43,737 nucleotides of DNA from assembly GCA_016213945.1 (NCBI GenBank), contig JACQZF010000030.1, positions 1 to 43,737 on the forward strand. The letters run 5' to 3'. The stretch is from Nitrospirota bacterium (lineage in GTDB: Bacteria > Nitrospirota > Thermodesulfovibrionia > UBA6902). A program made the translations under genes and the position numbers. The notes under the pieces are model-generated. The model was not told where the DNA came from. It ran no database searches and worked only from the letters and a program-made list of their open reading frames with translations. The first letter of the stretch is position 1. Each line of letters opens with the position of its first letter. Of the stretch, positions 1 to 43,737 are shown piece after piece.

Positions 1-115
1 GAGAGGCGTCTATATGGCAATGCACGCAGCGCTGGTTGCATTGGTTGCCAAGATTGATCTGGATGGTTTCTATTTTGGTCTTTCTTATAATTTGGTCTGC
101 CCATAATACCGTCAT
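1..115 (-). CDS. Radical SAM protein, N-terminus only (ArsS-like), cut by window edge
   Basis: Only the first 38 codons are present; the gene runs off the left edge. On the minus strand an AGGAGG (120-125) sits just before two adjacent ATG codons (118 and 115); 115 gives the better spacing. The peptide contains CNQRCVHC, a C-x3-C-x2-C cluster that binds the radical SAM [4Fe-4S], preceded by NLGN and followed by HIDAS. This context matches what I recall of the radical SAM/Cys-rich family that includes the arsenosugar enzyme ArsS, but 38 residues cannot settle the family. It lies 80 bases downstream of zwf on the same strand, so it may be cotranscribed with tkt-zwf. Confidence 0.6.
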   Translation of the reverse strand, partial: MTVLWADQIIRKTKIETIQINLGNQCNQRCVHCHIDAS

Positions 116-197
116 CATTCCTCCTGTCTTTGTACAGTTATAAGCTATGTAAAAAAATTATATCACTGAATAAATTCTTTTTTGTCATCATATACAA

Positions 198-1751
198 TTA
201 TTCCGTTATCCAGCGTCTCCCTTCCTTCTCAAGGAGCGCTTCGGCCTCCTGAGGCCCCCATGTCCCTGCTGCATAATTCGGGAAATCAAGCGGAGCAGTT
301 TGCTGCCATCTTGCAATCAATGGGTCTACCACATCCCACATTGCTTCAACACCATCCTGTCTGACAAAAAGCGTCAGATCTCCTTTCATGCAGTCTATAA
401 GAAGTCTTTCGTAAGGAGCATGAGGTGTCACGTTAAATGCTTCCTTATAACTGAATATCATTTTTGCAGGATATATCTGGTTGGGCGCATACGGATATTT
501 CACTCCGAAATGCGCGACGATCTTTTCTTCCGGTTGAATCGTGATCTTGAGTACGTTCGGCTCCAGCATATCACAGGTCCTTCCAAAAAGCTTTAACGGC
601 GGCTGCTTTAACTGTATGCAGATTTCCGTGGTCCTTTTCGGCATCCTTTTCCCTGCCCTGATATAGAAAGGCACGCCTGCCCACCGCCAGGACGCGATGT
701 GGAATTTCGCGGCGATGAACGTCGGTGTCGTTGACCCCGGCGCAACGCTTTTCTCCTGCCTGTAGCCCGGCACATTCATGCCGTTGATCTTTCCCGGACC
801 GTACTGGCCCCGGACGGTAAAGTTGTCGACATATGCCTCATTCATCGGCTGGATCGAACGGAATATCTTTACCTTCTCATCACGTATGCTGTCGGCTTCA
901 ATGCCGAGGGGAGGCTCCATCGCTATCAGTCCGATGAGCTGCATGATGTGATTTTGCACGATATCTCTCACAACCCCTGCCTGTTCATAAAAATTGCCCC
1001 TCGTTTCTATCCCGATGCTTTCCGCTACGGTTATTTGCACATTGTCTATATAACGACAGTTCCACAGTTGTTCATAGAGCGTATTTGAAAACCTGAAGAA
1101 GATAATATTCTGCACGGTCTCCTTTCCGAGATAATGGTCAATGCGGAATATCTGGTTTTCATCAAAAGCCTCATGCAGGGTCATGTTTAATTTTCTTGCT
1201 GATTCGCGGTCTTTTCCGAAAGGCTTTTCGATTATGATCCTTGTCCTGTAGTTTCCCTTTGCAAGGTTATGCCGGTTCAATTGCGCAACAATCGCGGGAG
1301 TGGATTCAGGCGGGACCGCCATGTAGTAAATAATATTTTTCCTGCCGTTGTTATCCGGTACGGTCAGCCTGTCTATTTTTTCAAGGAGGTCAATATATCC
1401 TTTGTCTTCTTCAAAGCGCCCTGACATATAGGTCAGATGAGCACTGAAATCATTCCATGTCTGCTCACTGAAAGAGCTTTCACCGGATTCTTTGATCGCC
1501 TCTTTCATCAGATTTCTGTACTGCTCATCAGTCATTTCTCTCCTGGCAAAACTCAGGACTGAAAAACCTTCCTTAGGCAGTTCATTGTCCGAGAAAAGAT
1601 GGTATATGGCGGGCATCAGTTTTTTTCTGCTTAAATCTCCGGCGCCTCCGAATATGACCATGGTAAAGGGTCCTATTGCGTATTGCTCGACGGGGATGTC
1701 GCAGGTTTGCAGGAATTTGCTGTGCATTGCTGAGTCAAGTCCGATTCCCAT
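198..1751 (-). CDS. zwf: Glucose-6-phosphate 1-dehydrogenase
   Basis: Cytoplasmic enzyme that oxidises glucose-6-phosphate to 6-phosphogluconolactone with NADP+, the first step of the oxidative pentose phosphate pathway. The N-terminal nucleotide-binding motif GGAGDLSRKK is at about residues 35-44, EKPFGKD at about 175-181, and the substrate-binding signature RIDHYLGK at about 203-210. The 517-residue length is normal for the family. I chose ATG at 1751 because AAGGAG (1760-1765) lies 8 bases upstream; the frame is also open to a TTG at 1769, which would swallow that ribosome binding site. It follows tkt by 23 bases, so the two pentose phosphate genes form one minus-strand operon. Confidence 0.97.
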   Translation of the reverse strand: MGIGLDSAMHSKFLQTCDIPVEQYAIGPFTMVIFGGAGDLSRKKLMPAIYHLFSDNELPKEGFSVLSFARREMTDEQYRNLMKEAIKESGESSFSEQTWNDFSAHLTYMSGRFEEDKGYIDLLEKIDRLTVPDNNGRKNIIYYMAVPPESTPAIVAQLNRHNLAKGNYRTRIIIEKPFGKDRESARKLNMTLHEAFDENQIFRIDHYLGKETVQNIIFFRFSNTLYEQLWNCRYIDNVQITVAESIGIETRGNFYEQAGVVRDIVQNHIMQLIGLIAMEPPLGIEADSIRDEKVKIFRSIQPMNEAYVDNFTVRGQYGPGKINGMNVPGYRQEKSVAPGSTTPTFIAAKFHIASWRWAGVPFYIRAGKRMPKRTTEICIQLKQPPLKLFGRTCDMLEPNVLKITIQPEEKIVAHFGVKYPYAPNQIYPAKMIFSYKEAFNVTPHAPYERLLIDCMKGDLTLFVRQDGVEAMWDVVDPLIARWQQTAPLDFPNYAAGTWGPQEAEALLEKEGRRWITE

Positions 1752-1774
1752 TTTCTCGTCTCCTTCCAATGACT

Positions 1775-3820
1775 CTAACTTTTGTTAAGCTGTTTCTTTG
1801 CCTTTTGATAGATATGCTCAACAGTGAATCCGAACTTTTCAAGGACCACCTGAGCAGGAGCAGAAGCTCCAAAACGGTCAATGCCTATAACTTCACCGGC
1901 GGAGCCTGCATATTTATGCCAGCCGTGAGTCGAACCGGCCTCGATTGTCAGTCTTGCCGTTACATGTGGAGGAATTACATGGTCCCGGTATTCCTCATCC
2001 TGTTCTTCAAAAAGCTCCCATGACGGCAGACTCACCACGCGTACGGCGACTCCTTCATTGACAAGTCTTTCATAAACACCAAGCGCTAAATGAACTTCAG
2101 AGCCGGTGGCGATTATTATGAGAGCGGGCTTCTGCGCAGATGAATCTGCAAGGACATATCCTCCCTTTTTCAAACCATCCGCAGATGCGTACTTTGTCCT
2201 GTCGATCACGGGAACGTTCTGCCGCGTGAAAATAAGGACCACGGGACCACTATTGCGGAGCAACGCAATCCTCCATGCTTCTACAGTCTCATTGGCATCC
2301 GCCGGTCTTATGACCACGAGCCCGGGCATTGCCCTCAAGCTCGACAAATGCTCCACCGGCTGATGCGTAGGCCCGTCCTCTCCAAGAAACACCGAGTCAT
2401 GGGTGAAGATATAGATGACATGCAATTTTGAGAGGGCAGCAAGACGAATAGCCGGCCTCATGTAATCTGAAAAAATGAGAAAAGTACTGCCGTATGGTAT
2501 CAGTCCTCCATGCTGGGCTACGCCGTTCAGAATAGCACCCATACCGTGTTCTCTCACGCCAAAGGAAATGTTCGCTCCTTCATATCCCCATGGACCGGAA
2601 ACAGCCCCCTGCACGCTTCCCGTATCAGGCGGGGGTGGCTGAAAACTGCCCTTGTCCTTCAGGGCGGTATTTGTTGACGGATCAAGGTCCGCTGAACCTC
2701 CAATGAGGGAAGGAACGTATTTCGCCGCCGAGTTTAAAACCTTTCCGCCTGCCGCCCTTGTAGCAATGCCTTTGGCATCTGGGGAGAAGGCAGGCAAATC
2801 CTTGTTCCATTCATCAGGAAGTTGGCCGCTCATCATTAATTCCCATTTTGCTTTCAGGTCAGGATATTTTTGAGCATATGCGGTGAAGCGGGACTTCCAT
2901 TCCTCTTCCAATCTTGCGCCTGTTTCCCCCGGTTTTCTCATATGAGCAAGGGCCTCATCAGGTATATGAAAATCATGCTCAGTGGGCCAGCCATAATTCT
3001 TCTTCGTAGCGATAACATCTTCTTTGCTTAACGGCGAACCATGCACGCCGAAGGTATCCTGTTTCGGGCTTCCATAGCCGATATGAGTTCTTACGGTTAT
3101 GAGAGACGGACGGGAATCGTCAGCCCTCGCAGTAGTTACTGCACTTTCTATTTCTTCGATATCATTGCCGTCTTTAACTATCAGAACTTGCCATCCGTAG
3201 GACTCAAAGCGTTTCGCGACGTCTTCAGTAAATGTTAACCGTGTTTCTCCCGAAAGTGTAATAAGGTTACTGTCATAAAGATAAATGAGCTTTCCAAGCC
3301 TGAGATGTCCTGCAAGGGATGCGGCTTCAGACGCGATACCTTCCATCAGGTCTCCGTCGCTTACAATAGCGTATGTGAAATGATTGACTAACGCATGACC
3401 GGGCCTGTTGAATACAGCGGCCATATGCCGTTCAGCTATGGCCATACCTACGCCATTGGCAAATCCCTGTCCAAGCGGGCCGGTTGTTGTCTCAATGCCG
3501 CACTCAGGTAAATATTCCGGATGCCCCGGTGTCTTGCTTTTCCACTGACGAAATGTCTTCAGTTCATCCAGAGAAAGGTCAAACCCTGTCAAATGCAAAA
3601 GGGAGTAAAGCAGGGCAGAGCCGTGGCCTGCCGAAAGCACGAACCGGTCCCTGTCAGGCCAGTGCGGGTTTTTCGGATTAAAGCGCAGAAACCGTGTCCA
3701 GAGGACATACGCCATGGGCGCTGCGCCAAGAGGCAGTCCGGGATGGCCGGAGTTCGCCTTCTGGACCGCATCAAGTGAGAGCATCCTGATTGTATTTATT
3801 GAAAGTTCATCAATATTCAT
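1775..3820 (-). CDS. tkt: Transketolase
   Basis: Thiamine diphosphate enzyme that moves two-carbon ketol units between sugar phosphates in the non-oxidative pentose phosphate pathway. All three transketolase domains are present in 681 residues: SGHPG near 24-28, the TPP/Mg motif starting GDGDLMEG at about 155-162, and the pyrimidine-domain signature [15 protein letters not shown] followed by ROADAN-type sequence (VIRPADANE). The ATG at 3820 has AAAGGAG about 9 bases upstream. It is the first gene of the leftward operon with zwf and is divergent from the peroxidase gene at 4320. Nothing is missing or unusual. Confidence 0.97.
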
Positions 3821-4220
3821 TGCTCTTCACTCCTTTCCCTGGAACGGATTGAATGTTTATCGCCGCAAATCTGCTAAGCCACGGACCACCAACTATCATT
3901 TAACAGTAATTATATGACAGAAAATCTGGTCCTGCATTTTTTATATTTAAAAAGCTTCGAATAGCTCTTTCCCATTAAAATTAATTTTATGCTTCTTTGC
4001 GGATATGATGCCTCAAAATCCTGGTTGAAACTGTAAGCTCCCTTACAGAATTAAGCCAACCAAAAAGAAAGGGGCCAGCCCCGGACATGGGACAAGACAC
4101 ATAGCTTAAGTTTAAGTGATATTGACAAGGAGAAGGCAGGGCAGGGCAACAAACGGGGAAATAGAGAAACTGTTTGGCGCACTGGACAGTTCAGCAGTTA
4201 GAAAAGGTCATCAAAAATTT
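3821..4220. other. Divergent intergenic region, no gene seen
   Basis: About 400 bases between the leftward tkt start and the promoter of the rightward peroxidase gene. No convincing ORF. A perfect 7-bp stem with a 4-base loop (CTGTAAG / CTTACAG, 4031-4048) could be an operator or a short transcript hairpin. A TATAAT on the minus strand (about 3909-3914) could belong to the tkt promoter but has no good -35 partner. The rest, including a G-rich stretch near 4060-4160, shows nothing I can name. Confidence 0.4.
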
Positions 4221-4249
4221 CCGGGAAGATTCTATGAATTTATATTGTC
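4221..4249 (+). promoter_or_regulatory. Candidate ECF-sigma promoter of the peroxidase gene
   Basis: CCGGGAAGATT (4221-4231), 15 bases, then GTC (4247-4249). The same 11-mer, the same 15-base gap and the same GTC occur upstream of the ECF sigma gene (5918-5946). A GGAA-type -35 and a GTC-type -10 are typical of ECF promoters. The predicted start of transcription is near 4256, about 64 bases before the ATG at 4320. Confidence 0.6.
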
Positions 4250-4270
4250 CTTAAATATAGACAATATAAA
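4239..4270. promoter_or_regulatory. 11-bp perfect inverted repeat, candidate operator
   Basis: TTTATATTGTC (4239-4249) and its exact reverse complement GACAATATAAA (4260-4270), with a 10-base spacer, so the half-sites are centred 21 bp (two helical turns) apart. It overlaps the -10 element and the predicted transcription start of the peroxidase gene, where a repressor dimer would block initiation. The regulator is unknown. Confidence 0.5.
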
Positions 4271-4319
4271 CCTTAAAAGATATGATCGGAAGTGAAGGTC
4301 TTTAAGAAAGAGGTGTGAC

Positions 4320-5831
4320 ATGAAGAGAATAAAAGGCATAAAGATGTTAGGGGTAATTATCGGCATCCAGATAATGATATGGCCCCTTTTCTATGTAGTT
4401 GCCGGATCAACATATGCAAAGAATACATCGGGCTTTACGAAGCATTATGAGGAGAGTCTTTTTAGAATATCAGAGAATAAGCTTTTCAGTATCGAGATGG
4501 TAATTAAAGAAAAAGAACTGATGAGAGGAATAAATGCAGTTGACCTTATCATACATGACAGGAATGACAGTGATGTTACTGGAGCTGAGCTTTCTGTAGT
4601 TCCCTGGATGCCTGAGATGGGACATGGTGTTTCCGAGAAGCCTGTAGTTGCCGAGAAAGGTAATGGCCTATACAGCGTAAACAACATTGTTCTCACCATG
4701 ACAGGCCGCTGGGACCTTAAGATTACAGTGAAAAAGGATGCTGTGAAGGACACAGCAGTTTTCAACTTTACGGAAATAAAGGCAAGGGAAACGGCAATTC
4801 AGACAACATATGAGGAATACAGAAAAGTTCTTGTCCCTCTTCCTGCTGGTCCACCGGTCCCCGCTGATAATGCCATCACACCGGAAAAAGCAGAGCTGGG
4901 AAAGATGCTCTACTGGGACAGAAGGGTATCGAAGACCGGCGCTACGAGTTGCGTATTCTGCCACTATCCCTCATATTACGGCGCAGAGCCGATGAGAAAA
5001 TCCGTAGGCATTAACGGTGAAATCCATCTGAGAAACGCCCAGACGGTTTTAAATGCGGCATTCCTGAACGGTCAGTTCTGGGCCGGGGAATCGCCTACAC
5101 TGGAGCATCAGGCATTATCTGCGATAAAATCCCATGTTGCAATGAGGAGCTGGCCGAAGGAGGTGGCTGAGAGGCTCAACAGGTTGCCTGAATACAGAGA
5201 ACGTTCCATGAATGTATGGGGTGAGCCCCTGACAGAAGATAACATCGGTAAATCCATCGCCACATATATGCGTACCCTTGTGACTCCTGATTATCCTCTT
5301 GCCCGCTGGCTGCGTGGAGACAACGGCGCCCTTACAGATCATCAAAAACGTGGAATGGCGCTATTTGTAAATAAAGGGTGCATCGGCTGTCATCACGGGC
5401 CTGTCTTTTCCGGCCCAACGCATGACCCTGAAATTAAAGTACATGCCATGGAGCATCCAGGCGCAAAAGAGATGGGGCTTCACCTCCATAAAGTCATTCT
5501 GCCTGGAGCGGAAAACGACCTTGGAAAGGCAAAGACGACAAACAAAGAAGAAGACAAATACTTTTTTAAAGTGCCGCAGCTCTTAAACGTTGCGAAGACA
5601 CCGCCTTATACTCACGCTGGACTTATTGATGACCTTCCCGATATGGTCAAATTTATGGCAAAAAACATGTTGAATACGGAATTAACTTCAACCGAGGTCT
5701 TTGATATAGTGGAGTTTCTGCATTCCCTTACCGGAGAGATACCTCAGGACTTCATGGCTCTCCCCGTTCTCCCTTCAGGCGGGGGTGGAGGAGATTTTGG
5801 CCCTGAGTTGATGCCGTCGGGTAAAAATTGA
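4320..5831 (+). CDS. Diheme cytochrome c peroxidase-like protein with N-terminal YtkA-like domain
   Basis: Exported protein of 503 residues with an N-terminal signal/anchor (about 8-33). Residues about 40-150 resemble the YtkA-like domain (PWMPEMGHG, then GLYSVNNIVLTMTGRWDL), a small periplasmic beta domain. The remainder is a CcpA/MauG-type diheme domain with two CxxCH heme sites, CVFCH at 211 and CIGCH at 354, and the usual LGKMLYWDRRVS and SPTLEHQA stretches. CcpA enzymes reduce H2O2 in the periplasm; MauG relatives oxidise other proteins, so the exact substrate is open. The C-terminus is Gly/Pro rich. GAGGTG precedes the ATG. It shares its promoter type with the ECF sigma operon just downstream, which suggests membership of that regulon. 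Confidence 0.85.
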   Translation: MKRIKGIKMLGVIIGIQIMIWPLFYVVAGSTYAKNTSGFTKHYEESLFRISENKLFSIEMVIKEKELMRGINAVDLIIHDRNDSDVTGAELSVVPWMPEMGHGVSEKPVVAEKGNGLYSVNNIVLTMTGRWDLKITVKKDAVKDTAVFNFTEIKARETAIQTTYEEYRKVLVPLPAGPPVPADNAITPEKAELGKMLYWDRRVSKTGATSCVFCHYPSYYGAEPMRKSVGINGEIHLRNAQTVLNAAFLNGQFWAGESPTLEHQALSAIKSHVAMRSWPKEVAERLNRLPEYRERSMNVWGEPLTEDNIGKSIATYMRTLVTPDYPLARWLRGDNGALTDHQKRGMALFVNKGCIGCHHGPVFSGPTHDPEIKVHAMEHPGAKEMGLHLHKVILPGAENDLGKAKTTNKEEDKYFFKVPQLLNVAKTPPYTHAGLIDDLPDMVKFMAKNMLNTELTSTEVFDIVEFLHSLTGEIPQDFMALPVLPSGGGGGDFGPELMPSGKN

Positions 5832-5917
5832 GTCACCCCTGATATGGCATATTCCGGCAAAACAGGTTGTTTGAATCGTTCTCGTATTGAAACATCATTT
5901 TTGCGATAATTAGCTTA

Positions 5918-5946
5918 CCGGGAAGATTTTGCATTTAAAATTTGTC
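5918..5946 (+). promoter_or_regulatory. Candidate autoregulated ECF-sigma promoter
   Basis: CCGGGAAGATT (5918-5928), 15 bases, GTC (5944-5946): identical boxes and spacing to the promoter at 4221-4249. Transcription would start near 5954, 25 bases before the sigma-factor ATG. ECF sigma factors commonly transcribe their own operon. Confidence 0.6.
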
Positions 5947-5978
5947 TTACAATATATAGAAAGCTTTATTGAACATAA

Positions 5979-6521
5979 ATGGAATACAGAGAACTGATAG
6001 AAAAACACCTTGATTCCCTCTGGTCTACTGCCATGAGGTTTACAAAGAACAGGGAAGACGCCGAAGACCTGGTGCAGGAGACCTGCATGAAGGCCTTTGA
6101 GAATCTCGGTTCCCTGCGCTCAGAAGACAAGGCAAAGGCGTGGCTTTTCAGGATACTTACAAACACATTCATCAATAAATACAGAAAAGAACATTCACAG
6201 CCGTCGGAGGTTGAGGTTGAGACTGAATTTCTTGAACCTGTCTTTTTTAAAAGCGGGCAATATTTCGATCTGGAGAATGAAATATTCTCCAGGGTCATGG
6301 ATGAAGAGATAAAGAACGCCGTCGACAATCTGCCTGTTGAGTTCAGGATGGCGGTTGTCTTTGTAGATCTGGAAGAGCTCTCATATCGGGAGGTTGAAGA
6401 TATCCTTAAGATTTCTTCCGGAACTCTGGCCTCAAGGCTTTACAGGGGCCGGAGACTATTGAGAGACGCCCTCTGTGAATACGCGAAAAGGAGAGGGCTT
6501 TTAAAGGAGAAGAAAGCATGA
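5979..6521 (+). CDS. ECF (sigma-70 family) RNA polymerase sigma factor
   Basis: 180 residues with the two-domain ECF layout. Sigma region 2 lies at about 10-75 (AMRFTKNREDAEDLVQETCM, then KAWLFRILTNTFINKYRK) and region 4 at about 110-165 (LPVEFRMAVVFVDLEELSYREVEDIL, with the DNA-binding helix SGTLASRLYRGRR). There is no region 3. It overlaps the anti-sigma gene by 4 bases (ATGA), the normal coupled arrangement. No strong Shine-Dalgarno is visible at the ATG. From the shared upstream motif it probably activates its own operon and the peroxidase gene at 4320. Confidence 0.93.
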   Translation: MEYRELIEKHLDSLWSTAMRFTKNREDAEDLVQETCMKAFENLGSLRSEDKAKAWLFRILTNTFINKYRKEHSQPSEVEVETEFLEPVFFKSGQYFDLENEIFSRVMDEEIKNAVDNLPVEFRMAVVFVDLEELSYREVEDILKISSGTLASRLYRGRRLLRDALCEYAKRRGLLKEKKA

Positions 6522-7249
6522 AGTGCGGAAATGCGAGAAAAATAACCTATCTGTCCGAATATCCTGAGGTAGTCACTCAGGAAATGGTTGAGGCCAAAAG
6601 GCATGTAAACGAATGCCCTGAATGCAGGACGTTCTTTGAACAGGAGAGGGCATTTTCAGCTTTGGTCAGGGAGAAAGTCGCAAAAGATGAAGCGCCTTCA
6701 GAGCTGAGACGGCTGTTATTAAAACCTGTTCCCGCAAGGAAGATACATTCAAAACTGCTGTATAAAATCATATCCATCGCCGCGATACTGATGTTGTTTG
6801 CCGGCGGGTATATATTCAAACTCCATAGTGATACAGCGTCCCTCGTTGAAAAGATAGTCAACGACCATATTGATTTCCAGTCATATTCGGGTATACAGAT
6901 AATTTCATCGGATTCCGGCGAGATAAAGACCTGGTTTAACGGGAGGGTGGATTTCGGGGCGGTTGTGCCCGGGCTGTCTGCGACACTTAAGGGGGCGCGG
7001 CTCTGCCTGCTGGATGAAAAACGGCTGGCCCTTATTTTTTATGAACACGGCGGTTCTCAGCTTTCCCTGTTTATGACGACTGAATTGAATCCTGAACGAT
7101 TGTTAACTGATGAGGAGGTGATAGTAAAGGACAAAAAAGTGCATGTTGTTGAGCGGAAAGGCTATAACCTGCTCTTGTGGCAGGAACGGGGCGTTACTTA
7201 TGCCCTTGTATCTGATTTAAGTATCGAAGAACTGAAAAAAACACTTTAG
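6518..7249 (+). CDS. Anti-sigma factor with zinc-binding N-terminus and one membrane helix
   Basis: 243 residues. H29-x3-C33-x2-C36 is the ZAS zinc motif (HVNECPEC) of cytoplasmic anti-sigma domains that hold ECF factors. A single membrane helix lies at about 81-100, followed by a periplasmic domain of about 140 residues that I do not recognise. Zinc anti-sigma factors of this type often release sigma when their thiols are oxidised, which would suit the neighbouring peroxidase and thiol-exchange genes; whether this one is redox- or proteolysis-controlled cannot be read from the sequence. It is coupled to the sigma gene by a 4-base overlap. Confidence 0.88.
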   Translation: MKCGNARKITYLSEYPEVVTQEMVEAKRHVNECPECRTFFEQERAFSALVREKVAKDEAPSELRRLLLKPVPARKIHSKLLYKIISIAAILMLFAGGYIFKLHSDTASLVEKIVNDHIDFQSYSGIQIISSDSGEIKTWFNGRVDFGAVVPGLSATLKGARLCLLDEKRLALIFYEHGGSQLSLFMTTELNPERLLTDEEVIVKDKKVHVVERKGYNLLLWQERGVTYALVSDLSIEELKKTL

Positions 7250-7259
7250 GAGGAATTTA

Positions 7260-7730
7260 ATGAAGAGACTCATTGTATTAACAGTAGTATTTATTTTCGC
7301 ATTGGCGTCCCTGTCCTTTGCAGGCGGATGGGACAAATCGAAAGGAACGGACAAAGTTACTTTGAAGGGCACGCTTTTATGCGTCGGCTGCAACCTCAAA
7401 AAGATGAGCGGCGCGAATGCGCAGTGCGATCTTTTCGCGCATCATGCCATTGGATTCAAGACAGAAGACGGCGTTATATGGAACATTGTAGAGAATGCCA
7501 AAGGCCACGATATTGTAAGGGGACACAAACTCCTCGAGAAAAACGTGCCGGCAGCTATTACCGGCTGGATTTATCCGGTTGCCAATGCGATAGAGATTGA
7601 TTCCATAGAGGTTGAAGGCATCAGCATGGCGGAAATCCAGAAGGCCGCATGGGAAGAGGACCAGCTTATCGCAAAAGCGCTCATGAGCCGCAAGGTTGGG
7701 GAAGCGCCTGTTGCGGTGGATAAACACTAA
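7260..7730 (+). CDS. Small exported Cys-containing protein of unknown function
   Basis: 156 residues with a clear signal peptide (MKRLIVLTVVFIFALASLSFA). The mature part has CVGC at about 41-44 and a third Cys followed by two His (QCDLFAHH) about 15 residues later, then a beta-rich stretch ending in TGWIYPVANAIEIDSIEVEG. The C/C/C/HH pattern could bind a metal or form a disulfide. I do not recognise a named family. AGGAGG precedes the ATG, and its stop codon directly abuts the ATG of the DsbD-like gene, so it is likely a periplasmic client or partner of that electron pathway. Confidence 0.85.
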   Translation: MKRLIVLTVVFIFALASLSFAGGWDKSKGTDKVTLKGTLLCVGCNLKKMSGANAQCDLFAHHAIGFKTEDGVIWNIVENAKGHDIVRGHKLLEKNVPAAITGWIYPVANAIEIDSIEVEGISMAEIQKAAWEEDQLIAKALMSRKVGEAPVAVDKH

Positions 7731-8417
7731 ATGCTGGAGTCTATTGTAAAGGCTGTTGAGGACCCCTCCCTTCTGTCAATTCCGGTTGCATATGCGGGAG
7801 GGGTCCTCGCCTCTCTTACACCCTGTGTGTATCCCATGGTCCCGATAGTCCTCGGGGTAATAGGCGCGTCAAATATAGAGAGTAAGTCAAAAGGGTTTTC
7901 CCTTTCTCTTTCTTATGCCCTCGGACTTTCGCTTGTATACACTGTGATGGGCATTATAGCCTCTGTGACCGGAGGTTTCTTCGGCGAGATAGCGACAAGT
8001 CCATGGAGCTATCTTGTCTTCGGGAATTTTTGTCTGGTCCTCGGTTTCTGGATGATGGAGTGGATCAATATCCCTTTCTTTTCAAAAAACAGGACAACGG
8101 ACAGAAAAGGGCATATAGGGGTATTTATAACCGGAGCCCTGTCGGGGATTGTTGCTGCGCCCTGTACATCGCCCGTGCTTGCCGGTCTTCTGCTTTATGT
8201 AGCAAAAACAAAGGATGTAGTGTTCGGCGGTTCAATGCTTTTTTCATTTTCAATAGGCATGACTACTCTGTTGATACTTATCGGGACTTTTTCAGGCGTC
8301 ATGAAGTCCATGCCGAAACCGGGCGAGTGGATGGTCAGGGTCAAAAAGGCGATGGCATTGGTATTATTTGTGTTCGGCGAATATTTCATAATCAGGTCAG
8401 GAGGCTTATTAATATGA
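7731..8417 (+). CDS. CcdA/DsbD-type transmembrane thiol-electron transporter
   Basis: 228 residues, about six membrane helices. The two redox cysteines of the DsbD beta domain/CcdA family are present: TPCVYPMVP (C32) and APCTSPV (C145). It carries electrons from cytoplasmic thioredoxin across the inner membrane to periplasmic thioredoxin-like proteins. It begins directly after the stop of the preceding gene, and its TGA overlaps the ATG of the TlpA-like gene (ATGA), so the two are translationally coupled and the TlpA-like protein is the obvious electron acceptor. No extra soluble domains are fused. Confidence 0.9.
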   Translation: MLESIVKAVEDPSLLSIPVAYAGGVLASLTPCVYPMVPIVLGVIGASNIESKSKGFSLSLSYALGLSLVYTVMGIIASVTGGFFGEIATSPWSYLVFGNFCLVLGFWMMEWINIPFFSKNRTTDRKGHIGVFITGALSGIVAAPCTSPVLAGLLLYVAKTKDVVFGGSMLFSFSIGMTTLLILIGTFSGVMKSMPKPGEWMVRVKKAMALVLFVFGEYFIIRSGGLLI

Positions 8418-8965
8418 TGAAACGGATGTTGTTTGTTGTTTTCTCGGTCATTGTGATCAGCGGGTGTGCAGCAGATAAGAAAGATGTCCCTGAGAGTAAA
8501 GCCGCAAACGAAAGTGTGAATGAGACTTCAGTAAACGTTGGAGGCGGCGTAGGTGATAATGCTCCTGATTTCAACGCCTTGTCCCTTGAAGGGAGGCAGG
8601 TGTCTTATTATAATGATCTCAAGGGGAAGAAACCTGTTTATCTGACCTTCTGGGCAACGTGGTGACCGACCTGCAGATCAGAGCTTCCCGTGTGGAAGAA
8701 GATGCATAAGCAGTTAGGTGACAGGGTGGAGTTTATAGGAGTAAATGTAGCAATAAACGAAAGGCCGGAAGCGGTCAGGGATTACGTCGGCACGAACAAT
8801 CTGAATTTTACGAATATCTATGACAAAGGCGCAAAGATAACAAAGTCCTTCGGCGTTATGGGGACCCCGACCCATATCGTTATTGACAGACAAGGGATAA
8901 TCCGATACGCAGGCGTCGATGCGCCCGATGATTTTGAGGAACATATGAAAGAGCTGCTTGATTGA
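8414..8965 (+). CDS. TlpA-like thioredoxin-fold lipoprotein, probable selenoprotein (in-frame UGA = Sec84)
   Basis: Read through the TGA at 8663-8665, this is one 183-residue protein. It has a lipoprotein signal with lipobox ISGC (C18), the AhpC/TlpA start GDNAPDFNALSLEG, then FWATW-UGA-PTC, where TlpA proteins have W-C-x-x-C. The downstream half continues in frame with the rest of the fold, including the cis-Pro loop (GTPTHIVIDRQG). The UGA sits exactly where the first redox cysteine belongs, the resolving Cys87 is intact, and a hairpin that meets the bacterial SECIS rules lies 18 bases downstream (8684-8698). A nonsense mutation is less likely but not excluded. It is coupled to the DsbD-like gene, its likely reductant. 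An automatic caller would split it into 8414-8665 and 8690-8965. Confidence 0.85.
8684..8698 (+). promoter_or_regulatory. Candidate bacterial SECIS hairpin
   Basis: Stem CTTCC (8684-8688) with GGAAG (8694-8698), 5 perfect base pairs, and a 5-base loop CGTGT whose second base is G. There are 24 bases between the UGA and the loop G. Known bacterial SECIS elements have a short apical loop with G in the first or second position about 16-37 bases after UGA, so this fits. It is inside the coding sequence, as expected for bacteria. Confidence 0.6.
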
Positions 8966-9003
8966 CAAAATCGGCAAGCCGCAGGAGGAAAGAATGAAAA
9001 GGA

Positions 9004-11274
9004 ATGCGGGATAGCCCGACCATGAGAGATTTGACTGCTCTAAAAAGATTTTTCCATTTTCTTCTGGTCCTCCTCTTCGCTTTTTTCGAGGTGTCTTCAG
9101 CCATGGTAATCACCGGTTGTACCCCCGGGGAAAAGAATGACTCCGACTCATCCGGTCCGGGAAGTGAACAAGCAAGGTATGCCGCTCTTCCCGGTGCCTC
9201 TCCTTTCGACCAGGCGCGTTTAAGTGAATTTGAGAGAAGGAGAAAAGAGCTGGGCAGGGATTACCATCCAAGGACAAAGCACCTGCGGACTGACGGTTGG
9301 GCGATGTACACCAACCGCCTTTTCCTGGAAACAAGTCCATATCTGCTGCAGCATGCCCACAATCCTGTCAATTGGTTTCCGTGGGGAGACGAGGCATTCG
9401 AGCTTGCCGGGAAGCTCAACATCCCCGTGCTCCTCAGCATAGGTTATTCTACATGTCACTGGTGTCACGTCATGGAAGAGGAGTCCTTTGAAGACGAGGA
9501 AATCGCAAAGATCATGAACGAGCGGTATATTGCAATTAAGGTCGACCGTGAAGAGCGTCCGGATATTGACGCCATTTATATGAGTGCGGTCCAGGCTATG
9601 ACCGGAGGCGGGGGGTGGCCCATGACGGTATGGTTGACTCCGGACCGAAAGCCGTTTTATGGAGGGACTTACTTTCCTCCGCGAGACGGAGACCGTGGAG
9701 CAGAAATTGGTTTTTTGAGTATGCTAAAACAACTCCGTAAGGCATATGACGAGCAGCCGGATAAGGTCAGTCAGTCCGGTCAGCAGTTGGCAAATATCAT
9801 AAAAAGTGCGCTTGCTCCCGACAATGGCAGCGCCCTTCCTGAAGCAGGACTATTAAAGAACGCTGCGAATTATTACAAAGATCGATTTGATTCCACTTAT
9901 GGAGGACTGTCAGGCGCTCCTAAATTTCCCCGCTACTCGACCGATTCAGAGTGGCTTGTCCCTCACTTCGAAAAAATGCTTTATGACAACGCTCTTTTAA
10001 CGCTTGCCTATCTTGAAGGATACCAGGTCACGGGAAATTCTGAATTTAAGCGTGTGACCGGAGAAATCCTTCGTTATGTTAAGCGCGACATGACCTCTTC
10101 CAAAGGGGCTTTTTACTCGTCCACGGACGCGGACAGCCCGAATCCCAAAGGCCATCGGGAAGAAGGATGGTTTTTCACCTGGACGCCGAATGAAATTAAA
10201 GACGCTTTAGACGAAACCGATGCAAAGTTAATGATCGAGTATTACATGGTAAGCTCTGGTGGAAACTTTGAAGGACGCGGTATTCTTCACACGCCGGAGC
10301 CGCTTTCAAAAATAGCAAAGAAATTCAGGCTCTCTGAATCTCAGGCAAGAGAAAAAATCAACCAGAGTCTTGATAAACTCTATGAAGTAAGACTTAGAAG
10401 GCCGGCGCCCATTCGCGATGAAAAAATATTGACCGCGTGGAATGGACTTATGATTTCAGCTTATGCGCGGGCCGGGCTTCTTCTGAACAACGAAGAATAC
10501 GTTGTAACGGCAAAGAGATCTGCCGGGTTTGTTTTAGAAAATCTCTACAAAAACAAACGGCTGTTCCGCAGCTATAAAGATGGTCGGGCGAAGTTTAATG
10601 CTTACCTGGATGATTACGCTTTTTTTACGGCGGCGCTTCTGGATCTTTATGAGGCGACGTCTGAAGTCAAATGGCTGAAGACCGCAATTGAGATAGACCA
10701 GGCTTTACAAGAGCACTATGAAGATAAAAATTCCGGTGGATTTTTTATGACAAGCAATGATCATGAGAAATTGTTGGCCCGTGAAAAACCCGCTTATGAC
10801 GGGGCTGAACCTTCTGGAAACTCCGTTGCGATCTTAAACCTTTTGCGTCTTCAGGAGTTTACGACCGACGATGAATACCGGAAAAGGGCTGAAAAAGCGC
10901 TTAAAGCTTTTTCCGGAACTCTTCAGTCCAGTCCCATGGCTCTCTCGGAAATGCTTCTTGCCGTTGATTTTCACCTCGATAAGCCAAAAGAAATCATCAT
11001 TGTTTCTCCCAAGGGAAAGAAATCAGATTCCGAGGTCCTCATCTCTCAATTTAGAAAGGAGTTTTTACCCAATCGAATCATTTCGTTTATTGAAGAAGGC
11101 GCAGAGCTTGAAAGTCATGCGCAAGTGATTCCATTGGTTAAAGCTAAGCATGCCATAAAGGGTAAGCCGACCGCCTATGTTTGCGAACTGGGAATTTGTG
11201 AACTGCCTACCAGCGATCCGGACACTTTTACCGGGCAAATATCGAAGATAGAGGATTTAAAGGGAGCTGAATAA
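9004..11274 (+). CDS. YyaL/DUF255 thioredoxin-domain lipoprotein, apparent internal deletion
   Basis: 756 residues of the YyaL/spermatogenesis-associated-20 family: an N-terminal thioredoxin-like DUF255 domain ([19 protein letters not shown], then [14 protein letters not shown] with C151 and C154) followed by an alpha/alpha-barrel region resembling sugar epimerases. Unusually it has an exported lipoprotein-type leader (lipobox ITGC, C39). At about residues 307-311 APKFP joins directly to [19 protein letters not shown]; family members have roughly 45-50 residues between these blocks, so a segment is missing in frame. The start is uncertain: AGGAGG at 8983-8988 points to an ATG at 8994 that ends after six codons, while in-frame ATGs are 9004 and 9022. 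It lies among thiol-exchange genes. Confidence 0.85.
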
Positions 11275-11277
11275 CAT

Positions 11278-12459
11278 ATGGACAGTTTGTTCATTAATGC
11301 AATGGCAGCATTCGCAGCAGGGATTTTATTGAACTTTACCCCGTGCGTGCTTCCCGTTATTCCTATCAAGATCCAATCGCTATTGAGTGAAATAGAAGGG
11401 ACCTTTCGCTCACGATTTTTAGCGTCTCTTGCTCTTTTGCTGGGCTCCCTGGCTTTTTTCATGATCTTCGGGGGTCTGATCGCTTTCATGGGCTGGAAAT
11501 GGGGGGAGCTTTTCCAATCAAAGACTTTTTTGGCCCTGCTTTCTCTTTTTCTTGTTCTCTCAGGTCTTGCCACATTATCCAACTGGAGCTTGACCCTTCC
11601 GCAGTTTGTCCATAAGGTCCCTATTCATCGGTATCTGGGCGCATTTTTAACGGGCGCCCTTGCAGGGGCTTTGTCAACTCCCTGTTCGGGACCATTTCTG
11701 GGGTCTGTTTTGGCCTACGCCGTCACAAAACCCCCTGCTGTCATTATTGCAATCTTTGCGGCCATCGGCACAGGGACCGCATTCCCCTTTGCCACGGTCC
11801 TTCTTTATCCGGGAGTCATGACCTGTCTGCCGCGCGGCGGACTGGTGGGGATGCAGATTAAGGCAATCATGGCTTTTATTTTGATCGCAGGCGGGATTTT
11901 TTTCTCCGGCGCATTCTTTCCGAAAGAGTTTTATCCTGTTTTATGGAGGATGTTTGCTTTCGGAATTGCCGTTTGGTGTGTTTTACATTTTAGAAGATCG
12001 AGGAAGATCATCGAGTCGGCTGTTCCTCTACTTGCTTTTGTTGGAGTTTTAGCAGCCGCTGCGTTCTCTTTTATCTCTACCGAAAGCGGTACGCTTGACT
12101 GGCGGAGTTATTCAAGAGAGAAAGTGCAGCGCTCATTGGAATCAGGCCGTCCTGTGCTTCTTGAATTTACCGCTGACTGGTGTATTAACTGTAAAGTCCT
12201 GGAAAAAACGACGTATGCCGACGCCGATGTCATCGAAGCAGCAGCGAAAGTAAATTTAAGTTTATTTAAGGTGGACATGACCGAATTCAACGATGATCAA
12301 AAGAAACTGTTAGAAGAATATGGCGGAACTTCTTTGCCCCATGCCGTTATTTTAAATTCCTCAGGTGGGCCCGTGCACACTTTTTCAGGCATGTTTGGCG
12401 CTGACTACCTCAGAAAAGCTATTCTCGCTGCCAGTCGGGGGACCCCTTCTGCTTCTTAA
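11278..12459 (+). CDS. DsbD-like thiol:disulfide interchange protein with C-terminal thioredoxin domain
   Basis: 393 residues. An N-terminal membrane domain of about eight helices carries TPCVLPVIP (C23) and TPCSGPF, the two redox cysteines of the DsbD transporter. The C-terminal periplasmic thioredoxin domain has ADWCINC (C302, C305). The N-terminal DsbD-alpha domain of classical DsbD is absent, giving a beta-gamma architecture. It should import reducing power from cytoplasmic thioredoxin and hand it to periplasmic partners. It starts 3 bases after the YyaL-like stop. This is the second DsbD-type transporter within 4 kb; the two likely serve different clients. Confidence 0.93.
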   Translation: MDSLFINAMAAFAAGILLNFTPCVLPVIPIKIQSLLSEIEGTFRSRFLASLALLLGSLAFFMIFGGLIAFMGWKWGELFQSKTFLALLSLFLVLSGLATLSNWSLTLPQFVHKVPIHRYLGAFLTGALAGALSTPCSGPFLGSVLAYAVTKPPAVIIAIFAAIGTGTAFPFATVLLYPGVMTCLPRGGLVGMQIKAIMAFILIAGGIFFSGAFFPKEFYPVLWRMFAFGIAVWCVLHFRRSRKIIESAVPLLAFVGVLAAAAFSFISTESGTLDWRSYSREKVQRSLESGRPVLLEFTADWCINCKVLEKTTYADADVIEAAAKVNLSLFKVDMTEFNDDQKKLLEEYGGTSLPHAVILNSSGGPVHTFSGMFGADYLRKAILAASRGTPSAS

Positions 12460-12513
12460 TTTAAAAGACAACCGGGAAGATATCTCCTTGAAACATGAAG
12501 AAAGAGCTCTGAA

Positions 12514-12888
12514 ATGAAGACATTAATAATCACAGGAAAAGAAAAAGTCAGACTGGAACAGATCGATGTGGTCAGATGGCAGGATGGAATAATTCATGTG
12601 CTTGGAAGAGGGGAAGAAACGGTTCATTCCGACAGCGTTTCCTGCATCGCATACCACATAATACATGACGCCTCGACAGGGAAAGTTATCAGTGAGGACT
12701 CTTTTCTTCACAGAGGCAGCTTCCCTCTTTTTATGTGCGGCTGTTATACCCTTGCCTGTGAAGGCGATTGCCCTCCTCTCTTAGACCATGAATTAGCGCT
12801 TGCCATACACGAAAACAGGATGAAAGCGGATATTTACGTTAAGAATGTAGTAAAATTCACGGAAGCAAATCTGAATGACCTGAAATAA
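12514..12888 (+). CDS. Small cysteine-rich protein of unknown function
   Basis: 124 residues, no signal peptide and no membrane helix. It holds five cysteines (44, 75, 77, 82, 86), four of them in CGCYTLACEGDC, a possible metal or Fe-S site. I recognise no family. Upstream at 12472-12481 is CCGGGAAGAT, the same 10-mer as the -35 box of the two ECF promoters, but without a GTC at the matching distance. It ends 67 bases before the histidine kinase start and could be cotranscribed with it. Confidence 0.75.
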   Translation: MKTLIITGKEKVRLEQIDVVRWQDGIIHVLGRGEETVHSDSVSCIAYHIIHDASTGKVISEDSFLHRGSFPLFMCGCYTLACEGDCPPLLDHELALAIHENRMKADIYVKNVVKFTEANLNDLK

Positions 12889-12955
12889 TTCAGTGAATCG
12901 TGTCTTGAATCGTGAACTCCAGGAACGGTCACGGACAACGATCAGGACCCACGGT

Positions 12956-15274
12956 ATGTCAATAAAGAATATTTTTTCTAAACCACCCGGCATCAAAGGC
13001 AAGCTTGTCGTTACCCTCATAATAGTTGCCTTGATCCCCTTATCTGTTGCAGGCGTATACGGCGTTTATTACTCTACGAGCGCCCTTGAAAATACTATCC
13101 TCCGGAATTTCGAATACGAATTATCATCCAAGTCCGGTGATATAGAAAAATTCCTGAAAACCATGCATACAGATGTGATCTTTCTAAGCCGGTCGGGCGA
13201 AATGAGGGGCCTTGCAGATTCTGAAGCGCCCAAGCATTCAATAGAATTTCATAAGCTGAGAGATAAATTGGAACGCATAGCCGTTATTATTTCCAAGACA
13301 CGGCCTTATTATTACCAGGTGAGATATATAGATGAGAAAGGCCACGAGATAGTCAGGGTGGATTCCGATGGAGAAAGGATCACCGACGTGCCGTTTGATA
13401 AATTACAGTATAAAGGGGACAGGTATTACTTTACCGACAGCATAAAGTATCCGGACGGCGAGTGTTATGTCTCTCCCATGGACCTCAATATTGAATGGGG
13501 CAAGGTGGAAGTCCCTCACAAGCCCGTGCTCAGGGTAGCAACCCCTGTCTTTAACAGCAGCGGCAAGAAAAGGGGCGTGATCATAATCAACCTGTATGCC
13601 GGCCATCTGATCCAGCAGATACAAAAGCTTAACATTTCAAAAGGCGGGACAACATTTCTGGTCAATAAGGACGGCTTCTATCTGTCGCATTTTAACAGTA
13701 TGGAGCTTAATGACCATTCTTTTACCCTTGACTCTGCCGAGAGCATGGGAAAACATTATTCCGCCGATATAGTCAATGACATCCTCTCAGGCAAGGCAGG
13801 TACTGTCAAAGGGACCTCGGAAGTCATATCCTACTCCCCGATCTTTACGGGCGATAACATCTCTAAGGAATACTGGATACTGGGGATCACTTATCCCCAG
13901 GCGGTCATATTTTCTGCGCTTTTCAATCTCAAGGCTGTGTATATAGTAATCGGATTTGTTACAGTGATTGCTGTCTCAGCGCTGGGAATAGTGATAGCAA
14001 AGCGCGTCACGAAACCTATCCTTGAGCTCCATCAAGGGGTCACATCCATTGCCGGGGGTGATCTTGAGCATCGCATTGAGATTAAGACAGGCGATGAGAT
14101 AGAAGGCTTTGCCCTCAAGTTCAATGATATGGTTGATGAGCTCAGAATATCCAGGTCGAAGATGCTTAACTGGAATGAGGAGCTGCGGAATGAGGTTGAA
14201 ATAAGGACCAGGGAATTAAAGATAGAAAAAAACAAGCTTGAAAATGTCCTGATGTGCGCCAGTGAGGGTATTATTGTTGCTGATGAAAATGACAACATTA
14301 TCATCCTGAATCCTGCGGCTGAAAAAATCCTTGGAAAGGGCCATAATGAGCTGCTCGGCAAAAATATTTTCGGCTGTCACAGAAACCCTGAAAAGGTAAG
14401 AAACATCCTTGGAGGCAAAGATGGCTTTGTGCCCGCTGTAACTGTGGCGTCCGATTCCAGGCAGTTGGAGATAAGTGTTGCCACTATAAATGCAGGGGGG
14501 CAGAAATTCGGCTCCATGATGGTAATGAGGGACGTTACGGAGAGGCAGCGTCTTATAGAGGAAAGGATGGCAATGGAAAGGCAGTTGCTTCACGCGGACA
14601 AGCTGGCCTCCGTCGGTGAGTTGTCTGCGGGGATCGCCCATGAGATCGGGAACCCGCTTGCGGCCATCAAGACGGTCATCCAGGCGATGGATGATGAGTC
14701 ACCGCTCAAGGGGGAGCAGAGCAAGTACATGCAGAGGATATTGAAAGAGGTTGACCGGCTCACTCTTTTCATAAGGACGTTTTCCGCGTTTGCTCATCCG
14801 TCTGTCAGCATGTCTTCAAAGTGCAGGGTCGATCAGGCATTGAACGATGTTGTTTTTCTTATCAGGAATGAGGCGGTAAAGCACAATATAGTGATTGATA
14901 TCGAAGAGAATTCGGACGTCCCTGAGGTAATGATAGGGGCCGACCAGTTAAAGCAGGTCTTCATCAACCTCTTCGTCAATGCGATCCAGTCCATGCCGGA
15001 CGGGGGCACGATAAAAGTCGGATGGCTGTCAGGTGATAAAAAACTCGGCCGCGATTTTGTAATCGTGTCCATAGCGGATACGGGCCCTGGCATACCGCAT
15101 GAGAATATCGACAGGATATTTGACCCGTTTTTTACCACAAAGCCCGCGGGGACAGGGCTTGGGCTTTCTATCGTACAGAAAATCATCAAAGAAAATAACG
15201 GCTATATCAGGATCATAAGTCATGCCGGGAATGGGGCCACGTTTGAGGTGCTGCTGCCGACGACTCATAAGTAA
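12956..15274 (+). CDS. Membrane sensor histidine kinase (Cache-HAMP-PAS-HisKA-HATPase)
   Basis: 772 residues. Membrane helix at about 17-38, a large periplasmic Cache-type sensor region to about 310, second helix about 312-334, HAMP to about 385, a short coiled coil, a PAS domain at about 420-520, HisKA with phospho-acceptor H562 (GIAHEIGNP), and the ATPase domain with N box (NLFVNAIQSM), DTGPGIP and GTGLGLSI. I chose ATG 12956, which has AGGA 8 bases upstream; a GTG at 12893 is an in-frame alternative. The partner is the sigma-54 regulator that follows. The ligand of the Cache domain is unknown; its position before the bc/multiheme operon suggests it controls that operon. Confidence 0.93.
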   Translation: MSIKNIFSKPPGIKGKLVVTLIIVALIPLSVAGVYGVYYSTSALENTILRNFEYELSSKSGDIEKFLKTMHTDVIFLSRSGEMRGLADSEAPKHSIEFHKLRDKLERIAVIISKTRPYYYQVRYIDEKGHEIVRVDSDGERITDVPFDKLQYKGDRYYFTDSIKYPDGECYVSPMDLNIEWGKVEVPHKPVLRVATPVFNSSGKKRGVIIINLYAGHLIQQIQKLNISKGGTTFLVNKDGFYLSHFNSMELNDHSFTLDSAESMGKHYSADIVNDILSGKAGTVKGTSEVISYSPIFTGDNISKEYWILGITYPQAVIFSALFNLKAVYIVIGFVTVIAVSALGIVIAKRVTKPILELHQGVTSIAGGDLEHRIEIKTGDEIEGFALKFNDMVDELRISRSKMLNWNEELRNEVEIRTRELKIEKNKLENVLMCASEGIIVADENDNIIILNPAAEKILGKGHNELLGKNIFGCHRNPEKVRNILGGKDGFVPAVTVASDSRQLEISVATINAGGQKFGSMMVMRDVTERQRLIEERMAMERQLLHADKLASVGELSAGIAHEIGNPLAAIKTVIQAMDDESPLKGEQSKYMQRILKEVDRLTLFIRTFSAFAHPSVSMSSKCRVDQALNDVVFLIRNEAVKHNIVIDIEENSDVPEVMIGADQLKQVFINLFVNAIQSMPDGGTIKVGWLSGDKKLGRDFVIVSIADTGPGIPHENIDRIFDPFFTTKPAGTGLGLSIVQKIIKENNGYIRIISHAGNGATFEVLLPTTHK

Positions 15275-15335
15275 TTTCTATATAATAGTCATCATGATAA
15301 TTACGACTCTCAGATGATAACTCTTAACTCAAAGA

Positions 15336-15351
15336 TGGCACAGGTATTGCA
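15336..15351 (+). promoter_or_regulatory. Sigma-54 promoter motif overlapping the regulator start codon
   Basis: TGGCACAGGTATTGCA matches the sigma-54 consensus (TGGCAC-N5-TTGCA) exactly, with 10 bases between GG and GC. Transcription would begin near 15362, inside the annotated start of the regulator and only 4 bases before the in-frame ATG at 15366. It may drive a nearly leaderless transcript of the regulator, or serve as autoregulation. Confidence 0.5.
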
Positions 15352-16652
15352 TGAATAAATCTGAAATGAAGCTCACCCTTTTGATCGTAGAAGACGACGA
15401 CGTCCTGCTCAAGACCCTGTCTGAGGTGTTTTTAAGGAAAGGTTTTGATGTACTTTCTGCTGAAAGCGGGAAAGAGGCGCTCGGGTTTGCAAGATCGAAG
15501 AGGGTAGATCTCGTCCTCCTGGATTTAAAGCTCCCTGACATGAACGGGTTGACTGTCTTAAAGGACTTACGGGAACTGGATGAATCCATTACGGTCATAG
15601 TAATGACCGCCTATCCGGAAGTAAAGACCGCAATATCGGCAATGAAGGCAGGGGCGTATGACTATATCAACAAACCCTTTGAACTGGAAGAGTTGAAGCT
15701 CATTGTCGGGAAGTCCATCGAGACCAGGAATCTCAGGTCTGAAGTGGAACGCCTCCGCTATCAGACTGACGGGGGAGCCCTGTTAGAGATAATCGGCGAC
15801 GGACCCAGGATGAATGAGGTCAAAAGTCTTATCACGGTCGTTGCGCAGACCCCCAACACCTCGGTCTTAATATTTGGAGAGACCGGCACAGGCAAGGAGC
15901 TGGTCGCAAACGCCGTCCATAACAGCAGCGAGAGAAAAAACAGGCCGTTTATTAAAGTGAACTGCAGCGCCATACCTTCCAATCTCCTGGAGAGTGAGTT
16001 GTTCGGCTATGAAAAAGGGGCGTTCACTGACGCCAGGCAGAGCAAGAAAGGGCTATTTGAGCTGGCGGACAGCGGCACGCTGTTTCTGGATGAGATCGGG
16101 GACATGGAAATAAGCCTTCAGCCGAAGATACTACAGGTCCTTGAGAACCGGAGCTTCAGGAAGCTCGGCGGAACGAGGGACGTTCAGGTTGATGTAAGGA
16201 CAATCGCTGCGACCAATAAAGACCTTGCGGAGATGGTCAGGGCAGGCAAATTCAGGGAAGACCTCTATTACAGGCTCAAGGTCATGGTGATTAATCTTCC
16301 GCCTCTCAGAGACAGGAAGGAAGATATAATCAGGCTGGCGGTGCACTTTATCCACGCCCATAATAAAAACCTCAGAAAAAACGTCCACGGCCTTTCAGCA
16401 GAATGCCATGATGAGCTTATTAAATACAGTTGGCCCGGAAACATAAGGGAGCTCAAAAACATTATTGAACGGGCGGTGATCCTTGCAAACTCCGGCGACA
16501 TTGGACCGGAACACCTGCCGTATGAGCTCCTGTCCGAGGCCCCGGACCGGGCGGCGTTATCTCCTGACAGGCGCATACCACTGTGGCTGGTAGATTATTT
16601 ACCACTTCAAGCCGTTCCTGTTAGCCCCGCCTTATATCTACTTGAATTTTAA
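15351..16652 (+). CDS. NtrC-family sigma-54 response regulator lacking the DNA-binding domain
   Basis: 433 residues. Receiver domain with phospho-acceptor D58 (VLLDLKLPD), then an AAA+ domain with Walker A GETGTGKE (about 176-183), the sigma-54 loop as GAFTDA (about 223-228, usually GAFTGA) and Walker B LFLDEIGDM. After the AAA+ lid (PEHLPYELLSEA) the frame ends in about 40 residues without similarity to a Fis-type helix-turn-helix, and none is visible in the other frames before 16745. A regulator without DNA-binding domain can activate sigma-54 from solution, as FlgR of Helicobacter does. It pairs with the upstream kinase, and sigma-54 motifs lie at its own start and before the Rieske operon. 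ATG 15366 is an alternative start. Confidence 0.88.
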   Translation: MNKSEMKLTLLIVEDDDVLLKTLSEVFLRKGFDVLSAESGKEALGFARSKRVDLVLLDLKLPDMNGLTVLKDLRELDESITVIVMTAYPEVKTAISAMKAGAYDYINKPFELEELKLIVGKSIETRNLRSEVERLRYQTDGGALLEIIGDGPRMNEVKSLITVVAQTPNTSVLIFGETGTGKELVANAVHNSSERKNRPFIKVNCSAIPSNLLESELFGYEKGAFTDARQSKKGLFELADSGTLFLDEIGDMEISLQPKILQVLENRSFRKLGGTRDVQVDVRTIAATNKDLAEMVRAGKFREDLYYRLKVMVINLPPLRDRKEDIIRLAVHFIHAHNKNLRKNVHGLSAECHDELIKYSWPGNIRELKNIIERAVILANSGDIGPEHLPYELLSEAPDRAALSPDRRIPLWLVDYLPLQAVPVSPALYLLEF

Positions 16653-16675
16653 TCAAAATTGAGTGGCGATAAGCA

Positions 16676-16691
16676 TGGTATGGATGTTGCA
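16676..16691 (+). promoter_or_regulatory. Sigma-54 promoter of the Rieske/cytochrome b operon
   Basis: TGGTATGGATGTTGCA: GG and GC separated by 10 bases and a full TTGCA -12 box; the -24 box is TGGTA instead of TGGCA. Transcription would start near 16702, about 43 bases before the Rieske ATG. The gene immediately upstream is a sigma-54 activator, which supports a functional site. Confidence 0.6.
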
Positions 16692-16744
16692 ATTCGTCAA
16701 ATATATCGTTCAAATATATCTTTCACCATGGAGTTCTTCTTGAA

Positions 16745-17287
16745 ATGAATGAGACAAAATGTTGCTGCGACGACGGCAGCGCAAAGGGAATCAGCAGACG
16801 GCAGTTGCTCAGCCTTGCAGGCTGGGGGGCATTCTTTACTACCCTCGGCGTGTCTCTTCTCGGCACGGTCAGGTTTTTATTCCCCCGCGTATTGTTTGAG
16901 CCGCCGCTGACATTCAAGATCGGACTGCCCGAAGACTTCAAGTCCGATGAAAAGGCAGATGGCCATAATGTGCTTTTTGTAAGTGAGAAGTGGAAAGACA
17001 GCCAGAGGGTCTGGATAGTCAGGGAGAAGGACAAGATATATGCGATGTTTACCCGGTGTACCCACCTGGGATGCACACCGAACTGGTTTCCAGAAGACGG
17101 GATATTCAAATGCCCTTGTCACGGGAGCCAGTACTACAGCAATGGAGTGAACTTCGCCGGCCCGGCCCCAAGACCGCTGGACCGTTTTGCCGTTACGATT
17201 TCAGATGACGGCCAGATATTGGTGGACAAGAGCAAGCTTTATAGCATCAAAGAATTTGATGACCCGAATTCTTATATAAAGGTATAA
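16745..17287 (+). CDS. Rieske [2Fe-2S] protein of a cytochrome bc-type complex
   Basis: 180 residues. A Tat-like signal (SRRQLL at about 17-22, then a hydrophobic helix) anchors it on the periplasmic side of the membrane. The cluster ligands are present: C105-T-H107-L-G-C110 and C123-P-C125-H126-G-S. It shuttles electrons from quinol at the Qo site of cytochrome b to a c-type cytochrome. It is the first gene of the operon containing both cytochrome b pieces and the multiheme cytochromes and has a sigma-54 motif upstream. Three adjacent Cys near the N-terminus (KCCCDD) are unusual; they lie on the cytoplasmic side before the signal. Confidence 0.95.
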   Translation: MNETKCCCDDGSAKGISRRQLLSLAGWGAFFTTLGVSLLGTVRFLFPRVLFEPPLTFKIGLPEDFKSDEKADGHNVLFVSEKWKDSQRVWIVREKDKIYAMFTRCTHLGCTPNWFPEDGIFKCPCHGSQYYSNGVNFAGPAPRPLDRFAVTISDDGQILVDKSKLYSIKEFDDPNSYIKV

Positions 17288-17302
17288 ACGGAAAGGGACA
17301 AC

Positions 17303-18055
17303 ATGAAGGACATTCTGAAGAAAGTTACGGAGTCACAGGTCTGGAAATCCGTATTCCGTCACGGCTATGCAGATGAAACAAAGAACCGGATGCTCCAGAT
17401 ACGGTCCAATGTTTTCCTTCACCTGCATCCCTTTAAGATGCCCCGGCATGCCTTTAAAATCCGTTTTACGTGGTGTATGGGCGGCGTAACTTTCTTTTTG
17501 TTTTTAATAGAGGTAATAACGGGGCTTCTGCTTATGTTTTACTACCGGCCTGTTACCGAGTATGCCTATCTTGATATGAAGTTTCTTGAATTCGATGTTC
17601 CCTTCGGCATTATCCTGAGAAACATCCACCGTTGGGGGGCGCATGCGATGGTTGCGACGGTCATGGTCCACATGCTGAGAGTTTTTCTCACAGGGTCGTA
17701 TAAGCCGCCAAGAGAGTTTAACTGGGTGGTGGGTGTAATTTTGCTTGTACTGACACTCCTGCTGAGTTTTACCGGCTATCTTCTCCCCTGGGACCAGCTC
17801 GCTTTCTGGGCCATAACAGTAGGCTCAAATATGGCGAGGGCAACACCCATACTTGGGCACGAAGGCCCCTTTGCCATTGTCGATAAATATAATGACGTCC
17901 GTTTTGCATTGCTTGGCGGCACGGACGTCGGCGCAAGCGCCCTATTAAGATTTTATGTGCTTCATATTATGTTATTGCCTCTTGTAGCGATAATTCTCAT
18001 GGCGGTCCACTTCTGGAGGATAAGAAAAGACGGAGGAATATCAAGACCGCTTTAA
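17303..18055 (+). CDS. Cytochrome b, N-terminal (b6-like) subunit
   Basis: 250 residues with four membrane helices. The bis-histidine pairs for the two b hemes are visible in [20 protein letters not shown] and in the later helix (FYVLHI and [11 protein letters not shown]). [16 protein letters not shown] is the conserved Qo-side segment. It corresponds to PetB/cytochrome b6, i.e. cytochrome b split into two genes. It follows the Rieske gene and its stop overlaps the start of the C-terminal piece by one base (TAATG). Confidence 0.95.
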
Positions 18056-18807
18056 TGAACGGTCTCGTAAAAGGAATAAATATGGAAGCAGCAGAAACCA
18101 AAAAAGAAGATAAAGAGTCAGCAACAGGCAAACAGGACACGGAATATGTATGGCCTGATCTGGTATTCAAGGAATATCTTGCCGTCGTTGCCGTGACAGC
18201 GCTTATGTTGCTGTGGGCGCTCATGGTCAACGCTCCATTGAGGGAATTGGCCAATCCGGGCCTGACCGAAAATCCTGCAAAGGCCCCCTGGTATTTTTTG
18301 GGCTTGCAGGAGCTGCTTGTATATTTTGACCCGTGGATGGCGGGTGTCGTCCTGCCCTCTTTGATAATTACCGGCCTGATCGCTGTTCCTTATATTGACA
18401 CGAACACAAAGGGCGTGGGTGAGTATGCCCTGAGTTTAAGGAAGTTTGCAGTTTATAACTATCTGTTCGGGTTTATTATGTGGTGGGTCCTGATTGTAAT
18501 AGGGACTTTCCTGAGAGGGCCCAACTGGAATTTTTACTGGCCATGGGAGTCCTGGGAGATCCATAAAGAAGTTGAACAGGCATTGGTATTTCAGCCTGCC
18601 TGGGGACCTGCATTTCTGGGGATCTATTTTCTTGCAGGCTTTGTGGTCCCCTGGCTGACAAGCAGGTATCTCAGGGAAAAAGGATTTCTCAGGTATTCAA
18701 TCATAATGCTGCACCTTCTCATTATGTATTTTGTGCCTGTAAAGATCGTTCTCAGGCTGGTCTTTAATGTGCGGTATGTGTGGGCTGCGCCCTGGTTCAA
18801 TATTTAA
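18055..18807 (+). CDS. Cytochrome b, C-terminal (subunit IV-like) subunit
   Basis: 250 residues. A soluble lead of about 45 residues is followed by helices corresponding to helices E-G of cytochrome b. The Qo motif PEWY appears as APWY within NPAKAPWYFLGLQELL, so the acidic residue is absent, a variant I associate with some menaquinol-type complexes. More helices than the minimal PetD follow (GFIMWWVLIVIGTFLRGPNW and two near the C-terminus). The first 10 codons include an internal ATG (18082). It completes the quinol-oxidising core with the two preceding genes. Confidence 0.92.
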   Translation: MNGLVKGINMEAAETKKEDKESATGKQDTEYVWPDLVFKEYLAVVAVTALMLLWALMVNAPLRELANPGLTENPAKAPWYFLGLQELLVYFDPWMAGVVLPSLIITGLIAVPYIDTNTKGVGEYALSLRKFAVYNYLFGFIMWWVLIVIGTFLRGPNWNFYWPWESWEIHKEVEQALVFQPAWGPAFLGIYFLAGFVVPWLTSRYLREKGFLRYSIIMLHLLIMYFVPVKIVLRLVFNVRYVWAAPWFNI

Positions 18808-18887
18808 AGGAAGGGGCAGAGGCACAAAGGCACAGAGGGAAAGAGGATTATTTTGAATCTTGAATTTTTTAATTTTGAATTTTGACA
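18808..18887. other. Gap with short GGCACA-type direct repeats
   Basis: An 80-base gap within the operon containing GGCACAAAGGCACAGAGGG and then an A/T-rich stretch with repeated TTGAAT/TTGAATTTT units. The GGCACAGAGG word recurs (reverse orientation) before recG at 34577-34600. No ribosome binding site is recognisable before the next gene. Confidence 0.35.
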
Positions 18888-21014
18888 ATGAGACTGACGA
18901 CTAAACAACGAACCGTTCATCTTATCTTCACTGCCACACTGGTTGTTTTTACCGTGTGGGCAATCTACAGCGAGGCTGTCTCATCACGCCCCTGGAAAAA
19001 ATATCAGCGTGAATTCAAAAAAATCGAATTGAAAGACACGGCGGACAGGTTAAATAACCTGGAGCTTGAAAAGCAGAAAATCAAAGACAGCGATGGGCTG
19101 AAAAAAATCGACAGGAACATCGAGCTGCTTAAGTTGAGACTGGCCAAGGCTGAGTCAGGCAGCCCGAAGATAATCCAGAACTGGCTCCTGGAATTTAACA
19201 ATGAGGCGGACAGATGCGTCACCTGTCACATGGCAGTGGACAAGCCGGGGTTTGAGAAACAGGCCAATCCGTACAAGACACATCCCGGCAACTATCTTGA
19301 AAAACACCCTGTCCAGACCTTCGGATGTGTGAATTGCCATGACGGAGAGGGACATGCGCTTACAGTGGAACAGGCGCATGGCCATGGAGAGAACTGGCTT
19401 AAGCCTCTCCTCAGCGGAAGCTATGCCCAATCAAAATGCGTCAAATGCCATTCTCTGGGACAGGAACTGCCGCGTGATATAGTGATGCCCGGAGGGGAGA
19501 AGGTTGTGAAGGGGTGGCGGCTTTATATGGAAAAGAACTGTCTCGGATGCCACGTGAATTCCCTTTATGAGAGACCAAAAAGGATAGCCCCTGTTCTGAC
19601 AAAGGTCGGCAGGAAGGTCAATAAGGAGTGGATTAAAAGATGGATCAATAAACCGAAAGATTACCTGCCGAAGACGAACATGCCCGACTTTTCCCTGGAG
19701 GATGAGGAGGTCGAGTTGATTTCAACGTATCTTTTGAGTCTGGCCGGGGGTGAAAAGATCAATGAGCCGAAGGCGCTGCAAAGGTTAAACGATAAGCTGG
19801 CGATTGAAAGCGGTAAGAGTTTGGTCAACAAGCTCGGCTGCACCGGCTGCCATACAATCAACGGCAAGGGCGGGGACTTTGCCCCTGACCTCTCCGGCAT
19901 TGCCGGAAAGACTTATCCTGAGTTTCTCTACTTCTGGTTAAAGGACCCCAAGGCGCACCAGCCGGACGCCCCAATGCCTGACCTCAGAATACCTGAGGAG
20001 GAGATCCAGGACATTGTGGCATATCTGTTTACCTTGAAGAAGGACAAAGAAAAGACGACCTATGCATGGGACATTGACTTTGCCCCTGAGGTCATAAAGA
20101 AGGGCAAGGACTTGCTCAAGGACAAGGGCTGCACCGGCTGTCATGAGATCGAGGACTTGCCGCAGGGATTCAATGCGCCGCCTCATGATGGAGTTGCAAG
20201 TAAAAGACCTGAAGAGCTGATTTGGACCAATATGGAAGATTTTAACGAGAAGTCCCTCAAGAACTGGCTGACTATTAAGGTGATGGACCCGAAGAAATTC
20301 TCCTCAAAGCAGCAGAACATAATTACAAGGATGCCGAAGTTTGATTTCACAGAGGAAGAAGCTGAAGCGCTGGTCACATTTATTCTAAGTCTTACGAAAG
20401 AGAACTTTCCCAAGAGACATTTAAGGACGCTGGCGGATGCCGGGTCCGTTGAGATGAAGGGCAGGAAGCTGCTTGAAGACAGGAACTGCCTTGGCTGTCA
20501 CACGATCAATAAGAAGGGCGGGAGTGTGGCGCCTGATCTGACTGACGAAGGAAGGAAGGTAAGGCCTGAATGGCTCTTCAGTTTTATTACGCAGCCGTAC
20601 AGGATCAGGCCGTTACAGGAGGCAAGGATGCCTTATTTTAAATTGTCGGGCGACGAGATCACCACTATGATTGAATACCTGGCCTTTGTCTCAGGTGAAA
20701 CTTACCCATATATCTATGCAGACAAAAAAGTCACCTATGAAGAAGATATCGCGGCAGGGAAAGAGCTGTACCAGAAGGAGCTTGCATGCCTTGGATGCCA
20801 TACCTTTGAGGGCAAGGGCGGTCTTGTAGGTCCTGAGCATACGGACCTGGCGAGCAGGCTGAGAAGAGAATGGATAGAAAGTTGGCTCGAAAACCCCCAG
20901 GCCATTCAACCTGATGTGAAGATGCCGAGATTTAAATTCAAAGATAAAGAGAAGGAGTATCTGGTCGATTACCTGATGACCATGGGAAGGGAGAGGTTCC
21001 TTGCGGTCCAATAA
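18888..21014 (+). CDS. Membrane-anchored eight-heme cytochrome c with five tandem cytochrome c domains
   Basis: 708 residues. One N-terminal membrane helix (about 9-28), a charged helical stretch (about 40-95) likely forming a coiled coil, then eight CxxCH sites at about 109, 146, 183, 217, 317, 414, 533 and 633. The last five each belong to a class I-like domain that ends in an MPxF/MPDL-type motif supplying a candidate Met ligand (MPDFSLEDEE, MPDLRIPEEE, MPKFDFTEEE, MPYFKLSGDE, MPRFKFKDKE), so the protein is a chain of duplicated units. ATG 18888 is preferred to TTG 18882. It probably takes electrons from the Rieske protein and passes them along the periplasm. It overlaps no neighbour. Confidence 0.92.
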   Translation: MRLTTKQRTVHLIFTATLVVFTVWAIYSEAVSSRPWKKYQREFKKIELKDTADRLNNLELEKQKIKDSDGLKKIDRNIELLKLRLAKAESGSPKIIQNWLLEFNNEADRCVTCHMAVDKPGFEKQANPYKTHPGNYLEKHPVQTFGCVNCHDGEGHALTVEQAHGHGENWLKPLLSGSYAQSKCVKCHSLGQELPRDIVMPGGEKVVKGWRLYMEKNCLGCHVNSLYERPKRIAPVLTKVGRKVNKEWIKRWINKPKDYLPKTNMPDFSLEDEEVELISTYLLSLAGGEKINEPKALQRLNDKLAIESGKSLVNKLGCTGCHTINGKGGDFAPDLSGIAGKTYPEFLYFWLKDPKAHQPDAPMPDLRIPEEEIQDIVAYLFTLKKDKEKTTYAWDIDFAPEVIKKGKDLLKDKGCTGCHEIEDLPQGFNAPPHDGVASKRPEELIWTNMEDFNEKSLKNWLTIKVMDPKKFSSKQQNIITRMPKFDFTEEEAEALVTFILSLTKENFPKRHLRTLADAGSVEMKGRKLLEDRNCLGCHTINKKGGSVAPDLTDEGRKVRPEWLFSFITQPYRIRPLQEARMPYFKLSGDEITTMIEYLAFVSGETYPYIYADKKVTYEEDIAAGKELYQKELACLGCHTFEGKGGLVGPEHTDLASRLRREWIESWLENPQAIQPDVKMPRFKFKDKEKEYLVDYLMTMGRERFLAVQ

Positions 21015-21024
21015 GAGACAGAAT

Positions 21025-21414
21025 ATGAAAAATTTATTGAAGATTGCGGCGCTGGTTGTCTGCGCAGCGCTAACGGTTGTTTTAACTGTCCGCTACAGCG
21101 CAGCAGGTGAAAAGCCGAAGCTTGCCGAGGGCAAAAGGCTGTATATGCACTATTGCACTATGTGCCACGGAGTAAAAGGCGACGGGAAGGGATTTAACGC
21201 CGGATATCTTGACCCTAAACCCGCGGACCACACAAATGCCGGGGAGATGAGCAAGAGGACTGATGAAAAATTATTCGATACCGTTTCCGGGGGCGGAAAA
21301 TCCGTAGGCAAGTCAACATATATGCCTCCCTGGGGCTGGACCTTCACCGAAGCCCAGATAGAGTCTCTCGTGCTCTACCTGAGGCAGCTTTGTAATTGCA
21401 AAGGCCCCGAGTAG
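21025..21414 (+). CDS. Monoheme cytochrome c
   Basis: 129 residues from ATG 21025: a signal/anchor (MKNLLKIAALVVCAALTVVL) and one class I cytochrome c domain with CTMCH at about 43, GVKGDGKG after it, and MPPWGW as the likely Met axial ligand region. The frame is open upstream to a TTG at 21001 inside the previous gene, but ATG 21025 with AAGAGA before it is more plausible. The C-terminus has CNC close to the end. It resembles the cytochrome at 26824 (same GKR-Y-CxxCHG-GDG layout and MPPW motif), so the two are likely paralogs. It is probably a soluble or membrane-tethered electron carrier. Confidence 0.9.
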   Translation: MKNLLKIAALVVCAALTVVLTVRYSAAGEKPKLAEGKRLYMHYCTMCHGVKGDGKGFNAGYLDPKPADHTNAGEMSKRTDEKLFDTVSGGGKSVGKSTYMPPWGWTFTEAQIESLVLYLRQLCNCKGPE

Positions 21415-21527
21415 GGCCGTGCAGAGGAGGTGATGGATTAATTTATACCTCACGCAGGAGCTTGAAGATTGCTGTTATATTTATTAAAAATTATATGCCT
21501 GTCAAGGCCGAAAAGGAGGGAGTAAAG

Positions 21528-23993
21528 ATGGAAAGGAAAAAAATAAGGGGAGCGCCGCTTCTTATCAGACTGACAATGGCGATGCTGTTGGCGGCCACCT
21601 TTTTTGTGATAAGGGCGTATTCAGCCATGGAGCCTGCACAGTCCCCGTCTGCTTCATCGGGCAGCTCTTCATACAAGGGCGATCCGAAGGAGGAGTGGAA
21701 GCACTGGCAGAAGAAGTTTAATGAGCAGATGGCTGCAAAGGAGGTCACGGAAAGGAAGAAAAAGAAGTGGCTTGAAAAAGAATTTGAAATAAAAGAGGTC
21801 GTCATAGGAGACATTAAGGTCGCCGGCATACCGGGAATGGACGGAAGCGTTATTAAGCTGAAGGACGTGTCCGGTATGAATGTAAACAAGGACGACAAGG
21901 TAGTTGAAAGGTGTCTGACCTGCCACGACGGCGTTGAACAGATAAGCGCCTTTCACCCTGTCAATCAGTTTGGGTGCACAATATGTCACAGGGGGAATGG
22001 CGAATCCGTAGTAAAAGAAGAGGCGCACAAAAATATGCTTTACGGACAGGCGTCGATGGGAGGCAAAAGGAACCCTTCAAACTTCAGGGTGGTCGATAAA
22101 TCATGCGCGCTTTCAGGCTGTCACGCCGGGCATAGACAGGATGATATTAACCACTGGCCGAGGCTCAGCAAGACCATGATGTCGCTCCAGGCTGGAAAGA
22201 TTGCGGCCATCAGGTTTCAGTGGGCCGCACAGCCGGGCAAGGAGGCCAAATACGCCACTGTGGGGGTCAAGGACGAAGATGGTTTTACGCCCACGCACAG
22301 GGGCGCCTTAAAGTCCATCGGCACACTGCCGGTTTTCTCGCCTAAGGACCTCCCGCTTAACGATGACGGCTCGTTCAATCATCAAGATGACATGGGGAAC
22401 CCGATTGAGGTAAGCCGCGAGATCGCAGACAGCCAATGGAGGAAATCCTGCGGGAGATGTCACTTCTGGGTTGACAGGAATGACACAGACCATAATGCCT
22501 CTGCCGACTACAGGGCACAGGGTTGCGCAAGCTGTCATGTGCTTTACGATGATGACGGTAAATACAAGGGGAATGACCCGACTATACCAAAGGACAAATC
22601 AGGACATCCCAAGGTGCACCAGGTGACCACTGCAATACCTGCAACGCAGTGTATCCACTGCCACAACCGGGGCGGCAGGACCGGCACAAGCTTTGAAGGC
22701 AGGGTGGAGTCTGATTTCTATGGGACGCCTTTTGATAAAGGAGGACAGTCAAAGCTCAAATTCCATGGCAAGTATTACAACACCCTTACCATGGACATAC
22801 ACTATGAAAAAGGTCTGGAGTGTATAGACTGCCATACGCAGTATGATGTCATGGGCGACGGCAATATCTACTCGAAAAAATTCGAGCAGGTAGAGGTGAG
22901 GTGTGAAGACTGTCACGGCAACTACAACGAGGGGCTCAAGACCGCGAAAGTCACAAAGCAGAATGACAGGGTCGTCAGGCTCAGCGTTGTCTCTCCGAAC
23001 TACAAGAACAAGGCCGGCGATGAGATGGTGCTCACAGCCAGAGGCAACAAATACACAAATGCAAAGATCATTGACGGAGAGGCCATCCTGATCAGCAAAT
23101 TTGACGGGCGTGAACACAAGATGCCGGTCATTACAGGCAAGAAAGGCGCACATTCCATCCCGCAGCATCAGGAGAGGATGGACTGTTTCTCATGCCATTC
23201 AAGATGGGTCCCTCAGTGCTATGGATGCCATGACTACTATGATCAGGCATCTATGAGCGGCGACCGGCTCACGATGAGAACAGACACCAAAAAGGGCGTT
23301 AAAACACCCGGGAACTGGCCTGAATGGAGGAGCTATGTAAGGTACCTTGAGCCCGCGCTCGGCATAAATGCAAAGGGCAAGGTGGCCCCGTATATGCCCG
23401 CATGTCAGGTGCAATTTAATGCCATAGACGGCAGCGGCAGCGTCATAGAACCTTTTGACAATTTTGTTTTCGCTACAAAAGAAGGATATAATCCCGGCAC
23501 GGTCCAAAGCTCGATGCAGCCCCATTCCATGAGGGCAGAGGTCAGGACTTGCGAGGACTGTCATCTGAATCCCAAGGCCCTCGGGCTTGGAGTCGGCGAT
23601 CTGTTGTTAGGCAGGGCGTCGGATGGATCAGAGGACAAGATAGACTATCTCTATGACATGGCAAAATCAGGCCTGACGCCCAACTTCCCCTTTGAGGTCA
23701 TAGAGACGCCTCGCGGACAACAGGTCACATCTAACAGCCACATAGGCGCCAGACCTTTTAATCAGAAGGAGCTGAACAGGATATGGAGGGTCGGAACATG
23801 CCTGCCGTGCCACGATACATATGAGGACCCGATATACCTGAACATCAACGACAGCTACAAAAAGGCAGAGAGTCCCGGACACAAAAAGAAGATCGATGAT
23901 CTGCTGAAGTCGTCAAAGACGGCGTCCATTGAAAAACCGAAGGCTGCCGTTGAAGCAAAGATGGCTGCTGCGAAGAAGGAGGTGGCCAGATGA
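21528..23993 (+). CDS. Large multiheme cytochrome c, about 12 hemes
   Basis: 821 residues. Signal/anchor at about 10-33, a charged helical segment, then eleven CxxCH sites from CLTCH (about 129) to CLPCH (about 758) plus one CALSGCH (C-x4-C-H), giving about twelve hemes. There is no recognisable catalytic motif of nitrite reductase or HAO. I chose ATG 21528 because GGAGGG (21515-21520) lies 7 bases upstream; the frame is open to 21396. It overlaps the next gene by 4 bases (ATGA). It aligns by eye with the next gene over most of its length, so the pair arose by duplication. It is a probable periplasmic electron-transfer subunit of the bc-type complex. Confidence 0.9.
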   Translation: MERKKIRGAPLLIRLTMAMLLAATFFVIRAYSAMEPAQSPSASSGSSSYKGDPKEEWKHWQKKFNEQMAAKEVTERKKKKWLEKEFEIKEVVIGDIKVAGIPGMDGSVIKLKDVSGMNVNKDDKVVERCLTCHDGVEQISAFHPVNQFGCTICHRGNGESVVKEEAHKNMLYGQASMGGKRNPSNFRVVDKSCALSGCHAGHRQDDINHWPRLSKTMMSLQAGKIAAIRFQWAAQPGKEAKYATVGVKDEDGFTPTHRGALKSIGTLPVFSPKDLPLNDDGSFNHQDDMGNPIEVSREIADSQWRKSCGRCHFWVDRNDTDHNASADYRAQGCASCHVLYDDDGKYKGNDPTIPKDKSGHPKVHQVTTAIPATQCIHCHNRGGRTGTSFEGRVESDFYGTPFDKGGQSKLKFHGKYYNTLTMDIHYEKGLECIDCHTQYDVMGDGNIYSKKFEQVEVRCEDCHGNYNEGLKTAKVTKQNDRVVRLSVVSPNYKNKAGDEMVLTARGNKYTNAKIIDGEAILISKFDGREHKMPVITGKKGAHSIPQHQERMDCFSCHSRWVPQCYGCHDYYDQASMSGDRLTMRTDTKKGVKTPGNWPEWRSYVRYLEPALGINAKGKVAPYMPACQVQFNAIDGSGSVIEPFDNFVFATKEGYNPGTVQSSMQPHSMRAEVRTCEDCHLNPKALGLGVGDLLLGRASDGSEDKIDYLYDMAKSGLTPNFPFEVIETPRGQQVTSNSHIGARPFNQKELNRIWRVGTCLPCHDTYEDPIYLNINDSYKKAESPGHKKKIDDLLKSSKTASIEKPKAAVEAKMAAAKKEVAR

Positions 23994-26641
23994 TGAAGCA
24001 AGGGGATAAGAAAAATAGGACATATAACACGTATAGAACATATCTGATTGTTGTCTTTGCCCTGGCGGTCTTTGTCTTTGCAGCGGGGTACAGGGCAGTT
24101 GCTGAGCAGTATGACCCCAAGGAGTATCCGCAAAGTTACATTGACGTCTATCCAAAGGACTTTGCAGACCCGAACAAGTATGACCCGAAGAATGAAAGGC
24201 GCACACCGGAAGGCATTCAGTATGCCTCACCAACGCCGAGATCAGGAACGCTTCAGAAGACATATACCGAACTTGGCTTTGATATGGGCAAGGTCTATGG
24301 AGATATCAAGCCCGCGACAGGGAGTGATAAGTGTCTTACATGCCATGAGGGCATTGAGGAGATCAGCGCAGGGCACAATAAAATTTCATGCGCCGAATGT
24401 CACGGCGGCAACGCCGGCGCCACAGACATAAAGGCCGCGCACAGCGGGATGGTGTCAAATCCGTCCGACCTTTCCGTTGCGGAAAAGAACTGCGCAAAGT
24501 GCCATAAAGACCACGTGAGCCACGTCAGCGGCTCGCTTATGGCAACTGCTGCCGGTGAAATAAACAGCACAAGATATCTCTGGGGCGTCCAGGATTCACC
24601 AAAGGCGGTTTATGGGACAAAGGCGGTCAACGGCCTTAAGGTGTTGCCGAAGTACAACGAGTCAAAAGAGCTTGTTGACGACTTTCTGAGGAAGAAGTGC
24701 GTCAGGTGTCATCTCAACAGTCCCGCGCCCAAGAGGCAGGGCGAGTATCGCGCAACAGGTTGCGCGGCCTGTCACATGCTTTACTCTAATGACGGAAAGA
24801 CAAAAACAGGCGATAAGGCGATTAAAGAGGCCGCGGCCAAAGGTGACGAGAAGCTGGACCTCAGTGGCTTGGGGCCTGCAAAGCGGGGCTATCCGCTGGT
24901 ACACAAATTTACGGCCGCAGTCCCGACGATCCAGTGTGCCCGATGCCACAGCGGTAACAGGACCGGGACGCAATACCTCGGCATGACAGAGCACGACTAT
25001 GAACAGATGTACCGCTCACCGAGAGACATGGGCAGGACTCCTGCCGTGGTTTACGGCATTGAGCAGCACTTCCTGAAACGCGATATCCATGCGGAAAAGG
25101 GCATGCACTGCATTGACTGCCACAACCAGTCTGAGGTGGAAGGCGACGGCAAGAGCTACAGCCTTGCAGGTCAGGCCGTCAAGGTGAGGTGCCAGGACTG
25201 CCATGGCACACCAACATCTAAGCCGAAGACAGGCACAGCCGATGCTGCCGCAGTCAAGATCGCAAAATCCAATCCGAACTACTCTGTGGCCGCAGGAGAC
25301 AAGGTGGCTGTTACCTCCGGAGGCACGTTGCTTGCCAATGTAAAAGAAGAAGGCGGCAAGCTCGTCCTTACCTCAAAAGTTACGGGCAAGAAGCATACAG
25401 TGCCCATCCTTGCCGACATGACATCACAGCCTGCCAATCATCAGGTGGCTGCCCATATAGATAAGATGGAATGCCATGCTTGCCACGCAAGATGGGTATC
25501 TCAGGATTGGGGGCTTCACCTCATGCGGGAAGACTATATCGGATATGACAAGTGGAAGAGGTGGAGGGAGCCTGATCCTAATACCGAGTTTGTCCTCTTT
25601 TCAAATCTGGAATATGTCGGAGATGAGGTTGGAAAGAAGCAGAGTCCGCAGATATGGGGAATGAAGCCTGAAAAACCGGCAGCCCCAGAGACAATGGACT
25701 GGCTGACAGGCGAGAAATCCACCGGCGTCTGGTATATGGCATATTCGGTAAGGAATTGGGAAGACGTTGTGCTTGGGTACAACTCAAGGGGCAAGGCCAG
25801 CATCTTCGCCCCGCAGTACCAGTACTTCGTAAGCCACATAGGGTCTGATTTTATGAATGCAAAGAATGAGGTCAAGACCCTCGAGAATAAGATAACCAAT
25901 GCTGCTACAGAAGAGGAGAGAACAGCTTTAAAGTCGCAATTGGTGGAGGCCAAAAAGAAGGCTGACGCTCAGATACTCAAAGACAGCGAGATCCCGAAGA
26001 CAAAGGACGGTAAGATAGGCTGGGCCATGAACCCTGTAGCGCCGCATACTACAGGCGAAGCGGTCAGGAGCTGCGAGAAGTGTCATCAGAACGGCAATGC
26101 CGCAGGTCTCGGCCAGACAGTTTTTTACAAGGCGCAGAACAAAAACGCCCCGCTGATGGACAATGCGAGGATGGGGCTACCTATCGATTTCCAGTTGAGC
26201 CAGATGGTCGCGGAAAACGGCGACGTGCTTCAAACAACCACGCACCAGGGGGCGAGGCCTTTCAATTCTTCTGAGATAAAGGCATTGATGGGCAAAAGCC
26301 CTGAATACCGGGCCTTCAGATATCTGGACCTTGCCGGGAGAAACTACCTTACCATCCAGGACAGGAAAGGGCTCACCGGCGGTCTTAAGAGAGAGGTAAT
26401 GCCTGAGGTGTCTCTTGGAGACGTCCGCGAGGTAGGCTCCTACTATGACTGGAAGAGATACGGGTTCTGGCAGACAGACCCTGCGGTATTCAAAGACGAA
26501 TACTTCATGTCGGCAGATCCGAAGAAGATGAAGACGGACCTCTCAAAAGATCCCAATATCGCTCAGGAGAAAAAAGGGATCGAAACGCAGAGCCTGACCT
26601 TCGGCGAGGAGATAAATCCGGACTGGAGACCCAGGAAGTAA
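23990..26641 (+). CDS. Large multiheme cytochrome c, about 10 hemes (paralog of the preceding gene)
   Basis: 883 residues with an N-terminal signal/anchor (about 17-35) and ten CxxCH sites from CLTCH (about 115) to CEKCH (about 695). Shared blocks with the upstream gene include ATGCAACHMLY/AQGCASCHVLY, IHAEKGMHCIDCH/IHYEKGLECIDCH and the HARWV/HSRWV stretch. After the latter, the upstream copy has CYGCH where this one has WGLHLM, so a heme has been lost; the C-terminal CLPCH is also absent. The insert ENKITNAATEEERTALKSQL is helical. It is the last gene before a strong terminator (26657-26692). Confidence 0.9.
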   Translation: MMKQGDKKNRTYNTYRTYLIVVFALAVFVFAAGYRAVAEQYDPKEYPQSYIDVYPKDFADPNKYDPKNERRTPEGIQYASPTPRSGTLQKTYTELGFDMGKVYGDIKPATGSDKCLTCHEGIEEISAGHNKISCAECHGGNAGATDIKAAHSGMVSNPSDLSVAEKNCAKCHKDHVSHVSGSLMATAAGEINSTRYLWGVQDSPKAVYGTKAVNGLKVLPKYNESKELVDDFLRKKCVRCHLNSPAPKRQGEYRATGCAACHMLYSNDGKTKTGDKAIKEAAAKGDEKLDLSGLGPAKRGYPLVHKFTAAVPTIQCARCHSGNRTGTQYLGMTEHDYEQMYRSPRDMGRTPAVVYGIEQHFLKRDIHAEKGMHCIDCHNQSEVEGDGKSYSLAGQAVKVRCQDCHGTPTSKPKTGTADAAAVKIAKSNPNYSVAAGDKVAVTSGGTLLANVKEEGGKLVLTSKVTGKKHTVPILADMTSQPANHQVAAHIDKMECHACHARWVSQDWGLHLMREDYIGYDKWKRWREPDPNTEFVLFSNLEYVGDEVGKKQSPQIWGMKPEKPAAPETMDWLTGEKSTGVWYMAYSVRNWEDVVLGYNSRGKASIFAPQYQYFVSHIGSDFMNAKNEVKTLENKITNAATEEERTALKSQLVEAKKKADAQILKDSEIPKTKDGKIGWAMNPVAPHTTGEAVRSCEKCHQNGNAAGLGQTVFYKAQNKNAPLMDNARMGLPIDFQLSQMVAENGDVLQTTTHQGARPFNSSEIKALMGKSPEYRAFRYLDLAGRNYLTIQDRKGLTGGLKREVMPEVSLGDVREVGSYYDWKRYGFWQTDPAVFKDEYFMSADPKKMKTDLSKDPNIAQEKKGIETQSLTFGEEINPDWRPRK

Positions 26642-26656
26642 TATCAATGAGTTATC

Positions 26657-26692
26657 GTGAGGGGGGCATAGTCCCCCCTCACATAGTTTTTA
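26657..26692 (+). terminator. Rho-independent terminator of the bc/multiheme operon
   Basis: Perfect 10-bp stem GTGAGGGGGG / CCCCCCTCAC (26657-26666 and 26673-26682) with loop CATAGT, followed by ATAGTTTTTA. It lies 16 bases after the stop of the last multiheme gene and ends the sigma-54-driven operon. Confidence 0.9.
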
Positions 26693-26823
26693 CAATAGGG
26701 AAAGCAGTTGGAGGCCGTGACAGTTTGTCATTCTGAATTTGTTTCATTGTCCCGATAAGTGAGAGCATGAAATAAATTCAGTTTGATAAAACAAGCAGCC
26801 TTATGAAAAGGAGTGAAGAGCAG

Positions 26824-27228
26824 ATGAGGAAAAACAGACCATTTAAGACAGGGATTGTCATAGTTTTTTTGGTGTTAACGGCCTTTGCCGCAACAGCTTA
26901 CGCGCAGCAGGGAGATGTCAGGAAAGGGAAGAGGATTTACGAACAGTTCTGCGTGCCCTGTCATGGCCTTGAGGGAAAAGGAGACGGGACAAGGGGAAAG
27001 AGCGAACACTTTGACCCCATGCCGAGAAACCACGTAAACGGCGAATATATGAACAAGAGGCCGCAGCAGGAGCTCTTTGAAGTCATCAGGAACGGCGGCT
27101 TCTCAAAAAACTTTTCCCATATCATGCCCCCCTGGAAGACGATACTTGCCGATGAGGAGATTTGGGACGCACTGGGCTATGTCAGAAGCATGGCTGTTCC
27201 GCCGTATCAGCCTGCGGGACCTCAGTAG
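26824..27228 (+). CDS. Monoheme cytochrome c
   Basis: 134 residues from ATG 26824: a signal peptide (up to about TAYAQ) and a single class I cytochrome c domain with CVPCH at about 42, then GLEGKGDGTRG and HIMPPW with the probable Met ligand. AAGGAG (26808-26813) stands 10 bases before this ATG; an in-frame ATG at 26803 would contain that site. It is the first gene after the terminator at 26692, so it needs its own promoter, but I see no convincing one in the 110-base gap. It is similar to the cytochrome at 21025. Confidence 0.9.
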   Translation: MRKNRPFKTGIVIVFLVLTAFAATAYAQQGDVRKGKRIYEQFCVPCHGLEGKGDGTRGKSEHFDPMPRNHVNGEYMNKRPQQELFEVIRNGGFSKNFSHIMPPWKTILADEEIWDALGYVRSMAVPPYQPAGPQ

Positions 27229-27259
27229 ATTGATAAGCTAAAACACGGGAGAAAGTTAA

Positions 27260-27877
27260 ATGAAAACTGACATGAAGCAAAAATATACAATGAAGTTCCT
27301 CATAGTCGCCTTATTTGTACTCGGCTGCGCGGTATCTTTCGGTCATGCTTTGCAGGGTGAAGACTCTCCATATGTGGGTTCGGAAGAGTGTGGCAAATGT
27401 CACCTCAAAGAGTACAAGTCATGGGAGCAGACAAATCTCGCCAGGGCATTGCTTGTGCTTGGTCCGAGGAAGATGATGAAGATCAAAAAGAACGCCGGCC
27501 TGGACCCATATGCGGATTACACAAGAGAGCCCAAATGCCTGAAGTGCCATACAACGGGGTTTGAGCAGAAGAAGGACGGTTCTTATGTATTTGCTGAATA
27601 CGGCATAGGCTGTGAAGCTTGTCATGGGGCCGGGAAGAAATACAGTATGATCATGAAATTGAAGGGGCGGGATTACAAAAGGGAAGAATTGATAGAGGCG
27701 GGACTCTATGCCGATTTCAGCGGCATATGCGAAAAATGCCACAATGAAGAGGCCCCTGTTGTAGAGGCTGATTATAAATTTTCCCATAAAGAGAGATATG
27801 AAAAAGTGCATATCCCTGCAAAACTAAAATATCATCAGCAGATTGAGAGGTTCAAGAATGAAGATGAAAAAGAGTAG
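27260..27877 (+). CDS. Tetraheme cytochrome c554-like protein
   Basis: 205 residues with an N-terminal signal (about 10-30) and four CxxCH sites: C44, C93, C118 and C157. The pattern YVGSEECGKCHLKEYKSW near the start and GIGCEACHGAG later is that of the cytochrome c554/c-prime family of periplasmic multiheme carriers. The C-terminus is charged. It overlaps the cupredoxin gene by 20 bases and follows the monoheme cytochrome by 31 bases, so the three are one operon. No catalytic function can be inferred; electron transfer is the safe reading. Confidence 0.9.
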   Translation: MKTDMKQKYTMKFLIVALFVLGCAVSFGHALQGEDSPYVGSEECGKCHLKEYKSWEQTNLARALLVLGPRKMMKIKKNAGLDPYADYTREPKCLKCHTTGFEQKKDGSYVFAEYGIGCEACHGAGKKYSMIMKLKGRDYKREELIEAGLYADFSGICEKCHNEEAPVVEADYKFSHKERYEKVHIPAKLKYHQQIERFKNEDEKE

Positions 27878-28277
27878 GTCCGAGAACATAATACCGGTAA
27901 TAGTCCTGACAGCTTTATCTTTATTGCTGTTGATGTCCGCTGCCGGAGCTGAAGTCCATATTGTCAAGATCAAGGACTTTAACTTTCATCCCGCGGAATT
28001 GATGATAAAGCAGGGTGATACGGTGCTATGGATAAATGAAATGCCGTACGGCCACTGGGTAATCTCAGGGGCGGACATAAGGCATGACAACCGGTTTTTC
28101 TCTCCGCTTTTGTTGAACGGGCATAAATTCGAAAACACCTTCAAGGAGCCGGTTGTGCAGGATTACTATTGTCCTATCCATTCGATGCAGGGCAGGATCA
28201 CTGTGCTGGGCGCAGGGAAAGAAAAGACGGAAGAGGCCACTTCAGAGAAAAAGAAAAGGAGAAGGACCACGGAGTAG
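27858..28277 (+). CDS. Cupredoxin (plastocyanin/azurin-like copper protein)
   Basis: 139 residues: a signal/anchor (about 12-32), then a single cupredoxin fold. Type 1 copper ligands are visible: a His in GHWVISG and the C-terminal loop YYCPIHSMQG with Cys, His and Met in the expected order. FHPAELMIKQGDTVLWIN is the typical first beta hairpin. The C-terminus is a highly charged tail ending in KKKRRR. The start is ATG 27858 (GAGAGG about 8 bases upstream) or ATG 27864; both lie inside the preceding gene. It probably carries single electrons alongside the neighbouring cytochromes. Confidence 0.88.
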   Translation: MKMKKSRSENIIPVIVLTALSLLLLMSAAGAEVHIVKIKDFNFHPAELMIKQGDTVLWINEMPYGHWVISGADIRHDNRFFSPLLLNGHKFENTFKEPVVQDYYCPIHSMQGRITVLGAGKEKTEEATSEKKKRRRTTE

Positions 28278-28314
28278 AGGCAACCGGTTTTTAAAACATA
28301 AAAGGAGAAATGAT

Positions 28315-28983
28315 ATGAACAAGACATTTAAAATATGCATGACCTTTATAATTTTGCAGCTCCTTGTCGGCACTCACATTATGGCCGGACATGAAAAAGG
28401 CGCTCAGGAAGGGATGGTCCTGGTGCAGGCAGGGAAGTTTGATTTCGGAGATGAGGATGATGAAGGCATTGAGAAGATCGACCTTAAGGCATTCTACATT
28501 GATCAATACGAGGTCACAAATGAGCAATATCGTAATTTCAAACACGAGCACAAATTCCCCCCTGATAAAGCGGACCATCCCGTAACAGGCGTAAGCTGGC
28601 ATGATGCGAATACTTACTGCAAGTCCCTGGGCAAGCGGCTGCCGGCGGAGGAAGAGTGGGAAAAGGCCGCAAGGGGGACGGACGGACGGGCATATCCATG
28701 GGGGAAGGATTTTAAGTCCGATAAGGTCAACGGCAAGGAGGCCAATATCGGGACGACAACCCCTGTCGGCAAGTATGAAGCCGGGAAAAGTGTTTATGGA
28801 GTTTATGACATGTCGGGAAATGTGAGGGAGTGGACAGACAGTTGGCATGATGATAACAAAATATACCGGGTAGTACGCGGGGGCGGCTACATTGATGATG
28901 AGGATTCTGTTTTTACATTTACAACGCGTAAAAGCATTCCTGAGGACGTCAAGGACTATGTAGGGTTTCGCTGTGCAAAGTAA
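28315..28983 (+). CDS. Exported FGE/SUMF1-fold protein (not a true formylglycine enzyme)
   Basis: 222 residues with a signal peptide (about 1-24) followed by a complete formylglycine-generating-enzyme-sulfatase fold: MVLVQAGKFDFG, FYIDQYEVTNEQY, VSWHDANTYCKSLGKRLPAEEEWEKAARG, YPWG, SVYGVYDMSGNVREWT, RGGGY and the terminal VGFRCAK. The paired active-site cysteines of genuine FGE are not both present, so a catalytic role is unlikely; many such domains bind ligands or act as structural partners. AAAGGAG precedes ATG 28315. It is the last gene of the small cytochrome/cupredoxin operon. Confidence 0.88.
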   Translation: MNKTFKICMTFIILQLLVGTHIMAGHEKGAQEGMVLVQAGKFDFGDEDDEGIEKIDLKAFYIDQYEVTNEQYRNFKHEHKFPPDKADHPVTGVSWHDANTYCKSLGKRLPAEEEWEKAARGTDGRAYPWGKDFKSDKVNGKEANIGTTTPVGKYEAGKSVYGVYDMSGNVREWTDSWHDDNKIYRVVRGGGYIDDEDSVFTFTTRKSIPEDVKDYVGFRCAK

Positions 28984-29017
28984 AAGGATCTTCTGCTGCA
29001 CTGGTGTTGACCCATAT

Positions 29018-29476
29018 TTAATCCTTTTTCGAATATAGAAATATATTTGTCAACCATAATGCAAATAACCCCGTAACGATTAACTGAATTAATGGCGACA
29101 TGCCGATTCCGAATATGGTGGGCATGAGGGGAGTATAGCTCCATTCTTTTTTAACTATAACATTCCAGTATTCTATTCCGGCAGCAACTATCAGACCGGC
29201 AAGACTTAAAGCGCACACCTGAGTCCTCTTCATTTTCTGAAGCCAGAAAATATCCTTCCATAACATTGATACGCCGAGGTAAAGCCCCAGAATAATGAAG
29301 GCATCCACAACTGAAACATAAAGCATCATCGTTATGTATTTTTCTGCATTGAAACTGTGTTCTTCGTAAAGAAATGCCTCATGCACTGACTCCCATATAT
29401 AATTCAACAGGAATGAAAATAAATAAATAAGTGCAAGCGTAAAACAAATATAGATGTTCTTCTTCAACGGCTTCAT
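29018..29476 (-). CDS. Four-helix integral membrane protein of unknown function
   Basis: 152 residues with about four membrane helices (near 8-28, 52-72, 87-105 and 122-146) and short charged loops, including NYIWESVHEAFLYEEH after the first helix. I recognise no family with certainty. It is convergent with the FGE-like gene (35 bases apart) and divergent from the toxin-antitoxin pair. The hydrophobicity pattern and normal codon use suggest a real gene. No strong Shine-Dalgarno is visible before the ATG. Confidence 0.7.
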   Translation of the reverse strand: MKPLKKNIYICFTLALIYLFSFLLNYIWESVHEAFLYEEHSFNAEKYITMMLYVSVVDAFIILGLYLGVSMLWKDIFWLQKMKRTQVCALSLAGLIVAAGIEYWNVIVKKEWSYTPLMPTIFGIGMSPLIQLIVTGLFALWLTNIFLYSKKD

Positions 29477-29560
29477 CGTATGTCCGGCATTTAGTGAACT
29501 ATATCCATTATATATTATTGATGCGTCCTTACTTTGATTTTTTATGCAGTTGTGGTGCGC

Positions 29561-29589
29561 TTGATAAATCTGCGGCCCCTATATATAAT
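29561..29589 (+). promoter_or_regulatory. Sigma-70 promoter of the toxin-antitoxin operon
   Basis: TTGATA (29561-29566), 17-base spacer, TATAAT (29584-29589): near-consensus. Transcription would begin near 29596. TGAC...GTCA half-sites (about 29604-29622) just downstream could be where the antitoxin binds to autoregulate. Confidence 0.65.
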
Positions 29590-29651
29590 TCAACTATGAC
29601 ATCTGACAGTTAAATTCAGTCAAATGACATTTATGTTTGGAGGACAAAAAG

Positions 29652-30077
29652 ATGACCGGAATTGTCGAACTTTTAGGGGGTAAAAAAAACCTGAAAAAGA
29701 AAATTCACAGCCGACTTGATCTTATTGAGATGAGCAAGGAGGGAATATCCAAGGAAGCTTTAAGAAATCTTGCAAAATATCTGTCTCTTTCTACAGCTCA
29801 ATTGGCAAAGCTTCTCCCGGTCTCTGAACGGACTATCCTTAGATATACTTCCAAGAAGCCTTTCAACCGTGTGGTGTCTGAGCAAATCATTCAGATAGCT
29901 GAAGTAGTTGCCAGGGGGACTGAGGTATTCCGAGACAAAGATAAGTTTACATCGTGGATGCATTCTCCCTGTAAAGCTCTTGCAAACCAGACGCCATTAA
30001 GCCTGCTCAGCTCACGCTTCGGGACAGAAATGGTCCTGGATGAGCTCGGCCGGATTGAATACGGGGTCTACTCTTAA
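29652..30077 (+). CDS. Xre/MbcA/ParS-type antitoxin
   Basis: 141 residues. The middle holds a helix-turn-helix-like region (LSLSTAQLAKLLPVSERTILRYTSKKPFN, given here only as the 56-84 region by position) and the C-terminus the MbcA/ParS toxin-binding domain (ANQTPLSLLSSRFGTEMVLD). Antitoxins of this class bind RES toxins and repress their own promoter. GGAGG lies 8 bases before ATG 29652; an upstream in-frame TTG at 29637 is not needed. Its stop abuts the GTG start of the toxin gene. Part of an accessory region that ends at a tRNA-derived attachment scar. Confidence 0.9.
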   Translation: MTGIVELLGGKKNLKKKIHSRLDLIEMSKEGISKEALRNLAKYLSLSTAQLAKLLPVSERTILRYTSKKPFNRVVSEQIIQIAEVVARGTEVFRDKDKFTSWMHSPCKALANQTPLSLLSSRFGTEMVLDELGRIEYGVYS

Positions 30078-30533
30078 GTGATAGTCTACCGGATCGCCGC
30101 TACAAAGCATATACAGGACTTATCAGGCTCAGGTGCTCGCATGTATGGCGGCAGATGGAATCATAAAGGCGTTGGTGTTGTTTATGCGTCAGAAAGCAGA
30201 TCGCTGGCAACAGTAGAATTTCTGGTCCATGTCTCTATACCATACATTCCTGCAAATCTGAGCATTGCTTCAATAGAGATTGCGGACCGAATTAAGCCGA
30301 AAACCATTTCGATGTCTGTACTTCCTGACGACTGGCGCGATTATCCGGTAAAATCTGACTTGATGGAAATAGGCTCGAAGTGGATTTTATCAAATGCATC
30401 TCTGATGCTCAGAGTACCTTCATCTGTTGTTGAACATGAATTTAATATTTTGATCAATCCGTTGCATCATGATATGAGGTATGTCAAAATCATTCATGTG
30501 GAAGATTACAGTCTGGACAAACGTCTCCTGTGA
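30078..30533 (+). CDS. RES-domain toxin
   Basis: 151 residues; starts with GTG directly after the antitoxin stop codon. The RES family motifs are visible: RIA near the N-terminus, GARMYGGRWNHKG, VVYASESRSLATVE with the catalytic-type Arg, Tyr/Ser and Glu pattern, and VPSSVV with HEFNILINP at the C-terminus. RES toxins degrade NAD+ and arrest growth until neutralised by the Xre-type antitoxin. Reading order antitoxin-toxin with no gap is standard for this pair. Complete, so the module is probably functional. Confidence 0.92.
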   Translation: MIVYRIAATKHIQDLSGSGARMYGGRWNHKGVGVVYASESRSLATVEFLVHVSIPYIPANLSIASIEIADRIKPKTISMSVLPDDWRDYPVKSDLMEIGSKWILSNASLMLRVPSSVVEHEFNILINPLHHDMRYVKIIHVEDYSLDKRLL

Positions 30534-30748
30534 TGAGGGTATCGCCGTTAATGTGGTCGTGATTTGGTCGTGACTCCTGTGATTGCGCTTATAAAACACT
30601 TGCTTGAGAATTCGCCACGTTCTTTCAGCATCTTAAACCATTTTCGGTAGAAGGTTTTTAGTTGCTTATATTCTATTACATTTTTATTTAATATTAGATT
30701 ATAATTCATTACATTTTAAGTCGAGAAAAGGTTATAAAATATTACATC
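30534..30748. other. A/T-rich gap before the ATPase, with repeated ATTACAT words
   Basis: 215 bases, no gene. It begins with the 23-bp GGTCGTGA repeat unit (30554-30576). The 90 bases before the ATPase start are very A/T rich, contain TATAAT with a TTACAT 18 bases upstream as a weak sigma-70 promoter, and three copies of ATTACAT. The base composition differs from the flanking core genes, as expected of acquired DNA. Confidence 0.4.
30554..30576 (+). repeat. 23-bp repeat, left copy (tandem GGTCGTGA words)
   Basis: Contains GGTCGTGA twice, with starts 11 bases apart. A second copy with one mismatch lies at 32105-32127, on the other side of the ATPase gene. Tandem short direct repeats near a tRNA end are typical of arm-type recombinase sites, but no integrase gene is in the window. 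Confidence 0.7.
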
Positions 30749-32101
30749 ATGTTTCAGCGCACTATAAACAAATTTTTCCTCGAATGGAAAAGCAGAAAGA
30801 AAAAAAAACCTCTTGTGGTCAGAGGCGCGAGGCAGGTGGGCAAGACATCGGCTGTAAGTCTTTTTGCGCAAGAATCTTTCAAGACATACATATATATAAA
30901 TCTTGAATTGGAAGACAATCTTGCCCTGTTCTCAAGAATGAGTCCCGTTCGTGAATTACTTCAGGCAATACAAATTAGATTCAATAAAAAGGTTGTCCCC
31001 GGTGAAACCCTCATCTTCATTGATGAAGTGCAGAATTCCAGTATTGCGATGAATCAGCTCAGGTATTTCTATGAGGAGATGCCCGACTTGCACGTTGTTG
31101 CCGCAGGCTCGCTGCTTGAAGTCAAAATGAAGGCCGAAGGCTTTTCATTCCCCGTTGGGAGAGTTGAGTATTGTTATATGTATCCGGTTACTTTTGAAGA
31201 GTTCCTCTCCGCTGCAGGAGAAACAGAAAAGCTCTCTTACATAAACGCCATCAATCCTGACAGCAGCATACCGCTTGAAATTCATAATAGTCTAATGAAG
31301 AAATATCACGGATATTTACTGGTTGGCGGAATGCCGGAGGCAGTTGCGAGATATGCAGAAACAAAATCTCTGATTGATGTGGATCCTGTGTATGAATCCA
31401 TATTGACAGGCTTTAAGGACGATGTCCTTAAGTACGCCAGCCTTGCAAAGGCAAAGTACATTCAATATCTTGTGGAGCATGCATCAAAATATATCGGACT
31501 TCCTGTTAAGTATGAAAATTTCGGAGGATCGGGTTTTCGCAGCAGGGAGATGAGCGAGGCTTTTGACGTAATTGAGAAGGCAATGATTATCAGCAGAGTT
31601 TATGCATCTTCATCAAAACAGCTTCCGATAGTGAACAACTTAAAGAAGTCACCAAAGCTATTGTTCTTAGACACAGGACTTGTCAATTATCAGGTAGGAC
31701 TGCGTACTGAAGTTATGAATATACAGGATATAAATGCAGTGTATAACGGACAGCTTAGCGAGCAAATCGTTGGACAGACCTTACTGTCCCTGGCAATTCT
31801 AAAGAACATAAACCTGTCCTACTGGTACAGAGAACAAAAAGGCTCTATTTCTGAGATAGATTATCTAATAAGCTCTCACAACATGCTTATCCCTGTTGAA
31901 GTCAAGTCAGGGAAATCCGGTACCTTAAGGTCTCTTCTTAATTTCATGGATGAAAGCAAAAATAAATTCGCGATACGAATATATTCCGGGCACATGGGGA
32001 CCGAAAAGATTCGTACTCCGAACAAAAAACATTTTAACCTCTTTTCAATACCATTTTACTTATTGCATCGCATTGAACAATTGATCGAGGACGTAGTATA
32101 A
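30749..32101 (+). CDS. AAA-14/DUF4143 family ATPase
   Basis: 450 residues. The AAA domain has Walker A GARQVGKT (about 26-33) and Walker B TLIFIDEVQ (about 90), with GSLLEV as sensor region; the C-terminal DUF4143 part carries SEIDYLI...PVEVKSG, the D-x-ExK spacing of a PD-(D/E)xK-like nuclease fold. These ATPases are common single-gene accessory cargo in bacteria and archaea; their biological role is not well defined. No strong Shine-Dalgarno is visible. The gene is flanked on both sides by a near-identical 23-bp repeat, suggesting it moved as a unit. Confidence 0.9.
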   Translation: MFQRTINKFFLEWKSRKKKKPLVVRGARQVGKTSAVSLFAQESFKTYIYINLELEDNLALFSRMSPVRELLQAIQIRFNKKVVPGETLIFIDEVQNSSIAMNQLRYFYEEMPDLHVVAAGSLLEVKMKAEGFSFPVGRVEYCYMYPVTFEEFLSAAGETEKLSYINAINPDSSIPLEIHNSLMKKYHGYLLVGGMPEAVARYAETKSLIDVDPVYESILTGFKDDVLKYASLAKAKYIQYLVEHASKYIGLPVKYENFGGSGFRSREMSEAFDVIEKAMIISRVYASSSKQLPIVNNLKKSPKLLFLDTGLVNYQVGLRTEVMNIQDINAVYNGQLSEQIVGQTLLSLAILKNINLSYWYREQKGSISEIDYLISSHNMLIPVEVKSGKSGTLRSLLNFMDESKNKFAIRIYSGHMGTEKIRTPNKKHFNLFSIPFYLLHRIEQLIEDVV

Positions 32102-32104
32102 GAT

Positions 32105-32127
32105 TGGTCGTGATCTGGTCGTGACTC
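32105..32127 (+). repeat. 23-bp repeat, right copy (tandem GGTCGTGA words)
   Basis: Differs from the copy at 30554-30576 by one base (C for T at position 11 of the unit). It starts 4 bases after the ATPase stop codon and about 100 bases before the tRNA-derived 3' end. Confidence 0.7.
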
Positions 32128-32226
32128 TTATTAAAAATTGCTGAAAAATATCTCAAAATGAGGTATATTGAATAAAGCAAAAACAGGTAGTTAGGATTCT
32201 TAGAGTTGCTTGGGGTGCGAGTGGTC

Positions 32227-32254
32227 GCCCGTTCAAATCGGGTCGCCCCGACCA
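32227..32254 (+). other. 3' end of a tRNA-Pro-like gene (attachment-site scar)
   Basis: Reads as a T-arm (stem GCCCG/CGGGT, loop TTCAAAT), acceptor 3' strand CGCCCCG, discriminator A and encoded CCA. No D-arm, anticodon arm or matching 5' acceptor strand is upstream, so only the 3' end is present. The CGCCCCGACCA ending is typical of bacterial tRNA-Pro. Integrating elements use and duplicate such 3' ends, which marks this as the boundary of inserted DNA to the left. Confidence 0.7.
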
Positions 32255-32266
32255 TTGATACTGACA

Positions 32267-32306
32267 TGTTTGCTGCCTTCAATTGATGGCAGCGAACACT
32301 CTTTTT
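32267..32306 (+). terminator. Rho-independent terminator, probably of the original tRNA gene
   Basis: TGTTTGCTGCC (32267-32277) pairs with GGCAGCGAACA (32288-32298), 11 bp with one G-U pair, followed by CTCTTTTTG. It lies 12 bases after the tRNA 3' end, as expected for the ancestral tRNA terminator. Confidence 0.75.
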
Positions 32307-32332
32307 GCAACTAATTCCATTAAGTGTTTAAG

Positions 32333-32433
32333 TTGTCATTCCCGCAAGCGGAGCGCGTCGGGAATCCTTCTGAAAACAAAGAAAGATTCCGGACAAGCCA
32401 ACAGTAGGTCGGACGGAGCCGCCGGAATGACAA
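32333..32433. repeat. Imperfect palindromic element (REP/MITE-like), about 100 bp
   Basis: Begins TTGTCATTCCCGC and ends GCCGGAATGACAA, with further internal complementarity (GGGAATCC...GGATT-like words). Elements with GTCATTCC termini are scattered through many proteobacterial and related genomes. It lies between the tRNA scar and the small lipoprotein gene. Confidence 0.6.
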
Positions 32434-32470
32434 AGGTGTCATCTTGATTGAAGCACAGAGGGGTGGTTTA

Positions 32471-32632
32471 ATGAGAAAGACGGCAATCCTGATCCTTTCA
32501 ATAGCGCTAACATGCTTGTTATTTACAGCAGGCTGTAGGAAAGACGAGAAGTCGCAACCATCCGGGGAAGACAATTCCCGGACAGAGCATAAAGAGCCGG
32601 CGCCGGTCCCAGAAGGCACGCCAAAATACTGA
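32471..32632 (+). CDS. Small lipoprotein, 53 residues
   Basis: Short ORF with a clean lipoprotein signal: positive start (MRK), hydrophobic helix and lipobox FTAGC (C22), followed by a charged, Pro-rich tail of about 30 residues with no further domain. GAGGGG about 10 bases upstream could serve as ribosome binding site. The frame is open further upstream to 32444, but ATG 32471 gives the proper signal peptide. Small lipoproteins of this type are often annotated only as hypothetical. No functional clue from its neighbours. Confidence 0.65.
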   Translation: MRKTAILILSIALTCLLFTAGCRKDEKSQPSGEDNSRTEHKEPAPVPEGTPKY

Positions 32633-32740
32633 TTTTTTACTTCATGTATTTAAAAGACCGGGGGGCATCCCTGTAAAATTTTATTTAGGGGCAATCTTTA
32701 ACCCGCTGCATTCGCTTATTATATTCTCCTTGTATTTTTC

Positions 32741-32768
32741 ATGACAAAAGTGCTATCCTTTTTATAGT
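32741..32768 (+). promoter_or_regulatory. Sigma-70 promoter of rimP-nusA
   Basis: ATGACA (32741-32746), 16-base spacer, TATAGT (32763-32768), each one mismatch from consensus. Transcription would start near 32775, about 20 bases before a terminator-like hairpin in the leader and about 115 bases before rimP. The rest of the 32633-32740 gap shows nothing recognisable. Confidence 0.5.
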
Positions 32769-32794
32769 TTTTCGTAATCTTAGAGTGAATTTTG

Positions 32795-32824
32795 AAGAGT
32801 GGGCCTTCCCACTCTTTTGTTTTA
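32795..32824 (+). terminator. Terminator-like hairpin in the rimP leader (possible attenuator)
   Basis: AAGAGTGGG / CCCACTCTT, a 9-bp perfect stem with loop CCTT, then TTGTTTTATAG. It stands between the promoter and rimP, so it may attenuate the operon. A leader hairpin before rimP is known in other bacteria (rimP leader). Confidence 0.6.
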
Positions 32825-32889
32825 TAGGAATAAAGGTTTTAAACCCGCAGATGCTGCTGGGAAAAGGCTGAAAGCGGTTTAAGAGTTTA

Positions 32890-33357
32890 ATGAAGAACAT
32901 AGACGATATAAAACAGAAAATAACAGAAACCATTGAGCCCGTGATACAGTCCATTGGGTATGAACTTGATGATTTAGAGTTCAACAGGATGGGGGCCAAA
33001 GGATTGTTGAGGGTTTTTATTGACAAGGATGGCGGTGTGAAAATTGACGATTGTGAGCGCGCAAGCCGCGAGATCGAGGCAGTGCTTGATGTGGAGGACA
33101 TTATCCCGTTTTCTTATGTCCTGGAAGTATCGTCGCCGGGCCTTGACAGGCCCCTCAGGCAGCCGAAGGATTTTAAAAAGTATTCCGGAAAGAAGGTCAG
33201 AGTTACTACCAGCGCGCCGATAGATAAAGAGACGTTTTTTGTAGGAGAGATTGCTGAGGCGGGAGAAAATGAAATAACGCTCCTTTTGCCTAAAGACAGG
33301 AAGATCATTATACCTTATGAAAATATTTCAAAGGCAAGGCTGGAGGTGGAGGTATAA
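32890..33357 (+). CDS. rimP: Ribosome maturation factor RimP
   Basis: 155 residues. RimP helps assemble the 30S subunit. The family pattern is clear: IEPVIQSIGYELDDLEF at the N-terminus, LRVFIDKDGGVKIDDCERASREI in the first domain, the YVLEVSSPGLDRPL signature (about 77-90), and the SH3-like C-terminal part ending in IPYENISKARLEVEV. Its TAA directly abuts the nusA ATG, and rimP-nusA is a widely conserved order. No strong Shine-Dalgarno is visible. Confidence 0.96.
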   Translation: MKNIDDIKQKITETIEPVIQSIGYELDDLEFNRMGAKGLLRVFIDKDGGVKIDDCERASREIEAVLDVEDIIPFSYVLEVSSPGLDRPLRQPKDFKKYSGKKVRVTTSAPIDKETFFVGEIAEAGENEITLLLPKDRKIIIPYENISKARLEVEV

Positions 33358-34473
33358 ATGAGTAAAGAACTTGTACACATCATTGAGCAGATGAGTAAGG
33401 AAAGAGGCATTCCTAAAGAGTCCATCATAGGGACGCTGGAATCGGCCCTTTTATCAGCCGTAAGAAAGAATCACGGACTTAAGCCTGATATAAACATAAA
33501 GATCGACCCGAAGTCAGGCGACATCGCAATAACTGCGTTAAAAAAGATCGTTGAAAAGGTCACAAACCCCTCAGAGGAGATATCCCTGAAAGAGGCGCAG
33601 GCAATTGATCCCTCAAAAGCAGTTGACGATATGGTCGAGACCCCGATGTCAATTGACAACTTCGGCAGGATCGCGGCCCAGACAGCGAAACAGGTGTTGT
33701 TTCAACGGGTCAGAGAGGCGGAGAAAGAGGCCATCTTTGAAGAATTCAAAGACAAGGCAGGCCAGATCGTCAGCGGTGTCGTGATGCGCAAGGAAAAAGG
33801 GAATTACTACATCGCCCTTGGAAGGGCTGAGGCCGTACTCCCGATAAAATCCACTTTGCCCACCGAGAATTTGAAAAGAGGAGAGACGGTCCGGTCGTAT
33901 ATAGAAGAGGTGAAGGAGACCCAGAAAGGCCCTATCATTCTCCTTTCAAGGACCCATCCGAATTTTGTCGGCGAGCTTTTCAAAATGGAGATCCCTGAGA
34001 TTTACGAAGGCCTGGTAGTTATCAAAAACATTGTAAGGGAAGCAGGCGACCGCACAAAGCTGACGGTCTTTTCAAAAAACTCGATGGTCGATCCCGTAGG
34101 CGCATGTGTGGGGATGAAAGGGACGCGCGTGCAGTCTATAGTGAGAGAATTAAAGGGTGAAAGAATAGATATCATTCCATGGACTGAGGACCCGCGAGTC
34201 CTCCTTGCCAAGGCATTGAGTCCCGCGGCTGTAGAGAGCATCGGCATCAATGAGGAAGAAAAAACAGCGATGGTTGTCGTGAACGACCAGCAGCTTTCCC
34301 TTGCTATCGGCAAAAAAGGCCAGAACGTGAGGCTCGCGATGAAACTCACAGGCTGGGACATTGACATCATCAGCGAGTCAGAGTACAGCAAGATGAGAAA
34401 GGGAGAGGCTGAGGCCCAGTTTGAAGATGCCAAGGGAAAGCAAGAGGATAAGTCCCCTGAAGAAGAAAAATAA
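33358..34473 (+). CDS. nusA: Transcription termination/antitermination factor NusA
   Basis: 371 residues: N-terminal RNA polymerase-binding domain (about 1-125), S1 domain (about 130-200, KAGQIVSGVVMRKEKGNYYI as first strand region), and two KH domains with the DPVGACVGMKGTRVQ and LAIGKKGQNVRLA motifs. It lacks the C-terminal acidic repeats of E. coli NusA, as in most bacteria, and ends in a charged tail. It follows rimP without a gap. The usual downstream ylxR/infB genes are not here; recG follows after a 138-base gap. Confidence 0.97.
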   Translation: MSKELVHIIEQMSKERGIPKESIIGTLESALLSAVRKNHGLKPDINIKIDPKSGDIAITALKKIVEKVTNPSEEISLKEAQAIDPSKAVDDMVETPMSIDNFGRIAAQTAKQVLFQRVREAEKEAIFEEFKDKAGQIVSGVVMRKEKGNYYIALGRAEAVLPIKSTLPTENLKRGETVRSYIEEVKETQKGPIILLSRTHPNFVGELFKMEIPEIYEGLVVIKNIVREAGDRTKLTVFSKNSMVDPVGACVGMKGTRVQSIVRELKGERIDIIPWTEDPRVLLAKALSPAAVESIGINEEEKTAMVVVNDQQLSLAIGKKGQNVRLAMKLTGWDIDIISESEYSKMRKGEAEAQFEDAKGKQEDKSPEEEK

Positions 34474-34479
34474 TTTTTG

Positions 34480-34557
34480 TCCACAGATTACACAGATGTA
34501 CGCAGATTTTCTTAAAAAAGATTTTTCTTGATCTGTGCAATCTGCGTAATCTGTGGA
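34480..34557. repeat. Long interrupted palindrome (CCACAGATTAC type), may act as nusA terminator
   Basis: TCCACAGATTACACAGAT (from 34480) is mirrored by ATCTGCGTAATCTGTGGA (to 34557), with further pairing inside; TGATTTTTTTAA follows. This dispersed sequence type is common in intergenic regions of several phyla. Position and T-run allow a terminator role. Downstream, CTCTGTGCCCTCTGTGG (34577-34593) belongs to the same low-complexity family as 18817-18836. Confidence 0.65.
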
Positions 34558-34611
34558 TGATTTTTTTAATAAATTTCTCTGTGCCCTCTGTGGTTCTATT
34601 TTTTAATGTAA

Positions 34612-36741
34612 ATGGACAAGGCCAAAAACCTCACCCCAAAAAAAAGTCCTGATCATACCCCGCCGGTAACAAAAGACACCCCTGTTCAGTTTCTCAAAGG
34701 CGTTGGCCCCGCGCGCGCCAAACTCCTGAAACGCCTCGGCATCGAAACCCTTGAGGATATGCTTTTCTATTTCCCGTGGCGTTATGAGGACAGGACGGAC
34801 CTGAAGAAGATAAACGAGTTGAGTTACGGGAAGGTCGAGACGGCCCTGTGCGAAGTCGTGTCCGCGGAAGTTGTCACCACTCCAAAGAGAAGGATGAAGA
34901 TCTTTGAGATCACTGTCACCGACAAAACCGGCTTTCTGAAATCCAGGTGGTTTAACCAGCCTTATCTTGAGAGGTATTTTAAAAAGGGGCAGAAGGTCAT
35001 TTTATGCGGCATGGTGAAAGGCAACCCGTACGCGCGGTTCGGACTTGAGATGGAAAATCCCGACTTCGAGCTGGTCGGCGATGATGATACCTTTATCCAC
35101 ACGTCAAGGATCGTGCCCGTATATAAAGCCACCGAAGGCATTTCCCCGAAGCAGATCAGGACCCTTATGTTTAATGCCGCAACTAATTATTCATCCCTGA
35201 TAGATGATTATTTGCCGGCAGAGGTCCTGGACAGGAACAACCTGAAACCCCTGCAATGGGCTGTGAAGGAAACCCATTTCCCTGAAGAGTTCACCGACGT
35301 GAGCGTGCTGAATGACGCTTCAAGCCCCGCTCACAAGCGCCTGGCGTTTGACGAGTTTTTCCTGCTCGAACTCGGGCTCGCGCTATTGAAAAAGAGAGAG
35401 GTGCTGGAGCAGGGAATAAGTTTTAAGGCCGAAGATCACCTGGTGAATAAATTTCTCGACTCACTTCCCTTTGAACTGACAGGCGCGCAGAAAAGGGTGA
35501 TTGCCGGGATAATGTCGGACATGCGGCGTCCCCTGCCGATGAACAGGCTTGTTCACGGTGACGTGGGCTGCGGCAAGACCGTTGTCGCGCTTGTGTCAAT
35601 GCTCATTGCCGTTGAAAACGGTTACCAGGCGTGCCTGATGGCCCCCACCGAGCTTCTCGCCGAGCAGCATTTTATTAATATTCATAAAATGATCGAGACA
35701 CTCGGCTTGAAAGTTGTGCTCCTGACATCAAGCAGCAAGGGGAAGCCTGTTGATCATATCGCCCAGGGGGCCGCGCAGATCATCATAGGCACTCACGCAA
35801 TCATACAGGAAAGCGTGACGTTCAAAAATCTCGGCCTTGCGATAATTGATGAGCAGCACAAATTCGGCGTTGTCCAGAGGGCGAATATCAGGCGCAAGGG
35901 ATTTAATCCCGATATACTTATCATGACAGCGACCCCTATCCCGAGGACACTGGCCTTGACACTTTACGGAGACCTCGATATATCCATAATCGACGAACTT
36001 CCGAAAGGCAGGAGGCCGGTCATCACGAAGGTGTTTTTCCCATCACAGAAGGACAGAATTTATTCCCTCATTAAGGAAGAGCTGTCCAAAGGGAGACAGG
36101 TGTACATTGTATATCCGCTCATTGAAGAGTCTGAAAAACTTGACCTCAAGTCTGCCATTGAAGGTTGTGAGGCGTTTAAAAGAATCTACCCTGAAAAGCG
36201 GATCGGGCTGGTCCACGGCAAGATGCACCATGACGAAAGAGAAGCTGTCATGGCGCAGTTCAAATCAGGAGATATCGAAATGCTTATTGCTACCACGGTC
36301 ATCGAGGTAGGCATAGACGTGCCGAACGCGTCCCTGATGCTGATCGTACACTCAGAGAGATTCGGGCTTGCGCAGCTTCACCAGTTAAGAGGGAGGATCG
36401 GACGCGGCGGTTATGACTCTTACTGCCTGCTCATGGCTTATCCGCCTTTAAGCGAAGAGGCGAAACGGCGTCTCAAGGCAATGGAGTCTACAAGTGACGG
36501 ATTTAAGATCGCGGAGGAAGATCTGGACATTCGCGGCCCCGGTGATTTCTTCGGCACCCGCCAGTCGGGAATCCCAGACTTAAAAGTTGCCAATATTGTA
36601 AGAGATATTACCGTGCTTGAGGCTGCAAGAAAAGAAGCGTTCGCCTTTATTGACGCAGAACCGGACCTGAATAAATATCCGATGCTGAAAGAAACCCTGC
36701 AAAAAAAGTGGATGGGGAGACTGGAATTAGTAAAGAGTTGA
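34612..36741 (+). CDS. recG: ATP-dependent DNA helicase RecG
   Basis: 709 residues. RecG remodels stalled replication forks and branch-migrates Holliday junctions. N-terminal wedge/OB domain (VQFLKGVGPARAKLLKRLGI, then the KSRWFNQPYL region), Walker A GDVGCGKT at 316-323, DEQH box at 413-416, MTATPIPRTLAL, and the C-terminal motif VI QLRGRIGRG plus the RecG tail GPGDFFGTRQSG. Full length. The ATG at 34612 lacks a clear Shine-Dalgarno; the upstream region is low-complexity. It is followed after 27 bases by an unrelated sensory module. Confidence 0.97.
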   Translation: MDKAKNLTPKKSPDHTPPVTKDTPVQFLKGVGPARAKLLKRLGIETLEDMLFYFPWRYEDRTDLKKINELSYGKVETALCEVVSAEVVTTPKRRMKIFEITVTDKTGFLKSRWFNQPYLERYFKKGQKVILCGMVKGNPYARFGLEMENPDFELVGDDDTFIHTSRIVPVYKATEGISPKQIRTLMFNAATNYSSLIDDYLPAEVLDRNNLKPLQWAVKETHFPEEFTDVSVLNDASSPAHKRLAFDEFFLLELGLALLKKREVLEQGISFKAEDHLVNKFLDSLPFELTGAQKRVIAGIMSDMRRPLPMNRLVHGDVGCGKTVVALVSMLIAVENGYQACLMAPTELLAEQHFINIHKMIETLGLKVVLLTSSSKGKPVDHIAQGAAQIIIGTHAIIQESVTFKNLGLAIIDEQHKFGVVQRANIRRKGFNPDILIMTATPIPRTLALTLYGDLDISIIDELPKGRRPVITKVFFPSQKDRIYSLIKEELSKGRQVYIVYPLIEESEKLDLKSAIEGCEAFKRIYPEKRIGLVHGKMHHDEREAVMAQFKSGDIEMLIATTVIEVGIDVPNASLMLIVHSERFGLAQLHQLRGRIGRGGYDSYCLLMAYPPLSEEAKRRLKAMESTSDGFKIAEEDLDIRGPGDFFGTRQSGIPDLKVANIVRDITVLEAARKEAFAFIDAEPDLNKYPMLKETLQKKWMGRLELVKS

Positions 36742-36768
36742 GAGTTTGGAGTAAGTAAGAGGTGTGTT

Positions 36769-37617
36769 ATGCTCAAAAAGTTTATTCTGTTATTTCTGAT
36801 TTCCATCTTTACCGGACAAGCGGCAGTTGCCGGGGATAAAGAGATTGTCTTTGCAATTTCTCCAATGGCCTCTCCCCTCTCTACTCTCTCAGGCTATAAC
36901 GATTTCATTAATTATCTCTCTGAAAAGACCGGCAGAAAGGTGGCCCTCAAGCAGCGCAGAACCTACTCGGAGATCAATAACCTTCTCAGGACAGGGGCAG
37001 CGCATTTTTCCTTTACGTGTACCGGAGCATATCTGGATGGCAAATCCGAATTCGGGCTTGCTTTGCTTGCAGTGCCTGTTATCAACGGCAAGACTACTTA
37101 TCATTCTTATATCATTGCCGGCAGTAAGAACGGCGTGGAGAACTTCGGGCAACTGAGGGGGAGGGTCTTTGCCTTCACTGACCCACTGTCCTTCACAGGG
37201 AGATTGTATCCGCTGTATCTTCTCCGGAAGGCGGGTCTGAAACCGGAGATGTTTTTCAGGAAGACTTTTTATACGGCAAGTCATGAAAAGTCCATTGAGT
37301 CTGTCGCATACGGTCTTGCAGATGGTGCCTCGGTGGACAGTCTTGTATTTGATAATATGAAAGGAAGAAAGGACCCGACTATCGAAAAAGTAAAAGTGCT
37401 GAATAGTTCCCCCCCTTACGGTATGCCCCCTGTCGTTGTGTCTCCGGTGACAGACAAGACAACCGAAAAGCTTATGCGTGATATTCTTCTTCAGATGTCC
37501 GCTGACCCGGAGGGGATGAAGATCCTCAACAAACTCCGCATTGACAGGTTCATCCCCCCTGACCTCTCTATATACAGGACCGCGGAAGAATTAAGAAACA
37601 CTGTGGGTCTGCCGTGA
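36769..37617 (+). CDS. PhnD-like periplasmic binding protein (AioX/ArxX-type sensor candidate)
   Basis: 282 residues with a cleavable signal (to about AAVAG) and a type II periplasmic binding fold of the phosphate/phosphite/phosphonate family (FAISPMASPLSTLSGYNDF, RGRVFAFTDPLSFTGR, VSPVTDKTTEKLMRDILLQM). There is no ABC permease or ATPase nearby; it is coupled to a histidine kinase (stop and GTG start overlap) and a sigma-54 regulator. This is the layout of AioX-AioS-AioR and ArxX-S-R, where a PhnD-like protein senses arsenite, and resembles the PhnD-like sensor part of TtrS. The mature protein has one Cys (C84, in FTCTGAY); AioX binds arsenite through a Cys. Ligand remains inferred. GAGGTG precedes the ATG. 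Confidence 0.85.
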   Translation: MLKKFILLFLISIFTGQAAVAGDKEIVFAISPMASPLSTLSGYNDFINYLSEKTGRKVALKQRRTYSEINNLLRTGAAHFSFTCTGAYLDGKSEFGLALLAVPVINGKTTYHSYIIAGSKNGVENFGQLRGRVFAFTDPLSFTGRLYPLYLLRKAGLKPEMFFRKTFYTASHEKSIESVAYGLADGASVDSLVFDNMKGRKDPTIEKVKVLNSSPPYGMPPVVVSPVTDKTTEKLMRDILLQMSADPEGMKILNKLRIDRFIPPDLSIYRTAEELRNTVGLP

Positions 37618-39062
37618 TATCAATGAAATTTTTCGACAGCATTACCTTGCGGCTCTCTGTCTATATCGCCCTTATTATTACACTTACGGCAGCAGCCACC
37701 GGTTGGGTGATAATGAGAGAGGAATTAAATGAACATGAAGATGAACTGAAAAAACAGGGAAACTATCTTGCAGAATTCATATCACAGCAGGTGGAGGAAC
37801 CCCTGCTCTACGAGGAGCGCTACAGGATATATTCCCTCCTGCAGGCACCTATGGAAGGCAAAGAAAGCCTGGTTGTATATGCAGAGGTTTATGATATAAA
37901 AGGAGAAACAATAGTAACTGCTTACAAGAACGAGAAGTACCGATCTATGAGCCCGCCGCACAACGTGGAGGCGCTGAAGAACCTGAAAGAAATTGATGAG
38001 CAGACAATCTATCACATCAGTGTGCCGATAAACGCCAGCACCTTTGAGATAATCGGCTTTCTCAGGCTGGGCATCACAAAAGAATTCTTCCTTGCAGCAT
38101 ATCTGAAGGTAAAACGGGACCTCTACCTCCTGTCGGCCATTATTATTTCTATCGGCACCATGCTGGGGCTTTTGATGGCAAGAAGGATTATGCAGCCTCT
38201 GCTGCTTTTGCATAAAGGAGTCAGGAAGGTCGGCGCAGGCGATGTAGGTTTTGAAATGCCCGTCACTGGTATAGGGGAAATCAAAGATCTGACACTCTCG
38301 TTTAATATGATGTCGAGAAAACTCAAAGAGTTGATTGACGATATAAGGTCCGCACAGGAAAATCTTGTCAGGACCGAGAAGCTCTATGCTGTCGGAGAAT
38401 TCTCAGCAGGAGTGGCGCATGAAATAAAGAACCCTCTGACGTCCATCAAGATGCTTATGGATACGGCAAAATACAAAAAGCAGGCGTTGACGGAAAGGGA
38501 CATAGACGTCATCGTGGAGGAAATAAACCGCATTGACAATATCGTAAGACAATTTCTTGCATTTGCGAGGCCTGAAAAAACCGAAAAAGCAGATGTAAAT
38601 ATCAACAACGTGCTTGAAGAGATTATAGCTATAACAACACCTAAGATGGAGCGCTCTTCGATACGGTTTGGTAAGGCATTCTCCAGGGATATTGAGCAAA
38701 TCAAAGGCAGCCATGATACGCTTAAACAGGCCTTTCTTAATATCGTCCTTAACGCCATTCATGCAATGGATGGCGGCGGCATGCTGAATATAAGCACCTC
38801 TGTCTGCAGCGGCTCTGTATCAGTTGTGATAAATGATAACGGCGCCGGCATCTCAGCGGAAAATCTGCAAAGGGTCTTTGATCCTTTCTTTACAACAAAA
38901 GAGAACGGCACAGGGATGGGACTTGCATTGACTTATAATATAGTAAAGGATCATTCCGGTGAAATTGAAATAGACTCGGCGCCTGGAATCGGCACAACCG
39001 TCAAAGTCACGTTCCCCGCCGGAAATATTAATAGCTCTGCCATGTCTGAAGGAGAAGCATAA
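37614..39062 (+). CDS. Sensor histidine kinase
   Basis: 482 residues: membrane helices at about 14-34 and 168-190 enclosing a periplasmic sensor of about 130 residues, HAMP domain, HisKA with H269 (GVAHEIKNP), and ATPase domain with N box (NIVLNAIHAMDGGG), NDNGAGI and GTGMGLAL. The GTG at 37614 overlaps the stop of the binding-protein gene; ATG 37623 is an in-frame alternative. Its stop overlaps the regulator ATG (TAATG). It should read the binding protein's ligand state and phosphorylate the next gene's product. Confidence 0.94.
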   Translation: MISMKFFDSITLRLSVYIALIITLTAAATGWVIMREELNEHEDELKKQGNYLAEFISQQVEEPLLYEERYRIYSLLQAPMEGKESLVVYAEVYDIKGETIVTAYKNEKYRSMSPPHNVEALKNLKEIDEQTIYHISVPINASTFEIIGFLRLGITKEFFLAAYLKVKRDLYLLSAIIISIGTMLGLLMARRIMQPLLLLHKGVRKVGAGDVGFEMPVTGIGEIKDLTLSFNMMSRKLKELIDDIRSAQENLVRTEKLYAVGEFSAGVAHEIKNPLTSIKMLMDTAKYKKQALTERDIDVIVEEINRIDNIVRQFLAFARPEKTEKADVNINNVLEEIIAITTPKMERSSIRFGKAFSRDIEQIKGSHDTLKQAFLNIVLNAIHAMDGGGMLNISTSVCSGSVSVVINDNGAGISAENLQRVFDPFFTTKENGTGMGLALTYNIVKDHSGEIEIDSAPGIGTTVKVTFPAGNINSSAMSEGEA

Positions 39063-40462
39063 TGAATACAATTATGGTCGTAGATGATGAGAAGGCTGTC
39101 AGGTACTCCTTTGAGAGGATGTTTGAAGATGACTATAAAATAATGACCGCCGGGAATGGCGGAGAAGCCCTTACGATCATGGATACAGAGCATAACAGTA
39201 TAGATGTGGTCTTTCTTGACATAAGAATGCCCGGCATGAATGGAATAGAGGTCCTGAAGAAAATTAAAGAAAGAAAGAAGAACATACCTGTTATCGTAAT
39301 GACCGCCTTCAGCGACTCCGAGACCGCTATCGAGGCCATGAAGGAGGGGGCTTTTGATTACCTCACAAAGCCTTTTGACGATAACAATCTGCGGGAGCTT
39401 ATAGATAGAGCGCTTACCTCCGCAAGGCTTCAGCATGAGGCGTTATGCTATTGTGATGAGAAGCACTCTGAAGCTGTGGAGACTATTGTCGGGAAAAGTC
39501 AGGCAATCCTCAAAGTCTGTAAAGTGATCGGACAGGCAGCTTCTTCTGGCGTCCCTGTCCTTATAACAGGTGAAAGCGGCGTGGGCAAGGAGATAGTTGC
39601 AAGGGCTATTTTTAGTCACAGCAGGAGAAAGGACGGACCCTTTATGGCTGTCAATTGCGCTGCCATCCCTGAAGGGGTTGTCGAGAGTGAACTCTTCGGC
39701 TGCGAAAAGGGCGCCTTTACCGGTGCCGAGAGACGGAGGATCGGAAGATTTGAGCAATGCAATGGCGGCACTATTTTTCTTGATGAAATATGTGATATGA
39801 GTCTTTCGACACAGGCCAAACTGCTCAGAGTCCTTCAGGATGGCACATTTCAGCGGGTCGGCAGCAACGAGACTATAAAGGCGGATGTGCGCATCATAGC
39901 CGCAAGCAATAAACCCCTGCATGAAGAAGTGAAAAGCGGGAGGTTCAGGGAAGACCTTTATCACAGGCTGAATGTTTTTCCCATCCATATTATGCCGCTC
40001 AGGGAGCGAAAGGAGGATATCCCTGTGCTTGCGGAATATTTCCTCTCAAGGGCTGTAAAGGAGACCGGCAAGCAGGTCAAAGGCCTCTCTACGGATGCTC
40101 TCAACTATCTTATGTCATATAACTGGCATGGAAATGTAAGGGAGCTGGAGAATGTTATCAAGCGGGCGGTTGCAATCTCTGCCGGTGACGTAATCGGGAT
40201 TGATGATATCGGCCTGGACAGCAAGCCATACAAAAAAGAATTGTGCGCCCTTTCGGATGTGATAGAGAATATATTTGAAAGCGCCCTTGCCATTGACGAC
40301 CACTCCGGAATTTATTATCGTGCAATTTCAAAAGTGGAAAAAACACTGATTGAAAAGGCGCTCAGTGTAACAAAAGGCAATCAGGTCAAGGCCTCCGGGC
40401 TTCTTGGAATAACAAGAGTCACCTTGAGAAAAAAGATGCATGAATATAACATTCCTTCCTGA
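39062..40462 (+). CDS. NtrC-family sigma-54-dependent response regulator
   Basis: 466 residues with all three domains. Receiver with D53 (VVFLDIRMPG), AAA+ domain with Walker A GESGVGKE (about 170), GAFTGA sigma-54 loop (about 217-222), and a C-terminal Fis-type helix-turn-helix (GNQVKASGLLGITRVTLRKK, about 438-457). In contrast to the regulator at 15351, it is complete. The gene directly downstream has a perfectly spaced sigma-54 promoter with two palindromes between, so that is its likely target. Translationally coupled to the kinase. Confidence 0.96.
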   Translation: MNTIMVVDDEKAVRYSFERMFEDDYKIMTAGNGGEALTIMDTEHNSIDVVFLDIRMPGMNGIEVLKKIKERKKNIPVIVMTAFSDSETAIEAMKEGAFDYLTKPFDDNNLRELIDRALTSARLQHEALCYCDEKHSEAVETIVGKSQAILKVCKVIGQAASSGVPVLITGESGVGKEIVARAIFSHSRRKDGPFMAVNCAAIPEGVVESELFGCEKGAFTGAERRRIGRFEQCNGGTIFLDEICDMSLSTQAKLLRVLQDGTFQRVGSNETIKADVRIIAASNKPLHEEVKSGRFREDLYHRLNVFPIHIMPLRERKEDIPVLAEYFLSRAVKETGKQVKGLSTDALNYLMSYNWHGNVRELENVIKRAVAISAGDVIGIDDIGLDSKPYKKELCALSDVIENIFESALAIDDHSGIYYRAISKVEKTLIEKALSVTKGNQVKASGLLGITRVTLRKKMHEYNIPS

Positions 40463-40513
40463 TAAGCATTGTCCCTTTCTGATATCCAGGCTTCATTTGC
40501 TTCTGCATAGACA

Positions 40514-40530
40514 ATATACAAATTGTATAT
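40514..40530. promoter_or_regulatory. 17-bp palindrome, candidate activator (UAS) site
   Basis: ATATACAA-A-TTGTATAT is a perfect palindrome about 200 bases upstream of the predicted sigma-54 transcription start at about 40725, the usual distance range for NtrC-type enhancer sites. The preceding TAGACAATATA word also occurs at 4258-4268. Confidence 0.4.
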
Positions 40531-40585
40531 CATTTATACATTCAGCCTTGTATCTGGAGCGCATAATACAGCCCCCTGCAATATG

Positions 40586-40598
40586 TATCAGACTGATA
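40586..40598. promoter_or_regulatory. 13-bp palindrome, candidate activator (UAS) site
   Basis: TATCAG-A-CTGATA is a perfect palindrome about 130 bases upstream of the predicted sigma-54 start. It differs in sequence from the palindrome at 40514, so at most one of them may be the regulator's site. Confidence 0.35.
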
Positions 40599-40698
40599 TC
40601 ATAAAACTGGACTGAATCGTTATGTTAGATAGCCCGCAATAACTCCGGGATGAAAAAAACAGCAGTCTCAGCTTAGTTTTCTATTAAAAACCTTTTTG

Positions 40699-40714
40699 TG
40701 GCATCACACTTGCA
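40699..40714 (+). promoter_or_regulatory. Sigma-54 promoter of the NapC-type cytochrome/molybdoenzyme operon
   Basis: TGGCATCACACTTGCA: full TGGCA and TTGCA boxes with 10 bases between GG and GC. Transcription would start near 40725, 36 bases before the ATG at 40761. A sigma-54 activator gene ends 237 bases upstream. Confidence 0.75.
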
Positions 40715-40760
40715 GTTCAAAAAAACATCTGATACTATTTATGCGGGAGGCGCACACCAA

Positions 40761-42140
40761 ATGAATAAAAAACTGTTTCTGCTTTTATTGATCATCGCCG
40801 TCCTTGTCGCCGCGGGCGGAATAATAGGATCGGAATGGTATACCAGCCAGTCAAAATTCTGCGGCTCCTGCCATATAATGAAAAAATATTACGCTTCATG
40901 GAAAAGCTCCAAGCATGGCGAAAAAGATATTGCCTGTGTTGATTGTCATTATGCCCCCGGAGAGCACACAACTTTAAAGGCCAAATTCAAAGGACTGGGG
41001 CAGCTCTTTTCATACCTTTCCTCAAAAGATACTGCTGTCCGCAAGCCCGCGCAGATTAGCGATCTGAGCTGTATGACGGCTGACTGCCATCCTAAAGAAA
41101 AATTTGCAGACAAGAAATTGAACTTCTCGGAAAAGATCCCGTATATCCATAAAACGCATTTTGACAAGACGGTTGAAGGACAGACGCTTCACTGCTCTAC
41201 ATGTCATCAACATGTCAGAGGCGAAAAACATTTTCAGGTCCCGGTAGTGGCATGTTATCTCTGCCACTTCAAGAATGCGGAGTTCAATAAAGACAGGAGT
41301 AAATGTTCTCTCTGTCACGCGATACCCGCAAAGCCTCTCCAGAAGCAGAAGAAAGAGACCGGTGTGGCAGTTGACGCTTCAGAGGGTGAAGAGAAACCCA
41401 TCACCCATGAGAGCCTTGAAAAGGCAAAGGTGTCCTGCCAGAGCTGTCATTACGAGCTTGTTCAGGGGAAAGGCGAGATTAAAAGGGAGAACTGCTTTGA
41501 CTGCCATGAATACTCGGAGGAGATGCTGAAAAAAGCAGGGGACAAAAAAGTGATGCACAAAGAGCACGTCGCAGCGCAGAATGCAAACTGCTTTGACTGT
41601 CATGAACCGATCACGCACAAGAAGGCGGATTTCATGGATTCCGTCAGATTAAATTGCCAGTCCTGCCATCCTGAGACACATATCTCTCAGACCCTGCTCA
41701 TTGCCGGTACAGGTGGCAAAGGGATAGAGGAGACTTACCCGATAGCACACAATGAGATGAGGATGAATTGTTTTGCCTGCCACACAAAAGACGGCACGGA
41801 CAATAAAGGGATAAAGGTAAAACGCGGTGAGGAGCAGACCTGCGCCGATTGCCACACCGAGAGACAGAAGAACCTTGCTAAGCAGTGGAAGGAAGACGTT
41901 GACGAAGAGTTGATGAATGCGCGGGCTGTGGAAAAGACAGCGGCGCAGGCCATTGAGAATGCCAGGGGAAAAGCGCCTGCCAGGTCGATTAATAAGGCGG
42001 TTGTGTTACTGAAAGACGGGCGTGAAAACCTCACGCTTGTGCATGCAGGAGGAGGAGTGCATAACAAGAAATACTCCATGCTGCTGCTTGAGACAGCAGT
42101 GGAGAAGTTTGAAGAGGCAATTGAGGAAGTGAAGAAATAA
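40761..42140 (+). CDS. NapC/NirT-type membrane multiheme cytochrome c, about 12 hemes
   Basis: 459 residues. One N-terminal membrane helix (about 5-24), then a NapC/NirT-like segment (FCGSCHIMKKYYASWKSSKH, then CVDCHYAPGEH), the quinol-dehydrogenase type that feeds periplasmic reductases. Eleven CxxCH motifs plus one CMTADCH (C-x4-C-H) give about twelve hemes, so the quinol-facing part is fused to a long heme chain. The last 90 residues have no heme and look helical. GGGAGG lies 10 bases before ATG 40761. The molybdoenzyme follows after 25 bases, presumably its electron partner. Confidence 0.92.
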   Translation: MNKKLFLLLLIIAVLVAAGGIIGSEWYTSQSKFCGSCHIMKKYYASWKSSKHGEKDIACVDCHYAPGEHTTLKAKFKGLGQLFSYLSSKDTAVRKPAQISDLSCMTADCHPKEKFADKKLNFSEKIPYIHKTHFDKTVEGQTLHCSTCHQHVRGEKHFQVPVVACYLCHFKNAEFNKDRSKCSLCHAIPAKPLQKQKKETGVAVDASEGEEKPITHESLEKAKVSCQSCHYELVQGKGEIKRENCFDCHEYSEEMLKKAGDKKVMHKEHVAAQNANCFDCHEPITHKKADFMDSVRLNCQSCHPETHISQTLLIAGTGGKGIEETYPIAHNEMRMNCFACHTKDGTDNKGIKVKRGEEQTCADCHTERQKNLAKQWKEDVDEELMNARAVEKTAAQAIENARGKAPARSINKAVVLLKDGRENLTLVHAGGGVHNKKYSMLLLETAVEKFEEAIEEVKK

Positions 42141-42165
42141 AAAACCCGAAAGGAGGGCAATAAAA

Positions 42166-43737
42166 ATGAGAATCACGAGAAGAACATTTATACAAGCTAC
42201 GGCAGCGGCCGGAATGCTGGCTGCTCTTGACGGCCCCATACTCAACTCTCTTGCATCCGCGCAAAGCGGGCAGGACAGCGGGGTCGCAGGCAACTGGATG
42301 CCGTCAACCTGCCAGGGATGCACGCAGTGGTGTCCAGTGGAATTTTATGTCCAGGAGGGCAGGGCCGTAAAGGTCAGAGGCAATCAGCTTTGCAAGGCCA
42401 ATAACGGCTATGTCTGTCCGAGAGGGCATTTGATGCTTCAGCAACTGTATGACCCGGACAGGCTCAAGGTCCCGATGAAGAGGACGAATCCGCAAAAGGG
42501 CCCGGGACCATACCGAAGATGTTCGGCTCACCCAATAATTTGTCCCACAGCTCTATATGTGCAGAGGCGGAGAAGGTCGGGCCTTTCTACACCGAAGGTT
42601 TCTGGGGTTACAGGGACTATGATCTTGCCCGGACGAAATACCTCGTCATCTGGGGATGTGACCCGCTCAGCTCTAACAGGCAGGTGCCGAATGCGATAAA
42701 TAAATTCGGCGACATCCTCGACCGTGGGACTATAGCTGTTATTGACCCGAGGCTGAGCGCATCCGCTGCAAAGGCCCAGGAATGGCTGCCGGTCAAGCCC
42801 GGTGAAGACAGTGCGCTTGCAACTGCGATTGCGCATGTGATTCTCACCGAAGGGCTCTGGAGCAAAGAATTTGTCGGAGACTTCAAGGACGGCAAGAACC
42901 TCTTTGTAGCAGGGCAGACCGTTGATGAGGCGGCATTCGAGGAGAAATTCACCAATGGTGTTGTGAAGTGGTGGAACCTGGAACTCAAGGACAGGACCCC
43001 TGAATGGGCTGAGAAAATCTCGCTTATTCCAAAAGACCAGATATTAAGAGTGGCAAGAGGCATGGGCAAGGCGGCCCCGAACGTGGCTGTATGGCTCGGC
43101 CCAGGCCCTGTCATGAGCCCGCGAGGCGCATATCCGTCAATGGCGATTCATGCACTGAACGGATTGCTTGGATCGGTAGACAACGAGGGCGGAGCGCACA
43201 GGGCGCCCAAACTGCCGAAAAGCGCATTCCCGAAATTTGACGCTTATATGGACGATATGGCAAAGACCGGGGGCAAGAACAAAAAAATTGACCAGAGAGG
43301 GACCAAGGCATTCCCGGCAATAAGCAACGGAGAAGTGGGCAAAGGAGTTGTTATAAACAATGTGGCGAACGCCATACTCGCTGACAATCCTTATGACATA
43401 AAGGTCGCCATCGGATACTGGAACAATTTCAACTTCTCCTGCACGGGCGCTGAAAGATGGGACAGGGCCATGGCCAAGGTGCCTTTCTTTGTACATATTA
43501 CGACAAACCCCGCCGAGATGACGCAGTTTGCTGATATAGTTCTGCCGGCTGCATTTGCTCCTGCCGAGAAATGGTCTGTCATTTCGAATATGGCAAATCT
43601 GTATTCACATATTTCAATACAGCAGCCGGTGGTCAAACCCCTGTGGGAGGCGAAGGCAGATGAAACTGAGATCATGTGGCTGATCGCAGAACGACTCAAG
43701 GCAAAGGGTTTCCCGAACATCCACGATTATTTCTCAA
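42166..43737 (+). CDS. Tat-exported molybdopterin oxidoreductase, ArrA/ArxA-like; internal deletion with frameshift; runs off window
   Basis: Catalytic subunit of the DMSO-reductase superfamily. Tat signal (RRTFIQATAAAG), then the [4Fe-4S] site CQGCTQWC...VCPRG. This frame holds until about 42505. From about 42504 the protein continues in another frame (IPKMFGSPNNLSHSS, then ICAEAEKVGPFYTEGFW, IWGCDPL, and ITTNPAEMTQFADIVLPAA) to the window end. About 50-55 residues between these blocks, present in relatives, are missing, so the gene is either broken or misassembled. ICAEAEK contains the probable Mo-binding Cys and a Lys five residues later, a pattern I recall for arsenate respiratory reductase. 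Polysulfide/thiosulfate reductase relatives remain possible. AGGAGG precedes the ATG. Confidence 0.8.

Follow-up and report, generated by a model that had tools for sequence, protein, structure and literature searches.

The question raised by this locus is whether an in-frame UGA, standing where a TlpA/ResA-like protein carries its first redox cysteine, is read as selenocysteine (Sec). The window, meaning the whole stretch of 43,737 nucleotides that was analysed, comes from a genome of 3.5 Mb that is 98% complete. The gene and its elements are as follows.

8414..8965, + strand: predicted TlpA/ResA-like thiol-disulfide oxidoreductase with Sec84 (UGA) and resolving Cys87 (translation, Pfam, structure model)
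8663..8665, + strand: in-frame UGA, predicted to be read as selenocysteine (translation; ortholog alignment)
8684..8698, + strand: bSECIS-like hairpin CUUCC[CGUGU]GGAAG, loop at 8689-8693, 23 nt after the UGA

Translation of 8414-8965 gave 183 residues (MMKRMLFVVFSVIVISGCAADKK...FWATW-U-PTCRSELP...LLD-stop, with TGA shown as U), with a single internal TGA at codon 84 and an ordinary TGA terminator at 8963-8965. Pfam analysis revealed one Redoxin/AhpC-TSA/thioredoxin domain spanning residues 46-172 across the UGA (E=2.5e-24), indicating that both halves align as one protein, consistent with the preliminary description of a UGA in place of the first redox Cys in a frame that continues through a thioredoxin fold. 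As also foreseen there, standard annotation would report this gene as two fragments, so that a conserved redox enzyme would be lost. The closest solved sequence was ResA, and an AlphaFold2 model, with Cys placed at residue 84, was confident over the domain and gave ResA structures as its best structural matches, with a TM of 0.84-0.87 by target length for ResA 4nmu. Alignment with 25 Cys homologs showed W80, W83, position 84, C87 and P152, the cis-Pro position, to be invariant, and the ResA-type thioredoxin fold, the W-C-x-x-C-type active site and the cis-Pro of TlpA/ResA-type proteins were all found. The earlier statement that this position is always Cys is too strong, as a second TlpA family described below carries UGA at the equivalent codon. 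Inspection of the translation revealed a hydrophobic N-terminus, a putative signal sequence, with a lipobox (VISGC), and the product is probably exported and lipid-anchored. Among the orthologs the lipobox was seen in the window copy only. From this and the sequence evidence that follows, we estimate a probability of about 0.9 that the gene encodes a Sec-containing TlpA/ResA-type reductase.

All four components of the Sec machinery were identified in the window's genome. The tRNA-Sec (selC) is canonical with a UCA anticodon and scored 73.9 bits, and shares one contig with selB (360.7 bits) and selA (625.8 bits), while selD (328.7 bits) contains an in-frame TGA of its own within a GGUAAKLGP loop. 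At codon 84 the UGA might instead specify a different amino acid, such as Cys through an opal-reading tRNA, for which unusual tRNAs provide a precedent in principle. However, among the tRNA-Sec-model matches read by ARAGORN the only UCA anticodon was that of the canonical tRNA-Sec, the remaining matches that were read being Trp, Ser, Leu, Thr, Gly and Tyr tRNAs. UGA was also the terminator of 8 of the window's 30 plus-strand genes, the TlpA(Sec) gene itself among them, indicating a genetic code without global change, and with selA, selB and selD all present such a reading is very improbable.

Orthologs were searched for in 396 genomes of the phylum and in 230 of the class, and strict thresholds gave 12 genomes with an ortholog, the window included. 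Codon 84 was TGA in 10 of the 12 aligned sequences and TGC in two (L159 and L162). Outside the window, 9/11 aligned orthologs had TGA at precisely this position and kept the frame beyond it, and 2/11 had TGC. A further, frameshifted copy located through its neighbouring gene (L195, in genome G444) also carried TGA, giving a total of eleven UGA copies from several families of the class. A motif scan of contigs by peptide pattern with Cys at the site gave no Sec relative among the resulting loci. Alternatively, a nonsense mutation could have turned the gene into a pseudogene, or the TGA could have arisen as an error in sequencing or assembly, as the genome is a draft and one relative (G003) contains a deletion remnant of the gene. 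Against this, independent genomes keep both the UGA and an intact downstream frame. This excludes a sequencing error or a private nonsense mutation and, together with the covarying hairpin and synonymous conservation reported below, leaves this explanation vanishingly improbable. The preliminary argument against a chance nonsense mutation is therefore upheld, and the refuting circumstances named with it, a genome devoid of Sec machinery or a misread codon, do not apply. The codon and its conservation were observed directly, and the properties of a bacterial selenoprotein were found together: a UGA aligned with the catalytic Cys of homologs, the genes selA, selB, selC and selD, and the UGA in other organisms.

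The nucleotide sequence downstream of the UGA was compared between copies by synonymous codon identity, in which only codons for the same residue were compared over 140 six-codon windows. Among the UGA copies the identity at codons +7 to +12 after the UGA was 0.96 compared to a gene median of 0.438, the top six-codon window of the whole gene, and this region coincides with the hairpin. Two control TlpA families with Cys gave no peak of synonymous identity at the site. The hairpin lies 23-25 nt downstream of the UGA across the copies, and in long-form copies has the form AGCUUC-C-CC[GUGU]GG-A-GAAGCU. Pairing was retained in 94.4% of cells in nine long-form copies, compared to at most 59.7% in slid controls, and in three pairs both partners had changed, such as C-G replaced by A-U in L195 and U-A by C-G in L172. 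The window copy and the ortholog L156 retain CUUCCC-GUGUGGA with one C missing and one A gained further on, so that the residues encoded there are PVWK and not PRVE. The preservation of the GUGUGG string in a shifted frame indicates that the RNA itself is under selection. In both Cys copies this string is lost and the hairpin degraded.

The published bacterial bSECIS model has a loop of 3-9 nt, a stem of 4-16 bp, G(G/U) in the first two loop positions, a distance of 16-37 nt from the UGA and a minimum free energy (MFE) of -7.5 kcal/mol or below (PMC13188914 Fig 2). The window hairpin lies within this consensus with a 5-bp stem, the loop CGUGU and a spacing of 23 nt, while the hairpins of the relatives fit only with one internal mismatch in the stem. 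The MFE was -8.1 kcal/mol for the window (50 nt), -6.8 kcal/mol for L156 and about -5 kcal/mol for the core hairpin alone. When folded singly the window hairpin was no more stable than shuffled sequences (z 0.23), and synonymous recodings often folded equally well, so that neither single-sequence folding nor recoding gave significance. The assignment of a putative SECIS element is thus a comparative one, not drawn from single-sequence folding.

A second TlpA selenoprotein family was identified with the motif FW[AST]TW-U-PWCRKELPSLE and UGA at the equivalent codon, present in each of the 10 genomes of the genus and in many of the family.

G000:C13:3826-4167: second Sec-TlpA in the window's genome (L046); further copies L024-L029, L033, L037 and L044

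In this UPWC family a separate hairpin is conserved 16 nt downstream of the UGA, and synonymous identity peaks at 0.979 at +3 (+3 to +8). The UPWC gene of G003 retains its UGA, yet selA was not found in that genome, which is 95% complete. In the tree the two Sec-TlpA families formed separate clades with 100/99 support each, and their hairpins differ in sequence and in distance from the UGA. A topology uniting both families as one clade, corresponding to a single origin of Sec, was not rejected (p 0.168). Within the clade of the window gene the two Cys copies nest among the UGA copies. With the Sec and hairpin columns masked, a tree uniting the UGA copies without the Cys copies was rejected (p 0.019), and selA is still present in both Cys genomes. 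Together these observations point to one Sec-to-Cys reversal accompanied by loss of the RNA element. Change in this direction has been reported as rare outside formate dehydrogenase and SelD (PMC1794560), and the clade provides a natural setting in which Sec and Cys can be compared at one active site between related genomes.

The genes and elements around the TlpA(Sec) gene have the following arrangement.

4222..4252, + strand: second copy of the promoter-like element, CGGGAAGATT-N-TTGTC, upstream of the di-haem peroxidase-like gene
4320..5831, + strand: MauG/cytochrome c peroxidase-like di-haem protein with a YtkA-like domain and two CxxCH motifs
about 5919-5949, + strand: ECF-promoter-like element GGGAAGATTT-N-TTGTCTTA, upstream of the sigma gene
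5979..6521, + strand: ECF-type RNA polymerase sigma factor (profile matches)
6518..7249, + strand: anti-sigma factor, zinc-type H-x3-C-x2-C at residues 29-36 (motif; RsrA match below threshold)
7260..7730, + strand: exported 156-residue Cys-rich protein, CVGC...C...HH (translation)
7731..8417, + strand: CcdA/DsbD transmembrane electron carrier (DsbD_TM profile)
9004..11274, + strand: DUF255/Thioredox_DsbH protein, 38-nt gap after the operon
11278..12459, + strand: second DsbD_TM protein with a C-terminal thioredoxin domain

The CcdA product scored 148.5 bits against DsbD_TM (cut-off 27.1), and its stop codon and the TlpA(Sec) start codon overlap (ATGA) both in the window and in L156 from a distant genome. 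The CcdA neighbour is also kept in L177 (65%) and L195 (70%). The coupling to a DsbD-type carrier given in the preliminary description is thus real, and is kept in two distant genomes. The order sigma, anti-sigma, Cys-rich protein, CcdA, TlpA(Sec) was observed in the window and in G444, and in G397 the order is identical up to CcdA, where the contig ends. The searches gave no family or structure match for the Cys-rich protein, and 76% identical copies were found only in G397 and G444 (another family). The DUF255/Thioredox_DsbH gene may belong to the operon. In G003 the locus is broken by a deletion that has taken out CcdA together with the bulk of the Cys-rich gene and the 5' portion of TlpA, so that what is left of the Cys-rich gene, its beginning, now runs into the 3' portion of TlpA. 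The sigma and anti-sigma sequences there (L023/L188) are 96% identical to those of the window, while the TlpA remnant is only 61% identical. Elsewhere in the window, at 16745-27877, Rieske and cytochrome b genes precede a group of clustered genes for c-type cytochromes, both mono- and multihaem.

The pattern CGGGAAGATT-N(10-17)-TTGTC occurred exactly twice in the whole 3.5 Mb genome, both times in the window, and the reversed control pattern gave zero matches in the genome. The element upstream of the sigma gene (GGGAAGATTT...TTGTCTT) is kept in four genomes. A scan for sigma-70-type promoters gave nothing above chance. The sigma/anti-sigma context is confined to a few genomes, and most other orthologs lie in other neighbourhoods (LolA-like, MMPL, DUF1302, methyltransferase) in which CcdA is not adjacent. 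The role of CcdA and the ECF pair is therefore argued for the window-type operon only, and the clients and regulation proposed here may not apply to the whole clade.

From these observations a mechanism can be proposed in which SelB and tRNA-Sec would decode the UGA, aided by the hairpin within the coding sequence, to give an active site of Sec84-Pro-Thr-Cys87 with selenocysteine as the attacking residue. Reduction of the Se-S bond would most likely draw on cytoplasmic thioredoxin, whose electrons the overlapping CcdA would carry through the membrane; we regard this route as likely. The reduced Sec-TlpA would then reduce periplasmic disulfides, with two candidate clients, the Cys-rich protein of 156 residues and the di-haem peroxidase at its haem-site cysteines. 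The operon's own ECF sigma factor would probably turn it on once the zinc-type anti-sigma factor is oxidised, a step to which we give roughly even odds.

Alternatively, the Sec protein could act as a peroxidase, or as a redox sensor acting on the anti-sigma factor, and not as a CcdA-fed reductase. The Redoxin/AhpC-TSA Pfam match is compatible with such a role, as are the partner genes, a di-haem peroxidase and a sigma/anti-sigma pair. The product nevertheless combines UxxC with a ResA fold, in contrast to the TxxU of Sec peroxiredoxins (PMC13188914), and the overlapping CcdA gene is conserved, making a peroxidase or sensor unlikely. With the CcdA-fed reductase as the preferred reading, we tentatively propose that a dedicated ECF sigma/zinc anti-sigma stress regulon supplies CcdA and Sec-TlpA as a selenium-based periplasmic reductant by which a di-haem peroxidase or its haem-site thiols would stay reduced, within a clade that also underwent a rare Sec-to-Cys reversal with decay of the SECIS and retention of the Sec machinery. 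This complete scheme is possible, at somewhat less than an even chance. Such an operon would connect the use of selenium in the envelope with a stress response under ECF control, a link that is directly testable.

ResA, TlpA and CcmG, Cys proteins that receive electrons from CcdA in known systems, have the fold, the W-[U/C]-x-x-C motif and the cis-Pro position in common with the TlpA(Sec) product, whereas here Sec is predicted to replace the attacking Cys. The SigR-RsrA disulfide-stress regulon likewise has an ECF sigma factor and an H-x3-C-x2-C anti-sigma factor beside thiol-redox genes; the anti-sigma factor of the window scored 34.2 bits against the RsrA model, below the cut-off of 62.5, and the resemblance is one of working only. 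The ResA-like WAxxUGC selenoprotein NF041054 also contains Sec, with UGC in its motif compared to UPxC here, and a score of 58 bits against a curated cut-off of 300 places the TlpA(Sec) product outside that family. The Prx-like thiol:disulfide oxidoreductase of Geobacter and others (PF00578; PMC1794560, PMC13188914) shares the matched Pfam family and the UxxC motif with the TlpA(Sec) product. The thiol-disulfide isomerase-like selenoprotein (cd02966; PMC1088965, PMC13188914) shares the TlpA-like fold, Sec in the first position of UxxC and a predicted redox role; compared by description, the present gene differs in its own conserved hairpin, the pairing with CcdA and the ECF operon. Sec in TlpA-like proteins, earlier called uncommon, is indeed rarer than Cys at this position, but has already been catalogued (PMC13188914, PMC1088965), as have UxxC selenoproteins of the TlpA-like, Prx-like and redoxin families (PMC13188914, PMC1088965, PMC1794560). 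The UxxC TlpA-like kind of selenoprotein is therefore known, and further points of interest are the putative regulation of this member, the presence of another TlpA selenoprotein in the window's genome and the apparent Sec-to-Cys reversal.
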